Shown piece by piece: positions 1 through 64,000 of a stretch of 64,000 bases of DNA. A model generated the notes under the pieces. The model searched no databases. It was given only the letters and a program-made list of their open reading frames with translations, and had not been told where the DNA came from. How positions within the stretch are numbered: the stretch's first letter is position 1; every line of letters begins with the position of its first letter. The stretch spans positions 558,001 to 622,000 of the forward strand of contig NZ_RJWA01000002.1 in NCBI RefSeq assembly GCF_003762835.1, given 5' to 3'. Source of the DNA: Micromonospora sp. HM5-17 (GTDB taxonomy: Bacteria > Actinomycetota > Actinomycetes > Mycobacteriales > Micromonosporaceae). A program made the translations under genes and the position numbers.

Positions 1-224
1 TTTCCCATTCTGCGTCGATCAGTTCGTCGGCCGGTTACTGTCCGGACGTTTCGTCATCCCACAGCGGCCATCCGCAGTCGGACCACCTGATCCGACCCGA
101 CTCCGGCAACCCGGGGGGCGACTGTCAGCAGATGCCCTCGCGGCTCGTCACCCACCGGGACACGAGACCGAGCCCACGGCACCACCGGGGTGGTGGCGGA
201 GCGGACGAGGCCGAGCGGCGCTGC
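1..224. other. non-coding flank downstream of the conservon
   Basis: No credible gene was found here. The open frames that cross this stretch are antisense shadows of the GTPase gene and have no ribosome site or recognisable protein. It holds a small hairpin (see the terminator at 180-195) and otherwise nothing I can name. Confidence 0.6.
180..195 (-). terminator. hairpin after the conservon
   Basis: A perfect inverted repeat with 7-bp arms, CACCACC and GGTGGTG, around a 2-base loop, lies about 30 bp past the stop of the last conservon gene. There is no T-run, as is usual for actinomycete hairpins. It is short, so confidence is modest. Confidence 0.4.
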
Positions 225-779
225 TCAGCTGGCGACCGGGAGCCGGGACATGGCGTGCCGAACCAGTTCGATCAGGGCCTGCTTGCTCGACGCGCGGTCC
301 CGCGCGTCGCAGAACACCAGCGGCACGGCCGGGTCCAGCTCCAGCGCCGAACGAATCTCCTCCTCCGTGTAGAGGCACTCCCCGAAGAACCGGTTGACGG
401 CGGCGACGAACGGAATGCCCCGGCGTTCGAAGTAGTCGATGGCGGGGAAACTGGTGCCCAGCCGCCTGGTGTCAACCAGCACGATCGCCCCGATCGCCCC
501 CTGCGCCAACTCGTCCCAGATGAACCAGAACCGGTCCTGTCCCGGGGTGCCGAACAGGTAGAGCACGACATCGGGCGTGATGGTGATGCGGCCGAAGTCC
601 AGCGCGACCGTCGTGTTCGCCTTGTCCTCGATGCCGGTCATGTCGTCGACGCCGACGCTGGCCTGGGTCAGAACCTCCTCGGTGGTGAGGGGCGGGATCT
701 CGCTGACCGACCCGACCAGGGTGGTCTTGCCGGTGCCGAAGCCGCCCGCCACGACGACCTTGACCGATGTACGATCCAC
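225..779 (-). CDS. conservon GTPase (CvnD-type ATP/GTP-binding protein)
   Basis: A 184-residue small GTP-binding protein, last gene of a four-gene conservon. Residues about 11-21 form the Walker A loop (GGFGTGKTT), followed by the conserved SEIPPLTTEE switch region, a DFGRI strand, and FGTPGQDRF, which matches the G3 (DxxG-like) region of this family; AVNRF corresponds to the nucleotide-specificity region. In known conservons this protein associates with the membrane kinase, the roadblock protein and the DUF742 protein, in a complex likened to eukaryotic G-protein receptors. The start is a GTG with only a weak upstream purine run, 19 bp after the DUF742 stop, so translation is probably coupled. 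The natural signal and output of this copy are unknown. Confidence 0.93.
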   Translation of the reverse strand: MDRTSVKVVVAGGFGTGKTTLVGSVSEIPPLTTEEVLTQASVGVDDMTGIEDKANTTVALDFGRITITPDVVLYLFGTPGQDRFWFIWDELAQGAIGAIVLVDTRRLGTSFPAIDYFERRGIPFVAAVNRFFGECLYTEEEIRSALELDPAVPLVFCDARDRASSKQALIELVRHAMSRLPVAS

Positions 780-798
780 GTTCTTCAGACCCTCTCGT

Positions 799-1164
799 CT
801 AGAGCCGTTCGAGACCAGCGAGTACCGTTTCCAACAGCCGGCGGTCGGCGATCTTCTGCTGTGCCGGAGATCCGATGCCCAGATAGCCCTGGTCGAGGAG
901 CACGTCCACCATCACCTTCGTGATGGTGAGGGGACGGTGGAGGTAGGCGCCGATCTCGGCGATCGAGATCCAGTTTCTGCACCTGTTGACGATCTCCCGG
1001 TACTCCGGTTCGAGCCTGCTGGTGTCGGCCGGCCGGGCGATGACCTGGGTGGCCAGGTCGAGATTGGTGTTCCGGGGACTCGTACGGCCATTGACGAGGA
1101 TGTACAGCGGGACGAGCCGGCCGGCCTCCGACTCGTCGTCGCCCTCCCAGGTGTCATAGCTCAT
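799..1164 (-). CDS. DUF742 conservon protein (CvnC-type)
   Basis: A 121-residue DUF742 protein. The family signature is visible: RLVPLYILVNGRT near the N-terminus and a C-terminal winged-helix-like part with ISIAEIGAYLHRPLTITKVMV. The family is found in actinobacterial conservons between the roadblock and GTPase genes, exactly as here. Its role is thought to be as an adaptor or DNA-binding-like protein inside the membrane complex. The ATG overlaps the stop of the roadblock gene by 4 bp (ATGA), so the genes are translationally coupled. No function beyond the conservon role can be read from the sequence. Confidence 0.92.
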   Translation of the reverse strand: MSYDTWEGDDESEAGRLVPLYILVNGRTSPRNTNLDLATQVIARPADTSRLEPEYREIVNRCRNWISIAEIGAYLHRPLTITKVMVDVLLDQGYLGIGSPAQQKIADRRLLETVLAGLERL

Positions 1165-1592
1165 GGCAGGTGTCCGTGTTGACCGTTCGCCGTCGTGGCA
1201 GCCGACCGCACCTCGGAGCCGAGGTACTCGCCGATCCGGGTCACCAGCCGGCTCATCTCGTAGGCGACCGTGCCCATGTCGACGCTCTGCTGGCAGAGGA
1301 CGGCCAGCCGGGCGTTCTTGCCGGCGGCGGCGACGAACAGCGTCTGCCCCTCGTACTCGATGATGACCTGTTGGACCGGGCCGCTCTCGAACCGCCGACC
1401 CATACCCGCGGCCACGCTGTGTAGGGAGGATGCGCCGGCGGCCAGCAGTTCCGCCTCGTCACGCGGCAGCGCCGTGGACTTCTGGATGACGAGTCCGTCG
1501 GTGGACAGGACGACCGCGTAGACAACATCCGGAATCTCTACAAGACCATCCAGCATCCAGGTCAGGTCGTTCTGCGATTTCGAGTTGGTCAC
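1161..1592 (-). CDS. roadblock/LC7 domain protein (CvnB-type)
   Basis: A 143-residue roadblock/LC7 domain protein. The beginning LTWMLDGLVEIPDVVYAVVL and STDGLVIQKS are typical, as is the central helix region before the C-terminal strand. Roadblock proteins regulate small GTPases; in conservons they bridge the kinase and the GTPase. The start is a GTG with AGGAA three bases upstream, and it overlaps the stop of the kinase gene by 4 bp. The second gene of the operon; all four genes are on the minus strand with overlaps or a 19-bp gap. Confidence 0.94.
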   Translation of the reverse strand: MTNSKSQNDLTWMLDGLVEIPDVVYAVVLSTDGLVIQKSTALPRDEAELLAAGASSLHSVAAGMGRRFESGPVQQVIIEYEGQTLFVAAAGKNARLAVLCQQSVDMGTVAYEMSRLVTRIGEYLGSEVRSAATTANGQHGHLP

Positions 1593-4318
1593 GGCTTCCT
1601 GCCTTGATCATCACTAGTTGTGGATTCCTTGTTACCCGCCTCGCGGCCGGCCGCCCACGCCTGTTGGTACCGGGCGAACCGGTTCCGGGCCTCCTCGGGT
1701 GACCTGGTGGGCCCGGCCACGCCGGGCGAGCTGGTGCTCGCCGGCTTGTCGTCGCGGAGTTGGGGAACAAGATGCTGCTGCGGCTGCCGGTGTGGCAGCG
1801 GCGGGCGGTTGTCGGCCCGGGGACCCGGGCCGTTGGCTGACGCCCCGGGGACGCTGGTCTGCGTACCCCGGTCGCCGGCCTGCGTACCCCGAGCGGTCGC
1901 CTGCGTGCTCCGGGCGGGGGATGGCGATCCCGGAGCGGCGGGCTGTTGGCCCGGCTTGGCAGGCGGGCGGACTCCCGGCCGTGCGCCGGAAGTGCCGTTG
2001 GTGGTGGCCTGGACGCCGGAGGACTCTCGCTGTCGGGGTGGGTGGGCGCCGCCGGAGGACTGCGGGGTGCCGCGTCGCTGGTCGTCCATGATGCCGCCCA
2101 CACGGTCAGGTCGTCGTCCTTCGCCGGGGTGGAGGGTCCGTACCGCCTGGGTCGATCCGTTCGCGGCCGGCCCGGCGGTGGTGACCGGGAGGGTGACCGT
2201 CGGACGGTCACTGTGGTGGCCGTTGACGGCCGGGGGAGCGGCGGACGAGGCCCCCGGGGAACGGCGGGGAGTCTTGTCGGTCCCGGCGGTGTTCGACTCG
2301 GTGGCGGTCGGGGTGATGATGCGCTCCGGCAGCAGCACGATCGCCAGCAGCCCGCCGTACGCCGAGGTGCGGAGACTGACCTGGAGCCCTTCCCGCTTGG
2401 CCAGCTCGGCCACGACGTACAGACCGATCTGCGCACCGTCCTTCAGCGCCGTCACGTCCGGGGTGGGTGCGTGCGCCAACAGGTCGTTCGCCCGTTCGAG
2501 GGCGTCGGGCTTCATGCCCACCCCGGCGTCCTCGATCTCGATCGCGACACCCCGCTTGACCTCGTTACAGGTGACCCAGACCGTGGTCCCGGGCGGGGAG
2601 AACGCGAGCGCGTTGTCCAGCAACTCGGCGAGGAGGTGGATGGTGCCCGCGACGGCGTGCCCCAGCAGCGCCACGTCGGGCGCGCTCCGCAGCGTGATCC
2701 GTTGGTACTGCTGGGCCTCGGCGAACGCCGCCAGCATCACCCGGCGGATCGGGACCGGGTTCTGGAACCGCCGGCCGATCTGTCCACCGGCGAGGATGAC
2801 CAGGTTTTCCAGGAAGCGACGGGTCTGGGTGAGCTGGTGGTTGATGTCGAAGAGCTCCGTCAGCAGCTTCTCGTCACCGACGCGGTTCTGCAGATCCTCG
2901 ATGATCTTCAGCCCACGCTGGAGCGGGCGCTGGGGACGACGGGCGACGCCCATCAGCATGGCGGTACCGGCGGCCCGGGTCTTCGCCTCGTCGACCGCTG
3001 CACCCGCCGCGACCTTCAGCGACCGGTTGATGACCTCGGCGACCTGGCCGATCTCGTCGCCGCCGTAGTCCTGGACCGGCAGTTCGGCGTCGAGGTCGAC
3101 CTTCTCGTGCCGACGTAGGCGGTCCATGATGGCCGGTAGCCGCTCGTCCACGAGTGCGGCGGCGTCCTTGCCCAGCTGCGCGAGGCGGACCGAGAGGGCC
3201 TGGTCGACCAGGACCTGCGACTGACGGATCGCCAGGACGATGGCGGCGATCGCGATCGACAGCGCGACGAGACTGCCGAGCGAGGCGGTGAGGAGCTGGT
3301 TGTTACCGGTGCGGAGGGTCTGTGCCGAGACCCGGTCGGCCTGCACGATGGTCAGGTCCACCAGACTCTCGGCGACCCGCTGGGTGACGCTCTCCCAGCG
3401 GGTGCGGTTGATGCTGGTGCCCCGCGGCGGTCCGTCTCGCCATGCTCCGGAGCTGATCACGGCGTTCTCCGCCGCGAGGAGCGTCTGCCAGGGCTCGCTC
3501 GCGGTGAGGGCTTCGTACCGTTGCCGTGCGTCCGGGTGCAGGTGCGCCGCCACGTTCCGCAGCGCCGCGTGGTAGGCGCCCACCAGGCTGACGAACTCCA
3601 GGTGGTCGTGCTCGCTGAGGGTGCCCGACGCCAGGGCGCCGTCGATGATCGAGCCCGACCGCGACATCAGGTCACTGGCCCGGAACGCCTCGGCGGCCGC
3701 GATGCCACCCTGGGTCGCCGTGGCGTCGGGGACCGACCGGGCCTGGGTGTCGAAGAGGTCGGTCGCGGCGTCGAGCAACTGGTTGTAGAAGTCGTAGACG
3801 CGGTCGCCGTTGGTCGAGCGGGAGTCGATCGTGCTGCGCACACTGGGCAGCTGGTCCAGGAAGTCGCTGAGCTTCGACCAGCGGGTCGAGATGGCGTCGG
3901 GCGCGTTGGCCAACCTCTCGCTGGCGGCCGAGCGCAGTGCCGAGAGCCGCTCGTCGGTCTGGCGCCGCTGGTCGATGAGCTCCTGTAGGTCGTTCGACGG
4001 CCGGGCGAGGTAGGCCACGCTCAACCGTCGCTCCTGCTGGATCGAGGCCAGCGCGGGCACCGCCGGGATCGACACCTGGCGGACGCCGTTGGCGACCTCC
4101 CGGTTGTAGTAGCCCTGGAAGACGAGGTAGCCGGAGGCGACGAGCCAGATGACCACGGCGACGACACTGGGGATGAGCACCAGCCGGACGACCCGACGCT
4201 TGATCGTCTGCTGGCGACCGCGGCGTCGAATGGCGACGGTAGAGTCGCCTGAGGTGTCCGGGTCGGGGAGCCTGGTCGCGTGGTCGGCCTGATTTTGCGC
4301 CAACTTCCATCCAATCAT
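1589..4318 (-). CDS. conservon sensor histidine kinase (CvnA-type, nitrate/sulfonate-sensing-like)
   Basis: A 909-residue membrane sensor kinase and first gene of the conservon. An N-terminal transmembrane helix (about 44-68) is followed by a large extracytoplasmic region of the nitrate-and-nitrite-sensing type, a second helix (about 340-368), a HAMP-like segment, a kinase core and an ATPase domain (N-box HLLAELLDNALAFSPPG, then DAGVGM). The long C-terminal tail (about 650-909) is rich in Pro, Ala, Gly and Ser and looks disordered. In the phosphoacceptor helix the usual conservon Asp-His is Asn-His (DINHQLTQTRR), so the residue before the His is changed. Upstream 4319-4562 should hold its promoter. 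The ATG has a weak ribosome site. Confidence 0.9.
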   Translation of the reverse strand: MIGWKLAQNQADHATRLPDPDTSGDSTVAIRRRGRQQTIKRRVVRLVLIPSVVAVVIWLVASGYLVFQGYYNREVANGVRQVSIPAVPALASIQQERRLSVAYLARPSNDLQELIDQRRQTDERLSALRSAASERLANAPDAISTRWSKLSDFLDQLPSVRSTIDSRSTNGDRVYDFYNQLLDAATDLFDTQARSVPDATATQGGIAAAEAFRASDLMSRSGSIIDGALASGTLSEHDHLEFVSLVGAYHAALRNVAAHLHPDARQRYEALTASEPWQTLLAAENAVISSGAWRDGPPRGTSINRTRWESVTQRVAESLVDLTIVQADRVSAQTLRTGNNQLLTASLGSLVALSIAIAAIVLAIRQSQVLVDQALSVRLAQLGKDAAALVDERLPAIMDRLRRHEKVDLDAELPVQDYGGDEIGQVAEVINRSLKVAAGAAVDEAKTRAAGTAMLMGVARRPQRPLQRGLKIIEDLQNRVGDEKLLTELFDINHQLTQTRRFLENLVILAGGQIGRRFQNPVPIRRVMLAAFAEAQQYQRITLRSAPDVALLGHAVAGTIHLLAELLDNALAFSPPGTTVWVTCNEVKRGVAIEIEDAGVGMKPDALERANDLLAHAPTPDVTALKDGAQIGLYVVAELAKREGLQVSLRTSAYGGLLAIVLLPERIITPTATESNTAGTDKTPRRSPGASSAAPPAVNGHHSDRPTVTLPVTTAGPAANGSTQAVRTLHPGEGRRPDRVGGIMDDQRRGTPQSSGGAHPPRQRESSGVQATTNGTSGARPGVRPPAKPGQQPAAPGSPSPARSTQATARGTQAGDRGTQTSVPGASANGPGPRADNRPPLPHRQPQQHLVPQLRDDKPASTSSPGVAGPTRSPEEARNRFARYQQAWAAGREAGNKESTTSDDQGRKP

Positions 4319-4562
4319 GGGCAGCCCGAGGGAATCAGCGGGCGATTGTTGCTGCCAACGCCGATGCGCGCCAACCCTACCGGTCTGTCCGCTCTCGCAC
4401 TACCCCGCCCGACGTGCCGAAATATGTATACCTCGATTTGTGCCGGTCGTCCTGGGTGGGATTGGGTGGGTGAGATCACTGGCGGGGTCGAAGGACCCGT
4501 TCGCACACCTGTGCGGTAACTTCTGGCTCTGGTGGTACCGCCCGGACAGGAGAAGCTCAGGC

Positions 4563-5081
4563 ATGGGTAAGCGGACAGTTCACGTCTCCGACTTCAGCGG
4601 CAAGGTGCTGGGGAGCGCCGACGAGGCGGTGCGGATCGTGGTGCTGGAGCATCCGGACCTGGTCGCGGGTCCGGTGCAGCTGGAGGCCGAGCCGCGCGAG
4701 GTCGAGGCCATCGACGACGCGGCGCTCGACGTCGCGATCCTGGAGATCCACGATGATCCCGACGGCGGCGAGCCGCGCCGGGTCGTCGTCACCGCCAGCG
4801 AGTTCGACGCGCTGGCCACCGACGTACCGATGTCCCAGCTGCTGAGGACGGCCGAACGGGTTCGCCCGGCCAAGTCGACCCGCCGGACCGAGCGCATCGA
4901 CTACGCCACGCTCGAGCACGCCGGGAAGCCGCACCGGGGCCGGGTCACCGAGGAGGAGGCACGGCTGGTCCGCGACCATCTCGACGAGATCAACAAGCGG
5001 CTCGCCGACGAGGGGATCCGGCAGATCGACCCGACCGATCCGGAGCACGCAGCCCGGTACGGCTTCCCGAGCCCGGCCTGA
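4563..5081 (+). CDS. conserved actinobacterial protein of unknown function
   Basis: A 172-residue acidic soluble protein without signal peptide or membrane segment. The frame is open further upstream, but the start is set at the ATG preceded by ACAGGAGA. The N-terminal part (MGKRTVHVSDFSGKVL) looks like a short beta-rich domain; the C-terminus has a helical EEEARLVRDHLDEINKRL segment ending in DPEHAARYGF. I do not recognise a characterised family. It is divergent from the conservon and could share its regulatory region, but nothing links them functionally. A terminator-like hairpin follows. Confidence 0.75.
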   Translation: MGKRTVHVSDFSGKVLGSADEAVRIVVLEHPDLVAGPVQLEAEPREVEAIDDAALDVAILEIHDDPDGGEPRRVVVTASEFDALATDVPMSQLLRTAERVRPAKSTRRTERIDYATLEHAGKPHRGRVTEEEARLVRDHLDEINKRLADEGIRQIDPTDPEHAARYGFPSPA

Positions 5082-5120
5082 CCGACGCCGGACGGCCGAG
5101 GTGGGCGCCGCCACCCGAGG

Positions 5121-5177
5121 CCTCCCCGGAACCCGCGGCGGGGGGTGGGTGCTCCCCACGCCCCCGCCGTTCCGAGG
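5121..5177. terminator. bidirectional hairpin between convergent genes
   Basis: Perfect 9-bp arms CGGCGGGGG (5136-5144) and CCCCCGCCG (5161-5169) with further complementary bases outside them. It lies between the ends of the unknown protein gene and the MFS gene and can serve both strands. Confidence 0.65.
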
Positions 5178-5179
5178 GT

Positions 5180-6427
5180 TCAGCGTCCGGCCGGCGGCCG
5201 GGTCGCCGGCACCAGGGCCAGGGCCGGGACCAGCAGGAGGGGGACGACCAGCAGCGCCCGTAGCGTCCCCACCCGGTCGCCGAGCAGCCCGACCAGCGGC
5301 GGCCCGGCGAGGAACGCGGTGTAGCCGATCGCCGAGACGACGCTGACCCGGGCCGGAGCCCGATCCTCGTCGTCGGCGGCGGCGCTCATCCCGACCGGGA
5401 ACCCGAGCGAGGCCCCGAGCCCCCAGAGGACGACCCCGGCCAGCGCCACCCACCCGGACGGGACGAGGACGGTCACCGTCACTCCGGCGACGGCCAACCC
5501 GATCGTGCCGACGAGGACCGGTAGCCGGCCCCAGCGGTCGAGCGCCACCGTGCCAACCATCCGACCGACGGTCATCGCGGCGACGAAGACCCCGAAGACG
5601 GCGGCGCCGGCCGCCTCGCCGAAGCCGTGACCGTCGATGAAGGCCACCGCGATCCAGTCGTTCGCGGTCCCCTCGGTGAACGCCATCACCAGGACCAGCA
5701 GGCCGACGAGGAGAGTACGTGGCTCCCGCCAGGCACGCAGCGTGCCGCTGCCGTGGCTCGCCCCGGACTCCGCGGCCGGTTGCCGCTCGGTGGTCGTCTC
5801 GCCGCGTCCGCTGAGGTAGTGGTTGGCGGCGAGCAGCGTGCCGAGCAGCACCCCGACCGCGACGATCCCGAGGTGGGCGAGGACGGGGATGCCGAGCGTG
5901 GCGCTGCCGGCCCCGAGCGCGGCGCCGGTGACGGTGCCGAGGCTCCATGCGGCGTGGAACCGGGGCATCACGGTACGTCGCAGCCGCCGTTCCACCAGCG
6001 CCGCCTCGACGTTCATCGCCACGTCACAGAGGCCGGAGCCGAACCCGAGGGCGACGAGTCCGAGCGCCACCACCGGGACCGACGGCCAGGCGTCGACGCC
6101 GACGCCGAGCAGCACCAGACCGGCCGCCACGAGCGCGGTCGCGCCGGTGGTGGTCCGCCGCGAGCCGACCCGGTGCACCACGCCGCCGGCGGTCAGCATC
6201 GCCAGCACCGCGCCGCCGGAGAGCGCGAGCAGCAGCAGACCGAGCCGGCCCGCGCTGAGCCCGAGCGCCTCGCGGGCGGCGGGGATCCGGGCGAACCAGG
6301 AGGCGACCGCGAGCCCGTTGAGGCCGAATACCAGGGCGACGGCGGTGCGGGCGGCGAGGACGGTCCGCGGCGGCGGATCCGGTCGGGCGGCGGAGGCGGT
6401 GGTCGTGACGCTCGGGCTCAGGGGCAT
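5180..6427 (-). CDS. MFS transporter
   Basis: A 415-residue major facilitator protein with about twelve hydrophobic segments starting near residue 28 (AVALVFGLNGLAVASWFARIP). The first cytoplasmic loop carries HRVGSRRTT, equivalent to the MFS motif A region, and a second one appears in the C-terminal half (DRWGRLPVL). The fold resembles the YbjJ/FucP-like group of exporters, but the substrate cannot be read. The ATG has AGGAG seven bases upstream. It is divergent from a LacI regulator, with a LacI-type half-palindromic operator between them, so it is probably controlled by that regulator and may handle a sugar or a related small molecule. Confidence 0.88.
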   Translation of the reverse strand: MPLSPSVTTTASAARPDPPPRTVLAARTAVALVFGLNGLAVASWFARIPAAREALGLSAGRLGLLLLALSGGAVLAMLTAGGVVHRVGSRRTTTGATALVAAGLVLLGVGVDAWPSVPVVALGLVALGFGSGLCDVAMNVEAALVERRLRRTVMPRFHAAWSLGTVTGAALGAGSATLGIPVLAHLGIVAVGVLLGTLLAANHYLSGRGETTTERQPAAESGASHGSGTLRAWREPRTLLVGLLVLVMAFTEGTANDWIAVAFIDGHGFGEAAGAAVFGVFVAAMTVGRMVGTVALDRWGRLPVLVGTIGLAVAGVTVTVLVPSGWVALAGVVLWGLGASLGFPVGMSAAADDEDRAPARVSVVSAIGYTAFLAGPPLVGLLGDRVGTLRALLVVPLLLVPALALVPATRPPAGR

Positions 6428-6473
6428 GGCGGACTCCTCTCGGCAGGCGCCGGGCGCATGGAGATCCCATACC

Positions 6474-6487
6474 TGGGAGCGCTACCA
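6474..6487. promoter_or_regulatory. LacI-type operator
   Basis: The 14-mer TGGGAGCGCTACCA is an almost perfect palindrome with the central AGCGCT typical of LacI-family operators. It lies in the 152-bp region between the divergent MFS and LacI genes, 46 bp before the MFS start. Confidence 0.6.
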
Positions 6488-6579
6488 CCACAAGCGTAGG
6501 CTGGGGAGGTACCCGATCGGGCCGTCCGGCGCCCGCCGTTCCGGCCCGTACACGGCGGCGGGACCAGCGGAGGGACGCG

Positions 6580-7566
6580 ATGCGGCGACGCCCGGAACGG
6601 CAGACGCGACTGGAGGACGTGGCGAAGGCGGCGGGGGTGTCCCGATCGACGGCGTCCCGGGTCATCTCGGGGTCCGGGCCGGCCTCCCCGACAGCCCGGG
6701 AGCGGGTCCACTCGGCGGCCCGGCTGCTCGGCTACCGACCGGACCAGGCGGCGCGCTCGCTGGTGAACGGGTCGGGGTTTCGGGTGACCCTGGCTGTCGT
6801 CGGTACGACGGCCCAGGTGCTCGACGACCCGTACGTCCACCGGGCCGTGGCGGCGGCGGCCCTGACCGCCACCTCGTACGACGTCGGGGTGTCGCTGCAG
6901 TGGGTGCCCCGGGACGCGCCCCGACTGGACCGGCTGCTCGCCGACCGTACGGTTCGGGGCGTGGTGGTGCTGAACACCACCGAGGCGGCGTTGCGGTCGG
7001 TGCCGCCGACCGTCCGGGGGCGGGTCGCCTCCGTGGGGATCGGTTCCCGCACCGTCCCGTCGTTCGACGTCGACAACGGCGGCGGGGCCGCGGCCGTGCT
7101 GCGGCACCTCTACGCGACCGGGCGACGTCGGATCGCGATGGTGACAGGCCCGGCGTGGCTGCCCTGCGCGCAGCGGCCCGTCAAGGCGTACCGGGACCTG
7201 ATGCGCGCTGCCGGGCTGCCGGTGCGGCTCGTCTCCGGGGACTTCACCGCGGCCGGCGGCCGCCGGGCCGCCGGGACCATCCTCGCCCGGTGGCCCGAGG
7301 TCGACGCCGTGTTCGGGATCAACGACGCCGCCGCGCTGGGCGTGCTGGCCGCCCTGCGGGCCGCCGGACGCCAGGTGCCGGAGGATGTGGCGGTCGCCGG
7401 GTTCGACGACGTCGAGGCGGCCGGGCTGAGCGACCCCGGCCTGACCACCGCGACCAATCCGGTCGAGCAGATCATCTCGTCCGCGGTGGGGGCCGTGCTC
7501 GGCGAGACGTGGGTCCCGCCGACCACGGTCTTCCCGTCGGCCCTGGTCCGCCGGGCCAGCGCCTGA
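6580..7566 (+). CDS. LacI-family transcriptional regulator
   Basis: A 328-residue LacI/GalR regulator. The N-terminal helix-turn-helix is clear (residues about 9-35, TRLEDVAKAAGVSRSTASRV) with the hinge helix up to about residue 60, followed by a periplasmic-binding-protein-like sensor domain with the typical VAVAGFDDVEAA segment near residue 275. The ATG is preceded by GGAGGG. It is divergent from the MFS transporter and most likely represses that gene and its own promoter through the operator at 6474-6487. The effector is unknown. It ends 9 bp before the convergent ABC permease gene, without room for a separate terminator. Confidence 0.93.
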   Translation: MRRRPERQTRLEDVAKAAGVSRSTASRVISGSGPASPTARERVHSAARLLGYRPDQAARSLVNGSGFRVTLAVVGTTAQVLDDPYVHRAVAAAALTATSYDVGVSLQWVPRDAPRLDRLLADRTVRGVVVLNTTEAALRSVPPTVRGRVASVGIGSRTVPSFDVDNGGGAAAVLRHLYATGRRRIAMVTGPAWLPCAQRPVKAYRDLMRAAGLPVRLVSGDFTAAGGRRAAGTILARWPEVDAVFGINDAAALGVLAALRAAGRQVPEDVAVAGFDDVEAAGLSDPGLTTATNPVEQIISSAVGAVLGETWVPPTTVFPSALVRRASA

Positions 7567-7575
7567 GCGGCGTAC

Positions 7576-8397
7576 TCAGATCGCGGAACCGGCCGAACCG
7601 CCATCCGGTTGCCGCCGGGCCGCATCGACCAGCGGCCGTCGGCGGACCAGCGGCGCCGACCGGCCGGACCCGACGACGCGCCCGGCGAGCCCCACGGCCA
7701 CCGCCGTCGCCAGGACCGCCCAGGCGCCCAGCACGACGACCGGGCGACCGTCCCCGAGCGGTGCCGGCTGCCCGGTGGCCACGGCCGTGGCCAGCTCCCG
7801 GATCGCCGCGGTCGGCAGCGCCGCGCCGAGCGAGCGGAGCCCGGCCGGGAAGGTGTCCGTGGGAAACCACAGTCCACCGATCATCGCGAACGGGAAGAAG
7901 ATCGCCAACGCCACGAACTGGACGACCTCGCCGGTCGCCACGACTCCCACCAGTACGCCGATGGCGACGAAAACCACACTGCCGAGCCAGCAGATGCCGA
8001 TGACCGCGAGCCAGCGCGCGTTCGGCAGGGACACGCCGTTGACGGTCGCGCCCAGGGCGAACACCACCAGGATCGCCGGCAGGGTGGCCAGCCAGGCGGT
8101 GATGGCCTTCGCCCCGAGGTACCGCACCGGCGTCAGCGGGGTCAGCAGGACCTGCCTGGTCCAGCCGTCACCGCGTTCGAGGCCGAGGCGGATGCCCGCT
8201 CCGTTGAGCGCGCCGAAGAACGCGCCGGACACCGCCATCGCCACCATGTAGGCGGTCGGATAGCCGGGATCGCCGTTGCCCTGGTCGGCGACCGTGGTGA
8301 ACATCAGGTAGAAGCCGGCGGAGAAGGCGACCGAGAAAATCAGGAAGTACAGGCTACGGACGAGGCACAGCGTGTCGGTCAACGCGTAGCGGAGCAC
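7576..8397 (-). CDS. ABC-2 type transporter permease (drug-export type)
   Basis: A 273-residue membrane protein with six predicted helices (first at about 14-36, LYFLIFSVAFSAGFYLMF), of the ABC-2/DrrB type. It begins with GTG one base after the ATPase stop codon, so it forms a two-gene exporter with the gene upstream. The C-terminus has a short cytoplasmic Arg-rich tail. Exporters of this type in actinomycetes move antibiotics, lipids or peptides; the substrate here is unknown. The operon is divergent from a kinase/regulator pair that may control it. Confidence 0.87.
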   Translation of the reverse strand: MLRYALTDTLCLVRSLYFLIFSVAFSAGFYLMFTTVADQGNGDPGYPTAYMVAMAVSGAFFGALNGAGIRLGLERGDGWTRQVLLTPLTPVRYLGAKAITAWLATLPAILVVFALGATVNGVSLPNARWLAVIGICWLGSVVFVAIGVLVGVVATGEVVQFVALAIFFPFAMIGGLWFPTDTFPAGLRSLGAALPTAAIRELATAVATGQPAPLGDGRPVVVLGAWAVLATAVAVGLAGRVVGSGRSAPLVRRRPLVDAARRQPDGGSAGSAI

Positions 8398-8398
8398 G

Positions 8399-9328
8399 TC
8401 AGGTCTCCTCCCGGATCAGGTCGAGCACGGCGTCGGTCAGCGACGGACGGACGATCTGGACGTCGCGGGGCCGCAGGCCGCTGGCGTACACGGCGGCGAG
8501 CGTGGCGTCGACGTCGCTCGTCTCCAGCACGATGCGGCCGTCCTCCACCCGTACCTCGCGTACCGCGGGCTCGGCACGGATCTGGTCCAGCCTGGCGGTC
8601 AGGGCGGTCGGCTCGATCGCGTCGGCGCGGAAGCCGACCACGGACGTTCGCCCCCGGGACACCAGCGAATCCGCGCTGCCGTCGGCGATGACCGCCCCGG
8701 ACCTGATCACCACGATCCGGTCGGCGAACTGCTGCGCCTCCTCCAGCAGGTGGGTGGTGAACAGCACGGTGGCGCCGTCGGCCATCCGCTGCCGCAACGA
8801 GACCCAGAACGCCTGACGCGCCTGTGGGTCCAGAGCGGCCGTGGGCTCGTCCAACATGAGCAGTCGAGGCTGGCCGGCCAGCGCGAGCGCCAACTTCAGG
8901 CGTTGCCGTTGCCCACCGGAGAGCCGGGTGGCGCGGCGCCGGACGAGATCGGCCAGGCCCACCTCGGCGAGCAGCTGCGGCGGGGAGGCGGCGCCGCGGC
9001 CGTACAGGTGGCAGACGAGCTGGACGAGCTCGCCGACGGTGATCTGGCGCATCAGGCCGGTGTCCTGGAGCATCGCGCCGACCGCGCCGTTCGCCAGGGC
9101 CTGGCGTGGGCTGGTCCCGGTGACCCGGACCGTTCCCGTCGTGGGCGGCAGAATGCCGAGCAGGACATGCGTCAGGGTGCTCTTGCCGGCACCGTTCGCC
9201 CCGACCAGCGCCACCGACTCGCCCGGTGCGATGTCGAGGTTCACCTCCGTGAGTGCGGTGACCGCCCGGCTGCCCCGGCCGTACGTCACGGAGACCCCGC
9301 GGAGTTCGATCGCGCGGTTCTGCTGCAT
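8399..9328 (-). CDS. ABC transporter ATP-binding protein (drug-export type)
   Basis: A 309-residue ATPase. Walker A is GANGAGKST (about residues 38-46), the signature is LSGGQRQRLKLA, and Walker B is LLMLDEPTAALDP, followed by the switch His in TTHLLEE. The C-terminal ~90 residues form the DUF4162-like extension found in DrrA-type exporters. It pairs with the permease gene downstream. No ribosome site is seen at the ATG; an AATGAT hexamer lies three to eight bases upstream, which would fit a leaderless mRNA. The 135-bp region to the divergent kinase gene should hold both promoters. Confidence 0.93.
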   Translation of the reverse strand: MQQNRAIELRGVSVTYGRGSRAVTALTEVNLDIAPGESVALVGANGAGKSTLTHVLLGILPPTTGTVRVTGTSPRQALANGAVGAMLQDTGLMRQITVGELVQLVCHLYGRGAASPPQLLAEVGLADLVRRRATRLSGGQRQRLKLALALAGQPRLLMLDEPTAALDPQARQAFWVSLRQRMADGATVLFTTHLLEEAQQFADRIVVIRSGAVIADGSADSLVSRGRTSVVGFRADAIEPTALTARLDQIRAEPAVREVRVEDGRIVLETSDVDATLAAVYASGLRPRDVQIVRPSLTDAVLDLIREET

Positions 9329-9450
9329 ACGATCATTGCCGCAGACCCGGCGCCGGGGCGGTAGTGTCGCCGGCCATCATCGGACCGTGACATCCGTCAG
9401 CAGTCGCCGCCGCCGGGCCGCGGAGGTCGACTGCGGCGACCCCCCGGCGT

Positions 9451-9456
9451 TAGCGT
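9451..9456 (+). promoter_or_regulatory. -10 element of a likely leaderless promoter
   Basis: TAGCGT fits the actinobacterial TAnnnT -10 consensus and ends 7 bp before the ATG at 9464. There is no Shine-Dalgarno sequence, so the mRNA would begin at the start codon. Confidence 0.4.
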
Positions 9457-9463
9457 GCTCGAC

Positions 9464-10621
9464 ATGGCCGTACCCACCCAACCGCCGATGCGGACGGCAC
9501 GCGATCGGGAACTCGGCTGGCTCCGCTGGCTCGGTGTCGCGTTCGTGCTGACGACGTACGCTCCGTTGAGCGCGTCGTTGGCGCACGCCCGGGCGGCGGC
9601 CGCGGTGGTGGTGACGGGCCTCACGGTCGTGTTCGTGGTGAGCTGGGTCGCGGTGGTCTGGCGGTCCACCCCCTGGCGGCAGCGGGTCGTGGCGCCCTCC
9701 GCGCTGGCCGTGACGCTGTGCAGCGGTGCGGCGTTGACCTTCGCCGCTCCCCGGCAGTGGCTCGGGACGATACCCTTCCTGCTGGTCGCCGCGTTGGTGC
9801 TCAGCTCCGGTCCGGTGCTGGCCGTGGTCTGGAGCATCGCCGTGCCGGCCGCCACCATGCTGGTCGGCATCGCGCACGGCATGCGCTGGACGGAGCTGGC
9901 GGAGTTCGCGGCCGGGCAGGCCGTGCTCGGGGTCACGCTCGTGGCGACGCACAGTCTGGCCCGGGCCGTGCTGTTGCTGCGCCGGCTCCGGCGGCTCGCC
10001 CATGAGCAGGGCCAGGAGATCGAGCGGCTTCGACTGGCGCGGGAGATTCACGACGCGCTCGGGCGGGATCTGCTGGCCGTGGTGTTGCGTACCCAGATGA
10101 TCGCCGACGACCCGCAGACCCCGCCCGCGATCGCCGCCGAGGCGCGCCTGGCGGGCGAGGCGGCCCGCCGGGCGCTGGAGTCGGTCCGGACCGTGGTGCA
10201 CGACCTGCACGTCAACGACCTGAACGACGAGGTGGCGCAGGCCCGGGATCTGTTGCGGACGGTGGGCATCGAGCTGGTCGTGGTCGGTCAGGTCCCCGCC
10301 GGACGGGAGTTGGCGCCCGTCCTGCGGGAGGCGGTGACCAATGTGGTACGGCACGCGGCCGGCGCGCGGACCTGCCTGGTGTGTTTCGAGACCGTGCCCG
10401 GTCTGCTGCGGATGACCGTCGACGACGACGGGACGGGTGACACGCCGATCGTGGCCGGCCAGGGCATCCGGGGGATGCAGGACCGGGTGCTGGCCCGCTC
10501 CGGCCGGTTCGAGGTGCGACGCCGGCCCGGTGGCGGGGTCCGGGTGCTGGTCGAGGTGCCGGTGACGGAGACCCAGCCGGATCGGCGTGAGCCGGCGGAA
10601 GGCCCGATCCATGTCCACTGA
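9464..10621 (+). CDS. sensor histidine kinase, NarL/DesK class
   Basis: A 385-residue kinase with an N-terminal membrane domain of four to five helices (about residues 18-165), the HisKA_3 box LAREIHDALG (His near residue 195), and a small HATPase domain with LREAVTNVVRHA and GQGIRGMQDR. A GTG nine bases earlier is in frame, but the ATG at 9464 fits the -10 spacing better. The membrane domain has no large extracellular loop, so it may sense the membrane state or the neighbouring transporter. It overlaps the response regulator gene. The pair is divergent from the drug-type ABC exporter, an arrangement in which such systems often control the exporter. Confidence 0.9.
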   Translation: MAVPTQPPMRTARDRELGWLRWLGVAFVLTTYAPLSASLAHARAAAAVVVTGLTVVFVVSWVAVVWRSTPWRQRVVAPSALAVTLCSGAALTFAAPRQWLGTIPFLLVAALVLSSGPVLAVVWSIAVPAATMLVGIAHGMRWTELAEFAAGQAVLGVTLVATHSLARAVLLLRRLRRLAHEQGQEIERLRLAREIHDALGRDLLAVVLRTQMIADDPQTPPAIAAEARLAGEAARRALESVRTVVHDLHVNDLNDEVAQARDLLRTVGIELVVVGQVPAGRELAPVLREAVTNVVRHAAGARTCLVCFETVPGLLRMTVDDDGTGDTPIVAGQGIRGMQDRVLARSGRFEVRRRPGGGVRVLVEVPVTETQPDRREPAEGPIHVH

Positions 10622-11330
10622 ACCGGCGCACGGCTCCGGGTCTGCATACCTGGCGGGCGGGAGCGGGTCCACTGATCCGGTGGGCGGGATGGAGTCCGCC
10701 GAACCGGCGGCGCCGATCCGCGTGGCGCTCGTGGAGGACGAGGCGTTCGTCCGGGAGGCGTTCGTCGCCATGCTGCAGCGCATGCCGAACATCGAGGTGG
10801 TGGGTGCGGCGCGGTCGGCCCGGGAGGCGGTGGCGTTGGCGCTGCGAACCATGCCGGACGTGATGTTGGTCGACATCCGGATCCTGGGCGAGCCGCCGCT
10901 GACCGACGGGATCGAGGTGGTCCGGGCGCTGGCCCGAACCGCCCCGGCCATCGGCTGCCTGGTGCTCACCACGTTCGGAAGTCCCGGCGAGGTACGCCGG
11001 GCGCTGGCGGCCGGCGCACGGGGCTTCCTGGTCAAGGACACCCGACCCCCGCAGGTGTACGCCGCCATCCAGGATGTCGCGGCCGGCGGGCACGCGATCA
11101 CCCCGTCGCTCGCGGCGGCCGTGGTGCGGTCCGACCGCAACCCGTTGACCGCGCGCGAACTCGACGTCCTGCGGCTCAGCCGGACGTACAGCACCGTGCG
11201 GGCCGTCGCGGAGGTGTTGCACCTGGCCGAGGGAACCGTCCGCAACTACCTGTCCAGCGCCATCGGCAAGCTGGGCGCCCGGAACAGGTTCGAGGCCGTC
11301 CGGACCGCGGAGGACCAGGGCTGGCTGTGA
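10611..11330 (+). CDS. response regulator, NarL/LuxR class
   Basis: A 239-residue regulator. After a linker of about 30 residues that is unusual at the N-terminus, the receiver domain has the acidic pocket (VEDE), the phosphoacceptor Asp in LVDIRI and the Lys in FLVKD. The C-terminal LuxR helix-turn-helix is NPLTARELDVLRL to AEGTVRNYLSSAIGKL. The chosen ATG overlaps the kinase gene by 11 bp and has GGAAGG upstream; an ATG at 10689 just before the receiver domain is an alternative. It is the cognate partner of the kinase. Confidence 0.9.
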   Translation: MSTEPAHGSGSAYLAGGSGSTDPVGGMESAEPAAPIRVALVEDEAFVREAFVAMLQRMPNIEVVGAARSAREAVALALRTMPDVMLVDIRILGEPPLTDGIEVVRALARTAPAIGCLVLTTFGSPGEVRRALAAGARGFLVKDTRPPQVYAAIQDVAAGGHAITPSLAAAVVRSDRNPLTARELDVLRLSRTYSTVRAVAEVLHLAEGTVRNYLSSAIGKLGARNRFEAVRTAEDQGWL

Positions 11331-11565
11331 ACGCCCCCGCGTCGTTCGCCGACCGTTCGCGTTCGGCCTGATCGTCCGGGCGGGTCAGGGCCGGGACGCC
11401 CGCTCGTCGGTGACCGTGGACGCAAGGGTGCCTTCGCGGTCGGCGTGTTCGTGGGCCACCGCCCCGGGTGGCCGGCGCCCGGACCGAGGTCGCGCGCTGG
11501 GTGGTAGCGCACGGCCGTCGTCCGGGCCCGGCGGCGCGGGGCAGCGTCGGCGCGGGACCGGCGGT
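11331..11565. other. non-coding region between convergent genes
   Basis: This 235-bp GC-rich stretch lies between the response regulator and the second LacI gene, which converge. I found no gene with a ribosome site and no strong terminator hairpin. Confidence 0.5.
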
Positions 11566-12600
11566 TCAGCCGGCGGGCGCGGGGCCGGTCGAGTCGCGGA
11601 CGACCAGGGTGTGGCCTGTGGAGCGGCGACGCGGTCGTTTCGACCGGGGCTTGAGCGCCAGATCGAGCGCCATCCGGCCCATCTCCGTCATCGGCAGCCG
11701 GACCGTGGTGAGACTGGGGGCGAGGTCCGCCGCGACCGAGACGTCGTTGAAGCCGACGACCGAGATCCGCTCGGGCACGGCGATCCGGTGTGCCCGCAGC
11801 GTGGCCAGGACACCGATCGCCATCGAGTCGTTCAGCGCGAGGATCGCGGTGGTCTCCGGGTGGTCCCGGAGGATCCGCTCGGCGGCGACCCGGCCGCCGT
11901 CGCGGGTGAACTCGGTCCGGACGACCGGCAGGTCGGTGAGGGCCCGACCGTGCCGGCGCAGCGCGGCGTCGACCCCGGCGAGTCGGTCCTCGACGGTGGT
12001 GAGGCCGCCGGCGGCCGAGGCGATCGCGATCCGGCGGTGCCCCAGGCTCAGCAGGTGCTCGCCGAGCGCGCGTCCGCCGGCCTCGTTGTCCGGGAGGACG
12101 GCGTCGACCCCCAGGTGGTGCCGGCCGATGGCGGCGACCCGGCCGCCGAGATCCTGGAACGCCGACAGCTCCCGGCGCGCCTCGGCCTCCACGGCCGGGT
12201 CGGTGTAGCCGGAGCCCGCGATGAGGATGATCCCGACCCGCTGGGCGATGAGGTGCCGCACCTGTCGCAGCTCGTGCTCCGGGTTCCGGCCCGAGTGGCA
12301 GATCTGCACCAGCAGACCCTGCTCGCCGGCGACCTGGATGACACCGCCGGCGATCTCGGAGAAGTACGGATCGTCGATCTGGTGGACGATGAGGCCGACC
12401 GTCGGGCTGGCCCCGCCGGCCAGGGTGCGGGCGTACGGGTTGGCGACGTACCCGAGTTCCCGGGAGACCTGCCGGACACGGTCGGCGACCTCCGCGCTGA
12501 CGCCGTCCCGCCCGGCGAGGGCTCGGGACGCGGTCGCCAGGGACACCCCGGCGCGTTCGGCGACGTCGACCAGGCGCAATCTCGGCCCTGGCTTGGGCAT
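11566..12600 (-). CDS. LacI-family transcriptional regulator
   Basis: A 344-residue LacI/GalR regulator. The helix-turn-helix is RLVDVAERAGVSLATASRAL (about residues 8-27), the hinge YVANPYARTLAGG, and the sensor domain ends with the family VVGFNDVSVA and TVRLP segments. The frame is open for 20 more codons upstream, but the ATG at 12600 has GGGGAG seven bases before it and begins right before the DNA-binding domain. It is divergent from the LivJ-type importer; the perfect palindrome at 12671-12698 between them contains two AAGCGCTT cores and is probably its operator. Confidence 0.94.
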   Translation of the reverse strand: MPKPGPRLRLVDVAERAGVSLATASRALAGRDGVSAEVADRVRQVSRELGYVANPYARTLAGGASPTVGLIVHQIDDPYFSEIAGGVIQVAGEQGLLVQICHSGRNPEHELRQVRHLIAQRVGIILIAGSGYTDPAVEAEARRELSAFQDLGGRVAAIGRHHLGVDAVLPDNEAGGRALGEHLLSLGHRRIAIASAAGGLTTVEDRLAGVDAALRRHGRALTDLPVVRTEFTRDGGRVAAERILRDHPETTAILALNDSMAIGVLATLRAHRIAVPERISVVGFNDVSVAADLAPSLTTVRLPMTEMGRMALDLALKPRSKRPRRRSTGHTLVVRDSTGPAPAG

Positions 12601-12670
12601 CCGCAACTCCCCAGCAACATCAATTCGACACGTATGACTATTGCCCGTGACGCAGGCCACAGCTTAGGGT

Positions 12671-12698
12671 ACGTAAGCGCTTTCGCAAGCGCTTACGT
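12671..12698. promoter_or_regulatory. perfect 28-bp palindrome, likely LacI operator
   Basis: Two 12-bp arms, ACGTAAGCGCTT and AAGCGCTTACGT, flank TCGC. Each arm carries an AAGCGCTT core of the LacI-family type, so it can be read as two operators side by side or as one long one. It lies 24 bp before the start of the substrate-binding protein gene and 71 bp from the LacI start, where it could control both promoters. Confidence 0.8.
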
Positions 12699-12721
12699 CC
12701 GGTGCAAAGGAGCGTCCTGGG

Positions 12722-13675
12722 ATGACATCCCGAGTGACACGCACACGATGGGCAACGGCTTTCGGCGCGGCGGTCGCACTCGCGCTGGCGGGCTGTGGCG
12801 GCACCAACGGCGGATCGGGCGACGACCCGATCGTCGTCGGGATCTCGCTCCCGCTGACCGGTGACTTCTCCGAGCCCGGCAAGGGCGTGCAACGCGGCTA
12901 CGAGGCGTGGGCGAAGATCACCAACGACAAGGGTGGCCTGCTCGGCCGCCGGATCGAGCTGAAGATTCTCGACGACCAGTCCAACGCGGACCGGGTCGTC
13001 GCGGACTACGAGCAGTTGATCGGCAAGGACAATGTGGACATCGTGGTGGGTCCCTTCTCGACCCGCCTCGTCGTACCGGCGGCCCGGGTCGCCGAGGAGT
13101 ACGGCATGCTCTTCGTCGAGCCGGCCGGCGCGGCGAAGATCGCGGCCTCCCGAGCCGACATCGCGGTGGGCGGCTCGCAGTACCAGGACGGGGTGAACCT
13201 GATCGTCGCCCTGCAGCAGCTCGACTACCAGCCCAAGCTCGCCGCCTTCTCGACCGCGCCGACCAACCCCGAGTTCGCGGCGGCGATCGGCAACAAGACC
13301 GAGGGGATCCTGGCGCCGACCGGCTACACCCAGAAGGCGCCGTACCCGAGCAACGTGGAGTTCGTCGAGAAGTACACCGCGCAGTTCGGCTCGCCGCCGG
13401 AGGAGGACGAGGCGAACGCGTACACCACCGGGCAGGTCGTCGCCGCGGCCGTGACCGCGGTGGGCTGCGCCGAGCAGGGGGAGTGCCAGAAGAAGCTGGT
13501 CGACTGGCTGCGCAACAACACGGTCGACACCGTCGTCGGCCCGCTGCGCTGGGACGCGGCCGGCAGGCCACAGGGCGCGCACATGATCCAGCAGTGGGTC
13601 GGCGGACAGATCCAGATCGTGCTGCCGGCGGACGCCAGGGAGGCCGACCTCATCTACCCGAAGCCGGCCTGGTGA
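12722..13675 (+). CDS. substrate-binding lipoprotein, branched-chain amino acid (LivJ) type
   Basis: A 317-residue lipoprotein: basic N-terminus, hydrophobic stretch and lipobox LALAGC at about residues 16-21, then a type I periplasmic-binding fold (DPIVVGISLPLTGDFSEPGKG is characteristic of the LivJ/HAAT group). It captures the ligand outside the membrane for the LivHMGF system encoded next. AAAGGAG lies 9 bp before the ATG. It is shorter than most LivJ proteins (about 350-400). The ligand is not evident: control by a LacI protein would be unusual for an amino acid and suggests a sugar-like or other carbon source. Confidence 0.9.
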   Translation: MTSRVTRTRWATAFGAAVALALAGCGGTNGGSGDDPIVVGISLPLTGDFSEPGKGVQRGYEAWAKITNDKGGLLGRRIELKILDDQSNADRVVADYEQLIGKDNVDIVVGPFSTRLVVPAARVAEEYGMLFVEPAGAAKIAASRADIAVGGSQYQDGVNLIVALQQLDYQPKLAAFSTAPTNPEFAAAIGNKTEGILAPTGYTQKAPYPSNVEFVEKYTAQFGSPPEEDEANAYTTGQVVAAAVTAVGCAEQGECQKKLVDWLRNNTVDTVVGPLRWDAAGRPQGAHMIQQWVGGQIQIVLPADAREADLIYPKPAW

Positions 13676-13682
13676 GGTCCCG

Positions 13683-14570
13683 ATGCCGTCCGGGGCACTG
13701 CTTCTGCAGAGCGTCGTGCTGGGCCTGCTGCTGGGCGGGCTCTACGCCCTCCTGGCCGCGGGTCTGACGCTCTACTTCGGCATCTTGCGGGTGGTGATGA
13801 TCGCCCATTCGGCGTTCCTGATCCTCGCGGCGTACCTGGCGTGGTGGTCGCACACCCGGCTCGGCGTCGACCCGCTGCTGTCGCTGGTCGTCAGCGTGCC
13901 ACTCTTCTTCTGCATCGGGGTCGGCCTGCAGCGGCTGCTGCTCGCCCGGCTGCGCCCGGCGACCCTCACCATGATGTCGGTCCTGCTCACCTTCGCGATC
14001 GCGGTGCTGATCGAGGGCCTGCTCGGGTACGCCTTCACCGGCACCCAGCGGCGGATCCAGCTCGGCTACGGCGCCGCCAGTATCGGGTTCTTCGGCGCCC
14101 GGATCGCGGTGGTCAAGCTGATCGCGTTCGGCCTGGCCGCCGTCGCCCTGCTGACGCTCTACCTGCTGCTGAAGAAGACCACCTTCGGCTGGGCACTGCG
14201 GGCCACCATCCAGCACCGGGACGCGGCGCGGCTGGTCGGGATCGACACCGACCGGGTCGCCGGCTTCGGCTTCGGCATCGGACTGGCCACCGCGGCCGTC
14301 GGCGGCACCGCGCTCTCCCTCGACACCACCATCTACCCCTCGCTGCACTGGCACTGGATCGGCCCGCTGATGGCGATCATCGTGGTGGGCGGCCTCGGCA
14401 GCGTACCGGGCGCCGCGGCCGCCGCGATGCTCCTCGGCCTGCTCCAGAGCCTGCTCCAGATCCCGATGGGTACGACCTGGGCGCAGACGGTCTTCTACCT
14501 CGCGCTCTTCGCGACGTTGGCCTTCCGCCCCCAGGGATTCTTCGGAGGTCGGCTTGCCCAGCGTTTCTGA
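13683..14570 (+). CDS. ABC importer permease, LivH type
   Basis: A 295-residue membrane protein of the LivH family with about eight helices and the motifs LLLGGLYALLAAGLTLYFG at the start and AIIVVGGLGSVPGAAAAAMLLG near residue 235-255. It forms the transmembrane pore together with the LivM-type protein. It starts 7 bp after the binding-protein gene and overlaps the next gene by 17 bp. Confidence 0.93.
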   Translation: MPSGALLLQSVVLGLLLGGLYALLAAGLTLYFGILRVVMIAHSAFLILAAYLAWWSHTRLGVDPLLSLVVSVPLFFCIGVGLQRLLLARLRPATLTMMSVLLTFAIAVLIEGLLGYAFTGTQRRIQLGYGAASIGFFGARIAVVKLIAFGLAAVALLTLYLLLKKTTFGWALRATIQHRDAARLVGIDTDRVAGFGFGIGLATAAVGGTALSLDTTIYPSLHWHWIGPLMAIIVVGGLGSVPGAAAAAMLLGLLQSLLQIPMGTTWAQTVFYLALFATLAFRPQGFFGGRLAQRF

Positions 14571-15816
14571 CTCCCTGACCAGGCCGGCCGACCCGGCCGC
14601 GCCGGTGGCGTCACCCGCCGCCGCCCCGGACGGTCGGCAACGGCTCGGCCGGCTGCTCTCCGGCGCCGCGCTGCTGGCGCTGGCCGTTGCGGTGCTGTCC
14701 TTCCCGGCGTGGGCACCCAACCCGTACGTGCTCTCGGCCGGGGTCGTGGTGCTGAACTACGCGGTGCTCTCGACGTCGTGGAACTTCGTCGGCGGCTTCA
14801 CCGGCTACATCTCCCTCGGGCACGGGGCGCTGGCCGGTCTCGGCGGCTACGCCACCGGGCTGCTCGTGGTCAGGGCCGGCCTGCCGAGCTTCGTCGCCCT
14901 GGCCGTCGCCGGACTGCTGGTGGCGGCGTTCGCGGTGCCGGTCGGGTACGCGGCGCTGCGGGTCCGGGGGGCCTCCTTCGTCATCGTCTCGATCGCACTG
15001 GTGCTGATCCTGCTGCTGGTCTTCCAGAGCTGGGCCTCCGTCACCGGCGGCTCGCGCGGACTCGTGGTGCCCCGGCCCTTCCCCGACCTGCTCCGACCGG
15101 AGCATCACCGGGTCTTCTACTACCTCTTCGCCGTTCTGCTCGGCGTGGCGTTGCTGGTCTGGTGGCTGATCGACCGGTCCCGGTTCGGCCTGGGGCTCAA
15201 GGCGATCCGGGAGGACGAGGACAAGGCCGAGTCGCTGGGCACCCCGACCTTCGGCTACAAGCTCGTCGTCTTCGTCGTCTCGGCCGGGTTCACCGGACTC
15301 GCCGGCGGGCTCTACGCCCTCTGGTTCGGCGACCTCGATCCGGTCTTCCAGTTCTCCATCCTGACCGGCGCCTACCTCGTGCTGATGGCGTTGCTCGGCG
15401 GCGTCCGGCACCTCTTCGGCCCGGTGGTCGGGGCGCTGGTGGTCGGGGTGGCCTTGGAGTACTTCAAGGTGGAGTTCGGCGACACCCAGCTGCATCTCGT
15501 CGCCACCGGCGTCCTGCTCGCGCTGGTCGTGCTCTTCATGCCCGACGGGGTCCTGCCGGCCCTCGGTGGACTGCGCGACCGCTATCTCCGGCCGGCGCAG
15601 GCGTCGATCCGCGAGGTCACCGCCGCCGAGTTGTGGGCGCGGCGCGCCGCCGAGTCGGGTTCGACGTCGACCGTGACCGGACCTGCCCCGACGGACCCGG
15701 CCGGGTCCGGGCCGGCCGCTTCGGGCGGCGTTGAACGGGCGACCGCGGACCCGGACGCCCCGGAGCACGTCGCGGCGGAGCCCGGGGCACCGACGACCGA
15801 ACCGGAGGCGAGGTGA
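14554..15816 (+). CDS. ABC importer permease, LivM type
   Basis: A 420-residue permease of the LivM family. A TTG start with GGAGG five bases upstream overlaps the LivH gene. The membrane domain covers about residues 28-330, with GGFTGYISLGHGALAGLGGYATG, the family hallmark, near residue 72-95 and LGGVRHLFGPVVGALV near 285. The last 80 residues form a Pro/Ala/Thr/Glu-rich tail (low complexity) not found in typical LivM proteins, with no assignable domain. Confidence 0.92.
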   Translation: MPSVSDSLTRPADPAAPVASPAAAPDGRQRLGRLLSGAALLALAVAVLSFPAWAPNPYVLSAGVVVLNYAVLSTSWNFVGGFTGYISLGHGALAGLGGYATGLLVVRAGLPSFVALAVAGLLVAAFAVPVGYAALRVRGASFVIVSIALVLILLLVFQSWASVTGGSRGLVVPRPFPDLLRPEHHRVFYYLFAVLLGVALLVWWLIDRSRFGLGLKAIREDEDKAESLGTPTFGYKLVVFVVSAGFTGLAGGLYALWFGDLDPVFQFSILTGAYLVLMALLGGVRHLFGPVVGALVVGVALEYFKVEFGDTQLHLVATGVLLALVVLFMPDGVLPALGGLRDRYLRPAQASIREVTAAELWARRAAESGSTSTVTGPAPTDPAGSGPAASGGVERATADPDAPEHVAAEPGAPTTEPEAR

Positions 15817-16577
15817 GGAGCGTGAGGGAGGAGCGGCCCGGCCCGGCGCGGAGCCTGGAGACGGTGGCGCTGACCAAGGCGTTCGGCGGGGTCCGCGCGC
15901 TCGACGCGGCGACCGTGACGTTCCGGCACGGCAAGGTCAACGCGCTGATCGGCCCGAACGGTTCCGGCAAGACGACCTTCTTCAACTGCGTCACCGGGAT
16001 GATCCGGCCGGACAGCGGGCAGGTGACGTATCGGGGCCGGGATATCACCGGGCTCGCGCCGCACGTGATCGCCCGAGCCGGCCTGGGCCGGACCTTCCAG
16101 CTCTGTCGGGTCTTCCCCCGGATGTCCGCGCTGGACAACGTCCTGGTGGCGGCCCGGCCGGGTGGCGTGGTGGCGAGGCTGCGGGGCGCCCACCGTCGCG
16201 CCGACGTCGACCGGGCCCGCGACTGGCTGACCCGGCTCGGCATCGAGCACCTGGCCGAGGTGGAGGCCCGGAACATGTCCTGGGGGCAGCAGAAGCTACT
16301 CGAACTGGCCGGTGTGCTGATGAGCGACCCGGAGACGGTGCTGCTCGACGAGCCGGCCGGCGGGGTCAACCCCGCGCTCCTCGACCGCATCGGCGCACTG
16401 GTGCGGGACCTCAACGCGGAGGGGAGAACCTTCGTGATCGTCGAGCACAACATGGACCTGGTGATGAGCGTCAGCGATCACATCGTGGTCTTCGACCGGG
16501 GCCGGCCGATCGCCGAGGGTCCACCGTCGGTGATCCGCAGCGACGAGCGGGTGCTGGGGGCATACCTTGGCGTCTGA
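15813..16577 (+). CDS. ABC importer ATPase, LivG type
   Basis: A 254-residue ATPase. Walker A is GPNGSGKTT, the Q-loop is in FQLCRVFPRMS, the signature is MSWGQQKLLELA (degenerate LSGGQ, as often in LivG), and Walker B is VLLDEPAGGVNP. A GTG start overlaps the LivM stop by 4 bp. LivG and LivF together drive the importer. Confidence 0.93.
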   Translation: MRSVREERPGPARSLETVALTKAFGGVRALDAATVTFRHGKVNALIGPNGSGKTTFFNCVTGMIRPDSGQVTYRGRDITGLAPHVIARAGLGRTFQLCRVFPRMSALDNVLVAARPGGVVARLRGAHRRADVDRARDWLTRLGIEHLAEVEARNMSWGQQKLLELAGVLMSDPETVLLDEPAGGVNPALLDRIGALVRDLNAEGRTFVIVEHNMDLVMSVSDHIVVFDRGRPIAEGPPSVIRSDERVLGAYLGV

Positions 16578-17316
16578 GCTCGAACTCGTCGACATCCAGG
16601 CCGGGTACGGCCGGGCGGCCCCGGTGCTGCGCGGACTCTCGGTCTCGGTCGAGGCCGGCACCATCGTCTGCCTCGTCGGCCCGAACGGCGCCGGCAAGTC
16701 GACGGTGCTCAAGGTGGCGAGCGGGTTGCTGAAGCCCCGCTCGGGTCGGATCCTGGTCCGCGGTGTCGACGTCACCGGGCAGGGTCCCCAGCAGATGCTG
16801 GCCTCCGGGGTGGCGCACGTGCTCCAGGGGCACAGCGTCTTCCGGGAGATGACGGTGGCCGAGAACGTGCTCCTCGGCGGCTACACGCTGCGGGACCGGT
16901 CCGTGCTCGCCAAACGGGTCGAGTTCGTCAAGGAGGTCTTCCCGGTCGTCGCCGACCGGTGGAACTCGTTGGCTGGACTGCTCTCCGGCGGGCAGCAGAA
17001 GCAGGTCGAGTTCGCCCGCTCGCTGATGGTCAACCCCAGGGTGGTGCTCCTCGACGAGCCCTCGATGGGGCTCGACCCGAAGGCGACCGCCACCGTCTTC
17101 GACCAGGTCGTCCGGATGCGCGACGCCGGGACCGCCGTGCTGCTGGTCGAGCAGAACGCGCGACGGGCGCTGGAGACCGCCGACGTCGGCTGCGTCCTCG
17201 ACCTCGGGCGGGTGCACCTGTCCGGCCCGGCATCGGACCTGCTCGCCGACCCGCGACTCGGCGAACTCTACCTTGGCGGCCGGCCCACCGTGCCGCAACC
17301 ACCGGCACGCCGCTGA
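16567..17316 (+). CDS. ABC importer ATPase, LivF type
   Basis: A 249-residue ATPase. Walker A is GPNGAGKST, the signature is LSGGQQKQVEFARSL and Walker B is VLLDEPSMGLDP, followed by LVEQNARRAL, which is typical of LivF. TTG start, overlapping LivG by 11 bp. It completes a five-gene importer. Confidence 0.93.
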   Translation: MASELELVDIQAGYGRAAPVLRGLSVSVEAGTIVCLVGPNGAGKSTVLKVASGLLKPRSGRILVRGVDVTGQGPQQMLASGVAHVLQGHSVFREMTVAENVLLGGYTLRDRSVLAKRVEFVKEVFPVVADRWNSLAGLLSGGQQKQVEFARSLMVNPRVVLLDEPSMGLDPKATATVFDQVVRMRDAGTAVLLVEQNARRALETADVGCVLDLGRVHLSGPASDLLADPRLGELYLGGRPTVPQPPARR

Positions 17317-17555
17317 ACCCCGACCGACCCACCGGCGGCCCCCGTACGCGGTTGCCGGCCATGCAGAAAGCGACCGCGCCGAGCCGGCGCGACGCCCGGC
17401 CCCACCGGGCGACGGGAACCCATCGTCCGTCCACAACCCACCCCTCGTCAGGAAGGCGGTCCCGGCACCACCTGCACCACTCCATAGATCGACGCGGCGT
17501 GACCGCGCTCCTCCGGGCGCCGGCCCCGCCGCCGTACCCGAGGGAGGTGTCCGCG

Positions 17556-19637
17556 ATGTCGAAACCCCGACGCGCGCTCGCCGCCACCGCTGTCCTGCTG
17601 GCGACGGTGCTGGCCAGCAGCGTGGCGGCGCCGCCGGCCCAGGCCGCCGGCGCGATCGACGACCCGGTGCCGGAACAGCAGATTCAGTCCCGGCTCGGAC
17701 TCGTCCTCACCGAGTACGCCGCGTTCCCGAAGTCGGAGCCGGTTCCGGCGCCGACCGACCGGCGCCTCGTCCGGCACGCCCGGATCAATACGATCATGGA
17801 GGTGCCCGACGGCTCCGGCCGGCGGGCCGTGCCGGACCTGAACGGTCTGCTCTACCTCGTACGGCACGGGGTGCCGCACGTCTACCTCGACGTGGCCAGC
17901 GCCTTCGCCCCCCGGTTCTTCTCCGGCCGCGGCCTGGGCCAGGGCTTCGGGTACGTCGCCTTCCACCCCGACTTCCGACGCAACGGCAGGTTCTACACCG
18001 TGCACACCGAGGCGGCGTCCTCGACGACCGAGGTGCCGGACTACGCGCAGAGCAGCGTCCTCTTCCACGGCATCATCACCGAGTGGACCGCCACCGACCC
18101 GGTGGCGGAGACCTTCGCCGGCAGCCGTCGGGAGGTTCTGCGGATCGGCTTCGCCGGCCAGGTGCACGGGATCCAGGAGATCAACTTCAATCCGACCGCA
18201 CGCCGGGGCGACCCCGACTACGGGCTGCTCTACATCGCCGTCGGCGACGGCGGCATCGGGGTGCGCACCACCGACCCGCAGAACCTGGCGATGCCGCACG
18301 GCAAGCTGCTGCGGATCGACCCGCTCGGCACCGACGCCCCGAACGGCCGGTACGGCATCCCACCGTCGAACCCGTTCGTCGGCCGGGCCGGGGCCCTCGG
18401 CGAGATCTACGCGCTCGGGATGCGGGACCCGCACCGGTTCAGCTGGGATCGGGCCACCGGCAGGATGTACCTCGGCCACATCGGCGAGCACGCCATCGAG
18501 GCGATCTACGAGGTGCGGGCCGGCGACAACCTCGGCTGGAGCGAGCGGGAGGGCGCCTTCGTCTTCGACAAGACGGCGACGAACCCCTGCGACCGGATCC
18601 TCCCGCTGCCCGCCGACGACGCCCGCTACGGCTACACGTACCCGGTCGCCGCGTACGACCACGAGCCCGCGCCGGGGTGGAACTGCACCAGCGACGTCGG
18701 GGTCGCGGTGGCCGGCGGCTTCGTCTACCGGGGTCGGGACGTTCCGGCGCTGCGCGGCAGGTACGTCTTCGGCGACCTCGTCGACGGCCGGGTGTTCTAC
18801 ACCGAGGTCAGCCAGATGCGGCGGGGCGGCGACCCCGCCCCCATCCATCGGCTCGCGCTCTTCGACGCGGCCGGCAACCCGGTCCGGATGCAGGACCTCT
18901 CCGCCCCCGGCGCGCCCGGCGACCCGGAACGGGTCGACCTGCGGTTCGGCACCGACGCCCAGGGCGAGTTGTACCTGCTGGCCAAGGCCAACGGCAGGAT
19001 CTGGAAGGTCACCGGGACCCGGGAGTTCGCGCATGCGAGGGTCGGCCGGACGACGGTCCGGGGCACGATGCGGGCGGAGAACTGGGCGCCGGTGACCCCG
19101 GCCAAGTGGCGGTTCACCGGCCGGGAGGTGATCCTCGCGGAGGCGGGCGTCGCCCGGCCCGGTCCGCGCCGCCCGTTCGAGTACGCCGTCCTCACCGCCG
19201 GCCCGGAGTTCGGCGCGGTGGAGATCCGGGCGGAGGTGCGGCTCGACACCCCGGTCGAGGTGACCAACCGGGACGTGATCATCGTCTTCGGCTGGCGCTC
19301 GGACACGGAGTTCTACTACGCGCACCTCTCGACCGACAACACCATCTATCCGCACAACGGCATCTTCAAGGTGGACAACGCCGACCGGGAGCGGATCGAC
19401 CACCAGTGGAACGGGCGTTCGGAGGGCGCGGCGCCGGCGATCACCGACGCGGCGTGGCACCGGGTGCGGGTGAGGCACCTCCCGGCGACCGGGGAGATCG
19501 CCGTCTACGTCGACGGCGCCCGGGACCCGCTGATGACGGCCCGGGACACCACGTTCCCGTCCGGCCGGGTCGGCTTCGGCTCGTTCGACAACGTCGGCAG
19601 CCTCCGTCACCTGACCGTCCGGGGTACGCCGGCCTGA
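17556..19637 (+). CDS. secreted PQQ-dependent-type sugar dehydrogenase with C-terminal jelly-roll domain
   Basis: A 693-residue secreted protein. The signal peptide covers about residues 1-30 (RRALAATAVLLATVLASSVAA, cleavage near AQA-AG). Residues about 60-480 form the glucose/sorbosone dehydrogenase beta-propeller, with GQGFGYVAFHPDF, IAVGDGGIG, HGKLLRIDPLG, YALGMRDPHRFSWD and GENLGWSE-like (GDNLGWSE) motifs. The last ~180 residues resemble a concanavalin-like/3-keto-disaccharide-hydrolase domain (WHRVRVRHLPATGEIAVYVDG). ATG with GGGAGG 8 bases upstream; the frame is open far upstream only because of GC bias. It may oxidise a sugar outside the cell, with the extra domain binding a carbohydrate, and follows the LivJ importer by 239 bp. 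No PQQ biosynthesis gene is in the window. Confidence 0.85.
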   Translation: MSKPRRALAATAVLLATVLASSVAAPPAQAAGAIDDPVPEQQIQSRLGLVLTEYAAFPKSEPVPAPTDRRLVRHARINTIMEVPDGSGRRAVPDLNGLLYLVRHGVPHVYLDVASAFAPRFFSGRGLGQGFGYVAFHPDFRRNGRFYTVHTEAASSTTEVPDYAQSSVLFHGIITEWTATDPVAETFAGSRREVLRIGFAGQVHGIQEINFNPTARRGDPDYGLLYIAVGDGGIGVRTTDPQNLAMPHGKLLRIDPLGTDAPNGRYGIPPSNPFVGRAGALGEIYALGMRDPHRFSWDRATGRMYLGHIGEHAIEAIYEVRAGDNLGWSEREGAFVFDKTATNPCDRILPLPADDARYGYTYPVAAYDHEPAPGWNCTSDVGVAVAGGFVYRGRDVPALRGRYVFGDLVDGRVFYTEVSQMRRGGDPAPIHRLALFDAAGNPVRMQDLSAPGAPGDPERVDLRFGTDAQGELYLLAKANGRIWKVTGTREFAHARVGRTTVRGTMRAENWAPVTPAKWRFTGREVILAEAGVARPGPRRPFEYAVLTAGPEFGAVEIRAEVRLDTPVEVTNRDVIIVFGWRSDTEFYYAHLSTDNTIYPHNGIFKVDNADRERIDHQWNGRSEGAAPAITDAAWHRVRVRHLPATGEIAVYVDGARDPLMTARDTTFPSGRVGFGSFDNVGSLRHLTVRGTPA

Positions 19638-19650
19638 CCGTCGGCGTACG

Positions 19651-19700
19651 GACGGGCGCGCCGGCACGTGCCGAGGTCTCTCGGCGCCGGCGCGCCCGTC
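19651..19700. terminator. strong bidirectional hairpin
   Basis: Perfect 15-bp arms, GACGGGCGCGCCGGC and its complement (19686-19700), with an inner GCCGAG/CTCGGC stem. It lies between the sugar dehydrogenase gene (plus) and the decarboxylase-family gene (minus), which converge. Confidence 0.8.
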
Positions 19701-19739
19701 GTCGGCGGTGCCGGTCCGCCCGTCGGCTGTCGACGTTGT

Positions 19740-20387
19740 TCAGGACCGGGACGACGGTCCCGTGCCGAAGACCAGCCGGACGTCGCGCAGCCGTACCGTC
19801 AGCAGGGGACGTCGGCCGGCCAGGTATGCCAGCGGCCCGGTCGGTTCGACCTCCCAGGCCGCCGCGGCGGTGGCGAGCCTGGCGTGGCACCGTACCGGGG
19901 TGTTGCGGGTCCGGGTGTCGAGCCGCTGGGTGACCGTGAACCGGACGGGCCACCGCCCGGGCAGCCGGCGCCCGGACCGGAGCAGCGCCCGCACGAAGAC
20001 TCCGGCCGTTGTTCGGGCCGTGGCGGTGCCCCACGCGCCGTCGGTCGGGGCCGTGAGCGCTATGTCGGCCAGTTCCTTGGGGATGCCCCAGAGCGCCCGC
20101 CCGCCCTCGCGGGAGACCGGGTCGTCGACCCAGATGTGGGTGATGCTCACCCGGGGGCGGAGTCCGGCGCGGACCAGTATGGCGGCGAGGACCTCGCGGT
20201 AGTGCAGCACCCCGCCGGGCTCGTACCCCACCCAGGCGGTGCCGACCACGGCCCGGCCGCCGATCGTCACCGGTCGGACGTCCCGCGCGAGGCCGTCGGA
20301 CAACGGCGGCAGGGCGGCCCGGGGCACCAACCAGAGCGAGACGTACATCTGGCCGCGTAGGACCCACGGCTCGGGCGGGTAGGTCAC
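19740..20387 (-). CDS. acetoacetate decarboxylase family protein
   Basis: A 215-residue protein of the acetoacetate decarboxylase superfamily. The segment WGIPKELADIAL (Lys near residue 104) matches the region of the Schiff-base lysine in this family, and PRVSITHIWVDDP resembles the strand before it. The frame is open into the MMPL gene, but the likely start is the GTG at 20387, with AGGGGG upstream. Known members decarboxylate beta-keto acids, but many actinobacterial members are uncharacterised and may do other chemistry. The closest neighbour upstream is the MMPL transporter on the same strand, 119 bp away. Confidence 0.75.
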   Translation of the reverse strand: MTYPPEPWVLRGQMYVSLWLVPRAALPPLSDGLARDVRPVTIGGRAVVGTAWVGYEPGGVLHYREVLAAILVRAGLRPRVSITHIWVDDPVSREGGRALWGIPKELADIALTAPTDGAWGTATARTTAGVFVRALLRSGRRLPGRWPVRFTVTQRLDTRTRNTPVRCHARLATAAAAWEVEPTGPLAYLAGRRPLLTVRLRDVRLVFGTGPSSRS

Positions 20388-20506
20388 GACGTACCCCCTG
20401 CTCTCGTCCGGTCCACGAGGGTCCCGGTCGGCCGGCTCATCCGATCGGGCGCGCCCGTGGCCCGTGACCCACCATGGCACACCCTCACCTGCCGTGACCG
20501 TGCCGC

Positions 20507-22657
20507 TCACCCCGGCGCTTCGGGGCCGGCCCGGTGCGCGGCGTGGGCGGCCCGGCGGTCGGTGGGGGCGTCCTGGTGGCCGGGCCACCAGGCGGCGTGG
20601 CCGAGCAACGCGGTGATCCCGGGGGTGAGGAAGAGCGACATCACGAAGGCGACGAGGGCGATGCCGACCGAGATGGCGAAGCCCAGCTGGGTGAGGGTGC
20701 TGTTGCCGGCGAGCATCAGCGAGGCGAACGTACCGGCGAGGATGAGCCCGGCGGCGGCGACCGTGGGTCCGGCGTGCCGGACCGCCATCGCGGCGGCGTC
20801 GCGGGGGGTACGCCCCTCCCGCGCCTCCTCGCGGAGCCGGGCGACCATCAGGATGTTGTAGTCGGTGCCGAGGGCGACGACGAACAGGTACATGACCACC
20901 GGCAGTATGAAGATCAGGCCGGCCTCGCCGAGGCCGGCCTGGAAGACCAGCACGGTGGCGCCAAGGGTCGCGGCGAAGCCGAGTCCGACCGTGAGCATCA
21001 GGTACCAGGGGGCGACGACGCTGCGCAGCAGCAGCCCCAGGATCACCATGATGAGGATCGCGGCGACCGGGAAGACGACCGCGTAGTCGCGGTTGACCGC
21101 GGCCTGGATGTCGACGAAGACCGCGGTGACGCCGCCGACGAACGCGCTCGTCCCCGCGGGTGCGGCGGCGTGCGCGGTGCCACGCAGCGGGTCCCGCACC
21201 GTGTGCAGGGCGGCCGCGGACTGCGGCGGGTCGGCCAGGGTCACCTGAAGGGCCGCCACGGTGCGGTCCGCGGAGAGCATCGGCTCGCCGACCTGGCCCA
21301 CCCCGGGGACCCGGGCCAGTTCGGCGCGGTACGTGCCGAGTCGGTCGACGGGCAGCGGCGTACCGGTGTCGGAGCGGAGGATGACGTGCGACGGCTCGGT
21401 CGCCCCGGCCGGCAGGCCCCTGAGCAGCTCCCGGCTCCAGACGCGGGATTCGGACTCGGCCGCGGTCGAGCCGCTGCCGAGGTCGAAGGTGGGGTGAAAC
21501 CCGAGGGCGAAGACGGCGAGGACGACGAGCGCGGCGCCGGAGACCACCACGTACCAGGCGGGCCGCCGGCCCAGCGACCGCCCGATCGCGGCGAACCGGG
21601 CGCCGCGCGGTTCGTGCCGCCAGGCGGTCGAGGGCCAGAACACCCGCGTGCCGAGCAGCGACACCACCGCCGGGATCAGGGTGAGCCCGGCGACCAGGGT
21701 GGTGGCGACGGCGATGGCGAGCGCGGGTCCGAGGGAGCGGAACAGGCCGAGTGTGGAGAGCGTGAGCGCGAGGAAGGCGATGATGACCGCACCGGCCGCC
21801 GAGGCGATCGCCTCCCCGGCCCGTTCGACCGCGCTGACCATGGCGGTCTTCGGATCCTCGCCGAGGCGCAGCCGCTCCCGGTAGCGGAACATCAGGAACA
21901 GGATGTAGTCGGTGCCGACGCCGAAGAGGACGACGATCAGCATCGCGCTCACCGAGCTGTCGGTCTTGAGGTCGAACACGTCGTTCGCCCAGGCGATCAG
22001 GCCGGTGGCGATCTGGGAGATCAGGCCGATCGTGAGCACCGGTAGCAGGGCGATGATCGGACTGCGGAAGATGATCAGGAGCAGGGCCAGGATCAGCCCG
22101 ATGGTGGCGATCCCGATGATGAGGTTCGCCCGGTCGCCGGACTTCTCGGCGTCCAGGGCCTGGGCGGCCGTACCGGTGACCCCGGCCCTGAGGGCGGAGC
22201 CGGCGAGCTGGTCCGGTAGCGCGTCCCGGAGCGCCTGCACCGCCTTCGTCTGGTTCCGGTCGCCCGGGCCCCGCTGCGGGGTGAGCCGCACCGCGACGAC
22301 CTGGACCAGCCGGTTGGGTGAGGGCGGCGTCGGGGCGAGGGCGACGACGTCGCGGATCCGCTGTCCGGCGAGGCGCTGGCCGATCGCCGCCACCGTGGCC
22401 GCGTCGTCGTCGGTCAGCGGTGCCCCGTCGCGACGCGTGAAGACGATGAGCGCCGCCGGGGTGGCGGCCTGCGGGAAGGCGCTCCGTTGCAGCTCCGCCG
22501 CCCGGATCGACTCGTGGTGGGCGGGGAGGAACGACGCCTCGTCGGTGACGGCGGTCAGCCGCGGCGCGGCGCCGACCACCACCACCGTGAGCACCACCCA
22601 GGCAACGACCACCCAGATCGGATGGCGGACCACGACGCGTCCCAGCGGGGCGAACAC
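20507..22657 (-). CDS. MMPL-family RND transporter
   Basis: A 716-residue transporter with two repeats, each of one helix, a large extracytoplasmic loop, and five helices (GTDYILFLMFRYRERLR and GTDYNILMVARLREE are the conserved Asp-Tyr pair regions of the two halves, as in MmpL proteins). It uses the proton gradient to export lipids, lipopeptides or drugs. The GTG at 22657 has GGAAGG 7 bases upstream; a neighbouring GTG at 22660 is possible. The frame is open for 230 more codons upstream but without coding signal. The substrate is unknown. Confidence 0.9.
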   Translation of the reverse strand: MFAPLGRVVVRHPIWVVVAWVVLTVVVVGAAPRLTAVTDEASFLPAHHESIRAAELQRSAFPQAATPAALIVFTRRDGAPLTDDDAATVAAIGQRLAGQRIRDVVALAPTPPSPNRLVQVVAVRLTPQRGPGDRNQTKAVQALRDALPDQLAGSALRAGVTGTAAQALDAEKSGDRANLIIGIATIGLILALLLIIFRSPIIALLPVLTIGLISQIATGLIAWANDVFDLKTDSSVSAMLIVVLFGVGTDYILFLMFRYRERLRLGEDPKTAMVSAVERAGEAIASAAGAVIIAFLALTLSTLGLFRSLGPALAIAVATTLVAGLTLIPAVVSLLGTRVFWPSTAWRHEPRGARFAAIGRSLGRRPAWYVVVSGAALVVLAVFALGFHPTFDLGSGSTAAESESRVWSRELLRGLPAGATEPSHVILRSDTGTPLPVDRLGTYRAELARVPGVGQVGEPMLSADRTVAALQVTLADPPQSAAALHTVRDPLRGTAHAAAPAGTSAFVGGVTAVFVDIQAAVNRDYAVVFPVAAILIMVILGLLLRSVVAPWYLMLTVGLGFAATLGATVLVFQAGLGEAGLIFILPVVMYLFVVALGTDYNILMVARLREEAREGRTPRDAAAMAVRHAGPTVAAAGLILAGTFASLMLAGNSTLTQLGFAISVGIALVAFVMSLFLTPGITALLGHAAWWPGHQDAPTDRRAAHAAHRAGPEAPG

Positions 22658-22836
22658 CACGACACCTTCCGTGATCCGATGGACCCTGTCCGTGATCAAC
22701 GTAGCGGGTCGCCCCGTTGGGTGTGGGAAAATAATGCAGCTTTGTCCGGTACGCGCAGGTGGGATGCCCGATCGGCTGGGTGACCGAACGGCGCGAACGC
22801 GTGGTCGGGAAACGCCGATCCTCGGCCGGCTGCCGG

Positions 22837-24228
22837 CTACTCCGCCTTCAGTGGGTACGGGATGAAGGTGCTCCGGTTCTCGTCGAGGTCGAGCTGGCGG
22901 CCGATCGGGGCGGCGGCGCGTTGTGGGCAGGTCAGCCGCTCGCAGGTCTTGCAGCCCGGACCGATCGGGGTCGCCGCCTCGGTCGCCTGCAGGTCCCGGC
23001 CGGCGGAGTAGACCAGCCGTCCGGCGTGCCGGAGTTCGCAGCCGAGGCCGATCGCGAAGACCTTGCCGGGCTGGCCGTACCCGCCGTGGTGCCGGATCAC
23101 CGTGCGGGCGATCCAGAGGTACCGCTGGCCGTCCGGCATCGCCGCGACCTGCGTCATCACCCGACCCGGGGCGCTGAACGCCTCGTAGACGTTCCACAGC
23201 GGGCAGGTGCCGCCGGAACGGGAGAAGGGGAAACCGGTCGCCGACTGGCGTTTCGACATGTTGCCGGCCCGGTCGACGCGGACGAAGGAGAACGGCACAC
23301 CCCGGGCCCGGGGCCGCTGCAACGTGCTCAGCCGGTGGCAGACGCTCTCCCACCCCATCGCGAAGTGGTTGGTGAGCAGCTCGATGTCGTACCGCATCCG
23401 CTCGGCGGTGTCGAGGAACTCGCGATACGGCAGGATGAGCGCCGCGGCGAAGTAGTTGGCCAACCCGACCCGCAGGAGAATCTGGGTCTGTACGTCGTAG
23501 ATCTGTTCTTCCTCGATGATCTCGTCGATGACGTCGGCGTACTCCAGCAGGGCGATCTGGGCTCCCATCCGGATCGCCTCCTGACCCGGGCGCAGCGACG
23601 TCGACAGGTGCAGGGTGCGGGTCTGCGGTCGGTACCGGTGCAGGTCGCCGGCGAGCGCGTCGGTGTCCTGCCGGACGATCCGTACCCCGTGCCGTTCGGC
23701 GAGCCGGTCGGTCAGCGCGGCCCGGGCCTCGCCGCGTCGGACGCCGATCTCGGCGGCCAGCGCCTCGGCCGCCTCGTCCAGGTCCGGCACGTAGTTCTGC
23801 CGGCGGTAGAAGAAGTCGCTCACCTGGTCGTGCGGGCTGCGCCCGGGTATCAGCTCGCGGTCGCCGACCACCTCGGCCAACTGGTCGTTGACCTGCCGGT
23901 AGCGGCGGTAGAGGTCGATGACCGCCTCCGCCACCTCGGGCAGTCTGCTCGCCAGTTCCGTCAGGTCGGTCAGGCTTGCCCGGGCCGGCAGTGCCTCGCG
24001 CAGCTCGGCCACCAGCCGGGGCGTGTCGTGCGGCGCGAAGTACGCGGTGTCGACGCCGAAGAGCTCGGTGATCCGGATCAGCACCGGCACGGTCAACGGT
24101 CGGGAATCGTGCTCGAGCTGGTTGAGGTAGCTGGGGGAGATCCCGAGCCGCCGGGCGAGTTCGATCTGGCTGATGCCGTGCTCCTCGCGCAGCCGGCGCA
24201 GCCGCGCACCCGCGAACATCCTGCCCAT
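22837..24228 (-). CDS. XRE/ScfR-type regulator of acetate metabolism (RamB-like)
   Basis: A 463-residue regulator of the RamB/ScfR group: an XRE helix-turn-helix at about residues 10-60 (LRRLREEHGISQIELARRLGIS), an IrrE-N/M78-like central part, and a Cys-containing C-terminal ScfR domain (CKTCERLTCPQR). RamB of Corynebacterium and Mycobacterium controls isocitrate lyase and malate synthase. Here the gene is divergent from those two genes, which strongly supports the same job. ATG with GGGAGG four bases upstream. Effector not known from the sequence. Confidence 0.92.
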   Translation of the reverse strand: MGRMFAGARLRRLREEHGISQIELARRLGISPSYLNQLEHDSRPLTVPVLIRITELFGVDTAYFAPHDTPRLVAELREALPARASLTDLTELASRLPEVAEAVIDLYRRYRQVNDQLAEVVGDRELIPGRSPHDQVSDFFYRRQNYVPDLDEAAEALAAEIGVRRGEARAALTDRLAERHGVRIVRQDTDALAGDLHRYRPQTRTLHLSTSLRPGQEAIRMGAQIALLEYADVIDEIIEEEQIYDVQTQILLRVGLANYFAAALILPYREFLDTAERMRYDIELLTNHFAMGWESVCHRLSTLQRPRARGVPFSFVRVDRAGNMSKRQSATGFPFSRSGGTCPLWNVYEAFSAPGRVMTQVAAMPDGQRYLWIARTVIRHHGGYGQPGKVFAIGLGCELRHAGRLVYSAGRDLQATEAATPIGPGCKTCERLTCPQRAAAPIGRQLDLDENRSTFIPYPLKAE

Positions 24229-24282
24229 GGCGCCTCCCTACGCCTGGATCAGGTCACATTAACACACCTGAAAAGAGTGGCA

Positions 24283-24296
24283 TTCGCAATTTCGCA
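24283..24296. promoter_or_regulatory. TTCGCA direct repeat in the glyoxylate-bypass promoter
   Basis: TTCGCA occurs twice, 8 bp apart (24283-24288 and 24291-24296), in the 196-bp region between the RamB-like gene and aceA. The spacing of roughly one helix turn suggests a protein site. The reverse strand (TGCGAAATTGCGAA) is similar in kind, not identical, to the known RamB box, which contains ACTTTGCAAA. Confidence 0.4.
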
Positions 24297-24424
24297 GAAT
24301 GGGTCGGCGGGTTTTCAATAATTCGCTGTTTCCGTATCTCGACCGGCCGATCGGCACCGTGTCATGGTTTTCGACACGCACCGGAGTACGGCGCGTCATC
24401 GACCGACTCCGAAGGAGGATCGCC

Positions 24425-25770
24425 ATGAGCACGACGGTCGACCACCGACGCGACGCCACCGCAGACCCCCGCGCCGACCACCCGTGGGACGCGGCCGAGC
24501 GGCTACGGACGGAGTGGGCCACCAACCCGCGCTGGCGGGGCGTGGTCCGCCCCTACCGGCCCGAGGACGTCGTCCGGCTGCGCGGCGTACTCACCGAGGA
24601 GCACACCCTCGCCCGCCGTGGCGCCGAACGGCTCTGGCACCTGCTGCACACCGAGGAGTACCTACCCGCCCTCGGCGCGCTCACCGGCAACCAGGCCGTG
24701 CAGATGGTCCGGGCCGGGCTGAAGGCCATCTACCTCTCCGGCTGGCAGGTCGCCGCCGACGCGAACCTGGCCGGGCAGACGTACCCGGACCAGAGCCTCT
24801 ACCCGGCGAACTCGGTGCCGGCGGCGGTGCGCCGGATCAACAACGCGCTGCTGCGCGCCGGCCAGATCGCGGTCATGGAGCGGACCGGCCCGGCGGGGCC
24901 CACCGACGAGGACGGCGTCGACTGGCTGGCGCCGATCGTCGCCGACGCCGAGGCCGGCTTCGGCGGTGTGCTCAACGCGTACGAGCTGATGACCGCGATG
25001 ATCGTGGCCGGAGCCGCCGGGGTGCACTGGGAGGACCAACTCGCCAGCGAGAAGAAGTGCGGCCACCTCGGCGGCAAGGTGCTGGTCCCGACCGGCCAGC
25101 ACGTGCGGACCCTCACCGCCGCCCGGCTCGCCGCCGACGTCGCCGGGGTCCCGACGGTGGTCATCGCCCGGACCGACGCGCACGCCGCCACCCTGCTCAC
25201 CACGGACACCGACGAGCGGGACCGGCCCTTCCTCACCGGCGAGCGGACCGCCGAGGGGTTCCACCGGGTCCGCAGCGGACTGGAACCCTGCGTCGCCCGG
25301 GGGCTCGCCTACGCCCCGTACGCCGATCTGCTGTGGATGGAGACCAGCACCCCGGACCTGGAGCTGGCCCGCCGCTTCGCCGAGGCGATCAAGGCCGAGT
25401 ATCCGGACAAGCTCCTCGCGTACAACTGCTCGCCGTCGTTCAACTGGCGCCGCCACCTCGACGACGCCACCATCGCCACGTTCCAGCGCGAGCTGGGACA
25501 CATGGGCTACAGGTTCCAGTTCATCACGCTGGCCGGCTTCCACGCGCTCAACTACTCGATGTTCGAGCTGGCCCGGGGTTACGCCACCGCGGGGATGCCG
25601 GCGTACGTGGGCCTGCAGGAGCGGGAGTTCGCCGCCGAGGCCGACGGCTACACCGCGGTGAAACACCAGCGGGAGGTCGGCACCGGCTACTTCGACCTGA
25701 TCAGCACCGTCCTCAATCCCGCCGCCGAGACCACCGCGCTGCGCGGCTCGACCGAGGAGGAGCAGTTCCG

Positions 25771-25774
<4 letters not shown>
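24425..25774 (+). CDS. aceA: isocitrate lyase
   Basis: A 449-residue isocitrate lyase that cleaves isocitrate to glyoxylate and succinate, first enzyme of the glyoxylate bypass. The catalytic KKCGHLGGK motif is at about residues 209-217; other conserved parts are [26 protein letters not shown] (metal binding), and [17 protein letters not shown] with AAGGAGGA five bases upstream; the frame is open upstream but the RBS decides the start. The stop overlaps the malate synthase ATG (ATGA), so the pair is one operon. It allows growth on acetate, fatty acids or other C2 compounds and is probably controlled by the divergent RamB-like gene. Confidence 0.97.
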
Positions 25775-27360
<1,586 letters not shown>

Positions 27361-27373
27361 CCCCCCGTACCCG

Positions 27374-27430
27374 TCGGCCCTGGGCCGTCGCGGGATCCGG
27401 TGCGGATCGTGGCGACGAGCCCAGGGCCGA
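27374..27430. terminator. long bidirectional hairpin
   Basis: Perfect 12-bp outer arms TCGGCCCTGGGC (27374-27385) and GCCCAGGGCCGA (27419-27430), with GTCGC/GCGAC and ATCCG/CGGAT stems inside. It separates malate synthase (plus) and the MMPL gene (minus). Confidence 0.8.
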
Positions 27431-27455
27431 GATCAGGGGATCGGTGGGGGAGCGG

Positions 27456-29618
27456 TCAGGGATGGTGGGCGGCGGTGACGGCCTCGGCCGGTGCCGGCGC
27501 AGGGGCGTGCGCGAGCGGCGCGTGCGGCAGCCGGCGCTCCAGCCAGCGCGGCAGCCACCAGGCGTGCCGGCCGAGCAGGTGCATCACCGCGGGTACGGTG
27601 AGGCACCGGATCAGCACCGCGTCCACCGCGACGGCGACCGCCAGTCCGAGGCCGAACTGCTGGAGCATCCGGCTCGGGTCGAACAGGAACGCCCCGAAGA
27701 CGACCACCATGATGGTGGCGGCGGCGGTCACCACCCGACCGGTCGTGGCCAGGCCCTCGGTGACCGCGCGGGTCGGGTCCCCGTGCCGGGTCCACTCCTC
27801 GTGCATCCGGGCCAGCAGAAAGACCTCGTAGTCCATCGAGAGGCCGAAGATGATCGCGAAGATCATCACCGGGACGTACGCCTCGATCGGCCCCGGCTCG
27901 GCGCCGAGCAGGCCGTGCTGGAAGACCAGGGTGATGACGCCGGTGGCGGCGGCAACGCTGAGCAGGTTGAGCAGTGCCGCCTTGACCGGGATCCACACCG
28001 ACCGGAAGACGACGAGCAGCAGCAGTGCGGAGAGCCCGACGACGACCGCGACGAAGAGCGGCAGCCGGGCCGCGACCGCGTCGGCGAAGTCGGTCACCGC
28101 GGCGGTGCTGCCGCCGACCAGCAGGGTGCCACCGCTGTTCCGGGCCACCGGCGGCAGGACCTCGGCGCGTAGCCGGGTCACCAGCTCGGCGGTCGCCTCG
28201 TCCTGCGGTGCCGAGGTCGGGACGACGACGAGGAGCGCGGTGCCGTCGCCCACCGGCTGCGGCGGGGCGACCGAGGCGACCCCGGCGGTGCTGGCGAGCG
28301 CGTTCCGGGCCGCCTCCGCCACCGCCGGGCCGCCCTGGGCGACCACCACCAGCGGCCCGTTCACCCCGGGGCCGAACCCCTCGGCGAGCAGGTCGTACGC
28401 GGTTCGGCTGGTCGAGCCCTCGGCGTCCGTGCCGGCGTCGGCGAAGCCGAGCCGCAGGTCCAGCGCCGGTGCGGCGAGCCCGAGCAGAGCGAGCACCGAC
28501 AGCACCGCCACCAGCCCGGCGTGCCGGCGTACGGCGGCGGACCAGCGCCGCCAGGTCGCGCCCTCGACACGCGCCGCGCGGCCCGCCCGCGCGGCCCGCC
28601 GCGCCACCGCGCGCTCCAGGCGCGGACCGACGACCGCGAGCAGTGCCGGTAGGAGCGTGAGCGTGGCGACCATGGTCATCAGCACGGTCAGCGCGACCGC
28701 CACGGCAACGCCCTGCAACGAGCCCAGTCCGAGCGCGACCAGGCCGAGCAACGCGATGATCACCGTGCAGCCCGCGAAGAAGACGGTCCGCCCGGCGGTG
28801 TCCAGCGCCGTCTCCGCGGCCTCGGCCCGCGCTCGTCCGGCGACGAGTTCCGCGCGGTAGCGGGAGAAGACCAGCAGCGCGTAGTCGATCCCGACGCCGA
28901 GGCCGACCAGCACCATCAGCGGCGCGGTGAAGTCGGCGACGGTGGCGGCGTGCGAGGCCAGCACGGTCGCCCCGATCGCGGTCCCCACCGCGAAGATCGC
29001 GATCACGATGGGCAGGCTCGCGGCGAGGAGTGAGCCGAAGAGCAGGACGAGGACCACCAGCGCGGCGAGCAAACCGATCCCCTCCGAGGGCCCGCCACCC
29101 TCCTGAACGCCCCGGACCGGGTCGCCGCCCACCGCCACCCGCAGCCCGTCGCCGCCGGCCGCCTCCGCCGTGTCGATCAGCCGGCGTACGTCCTCGGCCG
29201 GCAGCTCCTCGGCCGGCGCGTCGAGGGTCACCCGGGCGTACCCGGTCGTGCCGTCCCGGGACACCGACGCCGGGTCGGCGTACGGGTCGCCGACCTCGAC
29301 GACCCGGGGCAGCCGTCGTACCTCCGCGAGCAGCCCGTCGACCCTGGGCCGGACCTCCGGCGCCACCAGCCCGGCCGGTGCCTGGACGACGATGTCGACC
29401 GTGGCGCCGGTCCGGTCCGGGGCCCGGTCCCGCAGGACGTCGAGGGCCCGCTGCGAGTCGGTGCCGGGCAGGGAGAAGTCGTTGTGGTACGCGCTTCCGG
29501 CCACCTGCGCGGCGACGGTGCCGGTCACCAGTACGGCGACCCAGAGCAGCACCGCCCACCAGCGGCGTCGGTACGACCACCGTGCGAGCCGGGCGAAGAT
29601 GGACCGTGTGTCGGGCAT
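27456..29618 (-). CDS. MMPL-family RND transporter
   Basis: A 720-residue MMPL exporter with two repeats of an extracytoplasmic loop and membrane domain; GIDYALLVFSRYRAEL and GLSMDYEVFLLARMHEEW are the paired motifs in the two halves. ATG with GGGAG ten bases upstream; an upstream ATG at 29693 in the same frame lacks a good site. The gene is divergent from a two-component system. The intergenic palindrome (29712-29731) suggests the response regulator controls it. Substrate unknown; the second MMPL transporter of the window (20507) is a distant homologue. Confidence 0.92.
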   Translation of the reverse strand: MPDTRSIFARLARWSYRRRWWAVLLWVAVLVTGTVAAQVAGSAYHNDFSLPGTDSQRALDVLRDRAPDRTGATVDIVVQAPAGLVAPEVRPRVDGLLAEVRRLPRVVEVGDPYADPASVSRDGTTGYARVTLDAPAEELPAEDVRRLIDTAEAAGGDGLRVAVGGDPVRGVQEGGGPSEGIGLLAALVVLVLLFGSLLAASLPIVIAIFAVGTAIGATVLASHAATVADFTAPLMVLVGLGVGIDYALLVFSRYRAELVAGRARAEAAETALDTAGRTVFFAGCTVIIALLGLVALGLGSLQGVAVAVALTVLMTMVATLTLLPALLAVVGPRLERAVARRAARAGRAARVEGATWRRWSAAVRRHAGLVAVLSVLALLGLAAPALDLRLGFADAGTDAEGSTSRTAYDLLAEGFGPGVNGPLVVVAQGGPAVAEAARNALASTAGVASVAPPQPVGDGTALLVVVPTSAPQDEATAELVTRLRAEVLPPVARNSGGTLLVGGSTAAVTDFADAVAARLPLFVAVVVGLSALLLLVVFRSVWIPVKAALLNLLSVAAATGVITLVFQHGLLGAEPGPIEAYVPVMIFAIIFGLSMDYEVFLLARMHEEWTRHGDPTRAVTEGLATTGRVVTAAATIMVVVFGAFLFDPSRMLQQFGLGLAVAVAVDAVLIRCLTVPAVMHLLGRHAWWLPRWLERRLPHAPLAHAPAPAPAEAVTAAHHP

Positions 29619-29711
29619 GACGCCGGACTCCCTCGTCGTGCGGGAACGTTGACCCGCCGGACGGTAGGAACGCCAGACAGCGTGGGGAAACACTCTCCGG
29701 CGCGACCCGGG

Positions 29712-29731
29712 GCTACCTCCCGGGAGGTAGC
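29712..29731. promoter_or_regulatory. perfect 20-bp palindrome, likely operator
   Basis: Two 10-bp arms, GCTACCTCCC and GGGAGGTAGC, directly abutted. It lies between the divergent MMPL and kinase genes, about 57 bp upstream of the kinase start, where a NarL-type regulator would be expected to bind. Confidence 0.65.
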
Positions 29732-29775
29732 GGTGCTCCCGCCTCGGGATGACGAGGCCCGGCCTGCCCGCGGCC

Positions 29776-29781
29776 TACGCT
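29776..29781 (+). promoter_or_regulatory. -10 element of a likely leaderless promoter
   Basis: TACGCT fits TAnnnT and ends 6 bp before the GTG at 29788, where no Shine-Dalgarno sequence is seen. Transcription would start at the start codon. Confidence 0.5.
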
Positions 29782-29787
29782 GGATCC

Positions 29788-31074
29788 GTGACGCGCACCC
29801 GGCCCCTCCTCGACGTCGCCGCCGCGGCGGTGACGCTGGCGGTCACCGTCGGCCTCCTGGCCGGCGGCGGGTTGGGTACCCAGGACCCGGCGGGCCGGAG
29901 CCTCGACGTACCGGGCCTGCTGCTCGCCGTGGCGACCGCACTGCCCCTGGCGGCCCGCCGCCGGGCCCCGGCCGTGGTCTTCGCCGTGGTGGCGCTGGCC
30001 AGCGTGGCGCTCACCACCCTGAGGTACCCGCTCGACGTTCCGGTCGGGGCGGCCGTCGCCGCCTACAGCCTCGCCGACGTCTACTCCGGTGCCCCGGGAC
30101 GGCGCCGGGCGGCCGCGTTCGGCGCGGTCGTCGGATTCGTTCCGGCGGTGGCGCTCGGGTACGCCGCGGTCGGGGTCGACGTGCTGGCCCTGCTGACCGA
30201 GCTGGGGTTCTGGCTGCTCGCCTTCGGCGGGTTCTGGCTGCTCGGCGATCGGGCCCGGTTGCGCCGGGAGCGCGTCGCCGACCTGGAAGAACGCGCCCGG
30301 CGGGCCGAGCGGGACGCGGAACGGGAGCGGCGGCTGGCCGCCGCGGAGGAGCGGACCCGGATCGCCCGGGAGCTGCACGACTCGGCGGGCCACGCGATCA
30401 ACGTGATCCTGGTGCAGGCCGCGGCGGCCCGGCTGCTGCACGAACGGGATCCGTGCCGGTCGCGCCAGGCCATCACGACGATCGAGGAGGTCGCCCGGGA
30501 GATCGCCGGTGAGATCGACCGCCTGGTGCGGGCGCTGCGCCACGACGACGTCGACCCGCGGACGCCCGCGAACCTGAGCGCGCTCGGGGAACTGCTCGAA
30601 CGGCACCGGGCGACGGGGCTGACCGTCGACCTCGACGTCGTCGGGGAGCCGCGCGGCCTCACCCGGGGGGTGTCGCAGGCGGCGTACCGGATCCTCCAGG
30701 AGGCGCTCACCAACGCGGCACGGCACGGCGACGGCGCCGCCCGGGTCGCACTGCGGTACGCCACCGACGCGGTCGAGATCGTGGTGGTCAACCGGAGGAG
30801 GCCGGGGGACGACGAGCGCCGGGACGGCACCGCGGGACACGGCATCGTCGGCATTCGGGAGCGGGCGACCCTGCTCGGCGGGACCTGCGTCGTCGGTCCG
30901 GTCGGGGGCCGGTTCGAGGTCCGGGTACGACTGCCCCTGCCGCCCGCCGAGGCGCCTGCCGGGCGGGGGACACCCGCCGGGGTGGAGACGTCCGCCGGGG
31001 TGGAAGCGCTGGCCCGGTCGCCGGTGGCCGTCGGCTCCGGGTCGTCGCGCGGACCGGACGGCCCGGTCCGGTGA
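29788..31074 (+). CDS. sensor histidine kinase, NarL/DesK class
   Basis: A 428-residue kinase. Four or five N-terminal helices (about 5-155), a coiled linker, the HisKA_3 box RIARELHDSAGHAINV (His near 195), and an ATPase domain with ILQEALTNAARHG and GHGIVGIRERA. The C-terminus has a ~55-residue Gly/Ala/Pro/Val tail of low complexity. I choose GTG 29788 because the -10 element TACGCT ends 6 bp before it; an ATG at 29749 is the alternative. It overlaps the regulator gene by 4 bp and is divergent from the MMPL transporter, its likely target. Confidence 0.9.
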   Translation: MTRTRPLLDVAAAAVTLAVTVGLLAGGGLGTQDPAGRSLDVPGLLLAVATALPLAARRRAPAVVFAVVALASVALTTLRYPLDVPVGAAVAAYSLADVYSGAPGRRRAAAFGAVVGFVPAVALGYAAVGVDVLALLTELGFWLLAFGGFWLLGDRARLRRERVADLEERARRAERDAERERRLAAAEERTRIARELHDSAGHAINVILVQAAAARLLHERDPCRSRQAITTIEEVAREIAGEIDRLVRALRHDDVDPRTPANLSALGELLERHRATGLTVDLDVVGEPRGLTRGVSQAAYRILQEALTNAARHGDGAARVALRYATDAVEIVVVNRRRPGDDERRDGTAGHGIVGIRERATLLGGTCVVGPVGGRFEVRVRLPLPPAEAPAGRGTPAGVETSAGVEALARSPVAVGSGSSRGPDGPVR

Positions 31075-31754
31075 GCGTGCTCCGGGTCGTCCTGGTGGAC
31101 GACGACGACCTCATGCGCGCCGGCCTGCGTGCCGTGCTCTCCACCGACGAGTCGATCGCGATCGTCGGCGAGGCCGGCGACGGACGCCAGGCGGTGGCCC
31201 GGACCCGGGAACACCGCCCCGACGTGGTGCTGATGGACGTCCGGATGCCCGACATGGACGGGATCGCCGCGACCGCGGCGATCGTCGAGAGCGTGCCCGG
31301 CACCCGGGTCCTGATCCTGACCACCTTCTCGGACGACGAGTACGTCCTCGGCGCGCTGCACGCCGGTGCCTCCGGCTTCCTGCTCAAGCGGACCCGGCCG
31401 GAGCAGCTCATCGCCGCGCTCCACACGGTCGCCGCGGGTGACTCGCTGCTCTCGCCGTCGGTGACCGCGACCGTGATCAGCCGTCTGGTCAGCCAGCCCC
31501 GGCGGGACCCGGGCGCACAGCGGCGGCTCCACGCGTTGACCCCGCGGGAGCGGGACGTCCTGCACCTCGTCGCCCGCGGGCTGTCCAACGCGGAGATCGC
31601 CGGCCGCCTCCGGATCGAGGAGTCGACGGTGAAGACGCACACCAAACGGATCCTCGCGAAGCTGCGGCTCCGGGACCGGGTGCAGGCGGTCATCTTCGCC
31701 TATGAGGCGGGCCTCGTCGTACCGGGTGAACCGCACGGGACGCCGACGCGCTGA
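31071..31754 (+). CDS. response regulator, NarL/LuxR class
   Basis: A 227-residue regulator. Receiver domain with DDDD acidic pocket, phospho-Asp in VVLMDVRMPDMDG and Lys in FLLKRT; LuxR helix-turn-helix LTPRERDVLHLVARGLSNAEIA to ESTVKTHTKRILAKL. GTG start overlaps the kinase stop. It likely binds the palindrome at 29712 and controls the MMPL transporter and its own operon. Confidence 0.93.
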   Translation: MSVLRVVLVDDDDLMRAGLRAVLSTDESIAIVGEAGDGRQAVARTREHRPDVVLMDVRMPDMDGIAATAAIVESVPGTRVLILTTFSDDEYVLGALHAGASGFLLKRTRPEQLIAALHTVAAGDSLLSPSVTATVISRLVSQPRRDPGAQRRLHALTPRERDVLHLVARGLSNAEIAGRLRIEESTVKTHTKRILAKLRLRDRVQAVIFAYEAGLVVPGEPHGTPTR

Positions 31755-31799
31755 CCCGGCGGTGGCCGGGGGCATCGGGTGGCACGACGTGCCCGGTGT

Positions 31800-31817
31800 G
31801 TCGGCCGCCGGGCCGAC
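31800..31817. terminator. possible hairpin between convergent genes
   Basis: GTCGGC and GCCGAC arms with a 6-base loop, between the response regulator and the cobalamin-binding-type gene; a second small stem, GGCACG/CGTGCC, lies just before it (31781-31793). Both are short. Confidence 0.4.
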
Positions 31818-31837
31818 CCCGCGGCCCGTGGCGGCCG

Positions 31838-32722
31838 TCAGGCCACCCGGGCGATCGCACCCGGCGGCGGGTCCGGTACCACGCCGGGGTGCAGGAGCGC
31901 GGCCATCGCCTCGACACCGTCGACGAGCCGGGGACCCGGGCGGACCACGAGGCCGTCCGCGTCGATCGCCCAGACCGGTACGCCGGGCAGCCGCTCGGCG
32001 ACGATCCGGGCCTGCGCGACCGCGCCGTCGAGGTGGAAACCGCAGGGGGCGACGAGGACGACGTCCGGGCCGGCGTCGGCGAACTCCCGCCAGGTCGTCT
32101 CCACCGACCGGGCCCCGGGACGGGCCGCGACCGGCTCGCCGCCGGCGGCCCGGACCAGGTCCGGCACCCAGTGGCCGGCGGTGAACGGCGGCTCGACCCA
32201 CTCCACGACCGCGACGCGCGGGCGGGTTCGGCCCGCGACGGCGGCGGCGACCGCGTCGAGCCGGGCACGCAGGCGGGTGACGAGTGCCTCGGCGCGTTCC
32301 GGCACTCCGGTCCGCTCCCCGACCGCGTGGATCGTGTCGAGCACCTCGGCCAGGGTGTGCGGGTCGAGGGCGAGTACGTCGGCCCGGCAGCCCAGGTAGT
32401 CGAGGGCGTCCTCGACGTGGCCGGAGGGAAGGGCGCAGACCCGGCAGAGGTCCTGGGTCAGGATCAGCTCGGGACGGAGTTCCGCCAGCGCGTCGGCGTG
32501 CAGCGTGTAGAGGTCCTCGCCGGCGGCCATCCGCGACTTCACGTAGTCGTCGATCTCGCCCGGGCTCATGCCCCGGGTGTCCCGGCCGCCGACCACGATG
32601 CGCTTGTCGATCCGGGCGGTCGGTGGCTCGTCGCACTCGAAGGTGACCCCGACGAGGTCGTCACCGAGGCCGAGGGCGTAGACGATCTCGGTCGCGGAGG
32701 GCAGCAGGGAGACCAGACGCAT
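31838..32722 (-). CDS. BtuF-type cobalamin-binding protein, cytoplasmic
   Basis: A 294-residue protein of the BtuF/helical-backbone metal-receptor family (MRLVSLLPSATEIVYALGLGDDLVGVT is the hallmark). It lacks a signal peptide and lipobox and has no BtuC or BtuD partner nearby, so it may be a cytoplasmic relative rather than the importer's external component. Motifs such as TFECDEP and LTQDLCRVCALP with the Cys pair are typical of this group. The ATG directly follows GGGAGG, too close for normal spacing, so a leaderless mRNA is possible. Role not known. Confidence 0.8.
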   Translation of the reverse strand: MRLVSLLPSATEIVYALGLGDDLVGVTFECDEPPTARIDKRIVVGGRDTRGMSPGEIDDYVKSRMAAGEDLYTLHADALAELRPELILTQDLCRVCALPSGHVEDALDYLGCRADVLALDPHTLAEVLDTIHAVGERTGVPERAEALVTRLRARLDAVAAAVAGRTRPRVAVVEWVEPPFTAGHWVPDLVRAAGGEPVAARPGARSVETTWREFADAGPDVVLVAPCGFHLDGAVAQARIVAERLPGVPVWAIDADGLVVRPGPRLVDGVEAMAALLHPGVVPDPPPGAIARVA

Positions 32723-32819
32723 CCTCCCATCGTGCCCGGGTCATCCCGGGCCACCGCGACCGGAGCCCTGCTCCGGCCGGGCGACCCCGGGTCGGCCCGG
32801 TCCGGGCCGGCCTCCCATT

Positions 32820-32846
32820 GGGACGCCCACCCCTGACGGGCGTCCC
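32820..32846 (-). terminator. hairpin after rpmJ
   Basis: Perfect 9-bp arms GGGACGCCC and GGGCGTCCC with a 9-base loop, downstream of the small ribosomal protein gene on the minus strand. Confidence 0.6.
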
Positions 32847-32891
32847 GCTCCGCCGCCGGGCGCCACCTGCCCGGCCCTTCCGCTCGGCGAC

Positions 32892-33014
32892 TCAGCCCTG
32901 CCGGGTCTTCCAGCGGGGGTTGGTGCGGTTGACGACCAGCACCCGGCCGTGTCGGCGTACCACCACCGAGCCCGGCTTCCGCTTCAGCACCCGCAGGGAG
33001 CGACGAACCCTCAT
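32892..33014 (-). CDS. rpmJ: ribosomal protein bL36, zinc-free type
   Basis: A 40-residue protein ending in [14 protein letters not shown], which matches the type B bL36 (MKVRNSLRALKKIPG and NKKNPRMKARQG in known members). It lacks the zinc-binding Cys/His residues of the standard bL36, so it is the C-minus paralogue usually made when zinc is scarce. The ATG at 33014 has AGGAGG 6 bases upstream; an ATG 24 codons earlier has no such site. It stands alone here, with no uL31, bL28 or bS14 partner and no obvious Zur box upstream. Confidence 0.9.
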
Positions 33015-33164
33015 GATCATCCTCCTCGGCTGAGGTCCGGCCCGTGTGGCCGTCCGGGTGCACAACATCACCCGAGGAGGCGGCATTCCGGGGCGGCCAG
33101 CCCCGCTCCCGCCGGGGATGTCCGTTCTCAGCCAACGATCTCCGTATGTCGCCCGAATCGCCGA

Positions 33165-34433
33165 TCAGAAGTACGTCTCCAGGACGTCGACGACGGTGTC
33201 GCTGTCGTCGACGACCGGGATGTACCGCCACTTGTCGAAGGCGGTGCACGGGTGCGAGATGCCGAAACAGAGCAGGTCTCCCGGGCGGAGGTCGGCGTCC
33301 GGGGGCACGGCGAGGAAGGCGTGGTGGTCGTTGAGCCGGGTGACGACCACCCCGGCGACCGGCTCGACCGCCCCCGAGACCCGGCGGACCCGCAGCGGGA
33401 TCGGCAGTCCCTCGTCGTACGGGGCGTCCCGCTTGCCCATCCCGGCGATCGCCAGGCCCGGCTCGGGGACGGAGGTGACCTGCGCCCAGAGTTCCAGCGC
33501 GGGGGCCAGCCCGTCCTCGTCCGGGATGCGGCGAAACGGCGTGTGGTCGGCGTAGAAGCCGTGGTCGTGGCTGACGTAGGCACCGCTGCGGAGCACCACC
33601 CGGAGCCGGTGGCCGGCGAGCCAGTCGCCGGCGAGCCGGTCGGCCACCACGTCGAACCAGGCGCTGCCCCCGGCGCTGACGATCACCTCGTCGGCCAGGA
33701 GTCCCCGGCGGGCCAGCTCCGTCGTGGCCGCCCGGGTCCGGTCCAGGTACGCCCCGACCGCGTCGGCGTCGGGGAGTCCGCCCTCGTACGCGGCGACCCC
33801 GGCGAGGCGGACCCGAGGGGTGGCGGCGGCCGCCTCGGCAACCTCGACCAGGTGATCGAGGCTCCGACAGCCGGTACGCCCGCCGGGGTAGCCGAGTTCG
33901 GCCAGGACGGGTACCGCGGCGTTGCCCGGCCGCCCGGCGAGCGCGGCGCCGATCGCCTCGACGCCGGCGACCGAGTCGACGAAGAGGAACGCCTCGAAGC
34001 CCCGGTCCAGTTCGTCCGCGAGCCAGCGCAGCGGCACCGGATCGAGCAGCTGGTTGGCGAGCAGCACCCGGGGCACCCCGAGCGCGCGACAGGCGAGCAG
34101 CTGGTTGGCGGTGGCCACGGTGATCGCCCAGGCGCCGGCGGCGAGCTGCCGGGCGAACAGCGACGGCGCCATGGTGGTCTTACCGTGCGGCGCGAACGAC
34201 AGGCCGTGCCGGGCGCAGAACCGGGCCAGCGTCGCGATGTTCCGGTCGAGGGCGGCACGCCGGGCAACCAACACGGGCCAGGTGAACGCGCCGCCGAAGA
34301 GGTGGTGATTGGCGCCGGCGAACGCGGCGGCCGGGACGGGCGGACCGGGCTGCCAGATCCCCTTCGCCCGCCAGTCCACGGCTGTCCCGACACCGGGCGC
34401 GGGGGCGGGGGCCGCCCGGAGGTGCTCGCCCAT
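33165..34433 (-). CDS. D-serine dehydratase-like PLP enzyme (alanine racemase fold)
   Basis: A 422-residue enzyme with the N-terminal alanine-racemase barrel and C-terminal DSD1-type domain. The PLP lysine lies in PHGKTTMAP (near residue 85). The C-terminal GISHPCTAFDKW carries the zinc-binding His and Cys of the eukaryotic D-serine dehydratase type. Known members deaminate D-serine or D-threonine to keto acids and ammonia; others act as 3-hydroxy-D-amino-acid aldolases. ATG with GGGAG five bases upstream. It is divergent from a regulator and the amidohydrolase/RidA genes. The exact substrate is unknown. Confidence 0.86.
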   Translation of the reverse strand: MGEHLRAAPAPAPGVGTAVDWRAKGIWQPGPPVPAAAFAGANHHLFGGAFTWPVLVARRAALDRNIATLARFCARHGLSFAPHGKTTMAPSLFARQLAAGAWAITVATANQLLACRALGVPRVLLANQLLDPVPLRWLADELDRGFEAFLFVDSVAGVEAIGAALAGRPGNAAVPVLAELGYPGGRTGCRSLDHLVEVAEAAAATPRVRLAGVAAYEGGLPDADAVGAYLDRTRAATTELARRGLLADEVIVSAGGSAWFDVVADRLAGDWLAGHRLRVVLRSGAYVSHDHGFYADHTPFRRIPDEDGLAPALELWAQVTSVPEPGLAIAGMGKRDAPYDEGLPIPLRVRRVSGAVEPVAGVVVTRLNDHHAFLAVPPDADLRPGDLLCFGISHPCTAFDKWRYIPVVDDSDTVVDVLETYF

Positions 34434-34530
34434 CGACTCTCCCTCGGGTCGCACCGAACCCGGTCGGATCCCCACAGGTTCGGATGTGGCTCGCTGTCGG
34501 CTGCCCAGCGTGCCGGCTCGGCCGGGTCAA

Positions 34531-34546
34531 CGTCAAGCACTTGACG
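34531..34546. promoter_or_regulatory. palindrome between divergent genes
   Basis: Perfect 7-bp arms CGTCAAG and CTTGACG separated by CA, in the 181-bp region between the D-serine-dehydratase-like gene and the regulator. It is a good candidate for the operator of the adjacent regulator, and contains TTGAC that could also be part of a -35. Confidence 0.5.
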
Positions 34547-34614
34547 GGAGCTGTCGCGAGGGCGCACCCTATCTCGGCCACGTTTAACGGACCATTTTCG
34601 AACCTGGAGGACCG

Positions 34615-35913
34615 ATGGTGATCGGTCTGGTCATCCACGCCAGCCACCGCGCCGTCTTCGAGGACGCGGCGCGGACCCTGGCCGGGGTGACCCTGGAGTG
34701 GGTGGTCTACGAGCACGAGGACGCGGTACGGGACCTCGTCGGGGACCTGCTCGCCCGGCAGCGCGTCGACGGACTGATGCTCGGCCCGGTCCCGTACGCG
34801 AAGTGTTCCGACCTGCTCCCGGCGGACCTTCCGGTCGCCATCCTGCGGTCGGCCGGCCTGGACCTGTCGCTCGCCTTCTTCAAGGCGCTGTCCCGGGGCT
34901 GGCGGCCGACCCCGGTCAGCATCGACACCTACGACGTCGGAACGGTTGACGAGGTGGTCCGGGCGTTGGACCTGGACCCGGCCGGGATCAGCTGCCTGCC
35001 GTACGACCCGGAGCAGAGCGTGGCGGAGATCGTGGCGTTCCACCGCGCCGCGCTGGCCCGGACCGGCGCCGACTACGTGATCAGCCTGCGTACCGCGGTC
35101 GCGGAGCAGCTGGCTGGCACCACCCGGGTGCTCGGCGGGCTGCCCGGACCGGCCACCCTCCGCGCCCAGTTGCACGAGCTGGCGCTGCGGGTGCAGTCGA
35201 AGCGGGCGAGCGCGCTGCGGTTCGCCGCCGGCGTCTTCCTGGTCAGCCGGGCGGGGCCGCAGCTCGACCTCGACCGGGCCCGGGTGGGCCTGATGAACCT
35301 GCTGCTCAACACCCCCGAGTTCGGCGACGCGTGGATTGAGAACCGGGGCCGGCGCGGAGTGGTGGTCTTCGCCCACCAGGCGCTGTTCGAACAGGCGACC
35401 CGCAACTGGGTGGCCCTGCCGGCGCTCGGCCAGGCCCAGGAGACCCTCGGCATCCGGGTCGCTGCCGGGTTCGGGGTGGGCGCCTCGGCGCGAAGCTGTC
35501 TGCACCTGGCCGAGCGGGCCGCCGCCCGCGCCGAGCAGGAGGACGCACCGAGCGCGTACCTGGTCGAGGACAGCGGGGTGATCATCGGCCCGATGAGTCC
35601 GGTCGGCACCGCGGTCGCCTTCACCTACCGGGGGCACGGCGCCGAGCTGGAGCGGCTCGCCGGTGAGGTGGGGTTGAGTGCGGCGACGCTCTCCCGGCTG
35701 GCGGCGGTCGAGCGGGCGCTGGAGGGGCGGGCCATCTCCCCCGGGGACCTCGCCCAGCAGCTCGGCATCACCGATCCGAGCGGTCGGCGGCTGATCCGCA
35801 AGCTGAGCGAGTCCGGGCTGGTCGAGGCGGAGGGCAGCACGCAGCTGCACCGCAAGGGCCGACCCGCCCGGCTGTACCGGCTGCGCATCGCGGCCGCGAT
35901 CGAGGACCGATGA
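34615..35913 (+). CDS. regulator with winged helix-turn-helix, PrpR/GGDEF-like sensory part
   Basis: A 432-residue soluble protein. The first ~180 residues begin with VIGLVIHASHRAVFEDAA, resembling an N-terminal sensory domain of the PrpR/receptor type. The middle part (about 205-350) resembles a degenerate nucleotide-cyclase/GGDEF fold (LGIRVAAGFGVGASARSCLHLAERA). The C-terminal ~70 residues are a winged helix (ISPGDLAQQLGITDPSGRRLIRKL, GRPARLYRL). It probably regulates the enzymes around it through a ligand. The ATG has GGAGG 4 bases upstream and the stop overlaps the amidohydrolase start (ATGA), so they are one operon. Confidence 0.75.
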   Translation: MVIGLVIHASHRAVFEDAARTLAGVTLEWVVYEHEDAVRDLVGDLLARQRVDGLMLGPVPYAKCSDLLPADLPVAILRSAGLDLSLAFFKALSRGWRPTPVSIDTYDVGTVDEVVRALDLDPAGISCLPYDPEQSVAEIVAFHRAALARTGADYVISLRTAVAEQLAGTTRVLGGLPGPATLRAQLHELALRVQSKRASALRFAAGVFLVSRAGPQLDLDRARVGLMNLLLNTPEFGDAWIENRGRRGVVVFAHQALFEQATRNWVALPALGQAQETLGIRVAAGFGVGASARSCLHLAERAAARAEQEDAPSAYLVEDSGVIIGPMSPVGTAVAFTYRGHGAELERLAGEVGLSAATLSRLAAVERALEGRAISPGDLAQQLGITDPSGRRLIRKLSESGLVEAEGSTQLHRKGRPARLYRLRIAAAIEDR

Positions 35914-37286
35914 ACGGGCCGGTGGAGCACGCGGTGTGCGGAGACGTGCGAGAGACACGCGGGGAGATGCGAGGGGAGCGCGGGGACGTGTGCGGGGAGC
36001 GCGGGGACGTGCCGGGGGAGCGGGCGGCGCGGTGGGACCTGCTGCTCACCGGCGGCGACCTGCTCGACCCGGGCGGCGGCCGGCGCGGTCCACACGACGT
36101 GGCGGTCCGCGACGGGCGGATCGCCGCGGTGGCGCCGCGACTGCCCCGCGACGGCGCGGCCGAGGTCGTCGACCTGGGCGGGCGACTCGTCACCCCGGGG
36201 CTGGTCGACCTGCACACCCACGTGTACGCCGGTGCGACGTACTGGGGGATCGACCCCGACCCGGTGGCGTGGCGCTCCGGGGTGACCACCTGGGTCGACG
36301 CCGGTTCGGCCGGTGCCTACTCGTTTCCGGCCTTCGCGGCGGCGGCGGCCGGTTACCGGGTTCGGGTCCCCGCGCTGCTGAACATCTCGACGGTGGGACT
36401 GGTCGCCCGCGTCGGGGAGGCGCGGGACCTCGCCAACTGCGACGTCGAGCTGGCGGTGGCCACGGTACGGGCGTACCGGGACAGCATCGTCGGGATCAAG
36501 GTCCGGATGGACCGGCACAACATCGGCACGCACGGGCTGACCCCGCTGCGCCGGGCGGTCGCGGCGGCCGAGGCCGCCGACCTGCCGGTGATGGTCCACA
36601 TCGGAGCGGCGCCGCCGTCGATCGGCGAGCTGCTGCCGCTGCTGCGTCCGGGCGACATCATCACGCACTGTGCCAGCGGTATCGCCGCCGGTCCGGCGGG
36701 GTTCGATCCCGCCGCCAAGGACGCGTACCAGGCGGGGATCGTCTTCGACCTCGGGCACGGCTCCGGCGGCTTCGCCTTCGACGTCCTGGAGGCGCAGCTG
36801 GCCGCCGGGATGCCGCCGCACGTGGTCTCCACCGACCTGCACGCGCGCTCGCTGCACGGCCCGGTCTTCGACCTGCCGACGACGATGGCCAAGGCACTCG
36901 CCGTCGGGATGAGCCTGGAGCAGGTGGTCGCGGCGGCGACCATCGGCCCGGCCCGGGCACTCGGTCTGCCGGCCGGGGTCGGCACGCTTGCGGTCGGCGG
37001 GCCGGCCGACCTCGCCGTCTTCACCGTCGAGCACGGCCGGTTCGAGCTGTCCGACGTGCACGGGCAGCGCCGTACCGCCCCGCTGCGGCTGGTGAACGAG
37101 GCGACCTATCGGGCGGGTCGGCCGCTACCACCCCGGCTCTCGCCGCCACCCCCGCCGTGGATCCCGCTCACCGACGCCCAGCGTGCCGCCCTGGCCGACC
37201 GGGACCGGGCGGTCCGTCGACTGCTGACCACACCCCTGGTGGGCCCCGACGGGCTCACCGAACAGTTTCCCCGAGACGGAGGTTGA
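35910..37286 (+). CDS. amidohydrolase/deacetylase family metalloenzyme (COG3964-like)
   Basis: A 458-residue amidohydrolase of the group containing Atu3266 and EF_0837. Metal ligands are H102 and H104 (LHTHVYAG), the Lys to be carbamylated in IVGIKVRM, His in VMVHIG and THCAS, and Asp in VSTDLHA. The family hydrolyses esters or amides of small D- or R-hydroxy and amino acids. The N-terminal 40 residues carry an imperfect 7-residue repeat (see 35968-36009) and are not part of the fold. The ATG overlaps the regulator's stop by 4 bp. Context with the D-amino-acid deaminase and RidA suggests removal of an acyl group from a D-amino acid. Confidence 0.85.
   Translation: MNGPVEHAVCGDVRETRGEMRGERGDVCGERGDVPGERAARWDLLLTGGDLLDPGGGRRGPHDVAVRDGRIAAVAPRLPRDGAAEVVDLGGRLVTPGLVDLHTHVYAGATYWGIDPDPVAWRSGVTTWVDAGSAGAYSFPAFAAAAAGYRVRVPALLNISTVGLVARVGEARDLANCDVELAVATVRAYRDSIVGIKVRMDRHNIGTHGLTPLRRAVAAAEAADLPVMVHIGAAPPSIGELLPLLRPGDIITHCASGIAAGPAGFDPAAKDAYQAGIVFDLGHGSGGFAFDVLEAQLAAGMPPHVVSTDLHARSLHGPVFDLPTTMAKALAVGMSLEQVVAAATIGPARALGLPAGVGTLAVGGPADLAVFTVEHGRFELSDVHGQRRTAPLRLVNEATYRAGRPLPPRLSPPPPPWIPLTDAQRAALADRDRAVRRLLTTPLVGPDGLTEQFPRDGG
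35968..36009 (+). repeat. 21-bp in-frame tandem repeat in the amidohydrolase N-terminus
   Basis: Two copies of a 21-bp unit, differing by two bases (35968-35988 and 35989-36009), followed by a third, decayed copy. They encode Gly-Glu-Arg-Gly-Asp-Val-rich heptads before the enzyme domain. Because the unit is 7 codons, copy changes keep the frame. Confidence 0.7.
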
Positions 37287-37288
37287 CC

Positions 37289-37669
37289 ATGCCCAAGAAG
37301 ATCATCGTCGCCGACCGGGCGGCGCCACCCGGCGGGCCGTACTCGCACGCGGTGGTCGCCGGAGACTTCGCGTACCTGGCCGGTGCCTGCCCGGTGCTGC
37401 CGGACGGCACCTGGGTCACCGGGGACTTCGCCGCCCAGGCCCGAGCCGCGTTCGACAATCTGGCGGCGGTGGCCGAGGCGGCCGGCGGCGACCTCAGCAA
37501 GGCCGTCCGGGTCGGCGTCTACCTGCGCGACTTCGCCGACTTTCCGACGATGAACGAGATCTACCAGGAGTACTTCGGCACCGAGAACCTGCCGGCCCGG
37601 ACCACCCTGCCGGTCGCCCTGAACGGCTTCGACATCGAGGTCGACGCGGTCCTGTACCTCGGGGACTAG
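37289..37669 (+). CDS. RidA-family enamine/imine deaminase
   Basis: A 126-residue RidA/YjgF protein (PPGGPYSHAVVAGDFAYLAGACP at the start, NLPARTTLPVALNGFDIEVDAV at the end, with the conserved Arg in NLPARTTL). RidA hydrolyses reactive enamine/imine intermediates released by PLP enzymes such as serine and threonine dehydratases. Its place two bases after the amidohydrolase and near a PLP dehydratase is what the chemistry predicts. ATG with GGAGG six bases upstream. Confidence 0.95.
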   Translation: MPKKIIVADRAAPPGGPYSHAVVAGDFAYLAGACPVLPDGTWVTGDFAAQARAAFDNLAAVAEAAGGDLSKAVRVGVYLRDFADFPTMNEIYQEYFGTENLPARTTLPVALNGFDIEVDAVLYLGD

Positions 37670-37672
37670 GGG

Positions 37673-37728
37673 CACCGGACGGTCAGCGGGGCGCTGTCCG
37701 CAACCGGTGAAACACTGACCGCCCGGTG
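37673..37728 (+). terminator. hairpin after ridA
   Basis: 14-bp arms at 37673-37686 (CACCGGACGGTCAG) and 37715-37728 pair with one mismatch, starting 4 bp after the ridA stop codon. Confidence 0.65.
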
Positions 37729-37885
37729 CGCCGGGCGGGCGGTACGACGTGCCCAGAAACCGCTTCTGAGCTGGGAAATTGTGACTTGACGCGACCGGGT
37801 AGGCCGCCCCAGCCTGAAGGACATCATTACCGACCTAATTACGAACATGGCTCGTTATAGAACTCTTTCCCGAGGGAGACCACCC
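37729..37885 (+). promoter_or_regulatory. promoter region of the sugar ABC operon
   Basis: This AT-richer stretch holds TTGACG (37784-37789) as a possible -35 and, at 37841-37855, ACGA and TCGT separated by 7 bases in a weak inverted repeat. The GAGGGAG before the GTG at 37886 is the ribosome site. I could not identify a known operator such as DasR. Confidence 0.4.
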
Positions 37886-39172
37886 GTGCGGAGATTTCTC
37901 GCCCTGACCGCGCTCTGCGCCGTCGCCCTGGGCGTCGCTGCTTGCGCACCCTCTACCGGCCAATCGACCGACAGCACCGACTCCATGACCGGCACCCTGC
38001 GGGTCTGGCTCTTCGACGAGGCCAACCGCGCCGCCAAGGAGGCGGTGATCAAGGAGGCCATCGCCGAGTTCACGGCGCGCCACGACGACGTCACGGTCGA
38101 TGTCAGCTACCTGGCCACCGACACCCGCGCCGAGAAGTACAAGGGCGCGCTCAACGACCCGGCGAGCGCGCCGGACGTGACCGAGATCGGCAACACCGAC
38201 CTGGCGAGCTTCGTCGCCTCCAACGGAATGATCGACGTCACCGCGGACAACGGCAGGTGGGCCGAGGCGGCCGACCTGCCGGCCGACCTGGTCAACACCG
38301 TCACCGTGCAGGGGAAGCAGTACGGTGTGCCGTGGTGGCTCGGCGTGCGGGCCCTCTACTACCGCACCGACATCTTCAACGAACTCGGCCTCCAGCCCCC
38401 CACGTCGTACGCCGAGCTGGTCAGCGCGGCCAAGAAGGTCCGGGCCGCCCACCCGGAGATGCTGGGGATCGCGGTCGGCGGGCTCTACACCTTCGGCGCG
38501 CTGCCGTTCATCTGGGACGCCGGCGGCGACATCGCCACCAGCTCCGGCGACGGCTACACCGCGGCGATCGACTCGCCGGCGGCCAAGGCCGGCATCAAGG
38601 CGTACACGGACCTGTTCAGCGACGACATCTGCCCCGCCCAGCAGTGTGTGGACCTGACCGGCGGCGGCACCGTCGAGGCGTTCGCGGCGGGTCGGGCCGG
38701 GATGGCCATTCTCGGCAACTTCAACCGCTCGGCGGTGGACGCCGGCGCGGTCAAGGGGAAGTACGCCGTCGTGCCGCTCCCCGGCGCCAAGCCCGGCTCG
38801 ATCGCTCCCGCCTTCGCCGGCGGCAGCAGCCTGGGGGTCTTCCGTTCCACGAAGCACCGGACCCTCGCCGTCGAGTTCATGCACCTGCTGGCGAGCAAGA
38901 AGTACACCCTGAAGCTGTACGAGGCGATGGGCTTCCTGCCCGCGATGAAGTCGGCCCGGGCCGAGGTGGTCAGCACCCAGCCGTTCCTCAAGCCGTTCCT
39001 CGACACCATGGACGCCGGAACCAGGTTCGTACCGGTCGACAAGGCGTGGACCACCATCGACGCCGAGCGGATCATCCCGACCATGCTCCAGAAGGTGATC
39101 ACGAAGAAGGCGAGTGTGGACGCGGCGGCCGCCGAGGCGAACCAGCAGATCACCGCGGCGTTCGGAAAGTAG
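37886..39172 (+). CDS. sugar ABC importer substrate-binding lipoprotein
   Basis: A 428-residue lipoprotein: basic N-terminus, hydrophobic stretch, lipobox VAAC near residue 20, then a family 1 extracellular binding protein (TLRVWLFDEAN, GTVEAFAAGRAGMAILGNF). GTG at 37886 with GAGGGAG seven bases upstream is a better start than the ATG 39 bp earlier, because it begins the signal peptide directly. It starts an operon with two permeases and a GH20 hexosaminidase, an arrangement like dasABC-dasD of Streptomyces, so N-acetylglucosamine oligomers are a likely ligand; this is inference from context. No ATPase gene is in the operon, so a shared MsiK-type ATPase may be used. Confidence 0.9.
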   Translation: MRRFLALTALCAVALGVAACAPSTGQSTDSTDSMTGTLRVWLFDEANRAAKEAVIKEAIAEFTARHDDVTVDVSYLATDTRAEKYKGALNDPASAPDVTEIGNTDLASFVASNGMIDVTADNGRWAEAADLPADLVNTVTVQGKQYGVPWWLGVRALYYRTDIFNELGLQPPTSYAELVSAAKKVRAAHPEMLGIAVGGLYTFGALPFIWDAGGDIATSSGDGYTAAIDSPAAKAGIKAYTDLFSDDICPAQQCVDLTGGGTVEAFAAGRAGMAILGNFNRSAVDAGAVKGKYAVVPLPGAKPGSIAPAFAGGSSLGVFRSTKHRTLAVEFMHLLASKKYTLKLYEAMGFLPAMKSARAEVVSTQPFLKPFLDTMDAGTRFVPVDKAWTTIDAERIIPTMLQKVITKKASVDAAAAEANQQITAAFGK

Positions 39173-39178
39173 CGACCG

Positions 39179-40072
39179 GTGTCGACCGCCACGCTCCGCC
39201 GGCAGCGGCTCACGCCCCTGTGGCTGCTGCTGCCGGCGCTCGCCGTCCTGGTGCCGATGTTCGCGTACCCGCTCTACCAGCTCGGGCTGCTCTCCCTGTT
39301 CGACTACGGGCAGCCCCAGGTCAGCGGGGGCGAGCCGGCCCGGTTCCTGGGCGCGGGGAACTACCGGACCCTCGTCGCCGACCCGGCGTTCTGGACCGTG
39401 CTCGGCCAGACGGTGCTCTTCGCCGCCGGCTGCGTGGTCGCGACGCTCGCGGTCGGCGCCGCACTCGCGGTGCTGCTGACCCGGGTCGGCCGGGTGGCCC
39501 GGATCGCGCTGTCGCTCGCGGCGCTCACCGCCTGGGCCGCCCCGGCGATGACCGGCTCGGTGGTCTGGATGTTCCTCTTCGACAGCAACCTCGGTCTGGT
39601 CAACGAGCTGCTCGGGCTGGGCGCGTACAACTGGCTCTACGACCGGACCGTGGCGTTCGTCCTGGTCGGCGCGGTGGTGGTCTGGCACTCGTTCCCGTTC
39701 GTGATGATCACCCTGTACGCCGGCATCAAGGCGATCCCCGACTCGGTGCTGGAGGCCGCGGCCCTGGACGGTGCGGGTCCCGCCGCCACGTTCCGCCGGA
39801 TCATCGTCCCGATGTTGCGGCCGCTCCTCACGATCGTGGTGATCCAGTCGATCATCTGGGACTTCAAGGTGTTCACCCAGATCTACGTGATGACCCGCGG
39901 CGGCGGCATCGCCGGCCAGAACCTGGTGCTCAACGTGTACGCGTACCAGAAGGCGTTCGCCTCCGCGCAGTACGGCCTCGGCTCGGCGATCGGGGTCGTG
40001 ATGACCCTGATCCTGCTGGTGGTCACGCTGCTCTACCTGCGGGCGCTGCGTCGTACCGGAGAGTCGCTGTGA
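39179..40072 (+). CDS. sugar ABC importer permease (MalF type)
   Basis: A 297-residue permease with six helices, of the sugar CUT1 class. The EAA-loop is seen in SVLEAAALDGAGPAATFRRI. GTG start 7 bp after the binding-protein gene. It forms the membrane channel with the next permease. Confidence 0.92.
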   Translation: MSTATLRRQRLTPLWLLLPALAVLVPMFAYPLYQLGLLSLFDYGQPQVSGGEPARFLGAGNYRTLVADPAFWTVLGQTVLFAAGCVVATLAVGAALAVLLTRVGRVARIALSLAALTAWAAPAMTGSVVWMFLFDSNLGLVNELLGLGAYNWLYDRTVAFVLVGAVVVWHSFPFVMITLYAGIKAIPDSVLEAAALDGAGPAATFRRIIVPMLRPLLTIVVIQSIIWDFKVFTQIYVMTRGGGIAGQNLVLNVYAYQKAFASAQYGLGSAIGVVMTLILLVVTLLYLRALRRTGESL

Positions 40073-40172
40073 GCGCGGGGAGCGGACCGGGTGAGCCGGG
40101 CCGGCGGCCCGGGCGGAACGGCGCGGTGGTAGCGGGCAGGTCGCGGTGAGCGCGAGAACGGAGGGCGGCACG

Positions 40173-41129
40173 ATGGTGACGGGAAGCGCGCCGGGGGTAC
40201 GCGCCGTGCGTACCTGGCCGCGGGGTGGTGCGGCGGGCGCGGGACAGCGTCCGGGCGGCGGAGTCGCGCGGCGCCGGTCGCGGGGCGGAGGTCGGGTCTC
40301 GCGCCGGCTCGGCGACGCGATCGCGATCGCGGTCGCCGCGGTGACCGTCTTCCCGATCTACTGGATGGTGCTCTCCGCGGTGAAGCCGACCGGCGAGATC
40401 CTCTCGGCCGATCCCCGACCGTGGACCCTGCACCCGACGCTGGACCACTTCCGGGCGGCGCTCGGGGTGAGCGGGTTCGGCCGCTACTTCCTGAACAGCC
40501 TGGTCGTGGCGCTCTCGGTGGTCGTGCTGAGCGCGGTGGTCTCGTTCCTGGCCGCGGTGGCGCTGACCCGCTACCGGTTCCGGGCCCGCAGCACGATCCT
40601 GGTGCTCTTCCTGATCGCCCAGATGGTGCCGGTGGAGGCGCTGAGCATCCCGCTCTTCTTCCAGATCCGGGATCTCGGCCGGGTCGTACCGGGAGTGGGA
40701 CTCAACACGCTCGGTGCGCTGATCCTGGTGCAGCTGGCGTTCAGCCTGCCCTTCACGATCTGGATGCTGCGCGGCTTCGTCGCGGCGATCCCGCCGGAGG
40801 TGGAGGAGGCGGCGACCCTGGACGGGGCGGGACGGTTCACCATCCTGTGGCGGATCCTCTTTCCGCTGGTGGCGCCCGGTCTCGCCGCGACGAGCGTCTT
40901 CTCCTTCATCACCGCGTGGAACGACTTCATCTTCGCCAAGACGTTCATCATCAGCGCCACCGAGAACCAGACGCTGCCGGCCGCGCTGCTCGTCTTCTTC
41001 AAGCCGGACGAGAACGACTGGGGTGGCATCATGGCCGCCTCCACCCTGATGACGATCCCGGTGCTGATCTTCTTCATCCTCGTTCGGCGCCGCCTGGTCT
41101 CCGGGCTCGGTGGGGCGGTGAAGGACTGA
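40173..41129 (+). CDS. sugar ABC importer permease (MalG type)
   Basis: A 318-residue permease with six helices and EAA loop EVEEAATLDGAGRFTILWRI. The first ~40 residues are a Gly/Arg-rich extension before the first helix (AIAIAVAAVTVFPIYW). ATG with GGAGG eight bases upstream; a GTG nine codons earlier is less well supported. Its stop overlaps the hexosaminidase ATG by one base. Confidence 0.9.
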   Translation: MVTGSAPGVRAVRTWPRGGAAGAGQRPGGGVARRRSRGGGRVSRRLGDAIAIAVAAVTVFPIYWMVLSAVKPTGEILSADPRPWTLHPTLDHFRAALGVSGFGRYFLNSLVVALSVVVLSAVVSFLAAVALTRYRFRARSTILVLFLIAQMVPVEALSIPLFFQIRDLGRVVPGVGLNTLGALILVQLAFSLPFTIWMLRGFVAAIPPEVEEAATLDGAGRFTILWRILFPLVAPGLAATSVFSFITAWNDFIFAKTFIISATENQTLPAALLVFFKPDENDWGGIMAASTLMTIPVLIFFILVRRRLVSGLGGAVKD

Positions 41130-42898
41130 TGTCCGATCCCGTGGCGACCCTGCTGCCGCAACCGGTCACCGTCCGGCCCGGTGCCGGCGGTTGCACCCTC
41201 ACGTCCGCGACCGTGCTGCGGGCCGTCCCGGACTGCGCCGGCGTCGCCCGGTGGCTGCGGGAGATCCTGTCCCGCGCCACCGGGTTGCCGCTGCCGGAGC
41301 GGATCGGTCCGGTCACGGCCGCCGGGCCGGAGTCCGGCCAGGCCCACGCCGCCGGGGCGGCGTCCGGGATGACGGTGGCCGCCGACCCGACGTCCGGTGC
41401 TTCGGACGTCGGGTCGGCCCGTGCCGTCACGCTCGCCCTCGACCCGGCGCTCCCCGCGGAGGGATACCGGCTCCGGGTACGCCCCGACGGCATCGCCATC
41501 ACCGGCGGCTCACCCGCGGGCGTCTTCTACGGGGCACAGAGCCTGCGTCAACTGCTGCCACCGGCGGTGTACCGGCGGGCGCCGGTGCGCTCCGGCCCCT
41601 GGACCGTCCCCTGTCTCGACGTCGAGGACCGGCCGCGCTTCGGCTGGCGCGGGTTCATGCTGGACGTCGCGCGGCACTTCATGCCGGTCTCCGGGGTGTT
41701 GCGGATCGTCGACCTGCTCGCCGCGCACAAGCTCAACGTGCTGCACCTGCACCTCACCGACGACCAGGGCTGGCGACTGCAGATCCGGCGCTATCCGCGG
41801 CTCACCGAGGTCGGGGCCTGGCGGGCCGAGTCGATGGTCGGATCGCGCCAGCACGAGCGGTTCGACGGCCGGCCGCACGGCGGCTACTACCGCCAGGACG
41901 ACATCCGCGAGATCGTCGCGTACGCGGCCGAGCGGTTCGTCACCGTGGTACCGGAGATCGATCTGCCCGGCCACACCCAGGCGGCGATCGCGGCGTATCC
42001 GGAACTCGGCAACCACCCCGAGGAGCCGGTGGCGGTCTCCACCCGGTGGGGGATCTCGACACGGGTGCTCAACGTCTCCGACGAGACCATCGGCTTCTTC
42101 CGTGACGTCCTCGACGAGGTCATGGAACTCTTCCCGAGCCGGTACATCGGGATCGGCGGCGACGAGTGCCGCAAGGACGAGTGGCGGGCCAGTCCCGCCG
42201 CGCAGCGGCGGATCCGCGACCTCGGCCTGGCAGACGAGGACGAGCTGCAGGCCTGGTTCGTCCGGCAGTTCCAGGAGCACCTGGCCGCCCGCGGCCGGGT
42301 GCTGTACGGCTGGGACGAGATCCTGGAGGGCGGTCTCCCGCCGGGTGCCGCCGTCGCGGCCTGGCGCGGTCCCGCCGTGGCGGTAGCCGCGGCCGAGGCG
42401 GGGCACGACGTCGTCGCCTGCTGGGACAGCGCCGCGTACCTGGACTATCGCCAGTCCGAGCACCCGGACGAGCCGATCCCGGTCGGCACCCTGCTGACCG
42501 TCGCCGACGTCCGGGCCTTCGAGCCGGTACCGCCGACCCTGCCGGCCGGGTTGCGGCACCGCGTCCTCGGTGCCCAGTGCAACCTCTGGACCGAGCACGC
42601 CGACAGCCCTCGGGCCGTCGACTACCTCGCCTTTCCCCGGCTCTCGGCCTTCGCCGAGGCGGTCTGGTCGCCGGCCGGGACGACCGCCGGCTTCGACCGC
42701 CGCCTGGCCGCGCACCTACGCCGGCTCGACGCGATGGGCGTCGAGTACCGGCCGCCGGGTGGGCCGCTGCCCTGGCAACGGCGCCCGGACGCGGCCGGCT
42801 GGCCGCGCCAGCGCGCCGACCGGGCGGCCGAACTCGCTGAGCTGACCCGCAACGTGGTGTCGGCGCGGCCGGGTGGAGGTGTCGCCTCCGCCCGGTGA
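41129..42898 (+). CDS. beta-N-acetylhexosaminidase, GH20
   Basis: A 589-residue glycoside hydrolase of family 20. The substrate-binding start of the barrel is seen in FGWRGFMLDVARHFMPV, NVLHLHLTDDQGWRLQI and EIDLPGHTQAAI; the catalytic Asp-Glu pair lies in GIGGDECRKDEW near residue 345. It removes terminal GlcNAc or GalNAc residues. No signal peptide is seen, so it is probably cytoplasmic, acting on chitooligosaccharides brought in by the ABC importer of the same operon. ATG overlaps the previous stop by one base (TGATG). Confidence 0.95.
   Translation: MSDPVATLLPQPVTVRPGAGGCTLTSATVLRAVPDCAGVARWLREILSRATGLPLPERIGPVTAAGPESGQAHAAGAASGMTVAADPTSGASDVGSARAVTLALDPALPAEGYRLRVRPDGIAITGGSPAGVFYGAQSLRQLLPPAVYRRAPVRSGPWTVPCLDVEDRPRFGWRGFMLDVARHFMPVSGVLRIVDLLAAHKLNVLHLHLTDDQGWRLQIRRYPRLTEVGAWRAESMVGSRQHERFDGRPHGGYYRQDDIREIVAYAAERFVTVVPEIDLPGHTQAAIAAYPELGNHPEEPVAVSTRWGISTRVLNVSDETIGFFRDVLDEVMELFPSRYIGIGGDECRKDEWRASPAAQRRIRDLGLADEDELQAWFVRQFQEHLAARGRVLYGWDEILEGGLPPGAAVAAWRGPAVAVAAAEAGHDVVACWDSAAYLDYRQSEHPDEPIPVGTLLTVADVRAFEPVPPTLPAGLRHRVLGAQCNLWTEHADSPRAVDYLAFPRLSAFAEAVWSPAGTTAGFDRRLAAHLRRLDAMGVEYRPPGGPLPWQRRPDAAGWPRQRADRAAELAELTRNVVSARPGGGVASAR
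42869..42895. terminator. hairpin at the end of the hexosaminidase gene
   Basis: CCGGGTGGAGG and CCTCCGCCCGG pair over 11 bp with one G-T wobble and a 5-base loop, and the repeat ends immediately before the stop codon. It can serve the convergent MFS gene too. Confidence 0.55.
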
Positions 42899-42929
42899 GC
42901 GTGCCCCGACCAGCCGGACGACGGCCCGT

Positions 42930-44363
42930 TCAGGGCGACGGAGCGCGGACGGTCCCCGGCGTGCCGGCCGGCCCCGGGTCCGGGGGAGCGCCGTCGACCG
43001 GAGCCGCGGCGGGGGAACCGGTCGGGGCGTGGGGCGGTCCCGCCTCCGGAGCGTGACCCTGGGCGCGGGCCGGGCCCAGCCCGGCGGCGACCCGGCGTTC
43101 CCGGGGCGGGCCGGCGAGAAGGTGTCCGGCGGTCGCGAGCAGCCCGACCGCGCCGACCGCCAGCCAGTGGCCGTCGCCGAGGTACTGCAGGCTGGTTCCG
43201 CCGATGCTCGGGGCGACGAAGGCGGCGGCCGGGAAGGTGAGGTAGAAGACGGCCTGGTAGCGACCGCGTAGCGCGGGCGGGGCCAGCTCGGCGTTGATCT
43301 CGGCGTTCGGCGGGGCGGCGAGCATCGATCCGACCGTCCAGACCAGGGCGGCCAGCAAATAGCTGGGAAGCCGGTCGGCCAGCGCCAGGCTGGCGTACCC
43401 GAGCGCCATCAGCGTGGTCGCGGTGGCCAGCACCCGGTGCTTGGGACGCCCGTCCAGCAGCCGGGGCACGAAGAGCTGCCCGGCCACGATGAGCGCGCCA
43501 CCGAGCGCGACCACCAGGCCGTACGCCGAGGAGCTGAGCCCGTCGGCGCGCATCGCCAGCGGCATGACGGTGGAGTTCTGGGTGGTGAGCATCGCCTGCA
43601 CGAAGGTCAGCCCGACGAAGGCCAGGAAGATCCGGTCGGTGAGCGGCACCCACAGCCCGCCCCGGCCGACACCCCGTCGCGGTCGCCGGCTCCGCCCCGT
43701 CTCGTCGAGCGGCACGGCGACACCGGATCCGGCGGTACCGCCATGGTCGACGGTGCTCGGGCGGGCCACGGCGGGGCGAAGGGTCTCCGGGACCTTCCAC
43801 GCGATGATGACGGCGGTGCAGAGCGTGGTGCCGGCGTCGACCAGGAACAGCGCGAGGTAGCTCGCCTCGGCGAGCAGCCCGGCCAGCGCGGACGCCAGGG
43901 CCGTCCCGACGTTGAAGGCCCAGAACTGGAGGTTGAACGCGCGGGACCGGCGGGGCAGGGGCACCACGTCGACGATCGCGGCGACGAACGCCGGGCCCGG
44001 CATCGAGTGGGCGATCCCGACCAGCGCGGCGAGCAGGGCGATGATCGGCACGTTGGTGGCGACCGCCATCCCGCCCATCAGCATCGCGGCGACCAGGTGC
44101 GCCCAGAACAGCGTCCGGCGCCGTCCCCAGCGGTCGGTGAGGACCCCGCCGAGCAGGACGCCGACCACTCCGCCGATGCCGTACGCCCCGACCGCCAACC
44201 CGGTCAGCGCCGCGCCGACCCCGCGCGCCTCGGTGAGGTAGAGCGGGAGGAAGAGCATGGCGAAGGCGCCGACCCGGTTGATCAGGAGACCGGACCAGAG
44301 GTACCAGAAGGTCGCCGGGAGCCCTCCGGCGGTGTCGCGCAACCAGCCCCGAACTGTCCGCAC
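42930..44363 (-). CDS. MFS transporter
   Basis: A 477-residue MFS protein with about twelve helices, of the drug/multidrug-export type (GGVLTDRWGRRRTLFWAHL is motif A; NVGTALASALAGLL in the next repeat). The long frame continues upstream, but the GTG at 44363 with GGAGG four bases before it starts just before the first helix. A ~60-residue Pro/Ala/Gly-rich tail ends the protein. Its promoter lies in the region shared with the formate dehydrogenase operon, though the inverted repeat there may or may not concern it. Substrate unknown. Confidence 0.88.
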   Translation of the reverse strand: MRTVRGWLRDTAGGLPATFWYLWSGLLINRVGAFAMLFLPLYLTEARGVGAALTGLAVGAYGIGGVVGVLLGGVLTDRWGRRRTLFWAHLVAAMLMGGMAVATNVPIIALLAALVGIAHSMPGPAFVAAIVDVVPLPRRSRAFNLQFWAFNVGTALASALAGLLAEASYLALFLVDAGTTLCTAVIIAWKVPETLRPAVARPSTVDHGGTAGSGVAVPLDETGRSRRPRRGVGRGGLWVPLTDRIFLAFVGLTFVQAMLTTQNSTVMPLAMRADGLSSSAYGLVVALGGALIVAGQLFVPRLLDGRPKHRVLATATTLMALGYASLALADRLPSYLLAALVWTVGSMLAAPPNAEINAELAPPALRGRYQAVFYLTFPAAAFVAPSIGGTSLQYLGDGHWLAVGAVGLLATAGHLLAGPPRERRVAAGLGPARAQGHAPEAGPPHAPTGSPAAAPVDGAPPDPGPAGTPGTVRAPSP

Positions 44364-44595
44364 CCGTCCTCCGATGAGGAAGCTGTTCTGTTGTCCGGCC
44401 GGCTCGACGGTAGGGAGTCGGTGCGCCGTGCGCCAGTGGGATTCGTCGCATCTCCGCCGGACGGTGTCCGTGTGTGCCCGTCGGGCACGGCCGGGGAAAG
44501 ATCCCGGATGCGCGGTCGGCATGCCCCCGCGGGTCGTCGCGGGTCCGGCCGGGTCGCGCACGGGGACCCGGCTCGGTCCCGGTACGGCATCAGCC

Positions 44596-44620
44596 TTGAT
44601 AGGCGATACCTATTGATCAA
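44596..44620. promoter_or_regulatory. second inverted repeat upstream of fdsG
   Basis: TTGATAGG and CCTATTGATCAA flank CGATA; the pairing TTGATAGG with CCTAT..ATCAA is near perfect (two extra bases on the right arm). It lies 15 bp upstream of the CATACnGTATG-type site and may bind another regulator or the divergent MFS regulator. Confidence 0.45.
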
Positions 44621-44637
44621 TCGGACCTACCAATGTG

Positions 44638-44648
44638 CATATTGTATT
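44638..44648. promoter_or_regulatory. CATACnGTATG-type operator before fdsG
   Basis: CATATTGTATT, inside the longer imperfect palindrome GTGCATATTGTATTCAC (44635-44651). One of four similar sites in this part of the window; it overlaps a possible -10 region, so the protein bound there would repress. Confidence 0.65.
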
Positions 44649-44704
44649 CACGCCGCCGTATCGTGGAGCCGATCGGTCGATCTGCGAGCGGAGGGTGGAA
44701 CACC

Positions 44705-45232
44705 GTGGAGAGTCCGGGCGCCGCGACGAGAGCGGATCGGGTACGCGCGCTGGTCGCGGCACATCGGGGTGACCGGGGTGCCCTGCTGCCGATCCTGCAC
44801 CGGATCCAGGAGGAGTTCGGCTACATCGACGCCGACGACGTACCGGTGCTGGCGGCCGAGCTCAACATCTCCCGGGCCGACGTGCACGGCGTCGTGACCT
44901 TCTACACCGACTTCCGGTCCGAACCCGCCGGCCGGACCGTCGTCCGGCTCTGCCGCGCCGAGGCGTGCCAGGCGGTCGGCGCGGAGCGGCTCATCGCGTA
45001 CGCCGAACAGTCCCTCGGTGTCGCACTCGGACAGACCACACCGGACGGTGCGGTCACCCTGGAGCAGGTCTTCTGCCTCGGCAACTGCGCCCTCGGCCCC
45101 TCGGGCCAGGTCGACGGGCAGCTGCACGGACGGCTCACCCCGGCCCGTCTCGACGCCCTGCTGGCCGCGTCGCGAGCGGCGGCGCCGGCCGCTTACGAGG
45201 TCACGACCAGCGGAAAGACGGTGAACTCATGA
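44705..45232 (+). CDS. fdsG: NAD-dependent formate dehydrogenase gamma subunit
   Basis: A 175-residue NuoE/FdsG-like subunit with one [2Fe-2S] cluster. The ligands are C83, C88, C124 and C128 (LCRAEAC and FCLGNC). It passes electrons between the FMN subunit and the large subunit. The frame is open 24 codons upstream to an ATG inside the operator; GTG at 44705 with GGAGGG about ten bases upstream is preferred. The four fds genes overlap each other or follow within one base, so they form one operon. Confidence 0.95.
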   Translation: MESPGAATRADRVRALVAAHRGDRGALLPILHRIQEEFGYIDADDVPVLAAELNISRADVHGVVTFYTDFRSEPAGRTVVRLCRAEACQAVGAERLIAYAEQSLGVALGQTTPDGAVTLEQVFCLGNCALGPSGQVDGQLHGRLTPARLDALLAASRAAAPAAYEVTTSGKTVNS

Positions 45233-46821
45233 CGACGCCGGTCACAGTCTACGTACCCCGGGACTCCGCCGCGCTCTCGGTCGGCGCCGACCTGGTCGCC
45301 GCCGAGCTCGAGCGGGTCGCCGCCCAGGCGGGGAGGTCGGTGCGGGTGGTCCGCAACGGATCCCGCGGCATGCTCTGGCTGGAACCGCTGGTCGAGGTGG
45401 TCACCGAGCGGGGCCGGATCGGGTACGGGCCGGTGGCGCCGGAGCGGGTCGGCGAGCTGGTCGCCGCCGGGCTGTTCGACGGCGCCGACCACGAACTCTG
45501 CCAGGGCGTCGTCGAGGAGCTGCCGTGGCTGCGCAACCAGACCCGGCTCTGCTTCGCCCGGGTCGGGGTGATCGACCCGCTCTCGCCGGAGGACTACGTC
45601 GCGCACGGCGGGCTCGCCGGGCTGCGCGCCGCACTCGCCACGTCCCCGGCCGAGGTGGTCGCCGAGGTCACCGAGTCCGGGCTGCGCGGCCGGGGCGGCG
45701 CGGGCTTCCCGGCCGGGATCAAGTGGAAGACCGTCGCCGACACCCCCGACACGCTGAAGTTCGTCTGCTGCAACGCCGACGAGGGCGACAGTGGCACGTT
45801 CGCCGACCGGATGCTGATGGAGGGTGACCCGTTCACCCTCATCGAGGGGATGACCATCGCCGCGTACGCGGTCGGCGCGAGCGAGGGCTACGTCTACATC
45901 CGCTCCGAGTACCCGGACGCGGTGCGCACCATGCGACGGGCCATCGCCATCGCCCGTGAGCAGGGCTGGCTGGGCGACGACATCCTCGGCTCCGGGCTCC
46001 GCTTCGACCTGCACGTCCGGGTCGGGGCCGGTGCGTACATCTGCGGCGAGGAGACCGCGATGTTGGAGAGCCTGGAGGGCAAGCGCGGCATGGTCCGGGC
46101 CAAGCCCCCGATCCCGGCGATCAGCGGGCTGTTCGGCAAGCCGACCGTGGTGAACAACGTGTTGACCCTGGCCTCGGTCCCGGCGATCCTCGCCGACGGC
46201 GCGGCGGCGTACCAGGCGCTCGGTGTGGCGCGGTCGCGCGGCACCCAGGTCTTCCAACTCGCCGGCAACGTCGCCCGGGGCGGCGTCGTCGAGACCGCGT
46301 TCGGGATGACGCTGGGCGAGCTGGTTCACACGTACGGGGGCGGCACGCGCTCCGGCCGGCCCGTCCGCGCGGTCCAGGTCGGCGGCCCGCTCGGGGCGTA
46401 CCTGCCCGCGGACCGCCTGGACCTGCCGCTGGAGTACGAGGCGTTCGCCGCGGCCGGCGCGATGCTCGGGCACGGCGGCGTCGTCGTCTTCGACGACACC
46501 GTCGACATGGCGGCGATGGCGCGATTCGCCATGGAGTTCTGTGCCGAGGAGTCCTGCGGCAAGTGCACCCCGTGCCGGGTCGGCGCGGTCCGCGGTGTCG
46601 AGACGATCGACAAGATCGTCGCCGGCCAGGACCCGGACGGCAACCTCGCCCTGCTGAACGACCTCTGCGAGCTGATGACCGAGGGGTCGCTCTGCGCGAT
46701 GGGCGGGCTTACCCCGATGCCCGTCCGGAGCGCGCTGCTGCACTTCCCGGACGACTTCACCGCCCGCACCGAGAGGCGCGCGGAAGAATCTGCTGGCCGT
46801 TTTGAGGAGGCCAAGTCATGA
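45229..46821 (+). CDS. fdsB: NAD-dependent formate dehydrogenase beta subunit (FMN, NADH site)
   Basis: A 530-residue NuoF/FdsB-like subunit: N-terminal thioredoxin-like part, the NAD/FMN-binding GRGGAGFPAGIKW near residue 153, then ADEGDSGTFADR, and the C-terminal [4Fe-4S] site ESCGKCTPCRVG near 441. It reduces NAD+ with electrons from formate. The ATG overlaps fdsG by 4 bp and fdsA by 4 bp. Length matches FdsB of Cupriavidus. Confidence 0.96.
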   Translation: MTTPVTVYVPRDSAALSVGADLVAAELERVAAQAGRSVRVVRNGSRGMLWLEPLVEVVTERGRIGYGPVAPERVGELVAAGLFDGADHELCQGVVEELPWLRNQTRLCFARVGVIDPLSPEDYVAHGGLAGLRAALATSPAEVVAEVTESGLRGRGGAGFPAGIKWKTVADTPDTLKFVCCNADEGDSGTFADRMLMEGDPFTLIEGMTIAAYAVGASEGYVYIRSEYPDAVRTMRRAIAIAREQGWLGDDILGSGLRFDLHVRVGAGAYICGEETAMLESLEGKRGMVRAKPPIPAISGLFGKPTVVNNVLTLASVPAILADGAAAYQALGVARSRGTQVFQLAGNVARGGVVETAFGMTLGELVHTYGGGTRSGRPVRAVQVGGPLGAYLPADRLDLPLEYEAFAAAGAMLGHGGVVVFDDTVDMAAMARFAMEFCAEESCGKCTPCRVGAVRGVETIDKIVAGQDPDGNLALLNDLCELMTEGSLCAMGGLTPMPVRSALLHFPDDFTARTERRAEESAGRFEEAKS

Positions 46822-49631
46822 GCCTGCTGAAGGAACCCGACCTCGGCACCCCGGCCAAGGCCGGCCTGGCGACGGTGACGATCGAGGTGGACGGCCTGCC
46901 GGTGACCGTACCGGAGGGCACCTCGGTGATGCGTGCGGCGGCGCTGAGCGGAATCGAGATCCCCAAGCTCTGCGCCACCGACAGCCTGGAGGCGTTCGGC
47001 TCCTGCCGGCTCTGCCTCGTCGAGATCGAGGGGCGGCGTGGCACCCCGGCCTCCTGCACCACGCCGGTCGCCGAGGGCATGAAGGTGCGGACGCAGTCGC
47101 CGAAGCTGGCCAAGCTCCGGCAGGGCGTGATGGAGCTGTACATCTCCGACCACCCGCTGGACTGCCTCACCTGCTCGGCCAACGGCGACTGCGAGTTGCA
47201 GGACATGGCCGGCGTGGTCGGGCTGCGCCAGGTGCGCTACGGCTACTCCGGCGCCAACCACCTCGCCGAGCCCACCGACACCAGCAACCCGTACTTCCAG
47301 TTCGAGGCGTCGAAGTGCATCGCCTGCTCCCGCTGTGTCCGGGCGTGCGGTGAGATCCAGGGGACCTTCGCGCTGACCATCGAGGGGCGCGGCTTCAACT
47401 CCAAGGTCTCCGCCGGCGGCACCGACTTCATGTCCTCCGAGTGCGTCTCCTGCGGGGCCTGCGTGCAGGCCTGCCCGACCGCCACGCTCCAGGAGAAGTC
47501 GGTGGTCCAGCTCGGCATGCCGACCCGCAGCGTCATCACCACCTGTGCCTACTGCGGGGTCGGGTGCTCGTTCAAGGCCGAGCTGCGCGGAACCGAGCTG
47601 GTCCGCATGGTGCCGTACAAGGACGGCGGCGCCAACGAGGGACACTCCTGTGTCAAGGGCCGCTTCGCCTTCGGCTACGCCACCCACCCCGACCGGGTGC
47701 TGACCCCGATGATCCGGGAGAGCATCACCGACGAGTGGCGGCAGGTGGACTGGGAGACCGCGATCACCTACACCGCCAGGAGGCTGCGGGAGATCCAGGC
47801 CCGGTACGGCGTCGGCGCGATCGGTGGCATCACCTCCTCGCGGACCACGAACGAGGAGGTGTACGTCGTCCAGAAGATGATCCGGGCGGCGTTCGGCAAC
47901 AACAACGTGGACACCTGCGCCCGGGTCTGCCACTCGCCGACCGGCTACGGCCTCAAGCAGACCTTCGGCACCTCGGCCGGCACCCAGGACTTCCGCTCGG
48001 TGGCGAAGGCCGACGTGATCATGGTGATCGGTGCCAACCCGACCGACGGACACCCGGTCTTCGCCTCCCGGATGAAGCGCCGGATCCGCGAGGGGGCCAA
48101 GCTGATCGTCATCGACCCGCGCCGGATCGACCTGGTCCGGTCGCCGCACATCGAGGCGACCCACCACCTCCAGCTCGCTCCCGGCACCAACGTCGCGGTG
48201 ATCAACGCGATGGCGCACGTCGTCCTCACCGAGGGGCTGGTCGCCCGGGACTTCGTGGCCGAGCGCTGCGAGGGCTTCGAGGAGTGGGCGGAGTTCATCG
48301 CCCGTCCGGAGAACAGCCCGGAGGCGGTGGAGGAGCTGACCGGAGTGCCGGCCGAGGAGCTGCGGGCCGCGGCCCGGCTCTACGCCACCGGCGGCAATGC
48401 CGCGATCTACTACGGCCTCGGGGTGACCGAGCACAGCCAGGGCTCCACCATGGTGATGGGGATGGCGAACCTCGCCATGGCAACCGGCAACATCGGCCGG
48501 GAGGGGGTCGGGGTCAACCCGCTGCGCGGGCAGAACAACGTCCAGGGCTCCTGCGACATGGGTTCCTTCCCCCACGAGCTGCCCGGCTACCGGCACATCT
48601 CGGACGACGTCGTGCGCGGGACCTTCGAGGAGATGTGGGGGCGGGAGATCCAGTCCGAGCCCGGGCTGCGGATCCCGAACATGTTCGACGCGGCGCTCGA
48701 GGGAAGCTTCCGGGCGCTCTACGTGCAGGGCGAGGACATCGCGCAGTCCGACCCGAACACCAGCCACGTCACCGCCGCGTTGCGGGCGATGGAGCTGGTC
48801 GTGGTGCAGGATCTCTTCCTCAACGAGACCGCCAGGTTCGCGCACGTCTTCCTGCCCGGCACCTCGTTCCTGGAGAAGGACGGCACCTTCACCAACGCCG
48901 AACGGCGGATCAACCGGGTCCGGCCGGTGATGCCGCCGAGGACCGGCAAGCACGAGTGGCAGATCGCCTGCGAGATCGCCGAGGCGATGGGCTACCCGAT
49001 GCGGTACGCGCACCCGAGCGAGATCATGGACGAGATCGCCGCCCTCACCCCGACGTTCGCCGGGGTCTCCTTCGAGAAGCTGGACAAGCTCGGCAGTGTG
49101 CAGTGGCCGTGCAACGCCGCAGCCCCGGAGGGGACGCCGATCATGCACGTGGACGGCTTCGTCCGGGGCAAGGGGAAGTTCGTCCTGACACCGTTCGTCC
49201 CGACCCGGGAGCGGAGCACCCGGAAGTTCCCGCTGATCCTCACCACCGGCCGGATCCTCACCCAGTACAACGTCGGTGCGCAGACCCGGCGGACCGCGAA
49301 CGTCGCGTGGCACCCGGAGGACGTACTGGAGATCCACCCACACGACGCGGAGGTCCGGGGCATCAGCGACGGCGACGAGGTCGTGCTGTCCAGCCGGGTC
49401 GGCCAGACCTCGCTGCGGGCCGTCCTCTCCGACCGGATGCCGGTCGGGGTCGTCTACACCACGTTCCACCACCCGGTGACCGGGGCGAACGTGGTGACCA
49501 CCGAGAACTCCGACTGGGCGACCAACTGTCCGGAGTACAAGGTGACGGCGGTCCAGGTCGGGCTGAAGAACCCGCCCGGGCGACAGGCGGCGACCCGGGC
49601 GGAGGAGCTGCTTCCGGCGATGGCGGACTGA
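46818..49631 (+). CDS. fdsA: NAD-dependent formate dehydrogenase alpha subunit (molybdenum, catalytic)
   Basis: A 937-residue catalytic subunit. In order: an N-terminal [2Fe-2S] ferredoxin domain (KLCATDSLEAFGSCRLC), the His-Cys [4Fe-4S] site (ISDHPLDCLTC), two [4Fe-4S] ferredoxin motifs (CIACSRCVRAC and CVSCGACVQAC), and the molybdopterin domain with its own [4Fe-4S] (CAYCGVGC). The molybdenum ligand is Cys371 (ARVCHSP), not selenocysteine. It oxidises formate to CO2. ATG with GAGGAGG upstream overlaps fdsB. FdhD and MoeA encoded further right are needed for its cofactor. Confidence 0.97.
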   Translation: MSLLKEPDLGTPAKAGLATVTIEVDGLPVTVPEGTSVMRAAALSGIEIPKLCATDSLEAFGSCRLCLVEIEGRRGTPASCTTPVAEGMKVRTQSPKLAKLRQGVMELYISDHPLDCLTCSANGDCELQDMAGVVGLRQVRYGYSGANHLAEPTDTSNPYFQFEASKCIACSRCVRACGEIQGTFALTIEGRGFNSKVSAGGTDFMSSECVSCGACVQACPTATLQEKSVVQLGMPTRSVITTCAYCGVGCSFKAELRGTELVRMVPYKDGGANEGHSCVKGRFAFGYATHPDRVLTPMIRESITDEWRQVDWETAITYTARRLREIQARYGVGAIGGITSSRTTNEEVYVVQKMIRAAFGNNNVDTCARVCHSPTGYGLKQTFGTSAGTQDFRSVAKADVIMVIGANPTDGHPVFASRMKRRIREGAKLIVIDPRRIDLVRSPHIEATHHLQLAPGTNVAVINAMAHVVLTEGLVARDFVAERCEGFEEWAEFIARPENSPEAVEELTGVPAEELRAAARLYATGGNAAIYYGLGVTEHSQGSTMVMGMANLAMATGNIGREGVGVNPLRGQNNVQGSCDMGSFPHELPGYRHISDDVVRGTFEEMWGREIQSEPGLRIPNMFDAALEGSFRALYVQGEDIAQSDPNTSHVTAALRAMELVVVQDLFLNETARFAHVFLPGTSFLEKDGTFTNAERRINRVRPVMPPRTGKHEWQIACEIAEAMGYPMRYAHPSEIMDEIAALTPTFAGVSFEKLDKLGSVQWPCNAAAPEGTPIMHVDGFVRGKGKFVLTPFVPTRERSTRKFPLILTTGRILTQYNVGAQTRRTANVAWHPEDVLEIHPHDAEVRGISDGDEVVLSSRVGQTSLRAVLSDRMPVGVVYTTFHHPVTGANVVTTENSDWATNCPEYKVTAVQVGLKNPPGRQAATRAEELLPAMAD

Positions 49632-49632
49632 G

Positions 49633-49896
49633 ATGGGGGCGGAGCTGCGGATGGAGCCGCGTACCGAGACGCGGACGGAGTCGCATGGCGGGATCTCCCC
49701 GCAGATCAGGATGGCGAACGAGATCGCCGTCCAGTTCCACCACCAGCCACCGGAGGAGGCGGCGGCGGCGATCGCCGCGCACATCCGGGCGTTCTGGGAG
49801 CCGCGGATGCGGGCCGAGCTGTTGCGGCGGGCCGAGGCCGAGCCGCAGGCGCTCGATCCGCTCGCCCTGGCGGCCGCCCGGCTGCTCCGGGGCTGA
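49633..49896 (+). CDS. fdsD: NAD-dependent formate dehydrogenase delta subunit
   Basis: An 87-residue FdsD-type protein: ISPQIRMANEIAVQFHH and the AHIRAFWEPRMRAELL segment match the family. It is required for stable holoenzyme in relatives. The ATG follows the fdsA stop by one base. The first 18 residues before the conserved part are Glu/Arg/Thr-rich, so a later ATG at 49651 is possible. A strong hairpin follows. Confidence 0.88.
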   Translation: MGAELRMEPRTETRTESHGGISPQIRMANEIAVQFHHQPPEEAAAAIAAHIRAFWEPRMRAELLRRAEAEPQALDPLALAAARLLRG

Positions 49897-49908
49897 CGCT
49901 CCTCCCGA

Positions 49909-49946
49909 ACGGTCGCGCCGGGCACCGCCGAGCCCGGCGCGACCGT
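49909..49946 (+). terminator. strong hairpin ending the fds operon
   Basis: Perfect 15-bp arms (ACGGTCGCGCCGGGC and its complement) with an 8-base loop, 13 bp after the fdsD stop. No T-run. Confidence 0.85.
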
Positions 49947-50023
49947 ATGTATCCCACCCGACCGGACGCGCGGTCGTCCTCATGTCTCTCGTACGCCGGC
50001 GCCGCGATGCCTTGACCTCGGTA

Positions 50024-50034
50024 CATACTGCATA
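50024..50034. promoter_or_regulatory. CATACnGTATG-type operator before hyi
   Basis: CATACTGCATA, 42 bp before the hydroxypyruvate isomerase start. A TTGACC hexamer (50012-50017) is positioned as a -35, so the operator falls between -35 and -10, as expected for a repressor site. Confidence 0.65.
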
Positions 50035-50075
50035 CAGAATATCGTCGTCGCTCAGCGAGCCGCTCGGGAGGACCC

Positions 50076-50897
50076 GTGCCGACACACCACCTCCGCTTCG
50101 ACGTGAACTGTTCGATCCTCTTCACCGAACTGCCCCTGCTGGAGCGGCCGGCGGCGGCAAAGGCGGCCGGATTCGACGGGGTCGAGTTCTGGTGGCCGTT
50201 CGCGGAGCCGGTGCCGGCCGCGGCCGAGGTGGACGCGTTCGTCGCTGCGATCCGCGACGCCGGCGTCCAGCTGGTCGGGCTCAACTTCTTCGCCGGGGAC
50301 ATGCCCGGCGGCGATCGCGGGCTGGTCTCCTGGCCGGGTCGTTCGGCCGAGTTCCGGGAGAATGTCGCCGTGGTCGCGGCGATCGGTGCGGCCACCGGGT
50401 GCCGCTCCTTCAACGCCCTCTACGGCAACCGGCTGCCGGACGTGGACCCGACCGAGCAGGACGAGGTGGCGGTGGAGAACCTGACCGCCGCGGCCGCCAC
50501 GGTGGCCCGGATCGGCGGCACGGTGCTGGTCGAGGCGGTGAGCGGGCCACAGCCGTACCCGCTGCGGACCGCCGCCGACGTGGTCGCGGTGCTCGACGTC
50601 CTGCGGACGGAGCGCGGGGTGGAGAACGTCGCGTTCCTCGCCGACCTCTACCACCTGACCGTCAACGGCGACGACCTCGCCACGGTGGTCGACCACGCCG
50701 ACCAGATCGGGCACGTCCAGATCGCCGACGCCCCCGGCCGGCACGAGCCGGGGACCGGCGGCATCGACCTCGACGGCCACCTCGCCCGGCTGGAGACGGC
50801 CGGCTACCGCGGCTGGGTCGGCCTGGAGTACGTCCCGAGCGGACCGACCGAGGAGAGCTTCGCCTGGCTGCCCCGAGAGCGGCGACGGGCCGACTGA
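50076..50897 (+). CDS. hyi: hydroxypyruvate isomerase
   Basis: A 273-residue TIM-barrel enzyme of the hydroxypyruvate isomerase family. The N-terminal FDVNCSILFTELPLLERPAAA and GFDGVEFWWPF are typical; likely metal-binding Glu residues are in VLVEAVSG and VGLEYVPSG. It interconverts hydroxypyruvate and tartronate semialdehyde, the step next to glyoxylate carboligase. GTG with GGGAGG 4 bases upstream. It starts a three-gene operon with glxR and glxK. Confidence 0.93.
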   Translation: MPTHHLRFDVNCSILFTELPLLERPAAAKAAGFDGVEFWWPFAEPVPAAAEVDAFVAAIRDAGVQLVGLNFFAGDMPGGDRGLVSWPGRSAEFRENVAVVAAIGAATGCRSFNALYGNRLPDVDPTEQDEVAVENLTAAAATVARIGGTVLVEAVSGPQPYPLRTAADVVAVLDVLRTERGVENVAFLADLYHLTVNGDDLATVVDHADQIGHVQIADAPGRHEPGTGGIDLDGHLARLETAGYRGWVGLEYVPSGPTEESFAWLPRERRRAD

Positions 50898-50975
50898 ACC
50901 GGTGCGGGACGTGCCGGACCGGCTCGACCGTGCCCGGCCGCCCGCCGCCGATCCGACCAGCAAAGGAGATCGCAG

Positions 50976-51860
50976 ATGACCACCGTCGGTTTCATCGGCC
51001 TCGGCATCATGGGCGCCCCGATGGCCACCAACCTGATCAAGGCCGGTTACGAGGTCGTCGGGTACGACCACGACCCCGCCCGCAACGAGATCCTGGCACA
51101 GGCCGGCGGGCACGTCGCCGGCGGCGTCGCCGAGCTGGTCCGGCGATCCGAGACCGTGATCACCATGGTCCGGGACTCGGCGGACGTCGAGGCGGTCGCC
51201 CTCGGCGAGGACGGAATCCTGGCCCACTCCCGGCCCGGCCAGCTCTACATCGACATGAGCAGCATCTCGCCGCAGACCGCCCGCCGGGTCGCCGAGGCCG
51301 CCACGGCGTACCAGGTCCGGGTGCTGGACGCCCCGGTCAGCGGCGGTGAGGCCGGGGCGATCGAGGGAAGCCTCTCCATCATGGTCGGTGGCGAGGCCGA
51401 CGACGTCGCGGCGGCCCGGCCGATCCTCGACGTGCTCGGCGCCACCGTCGTCCACGTCGGTCCACACGGCGCGGGCCAGACGGTGAAGGCGGCGAACCAG
51501 CTCATCGTCGCCGGCACCATCGAGCTCGTCGCCGAGGCGATCGTCTTCCTCGAGGCGTACGGCGTCGACACCGAGGCGGCGGTGAAGGTCCTCGCCGGCG
51601 GGCTGGCCGGCAACCGGATTCTGGAGCGGAAGGCCGCGGGAATGCTGGCCCGGCAGTTCCAGCCCGGGTTCCGGATCGACCTGCACCACAAGGACATGGG
51701 GATCGTCACCGCGGCGGCGCGCGAGGCCGGAGTGGTCATCCCGCTCGGCGCGGCGGTCGCGCAGCTCATCGCGGCGCTCAGGGCGCAGGGCGACGGCGGC
51801 CTCGACCACACCGCGCTGCTCAAGCTCGTCGAACAGCTCTCGGGCCGGGCCCGGGCCTGA
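50976..51860 (+). CDS. glxR: 2-hydroxy-3-oxopropionate (tartronate semialdehyde) reductase
   Basis: A 294-residue beta-hydroxyacid dehydrogenase. The Rossmann glycine motif is GLGIMGAPMATNL, the substrate-binding segment DAPVSGGEAGA, and the catalytic Lys is in GQTVKAANQLI (near residue 171). It reduces tartronate semialdehyde to D-glycerate with NAD(P)H. ATG with AAAGGAG eight bases upstream. The family cannot by sequence alone be separated from 3-hydroxyisobutyrate dehydrogenase; the context settles the call. Confidence 0.93.
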   Translation: MTTVGFIGLGIMGAPMATNLIKAGYEVVGYDHDPARNEILAQAGGHVAGGVAELVRRSETVITMVRDSADVEAVALGEDGILAHSRPGQLYIDMSSISPQTARRVAEAATAYQVRVLDAPVSGGEAGAIEGSLSIMVGGEADDVAAARPILDVLGATVVHVGPHGAGQTVKAANQLIVAGTIELVAEAIVFLEAYGVDTEAAVKVLAGGLAGNRILERKAAGMLARQFQPGFRIDLHHKDMGIVTAAAREAGVVIPLGAAVAQLIAALRAQGDGGLDHTALLKLVEQLSGRARA

Positions 51861-51867
51861 CCTCGGG

Positions 51868-53115
51868 ATGTCCGCCGAGGTCGCGGCGCCGGGCGGGGGG
51901 CGGGGCCACGTGCTGCTCGCCCCGGACAAGTTCAAGGGCTCGCTGACCGCCGTCGAGGTCGTCCGGCATCTCGCCGCCGGCCTGCGTCGGGCCTGCCCAC
52001 CCGTCGAGGTACGTGCCTTCCCGGTCGCCGACGGTGGCGAGGGCACCCTCGACGCCGCCCTCTCGGCGGGCTTCACCCGGGTACCGGTCCGGGCCACCGG
52101 GCCGACCGGGGCGCCGGTGCAGACCGCCTTCGCGTACTCGTCCGGAGTGGCGGTCGTCGAGCTGGCCGACGCGTGTGGCCAGCGTCGGCTCCCGGGCGGG
52201 GTGGCCGATCCGCTCGGCGCCAGCAGCTACGGCGCCGGCGAGGTGATCCGGGCGGCGCTCGGGTACGGCTGCCGGGAGATCGTGCTCGGGCTGGGCGGCA
52301 GTGCCAGCACCGACGGCGGCACGGGACTGCTCCGCGCCCTCGGGGTACGGCTGCTCGACGACCGGGGCGCCGAGCTGCCGCCGGGCGGCGCCGCGCTCTG
52401 CCGACTGGACCGGATCGACGTCTCCGGGCTGCATCCGGCGGTCCGGCGTACCCGGTTCGTCCTCGCCGGCGACGTGGACAATCCGCTGCTCGGCCCGGCC
52501 GGAGCGGCGGCGGTCTACGGCCCGCAGAAGGGGGCGACCGAGGCCGACGTCGTGGTGCTGGAGGCGGGGCTGACCCGGTGGGCCGAGGTCGTCGCCGCCG
52601 CGTGCGGGACGGGGGCCGTGGCCCCGGCACCCGCCGGGAGTGACGACCGCCAAGCCGCGGCCGGCGGTCTCGGGCTCGCCGGGGCGCCGGGGGCGGGCGC
52701 GGCCGGCGGGGTGGGGTTCGCGGCGCTCGCCTTTCTCGGTGCGGTGTTCCGGCCCGGCATCGCGCTCCTGCTCGACCTGCTCGGCTTCCCGGCGCTGCTG
52801 GCCGGTGCCGGGCTGGTGATCACGGGGGAGGGGTCGCTGGACGCGCAGAGCCTGCGCGGGAAGGCGCCGGTCGGGGTGGCGTCGGCCGCGGCCGCGCACG
52901 GCGTGCCGACGGTGGCGGTGGCGGGCCAGGTCGCGGTCGGGCCGGACGACCTGCGGACCGTCGGGATCCACCGTGCGTACCCGCTGACCGACCTGGAGCC
53001 GGACCCGGCCGTGTGTGTCGCGCAGGCGCCGCGCCTGCTGGAACGGTTGGCCGGGGTGGTGGCCCGCGACTGGCTGGAGCCCTCGGGTCGTCCGCACCGC
53101 TCGCCGGCCCGGTAG
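51868..53115 (+). CDS. glxK: glycerate kinase
   Basis: A 415-residue type I glycerate kinase. Conserved parts are APDKFKGSLTAVEV, VADGGEGTLDA, LGGSASTDGGTGLL, GDVDNPLLGPAGAA and GEGSLDAQSLRGK. It phosphorylates D-glycerate, delivering glyoxylate-derived carbon to 2- or 3-phosphoglycerate. An internal Gly/Ala-rich insert (about residues 255-290) is longer than usual. The ATG follows glxR by 7 bp with only a weak ribosome site, so coupling is likely. It converges on moeA with a 7-bp gap. Confidence 0.94.
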   Translation: MSAEVAAPGGGRGHVLLAPDKFKGSLTAVEVVRHLAAGLRRACPPVEVRAFPVADGGEGTLDAALSAGFTRVPVRATGPTGAPVQTAFAYSSGVAVVELADACGQRRLPGGVADPLGASSYGAGEVIRAALGYGCREIVLGLGGSASTDGGTGLLRALGVRLLDDRGAELPPGGAALCRLDRIDVSGLHPAVRRTRFVLAGDVDNPLLGPAGAAAVYGPQKGATEADVVVLEAGLTRWAEVVAAACGTGAVAPAPAGSDDRQAAAGGLGLAGAPGAGAAGGVGFAALAFLGAVFRPGIALLLDLLGFPALLAGAGLVITGEGSLDAQSLRGKAPVGVASAAAAHGVPTVAVAGQVAVGPDDLRTVGIHRAYPLTDLEPDPAVCVAQAPRLLERLAGVVARDWLEPSGRPHRSPAR

Positions 53116-53122
53116 CCAGGCG

Positions 53123-54292
53123 TCACCCGGTCGGCAGCGGGAGCAGCTCGACCTCGCCGCGGCCATCCCAGGCCGGCGGCACGACGGCCAGGGCGTTCGC
53201 CCCGGCGGCGCCCCAGAGCGAGCCGGGACGGTCGTGGTTCAGCGGCCGGGCGGCGCTGCCGGTGTGGAGCACGGGCAGCAGCCGGGTGTCGTGGGGGTGG
53301 GGGGTGACCGGCCCGGTGAGGCGGGCGGTTTGGACCGGTGCCTCGGCCCGGCCGGCGAGCCCGCCGAGCAACGGGTCCAGCAGGGTCAGCGTGGCGACCA
53401 GGGCGGCGTACGGGTTGCCCGGCAGGCCGACCACGAAGCGGCCGTCCGGCAGGGCGGCGAGGAGCTGCGGGTGCCCCGGACGGCAGGCGACGCCCCGGAC
53501 CGGTACCTCGGCGGCCAGGCGCTCCAGCGCGCCGCGCAGGTGGTCGGCGGCGCCCGCCGAGGTCGCTCCGCAGACCACCAGCACCTCGACGTCGGTGCGG
53601 CGCAGCGTGGCGAGCAGCGCCTCCCGGTCGTCGGCGATCCGGGCCTGCCAGGTCAGGGTGGCACCGGCGGCGTGGAGCAGCCCCGGAAGCATCGGGCCGA
53701 TGGCGTCCCGGACCTGGCCCGGCGCGGGCAGACCGCTGGTCCGCAGTTCGGCGCCGGTGACCACGACGCCGACCCGGGGTCGACGGTGCACGGTGAGCGT
53801 GTCGTGTCCGAGGCTGGCGGCGAGGCCGAGCAGCGCGGGACTGACGACGGTGCCGGCGGGGAGCACCTCGCGGCCGGCGGGACAGTCCTCGCCACGGCGG
53901 CGAATGTGTCGGCCGGGCTCGATCTCGCCGGTCACGGTCTGGCCGTGCCGGATGGCCCGTTCGTACGGCAGCACGGCGTCGGCACCGGTCGGGACGACGG
54001 CCCCGGTGGCGATCTCGACGGCGTACCCGGGAGGCAGCGGCGCGGGTGGGCGCGGGTCACCGGCGAGGACGCGGCCGGCGAGGTGCCACGGTCCGGTCCC
54101 GGCGACCGCGTACCCGTCCATCGCGGCGGCGTCGTAGGCGGGGAGCGGGGAGAGCGCCACGAGGGGACGGGTCAGGGCCGCGCCGAGCGCCTCCGCCAGC
54201 GGGGCCTCGACCGGATCGAGGGGCCGCGCCACCTCGCGGGCGATCCGTCGGGCCTGTGCCCAGCCGGTGGAGTTCAGGGTTCCGAGTCTCAT
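53123..54292 (-). CDS. moeA: molybdopterin molybdenumtransferase
   Basis: A 389-residue MoeA. Conserved parts are AMDGYAV, ATGAVVPTGADAVLPYE, GVVVTGAEL and GLPGNPYAAL. It inserts molybdate into adenylated molybdopterin. ATG at 54292 with AGGAG 5 bases upstream; an upstream ATG in the frame is not supported. Its presence inside this cluster makes sense for supplying the formate dehydrogenase. It is divergent from the carrier gene and shares the palindromic operator region with it. Confidence 0.95.
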   Translation of the reverse strand: MRLGTLNSTGWAQARRIAREVARPLDPVEAPLAEALGAALTRPLVALSPLPAYDAAAMDGYAVAGTGPWHLAGRVLAGDPRPPAPLPPGYAVEIATGAVVPTGADAVLPYERAIRHGQTVTGEIEPGRHIRRRGEDCPAGREVLPAGTVVSPALLGLAASLGHDTLTVHRRPRVGVVVTGAELRTSGLPAPGQVRDAIGPMLPGLLHAAGATLTWQARIADDREALLATLRRTDVEVLVVCGATSAGAADHLRGALERLAAEVPVRGVACRPGHPQLLAALPDGRFVVGLPGNPYAALVATLTLLDPLLGGLAGRAEAPVQTARLTGPVTPHPHDTRLLPVLHTGSAARPLNHDRPGSLWGAAGANALAVVPPAWDGRGEVELLPLPTG

Positions 54293-54377
54293 TCGCACTC
54301 CTCGCCGCGTAGCCGGCCCGTCGGTGGGCCGCTCGTCTGGACAGTCGCACGTCCGTGATAGAGAATAGTGCACTCCA

Positions 54378-54388
54378 CATACTGTATA
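54378..54388. promoter_or_regulatory. CATACnGTATG-type operator between moeA and the carrier
   Basis: CATACTGTATA, within a perfect 12-bp palindrome ACTGTATACAGT (54381-54392). It lies 23 bp before the carrier ATG and 86 bp from the moeA start, so it could control both. Confidence 0.7.
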
Positions 54389-54410
54389 CAGTGGCCAAGT
54401 CGGAGGCATC

Positions 54411-55784
54411 ATGGACTCCCGCACCGACACCGTCACGGTCCGCGAGATCAGCGACTTCTACGGCCGCCGCTACCGGATCGGCGAGAGCGACCGCGCCCTG
54501 CTGGGTCGCTCCCGGGCGTGGATGACCCGGCTGCCCTGGGCCGCGATGCTGGCGGTCAGCCTCTTCCAGTACGGCTTCGGTGCCGCCCTGCCCACCCTCA
54601 CCGGCGCGAACGGGTGGAGCCTGGGACAGGCGTTCGCCGTACTCGGCCTCTGGGTGGTCTGCCAGGCGGCCAGCTCGCCGCTCGGTGGCTGGCTCTACCA
54701 GCGGCTACGGGTCCGGCTCGCCGCGCCGATGCTGATCGGGGCGGCCTGCTGCCTGACCGCGCTGGTCACCCTGGCGCACAGCTCCGACCTGCGCACCGTC
54801 CTGCTCGGCTACTCGGTGCTGGGCGGCATCGGCACCGGGCTGGTCTACATGACCTGCGTCGCCACCGTCACCGAGTGGTTCCCGGAGCGGATCGCCGGCC
54901 GTGTCGCGATGGTGGGTGCCGCCTTCGGCTACGGCGCCATCCCGTTCGTGGTCTTCGCCGGCTACGCCCTCGACCCCGGCAACCGGACCGTCGTCCTGGA
55001 CGCCACCGCCGTGGTCGTCTTCCTGATCGTGGCGGGCTGTGGCCTGCTGATGCGCAAGCCGCCCCGGAACTGGTGGCCCGCGGAGATCGATCCGCGGCGC
55101 TGGGCCGTGGACCGCCGGCTCAACCGGAGCATTCCGCACAACCGGCCCGCCGTCCGGCCGTACCCGCCGCGCGCGGCGTGGCGCAGCGGGATGCTGCCGA
55201 TGATGTTCGTGGCCGTGGTCCTCACCGCCGCGATGGCGCTGTTCGACATCGCCTACCTGGCCGGCTCCGCCCACACCGGACGCCTGGCCGCGCCGACCCT
55301 GGTGGCGGCGATGGGCGTGCTGGCGGCGGCGAACGGGGTCGGGCGCGCGGTCACCAGCTCGCTCTCCGACCGCATCGGCCGGCGCGGGACACTGGGCCTC
55401 GCCCTGCTGGTCGGCGGGGTGGCCCAGTTCGGGCTGCTCGCCGCCGCGGCGAACGACAACCACCCGGCGGTCGCGGTCGGCTTCGCCGCGCTCGCCGGCG
55501 CCGGCACCGGGGCCGGCTACTCCCTGCTGGTCAGCCTGGTCCGGGACTGGTTCGGCGACGACGCGACCGTGCCGAACTACGGGATCGTCTACACGGGCAA
55601 GGCGGTCGGCGGCGTCCTCGGCATCGTCCTCGCCGGGTTGGTCGTGACCAGCCCCGACTCTGCCGTACCGTTCGTGGTGGCTGGCTGTCTCGGCCTGCTC
55701 GGCGCGGCCCTGACCCGGTGGATGCGCCAGCCCGGGCTCGCCATGATACGGCTGCCGTCGCCACTGGGGGTCGATCGCGTCTAG
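54411..55784 (+). CDS. MFS carrier of the oxalate/formate antiporter family
   Basis: A 457-residue MFS carrier of the OFA family with about twelve helices starting near residue 42. OFA features include the N-terminal cytoplasmic extension, [31 protein letters not shown], and [22 protein letters not shown], as well as [11 protein letters not shown] in the second half. It probably imports oxalate (in exchange for formate in the Oxalobacter homologue), but the substrate could be another small carboxylate. ATG with GGAGG four bases upstream. fdhD follows 76 bp later on the same strand. Confidence 0.85.
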
Positions 55785-55860
55785 CGTCGGAAGAGGACGG
55801 GCGGTGCCGGAACGCCGGCGCCCCGGAACAGGTCGGGCCGGAGAGGATCGGTGGTGGCGG

Positions 55861-56709
55861 ATGGGACGGGTGACGAGTCGGCGTCGGCTGGTCCGGATCG
55901 TCGACGGTGTGGTCAGCGAGCCGGTCGACACGCTGGCGGCCGAGGAACCGATGGAGATCCGGGTCAACGGCCGGTCTCTGGTGATCACGATGCGAACCCC
56001 GGGCGACGACTTCGACCTGGCGGCGGGGTTCCTGGTCAGTGAGGGAGTGGTCCGGGCCGCCGCGGACCTCGCCACCATCCGCTACTGCGCGGGCGCCACG
56101 GCGGACGGGGGCAACACCTACAACGTCGTCGACGTCGTGCTGGCCCGGGGCGTGGCGCCGCCGGACCCGTCGCTGGAACGAAACTTCTACACCACCTCGT
56201 CCTGTGGACTCTGCGGCAAGGCGAGCCTGGAGGCGGTGCGGACCGTCGCGCGGTGGTCGGTGCGGGAGGACCCGGTGCGGATCGACCCGGCCGTGCTCAG
56301 CACCCTGCCCGAGACGCTGCGCAACGCGCAGCGGGTCTTCGACCGTACCGGCGGGCTGCACGCCGCCGGGCTCTTCTCCGCCGACGGTCGGCTGCACTGC
56401 CTGCGCGAGGACGTTGGCCGGCACAACGCGGTGGACAAGGTGGTCGGTTGGGCGGTGCGCAACGGCCGGCTGCCGCTGCGCGGCAGCGTGCTGATGGTCA
56501 GCGGCCGGGCCTCGTTCGAGCTGGTCCAGAAGGCGGTGATGGCCGGGATCCCGGCCCTGGCCGCGGTCTCCGCGCCCTCCTCGCTCGCCGCCGAGCTGGC
56601 CGACGACGCCGGTCTCACCCTGGTCGGGTTCCTGCGCGGCTCGTCGATGAACATCTACGCCGGGGCGCACCGGATCGCGCGGCGGGAGGCTCCCCGGGCC
56701 GCCGTCTGA
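55861..56709 (+). CDS. fdhD: formate dehydrogenase accessory sulfurtransferase
   Basis: A 282-residue FdhD. The sulfur-carrying Cys motif is C115-G-L-C118 ([12 protein letters not shown]); other conserved parts are [29 protein letters not shown], and [15 protein letters not shown] near 190. It transfers sulfur to the molybdenum cofactor of formate dehydrogenase. The start is the ATG at 55861 (MGRVTSRRR), as in other actinobacterial FdhD proteins, although the frame extends to a GTG at 55804. It ends at a strong hairpin. Confidence 0.95.
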
Positions 56710-56730
56710 CCGTCGGCCCGTCGATCATGA

Positions 56731-56764
56731 CGTGGTCCCCCGGCTTCCGCGCCGGGGGACCACG
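56731..56764. terminator. strong bidirectional hairpin
   Basis: Perfect 14-bp arms, CGTGGTCCCCCGGC and its complement, with a 6-base loop, 21 bp after fdhD and before the convergent sucD. Confidence 0.85.
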
Positions 56765-56901
56765 CCGTGTCCACGGGAGCCGCCGGGCCCGCGGGTGGTC
56801 GGGGTCCGGGCGGAGGCGTGGGCCCCCGCCCGGACCGGCGCCGACCTCGGGTAGCCGGGTCCGGCCGCCGGATCGACTCCGGCGGACGTCGACCCGACCG
56901 G

Positions 56902-57777
56902 TCAGCGCGCGAGCAACGTCTCGCGCATCAACGCGGCGGTCTCGGAGGGCGTCCGCCCGACCCTGACCCCCACCGCCTCCAGGGCCTCCTGCTTGGCCAG
57001 CGCCGTGCCGGAGGAGCCGGAGATGATCGCCCCCGCGTGCCCCATGGTCTTGCCCGGGGGCGCGGTGAAGCCGGCGATGTAGCCGACCACCGGCTTGCGG
57101 ATGTGCTCCCGGATGTACGCCGCGGCCCGCTCCTCGGCGTCTCCACCGATCTCGCCGATCATGACGATGGCGTCGGTCTCCGGGTCGTCCTCGAACGCCT
57201 GGAGACAGTCGATGTGGGTGGTGCCGACGATCGGGTCGCCGCCGATCCCGACGCAGGTGGAGAAGCCGAAGTCACGCAGCTCGTACATGAGCTGGTACGT
57301 CAGCGTCCCGCTCTTGCTGACCAGCCCGATCCGGCCGCGCTTGGTGATGTCGGCCGGGATGATCCCGGCGTTGGACTGCCCCGGACTGATCAGGCCGGGA
57401 CAGTTGGGGCCGATGATCCGGGTCCGGTTGCCGGTCGCCCGGGCGTACGCCCAGAACGTCGCGGTGTCGTGCACCGGAATCCCCTCGGTCAGCACCACGA
57501 CCAGGCCCAGCCCGGCGTCGATCGCCTCGATCACCGCCGCCTTCGCGAACCGGGGCGGCACGAAGACCACCGACACGTCCGCGCCGGTGGCCCGGACCGC
57601 CTCGGCGCAGCTGTCGAAGACCGGGATCGCGTCGACGTGCTGGCCGCCCTTGCCGGGGGTGACCCCGGCGACGATGTTCGTGCCGGCGGCGACCATCCGT
57701 CGGGTGTGCTTCGTTCCCTCGGTGCCGGTGATGCCCTGCACCAGCACCCTGCTCTTCTCGGTGAGGAAGATTGCCAT
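56902..57777 (-). CDS. sucD: succinate-CoA ligase (ADP-forming) alpha subunit
   Basis: A 291-residue SucD with the CoA-binding N-terminus ([17 protein letters not shown]), [11 protein letters not shown] and the phosphohistidine loop [11 protein letters not shown] (H247). It converts succinyl-CoA to succinate with ATP or GTP formation, or the reverse. ATG at 57777 with GGGGG about ten bases upstream; a GTG at 57786 is the alternative. It follows sucC with a small gap. This pair stands inside the oxalate/formate cluster, so it may be a second, dedicated copy that also acts on other dicarboxylates; I cannot tell from the sequence. Confidence 0.94.
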
Positions 57778-57782
57778 GCCTG

Positions 57783-58961
57783 TCACGCCCCCTTGCCGGC
57801 GAGCTCGGCGGCGAGCCGCGCCGCGCCGTCCATCGTGTCCACGACCCGTACGCCGTCCAGCGCGGCGTCGGCGAGAATCCGTCGCCCCTGTGCGGCGTTG
57901 TTGCCGTCCAGCCGGACGACCAGTGGCTTGGTGATCGTCTCGCCCCGGACGGTGAGCAGCCCGACCGCGCGCACGATGCCGTCCGCGACGGCGTCGCAGG
58001 CGGTGATCCCGCCGAAGACGTTGACGAAGACGCTGCGGACGTCCGGGTCGCCGAGGATGATCTCCAACCCGTCCGCCATCACCTCGGCGGAGGCCCCGCC
58101 GCCGATGTCGAGGAAGTTGGCCGGGCGGACCCCGCCGAACTCCTCGCCCGCGTAGGCGACCACGTCGAGGGTGCTCATCACCAGTCCGGCGCCGTTGCCG
58201 ATCACCCCGACCTGGCCGTCGAGCTTGACGTAGTTGAGGTGCTTCTCCGCGGCGCGCGTCTCCAGCGGGTCGGCGGCGCCGACGTCGACGAACGCCGCGT
58301 GCTCGGGGTGCCGGAACCGGGCGTTGTCGTCCAGGGTCACCTTGCCGTCCAGTGCGCGTACGGATCCGTCGGCGAGTCGGGCCAGCGGGTTGATCTCGAC
58401 CAGGGTGGCGTCCTCGTTCCGGAACACGTCCCAGAGCCGGACCAGGATGCCGGCCACGTCGGCGCGTACCTCGTCGGGTAGTCCGGCGTCGGCGACCAGC
58501 CGGCCCGCGGTGGCGGCGTCGAGGCCCTGGGCCGGGTCCACGTGCAGCCGGGCCAGGGCCTCGGGGTTGTCGGCCGCGACCTGCTCGATGTCGACCCCGC
58601 CCTGCCGGGAGGCCATGGCGAGGAAGGCGCGCTCGGCGCGGTCGAGCAGCAGCGCGACGTAGTACTCGTCCACGATCTCGCTGGCCTCGGTGACCAGCAC
58701 CTTGTGGACGGTGTGGCCCTTGATGTCCATGCCGAGAATGGCGCGGGCCACCTCCCGGGCCTGTGCCGGTCCGTCGGCCAGCCGGACGCCGCCGGCCTTG
58801 CCCCGACCGCCGGTCTTGACCTGGGCCTTCACCACCACCCGCCCGCCGATCTCGGCGGCGGCGGCCTCGGCCTCCTCCGGGGTGCTGGCGACGCGGTTGC
58901 GGCTCACCGGCACGCCGTGTCTGGCGAACAGTTCCTGTGCCTGGTGCTCGAAGAGATCCAC
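57783..58961 (-). CDS. sucC: succinate-CoA ligase (ADP-forming) beta subunit
   Basis: A 392-residue SucC: ATP-grasp domain ([44 protein letters not shown]) and a C-terminal CoA-ligase domain with [13 protein letters not shown] and [12 protein letters not shown]. It provides the nucleotide site and shares the succinate/CoA chemistry with SucD. GTG with GGGAGG 4 bases upstream. The divergent region 58962-59472 separates it from the formyl-CoA transferase gene. Confidence 0.95.
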
Positions 58962-59472
58962 CGGGCCTCCCTTCTCGTCGAGCTGGAGTGGGGCTGCGCC
59001 CGGTCGGGGAACGCCGACCGGGACGGGATGTCGGACTCGGAGGTGGACGGAACCGCGCGGCGGATCCGCGACGGGAAACGGAGCGGGCGGGCTGCCCGGG
59101 ATTCCGGGGGAGCGGTGGGAACGGCTCGGACTCCCGGGAACGGTCGGGTCGGCCCGAGGAGCTGTCGGGTCGGGAAGGGGTCCGGTCCGCCGCAGGGCGC
59201 CCGGAGCGCGGCCCGGACCGGGCTGTCCGCGCCGTCCACGTCGTACCGGCGGGGTCCGGTCTGCCGGCCCACCGGGACTGACGCGGAAAACGTGGTGCTA
59301 CCCCCTAGACACCCCGCTGTTACATGAGCCACGATATTGCCTACCCCATACGGTATGCAATCCTCGGGTGGTGGTGAGGGACCGGGACGCCAGCCCCACC
59401 GCAACGGTCACGAACCGGGTCCTCGCCTCACCATCGGCAACGCATGGCGCGGCGCGCACAGGAGGTTGGCTC
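58962..59472. promoter_or_regulatory. divergent regulatory region between sucC and frc
   Basis: A 511-bp gene-free stretch. Open frames through it are GC-bias extensions of the frc frame. It holds a CATACnGTATG-type operator at 59347-59357, flanked by ATTGC (59336-59340) and GCAAT (59357-59361) in inverted order. The sucC-proximal 300 bases are GC-rich and show no motif I can name. Both divergent promoters are expected here. Confidence 0.6.
59347..59357. promoter_or_regulatory. CATACnGTATG-type operator before frc
   Basis: CATACGGTATG is the most symmetric of the four sites (a perfect 5-bp inverted repeat around one base). It lies about 116 bp before the formyl-CoA transferase start and is surrounded by ATTGC/GCAAT flanks. 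Confidence 0.7.
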
Positions 59473-60702
59473 ATGGGCAAGGCTCTGGAGGGCGTACGGG
59501 TCCTCGACATGACACACGTGCAGTCCGGTCCCTCGTCCACCCAGTTGCTGGCGTGGCTCGGCGCGGACGTCATCAAGCTGGAGGCGCCCGGACAGGGTGA
59601 CATCACCCGCAGCCAGCTTCGGGACATTCCCGACGTCGACAGCCTCTACTTCACCATGCTCAATGCCAACAAGCGGAGCATCACCCTGAACATGAAGCAC
59701 GAGCGGGGCAAGGAGATCTTCACCCGGCTCGTGTCCGAGGTGGACATCCTGGTGGAGAACTTCGGCCCCGGCGTAATCGAGCGGTTCGGATTCCCCTGGG
59801 AGCGGCTGCACGAGATCAACCCCCGGCTGATCTACGCCTCCATCAAGGGTTTCGGCCCCGGGCGATACGCCAACTTCAAGGCGTACGAGGTGATCGCCCA
59901 GGCCATGGGGGGCTCGATGAGCACCACCGGCTTCGAGGACGGCCCGCCGACCGCCACGGGCGCCCAGATCGGCGACTCCGGCACCGGCATCCACCTGGTG
60001 GCCGGCATCCTCGCCGCCCTCTACCAGCGCACCAAGACCGGACGCGGCCAGCGGGTCCAGGTGGCGATGCAGGACGCGGTGCTCAACCTGTGCCGGGTCA
60101 AGCTTCGTGACCAGCAGCGGCTGGCCCACGGCCCGCTCGGGGAGTACCCGAACGAGAGCTTCGGCGACACCGTGCCGCGCTCCGGCAACGCCTCCGGCGG
60201 CGGCCAGCCCGGCTGGGCGCTGCGGTGTGCGCCCGGCGGCCCCAACGACTACATCTACGTCATCATCCAGCCCGTCGGATGGAAGCCGATCTGTGAGCTG
60301 ATCGGCCGCCCCGAGCTGGCCGACGACCCCGCGTGGAACACCCCGCAGGCGCGGCTGAACAAGCTCGACAAGGCGTTCGCGCTGATCGAGGAGTGGACCG
60401 AGAAGCACACCAAGTGGGAGGTCATGGAGAAGCTCAACGCCCACAACATCCCGTGTGGGCCCGTCCTCTCCACCAAGGAGCTGATCGAGGACGAGACCCT
60501 CGCCGAGCTCGGGACGGTCGTCGAGGTCGACCACCCCACCCGCGGCCGGTACAAGACGGTGGGCAACCCGATCAAGCTCTCCGACTCGTACGTCGAGGTC
60601 GAGCGCGCGCCGCTGCTCGGCGAACACACCGCGCAGGTTCTCGCCGAGCTGGGCTACGACGAGCGGCAGGTCGACGAGCTGCGCGTCGCCGGCGCGATCT
60701 GA
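59473..60702 (+). CDS. frc: formyl-CoA:oxalate CoA-transferase
   Basis: A 409-residue class III CoA-transferase that closely follows the Oxalobacter formyl-CoA transferase (THVQSGP, NVDSLYF-like [38 protein letters not shown]). Asp168 (QIGDSGTG) takes the place of the catalytic Asp169 of the Oxalobacter enzyme. The glycine-rich loop is SGGGQPGW instead of GGGGQPGW. It transfers CoA from formyl-CoA (or another donor) to oxalate. The enzyme is about 19 residues shorter because a loop before the glycine-rich loop is missing. ATG with AGGAGG seven bases upstream. Confidence 0.9.
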
Positions 60703-60795
60703 CGGACCCGGAACGGCTCGGCCACCCCAGGCCGCGAGATGTCCTTTCCCGCCGGAGCCGGCGGATCGAGGCGTTGCTAAGGAGACGACACAGAC

Positions 60796-62946
60796 ATGCC
60801 AGTGAACGACAGCAGCTACGACCGCGAGGCCGTACGGCGGGTGCTGGACCAGGCCAGAGCCGAGGGGCGGAGTGCGCTGACCGCGCCCGAGGGCCGGCTG
60901 GTGGTGGAGGCGTACGGTATCGGGACCCCCGGCGAGGGACTGGCGACCAGTGCCGACGAGGCGGTCGCGCTGGCCGAGCGGATCGGCCTGCCGGTCGTCC
61001 TCAAGATCGTGTCACCGGACATCCTGCACAAGACCGAGGCCGGCGGCGTGCTCGTCGGGCTGCGCACCGCCGAGGAGGTGGCGGCCGGCTACGACACCAT
61101 CATCGCGAACGCGCGGGCGTACAAGGCGGACGCCACCATCGTCGGTGTCCAGGTGCAGCAGCAGCTCGACTCCGGGCACGAGGTGATCGTCGGCACGGTC
61201 ACCGACCAGACCTTCGGCAAGGTGGTTGCCTTCGGCCTCGGCGGCGTCCTGGTCGAGGTGCTCAAGGACGTCACGTTCCGGCTCGCCCCGACCGACCGCG
61301 AGACGGCGCTGTCGATGGTCGACGGCATCGCCTCGGCCGAGATCCTGCGCGGGGTACGCGGCGGCGAGCCGGCCAACCGGGAGATCCTGGCCGACCTGAT
61401 CGTCCGCCTCTCCCACCTGGTCACCGACTTCCCGGAGCTGGCCGAGGTCGACCTCAACCCGGTGCTGGCCACCTCGACCGGTGCCACCGCGGTCGACGTC
61501 CGGATCCTGATCGACCCCACCGCCGCGAAGCAGCCGGAGCGGTTCACCGAGGACGAGATCCTGGCCGCCATGAACCGGATCATGCGGCCCGCCTCGGTCG
61601 CGGTGATCGGCGCCTCCGCCGAGGACGGCAAGATCGGCAACTCGGTGATGAAGAACCTCATCAACGGCGGCTACCAGGGTGAGATATACCCGATCAACCC
61701 GAAGGCCACCGAGATCCTGGACCGCAAGGCGTTCAAGAGCATCACCGACGTTCCGGGCCCGGTCGACGTGGCGATCTTCGCGATTCCGGCCCGGCTCGTC
61801 CCCGCCGCGCTGGAGGAGGTCGGGGCCAAGGGCGTCGCCGGGGCGATCCTGATCCCGTCCGGGTTCGGCGAGACCGGCAACCACGAGCTCCAGGCCGAGG
61901 TGGTGGCGATCGCCCGCAAGCACGGCGTTCGCATCCTCGGGCCGAACATCTACGGCTACTACTACACGCCGGAGAACCTGTCGGCGACCTTCTGCACCCC
62001 GTACGACGTCAAGGGCGGGGTGGCGCTCTCGTCGCAGAGCGGCGGCATCGGGATGGCGATCCTCGGCTTCAGCCGCTCCGCCCGGATGGGGGTCTCCTCG
62101 ATCGTCGGGGTCGGCAACAAGGCCGACATCGACGAGGACGACCTGCTCACCTTCTTCGAGAGCGACCCGCACACCGAGCTGATCGCCATGCACCTGGAGG
62201 ACCTGAAGGACGGTCGCGCGTTCGCCGAGACGGCCCGACGGGTCTCCAGGAAGAAGCCGGTCATCGTGCTGAAGGCCGGCCGCACCTCGCTCGGCGCCCG
62301 GGCGGCCAGCTCACACACGGGCGCGCTCGCCGGCGACGACAAGGTCTACGACGACATCCTCCGCTCCGCCGGGGTGATCCGGGCCCCCGGCCTCAACGAC
62401 CTGCTGGAGTACGCCCGGGGCATCCCGCTGCTACCGACCCCGAAGGGCGAGAACGTCGTCATCATCACCGGCGCCGGTGGCTCCGGGGTGCTGCTCTCCG
62501 ACGCCTGCGTCGACAACGGGCTCACCCTGATGGAGATCCCGCCGGATCTCGACGAGGCGTTCCGTCGGTTCATTCCGCCGTTCGGCGCGGCCGGCAACCC
62601 GGTGGACATCACGGGCGGCGAGCCGCCGTCGACGTACCGCAACACCATCGCGCTCGGCCTGGCCGACCCGCGCATCCACGCCCTGATCCTCGGCTACTGG
62701 CACACCATCGTCACGCCGCCGATGGTCTTCGCCGAGCTGGTGGTCGAGGTGGTCGAGGAGTTCCGCGACAAGGGGATCCACAAGCCCGTCGTCGCCTCGC
62801 TCGCCGGCGACGTCGAGGTGGAGCAGGCCAGCGAGCACCTGTACCGGCACGGGATCGTCGCCTACCCGTACACCACGGAGAAGCCGGTCGCGGTGCTCGG
62901 CGCCAAGTACCGGTGGGCGCGCTCCGCCGGGCTGCTCGGCAGCTAG
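60796..62946 (+). CDS. ADP-forming acyl-CoA synthetase, fused and permuted
   Basis: A 716-residue ADP-forming acetate-CoA-ligase-family protein. The ATP-grasp part is N-terminal (about 25-245; VVLKIVSPDILHKTEAGG), followed by the CoA-binding Rossmann domain (VAVIGASAEDGKIGN, near 275) and the ligase domains with the phospho-His loop ASSHTGALAG near 505. In the common single-chain form the CoA-binding domain comes first, so the order is permuted. It makes an acyl-CoA from an acid with ATP; the acid may be oxalate, formate or another carboxylate, which is inference from the frc neighbour 93 bp upstream. ATG with AAGGAG about eleven bases upstream. Followed by a hairpin. Confidence 0.88.
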   Translation: MPVNDSSYDREAVRRVLDQARAEGRSALTAPEGRLVVEAYGIGTPGEGLATSADEAVALAERIGLPVVLKIVSPDILHKTEAGGVLVGLRTAEEVAAGYDTIIANARAYKADATIVGVQVQQQLDSGHEVIVGTVTDQTFGKVVAFGLGGVLVEVLKDVTFRLAPTDRETALSMVDGIASAEILRGVRGGEPANREILADLIVRLSHLVTDFPELAEVDLNPVLATSTGATAVDVRILIDPTAAKQPERFTEDEILAAMNRIMRPASVAVIGASAEDGKIGNSVMKNLINGGYQGEIYPINPKATEILDRKAFKSITDVPGPVDVAIFAIPARLVPAALEEVGAKGVAGAILIPSGFGETGNHELQAEVVAIARKHGVRILGPNIYGYYYTPENLSATFCTPYDVKGGVALSSQSGGIGMAILGFSRSARMGVSSIVGVGNKADIDEDDLLTFFESDPHTELIAMHLEDLKDGRAFAETARRVSRKKPVIVLKAGRTSLGARAASSHTGALAGDDKVYDDILRSAGVIRAPGLNDLLEYARGIPLLPTPKGENVVIITGAGGSGVLLSDACVDNGLTLMEIPPDLDEAFRRFIPPFGAAGNPVDITGGEPPSTYRNTIALGLADPRIHALILGYWHTIVTPPMVFAELVVEVVEEFRDKGIHKPVVASLAGDVEVEQASEHLYRHGIVAYPYTTEKPVAVLGAKYRWARSAGLLGS

Positions 62947-62968
62947 CCGGGCACGTCGTCGTACCAGG

Positions 62969-63021
62969 GAGCCTCCCCGGACCGCGGTGCCCGCCCCGGC
63001 GGGGACCGCCCGGGGAGGCTC
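62969..63021 (+). terminator. long hairpin between the synthetase and the transporter gene
   Basis: Perfect 12-bp outer arms GAGCCTCCCCGG and CCGGGGAGGCTC, with a nearly complementary inner stem (CGGTGCCCGCC / GGCGGGGACCG, one mismatch). It lies 160 bp before the next gene and could be a terminator or partial attenuator. Confidence 0.7.
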
Positions 63022-63181
63022 GACACCCCAGGTCCTCTGCAGCACCACCACTTCACACACCAGGCAGTTGGAGGGGCCACCAGCCACGACCCGCTCCGCG
63101 GCCAGGGATCGAAGGACATGTACGTCGGATCCGGCGCCGTCCACCGGGTCCGAGTCGTCGGAAGTCCCTAGGAGGTCCAGC

Positions 63182-64000
63182 GTGGACGCTTCGAACAACC
63201 CTGCCCCCGCCCCGTCGACCAGCAGTACCCCCGTCCCATCCGGCACCACCGCGATCCCCGCCCAGCGCTCCGGCGGCGGGGACGCCACCACCGAGCCGCG
63301 GGTCTGGCGTGCCGGCAGGCTCGAGCCGATGCCGATCCGGGAGCTTCCCGAGGCGCCGCCCTCGATCCACCTCCTCGGTCCCACCGTGTTTCTCGTCGCG
63401 CTCGGCGTGGGCATGGGGGAGTCGTACATGTGGCCCCGGCTGGTCCTGATCTTCGGACCGGAGATCCGGTGGCTGTTCCTCATCGGCGTCACGCTGCAGG
63501 CCTTCGTCATGCTGGAGATGGCGCGGTACGCGATGGCCACCGGGGAGAGCATCTTCTTCGGTGCCGCCCGGGTCTTCAAACCGCTGATGTGGTTCTTCTT
63601 CGTCACCGCCATCCTGGTCTACATCTGGCCGGGCCACCTCTCCACCGGGGCTGCGGCCTTCGAGCAGGTGACCGGAATACCCTGGACCGTCTCGGCCTGT
63701 GTCGGTCTGATCCTGGTCGGCGTCATCTTCAGCCTGGCCAAGGTGATCTATCCGCTGTTGGAGAACCTGCTCGGCATCCTGATCGGGGTGCTCGTGCTCG
63801 GCACGGCGGTCGTCGCCTCCATCGTCGGACGGTGGAGCGACGTCACCGCGACCGTCGGCGGCATGTTTCACTTCGGGTACCTGCCGGACGAGGCGATGTC
63901 GGCGGCCTGGTTCCCGGTGATCGTCGGGGCGATCGCCTTCGCCGGCCCCTCCGGCATGCAGCAGATGTGGTACACGCTGCATCTGCGGGATTCCGGCGCC
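63182..64000 (+). CDS. Nramp-fold transporter, N-terminal part (runs off the window)
   Basis: The first 273 codons of a membrane transporter that continues beyond the window. A ~55-residue Pro/Ser-rich tail precedes the first helices. The segment LGPTVFLVALGVGMGESYMWPRL aligns with helix 1 of the Nramp fold, but MGES (78-81) replaces the metal-binding DPGN. Helix 6 reads AGPSGMQQMW (255-263) where metal transporters have the Met-Pro-His motif. This suggests a non-metal substrate. GTG with AGGAGG 6 bases upstream. Next to frc and the acyl-CoA synthetase, a carboxylate is plausible but unproven. Confidence 0.75.
   Translation, partial: MDASNNPAPAPSTSSTPVPSGTTAIPAQRSGGGDATTEPRVWRAGRLEPMPIRELPEAPPSIHLLGPTVFLVALGVGMGESYMWPRLVLIFGPEIRWLFLIGVTLQAFVMLEMARYAMATGESIFFGAARVFKPLMWFFFVTAILVYIWPGHLSTGAAAFEQVTGIPWTVSACVGLILVGVIFSLAKVIYPLLENLLGILIGVLVLGTAVVASIVGRWSDVTATVGGMFHFGYLPDEAMSAAWFPVIVGAIAFAGPSGMQQMWYTLHLRDSGA

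Follow-up and report, generated by a model that had tools for sequence, protein, structure and literature searches.

Do short palindromes in front of genes for oxalate and formate metabolism mark a common regulon in Micromonospora sp. HM5-17, and which protein would read them? The question concerns a 64,000-nt stretch of the genome, hereafter the window (assembly GCF_003762835.1, contig NZ_RJWA01000002.1, positions 558,001-622,000, forward strand), in which the initial annotation had reported four related sites before genes of one metabolic theme and had placed a GntR-type regulator beyond the right end. Our analysis indicates that all four sites most likely act as switches in a single network of oxalate-use genes, and that their reader is probably a GntR-type repressor encoded just past the window.

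The window contains candidate genes for several steps of this metabolism. Formate dehydrogenase is represented by fdsG, the gamma subunit of the NAD-dependent enzyme (44705..45232, + strand; NF004638, 207.7 bits at a cut-off of 198; start GTG 44705 predicted by alignment), and by fdsA, the molybdopterin subunit (46818..49631, +; PF00384, PF01568 and other Pfam families). These are followed by a hydroxypyruvate isomerase-like gene hyi (50076..50897, +; TIGR03234, 268 bits, under the cut-off of 353), a tartronate semialdehyde reductase-like gene glxR (50976..51860, +; PF03446 and PF14833), whose substrate is suggested by the context, and a glycerate kinase gene (51868..53115, +; PF02595, 406 bits). 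The moeA gene (53123..54292, -; predicted start) matches Glp/MoeA models, all under their cut-offs, and the neighboring MFS carrier, similar to oxalate/formate antiporters (54411..55784, +), scores under the cut-offs of both TIGR00890 (121 bits, cut-off 375) and SfMCT (131, cut-off 320). Further downstream are fdhD (55804..56709, +; PF02634) and the formyl-CoA transferase gene frc (59473..60702, +; start codon ATG; TIGR03253, 643.5 bits, cut-off 504). The pathway roles of genes scoring under family cut-offs are putative. Beyond the right end lie oxc, which is above the cut-off of TIGR03254, and, in agreement with the expected location of the regulator, a gene encoding a GntR protein with an FCD domain (C12:627285-628043, or 69285-70043 on the scale of the window), 5.3 kb past the window end; its role as the regulator is what we infer here.

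The pattern CATAYKGYATD had four matches in the window, all of them the initially reported sites, while 0.04 were expected and none of 100 shuffled sequences reached four. Since the pattern was drawn from these very sites, it was tested on sequence outside that set. In the whole genome (6.17 Mb) it matched seven times, with six matches inside approximately 29 kb, and a control pattern matched twice; a random genomic frequency, named initially as a refuting outcome, was thus not observed. To the right of the window, the cluster has two more sites before oxc, and others before the aldehyde dehydrogenase-gcl genes and panE. Exact copies of CATACNGTATG occur at three places of the genome, all in the cluster. 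Both frc and oxc (C12:625128) are preceded by exact sites, that is, by the same candidate operator, and another exact site is at C12:631829, before the run of aldehyde dehydrogenase, gcl and gntR. The forecast that matches would be found before oxc, gcl and a GntR-type gene was borne out; the site of gntR itself is weak (9.2 bits by the matrix described below). The strict pattern TTGCATACNGTATG matches only frc in this genome and therefore serves for comparison between genomes, being unsuited to the listing of targets.

A log-odds matrix based on relatives' sites only was applied to the 58 kb that surround the cluster and to 440 kb of control sequence from the same genome. As its training sites had first been chosen by a CATAYKGYATD-type palindrome, and some are orthologous to the oxc site, the matrix is held out from the strain's own sites, though not wholly independent. 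The model of relatives' sites comprised 52 of 75 distinct sites, those excluded being mostly near-copies and two doubtful ones (L122 was removed because it added gap columns). The window sites scored 28.7 (frc), 25.7 (carrier), 21.3 (hyi) and 16.6 (fdsG), and the best score in the control sequence was 14.4; at least 16.6 bits were reached at eight places in the 58 kb, and at least 16 bits at none in the 440 kb. An Infernal model of relatives' sites gave five hits at E<=10 in the whole genome, all at frc, oxc and aldehyde dehydrogenase, and thus recovered the three strongest places only. The sole stray place outside the cluster, C13:1460 (17.4 bits, outside the 440 kb control), was taken as chance, no pathway gene being recognized in the surrounding 3 kb; the open reading frames there differ in codon use, and one is resolvase-like as judged by its translation. 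The CATAYKGYATD match at C9:17322, which scores 0.6 bits by the matrix, was likewise attributed to chance. Two places with 14.3 bits each, L130 and L131, adjoin other GntR genes on C34.

Could the sites be scraps of four A+T-rich promoters, selected post hoc and produced by chance or drift? Taken alone, a palindrome with two mismatches is indeed unremarkable in the window, where it occurs eight times against an expectation of 5.19 and 14 of 100 shuffled sequences contain at least as many; the excess is not significant, and this version was discarded as an enrichment test. However, chance is refuted by the tests on other sequence, namely 80 relatives' loci, 200 genomes, the whole-genome scan, relatives' promoters and the 440 kb control, and we consider its probability negligible.

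The individual sites differ in strength and placement. Their conservation was assessed in the clusters of seven relatives, out of 12 genomes searched. The candidate frc operator (59347..59357) is, as initially described, a perfect inverted repeat, CATACGGTATG; it is conserved in all six relatives whose stretch covers the position, and lies also upstream of a divergent sucC-like gene. The candidate operator between moeA (-) and the carrier gene (+) (54378..54388) is conserved in 7/7 relatives. It starts 11 bases past the -10 box of a promoter-like pair TGGACA-17-GAGAAT (54338..54366, +; one found, mean of 0.1 in shuffles). The candidate hyi operator (50024..50041) consists of two pseudo-palindromes that overlap with an offset of 7 bp, one at 50024-50034 (12.7 bits) and one at 50031-50041 (21.3 bits); the initial coordinates correspond to the former, whereas the best register has its core at 50031-50041 (matrix hit 50027-50045), 7 bp rightward. 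The hyi site CATACTGCATACAGAAT is identical in three of seven relatives and absent in the other four. It occupies the spacer and the -10 box of the promoter-like TTGACC-17-CAGAAT (50012..50040, +; one found, mean of 0.0 in shuffles), and both TTGAC and CAGAAT are present in 4/4 aligned sequences, our own and those of the three relatives with the site. Finally, the candidate operator of the formate dehydrogenase operon, before fdsG (44638..44648), is the weakest of the four, and is kept in 5/5 relatives whose stretch covers it. It falls within the longest open reading frame (from 44633); nevertheless, the relatives' alignment suggests the start at GTG 44705, and with this start the site precedes the gene. 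This retention at relatives' promoters runs counter to the other refuting outcome considered initially, absence of the motif from orthologous loci.

The frc and oxc promoters share a block of approximately 60 bp (59302..59361, +), CTAGACAC ... TTACATG ... TATTGCCTACCCCATACGGTATGCAAT, as seen in an alignment of 13 sequences (seven of frc, five of oxc, and one of the L046 enzyme that replaces oxc); its 5' part is variable in some of them. A third half-site, TTGCCTAC, is located immediately upstream of the frc operator (59337-59344). In a test for such half-sites, GTATG at offset +8 with at least four of five matches was found in 12.3% of flanks compared to 0.9% of the background, part of this excess being the extended consensus itself; other offsets deviate too (CATAC at +6, z 9.3; +7, 5.5; +13, 4.3; down to -4.7), and hence the z values are inflated.

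Sigma-70-like pairs were found at two of five promoters scanned, those of hyi and the carrier. There the operator either overlaps the pair or follows it closely, which fits repression; upstream of frc, fdsG and oxc the scan revealed no pair, so that repression is suggested at only two of the five. The regulon could also be real with the GntR protein acting as an activator, or in a dual manner depending on the site position. GlcC, a regulator of the FCD kind, is an activator. The absence of a pair at frc, oxc and fdsG would agree with activation, as would the long conserved block that extends upstream of the frc and oxc sites and includes them, and the distance from the ends of these sites to the start codons, 116 bp for frc and 144 bp for oxc. 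On the other hand, a protein bound in the hyi spacer or just past the carrier -10 box should block the polymerase, given promoters predicted from consensus matches. We regard activation, or such dual action, as unlikely.

The motif was further traced in relatives, using the best 80 of 366 loci found around orthologues of the GntR regulator. These loci contain 118 sites with at most one mismatch, whereas a single order-1 randomization of each locus predicts 3.0, and none of the sites is within genes recognized by 21 reference proteins. Loci with frc of at least 70% identity have a site in 46 of 47 cases. Within one mismatch, no site was found at 22 of the 80 loci, mostly from Streptomyces; 16 of these have a weaker site of at least 12 bits, and six have none. 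In many relatives' loci a thiamine-dependent enzyme replaces oxc. In a sample of 200 genomes of the order, TTGCATACNGTATG is present in 10/10 genomes with an orthologous GntR protein (at least 64% identity) and in 1/190 others (Fisher test, 4.9e-16, uncorrected for kinship), and a reversed control pattern in 0/200. The exceptional genome, G100, is 89% complete; its two sites lie on a contig of 3.2 kb, before a gene whose translation reads as panE-like.

This distribution bears on two further explanations. First, the motif might be a promoter element of a shared sigma factor, as TACNGTA resembles TANNNT on both strands and TACNGT fits a loose -10 rule. However, its position varies relative to the -35/-10-like boxes, it is symmetric over 19 bp and is placed between divergent genes, and it occurs in 10/10 genomes with the GntR orthologue as opposed to 1/190 others; this explanation is very improbable. 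Second, the palindrome might be read by another regulator of the cluster, e.g., the LysR-type protein encoded near panE (C12:633367-634494, by reading of the translation). Since frc of at least 80% identity is present in exactly the ten genomes with the GntR orthologue, co-occurrence cannot separate GntR from another regulator travelling with the cluster, and the three genomes with frc and no GntR provide a weak test, their frc being only 54-57% identical and the motif absent. Yet of the 58 relatives' loci that have a site, only 10 contain a homologue of this LysR protein, while GntR is in all loci by construction, as they were fetched by it; moreover, 28 of the 80 loci have a site no more than 300 bp upstream of a GntR gene, the arrangement expected under autoregulation. 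A reader other than GntR seems improbable, if somewhat less so than a promoter element.

The GntR protein as the likely binder has an N-terminal GntR winged helix (PF00392, 72.9 bits, cut-off 27) and a C-terminal FCD domain (PF07729, 88.9 bits, cut-off 24.3). The top Foldseek matches of its AF2 model (pLDDT 86) are FCD-type GntR regulators, and the nearest solved folds, Atu1419 of Agrobacterium fabrum, PmiR of Pseudomonas aeruginosa and 7u5q of Brucella melitensis, share the winged helix and FCD domain; their identity is only 24-28%, and they act in other pathways. Residues N162, H166, H208 and H230 are invariant in 31 sequences, corresponding to the VanR-type set of Asp/Asn and three His; the three His align with those of PmiR, and N162 with Asp. 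A VanR-type FCD metal site is therefore predicted, with putative metal binding. Atu1419, from the VanR group, is described as a repressor whose palindromic sites, several in number, overlap promoters, and its zinc site as formed by Asn137 together with three His (PMC7797058), a set matching the invariant N-H-H-H here; its operator in that description, ATGTATACAT, has a GT-AT-AC core, unlike ATAC-N-GTAT. No named regulator family was assigned: all 23 NCBIfam families listed were under their cut-offs, the best being PhnR (107.9 vs 271.5), NanR (90 vs 260) and GlcC (38.8 vs 301).

The resemblance to GntR operators proposed initially holds in part. In the FadR-subfamily survey (Suvorova et al., 2015; PMC4494728), the consensus is given as GT...AC, mostly 3 nt apart and 2 nt in several groups. 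Such operators and the sites described here are both A/T-rich palindromes, and the weaker additional half-site reported 7-12 nt from the center is likewise suggested here. However, the core order here is AC-N1-GT, with no GT...AC boxes 2-3 nt apart in the ATAC-N-GTAT core; the conserved frc/oxc operator block is devoid of GT-N2-4-AC, and the carrier site does contain GTATAC. These boxes are typical of the subfamily rather than its definition, and the survey itself names exceptions; the string 'oxal' is absent from its main text. Among actinobacteria, HypR of Streptomyces coelicolor is described as a GntR-like protein that represses both a set of catabolic genes and its own gene (PMC6608401), in which it resembles the regulator proposed here; it differs in the pathway (hydroxyproline) and in the motif, CTNTGC(A/C)ATGTCAC.

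Taken together, the sites are very probably operators of the local GntR/FCD repressor of genes for oxalate import, breakdown and assimilation. One dimer or two would bind sites of the ATTGCATAC-N-GTATGCAAT type and block RNA polymerase when the substrate is absent. The controlled genes would probably provide oxalate import by the MFS carrier, activation by frc, decarboxylation by oxc, formate oxidation by fds with moeA, and glyoxylate assimilation via panE, gcl, hyi, glxR and glycerate kinase. The likely effector would be a small acid or CoA ester of the pathway, perhaps oxalate at the FCD metal site, causing release. A tentative extension, which we consider possible but less likely than not, is an oxalate-sensing repressor in which the ligand itself, being strongly metal-chelating, closes the FCD metal site, two dimers occupy the reversed-core AC-N-GT operator together with the third half-site 7 bp on, and dissimilation and assimilation are controlled jointly in several actinomycete families.

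The proposed regulon would be new, its regulator being of the known GntR/FCD, VanR-like type: among the matches listed in the open-access literature, there was no oxalate regulator of this kind in actinomycetes. Oxalate breakdown by soil bacteria transfers plant carbon to soil carbonate, and the proposed switch is found again in related bacteria of the soil. The analysis yields a candidate regulator together with its operator and a list of genes, and the operator may serve as a marker leading to uncharacterized pathway genes, such as the thiamine-dependent enzyme in place of oxc.

The four intergenic sites reported in the initial annotation, at window positions 44638 (fdsG), 50024 (hyi), 54378 (between moeA and the gene for an oxalate/formate antiporter-like MFS carrier) and 59347 (frc, formyl-CoA transferase), were confirmed by a pattern scan, and CATAYKGYATD had no further match in the 64 kb window (0.04 expected). 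As the pattern was derived from these very sites, this enrichment was not relied upon and other data were used. In the 6.17 Mb genome (51 contigs; the window is C12:558001-622000), the pattern has seven matches, against two for its backward-read control: the four window sites, one on contig C9, which was scored as chance, and two on C12 past the right end of the window. The latter lie where sites had been forecast: that at C12:625128 precedes oxc (start 625282; TIGR03254, 983 bits, cut-off 739), and that at 631829 is upstream of a gene run that begins with an aldehyde dehydrogenase and continues with gcl (NF008431, 924 bits, cut-off 791). After gcl comes the anticipated GntR-type gene, encoding a GntR+FCD protein (C12:627285-628043). 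For oxc there is a second site, at 625242, reaching to about 30 bp upstream of the gene's start. The exact palindrome CATACNGTATG occurs at three places in the genome, every one in the cluster, and with one mismatch at 11 more (2 in the cluster, 9 elsewhere), 14 in total vs 9 for the control.

A 19-bp matrix was built from 52 sites of relatives, own sites being excluded, and applied to C12:600001-658000, to a 440 kb control from the same genome (twenty 20-kb stretches and window positions 1-40000), and to the nine one-mismatch places outside the cluster. Eight places in the C12 stretch reached at least 16.6 bits, the next best scoring 13.4: frc (28.7), aldehyde dehydrogenase-gcl (26.8), carrier/moeA (25.7), oxc (25.4), panE (22.1), hyi (21.3), the second oxc site (20.2) and fdsG (16.6). 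The panE site, at 633043, 41 bp upstream of the gene, marks a target outside the initial annotation. The control held no place of at least 16 bits (best 14.4); one of the nine outside places, on C13, scored 17.4 bits, with no recognised pathway gene nearby. A whole-genome profile search with the same relatives' sites gave five hits at E<=10, confined to frc, oxc and aldehyde dehydrogenase.

The sites recur in relatives. The best 80 of 366 loci around GntR orthologues (59-87% identity; Plantactinospora, Actinoplanes, Lentzea, Mycobacterium, Streptomyces and others) contain 118 sites at no more than one mismatch, vs 3.0 expected; 113 of them lie within 400 bp upstream of a gene recognised by 21 reference proteins, and none inside such genes. 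At least one site is present in 58 of the 80 loci and in 46 of the 47 with frc of at least 70% in reach; in 28, a site lies within 300 bp upstream of a GntR gene, often common to divergent panE. The 22 loci lacking a site at this stringency were counted against the regulon; 16 of them carry a weaker related site of at least 12 bits and six none. These weaker sites mostly precede panE, fdhD, sucC or formate dehydrogenase genes; hits of this strength number 29 in 421 kb, vs 2 in the control of 440 kb.

Footprints were compared over the fds-hyi-carrier-frc stretch in seven relatives of 12 searched (the genomes behind loci L042-L048). All 18 sites at no more than one mismatch were upstream of fdsG (kept in 5/5 relatives covered), carrier/moeA (7/7) or frc/sucC (6/6 covered), and the hyi double site was found, at two mismatches, in three of the seven. 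Around fdsG, the aligned flanks vary and the site persists, its middle base changing. A longer double operator, TTGCATACAG-N6-8-ATACTGTATG, was observed upstream of the thiamine-enzyme gene described below in nine of the 80 loci (L056, L064, L067, L094, L098, L107, L109, L114, L115), with sucC on the opposite side in most.

Operator positions at hyi and carrier speak for repression, as judged from promoter-like sequences. The sole such pair found by the promoter scan in the hyi region, TTGACC-17-CAGAAT, has its spacer and -10 occupied by the operator, and TTGAC and CAGAAT are kept in all four aligned sequences. At the carrier gene, TGGACA-17-GAGAAT is followed by 11 bases and then the operator, which would thus lie at about +5 to +15. 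The same scan gave no pair at frc, fdsG or oxc. In relatives, TTGCAT-18-TATGGT can be read by eye at fdsG, the operator covering -35 and spacer. The frc and oxc promoters (window 59302-59361; L009:6070-6140, on the own-genome C12 stretch that crosses the window's right end) share a block of about 60 bp, CTAGACAC ... TTACATG ..., common to 13 sequences; it exceeds the operator's need, and the excess may be a site for another regulator or a promoter of uncommon type.

The extended operator consensus is ATTGCATAC-N-GTATGCAAT. Its core AC-N-GT differs from the GT...AC of the FadR subfamily, as given in PMC4494728, which also describes GntR operators with additional half-sites at 7-12 nt from their centre. 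A similar third half-site is suggested here: among 114 flanks of 57 non-redundant sites, GTATG at +8 from the centre (7-bp shift) had at least 4/5 matches in 12.3%, vs 0.9% background. The enrichment is suggestive and falls short of proof, because other offsets deviate too, most strongly CATAC at +6, which overlaps the extension of the first palindrome. A weaker second register 7 bp off was seen at own frc, oxc, aldehyde dehydrogenase, carrier, hyi and gntR (3.7-12.7 bits). Near-identical stretches ACAACATTC[C/G]GTATGGCAAGCCGC beside other GntR genes (C34:503382 and 516811) may serve as operator for another regulator of the GntR family.

The GntR protein has clear GntR and FCD domains, and no named NCBIfam regulator reached its cut-off. 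Its AF2 model (pLDDT 86.2, pTM 0.75) is nearest to 7u5q, PmiR and Atu1419/VanR. N162, H166, H208 and H230, invariant in 31 sequences, are similar to the Asn-His3 set that binds zinc in Atu1419 (PMC7797058). On chemical grounds, it may be guessed that oxalate itself is the ligand.

Among 200 genomes sampled from the order, 15 matched the GntR protein at E<=1e-40, ten of them with 64-100% identity and five with 40-43%. TTGCATACNGTATG was present in 11, namely these first 10 and one 89% complete genome, in which it lies on a short contig, upstream of a gene resembling panE; its control was found in 0/200. The same 10 genomes have frc of at least 80% identity, so that regulator and pathway are inseparable by co-occurrence. 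Three further genomes, with a 54-57% frc relative, have neither GntR orthologue nor motif.

Between the CoA-ligase gene and oxc are genes for an Nramp-type transporter (L009:1987-3732; NF037982, 461 bits, cut-off 50) and a TerC-like protein, named by reading of the sequence (L009:4201-5352; together C12:620987-624352); in the loci of many relatives, both accompany the oxalate cluster. The aldehyde dehydrogenase gene before gcl (L009:11142-12700, minus strand) fits no NCBIfam model well (best 127.8 bits, cut-off 615). In many relatives' loci, the oxc slot beside frc, behind the same operator, holds another thiamine-dependent enzyme, with about 30% identity to gcl or oxc. Two such genes, L046:11039-12775 and L060:17717-19426 (both minus strand), were scanned; they matched best PRK05858 and 2-hydroxyacyl-CoA lyase, both below cut-off, and gave 227-246 bits with the oxc model vs its cut-off of 739. 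The enzyme may act as an oxalyl-CoA decarboxylase or lyase that has so far gone unrecognised.

Open-access literature searches returned no oxalate regulator of this kind among the matches listed, and the regulon, although of a familiar kind, is apparently not described before in the literature searched. The regulon of one metabolic theme proposed initially was borne out by sites across the cluster and in relatives: the regulon, which serves oxalate use, is real and conserved, and the GntR protein is likely its repressor.
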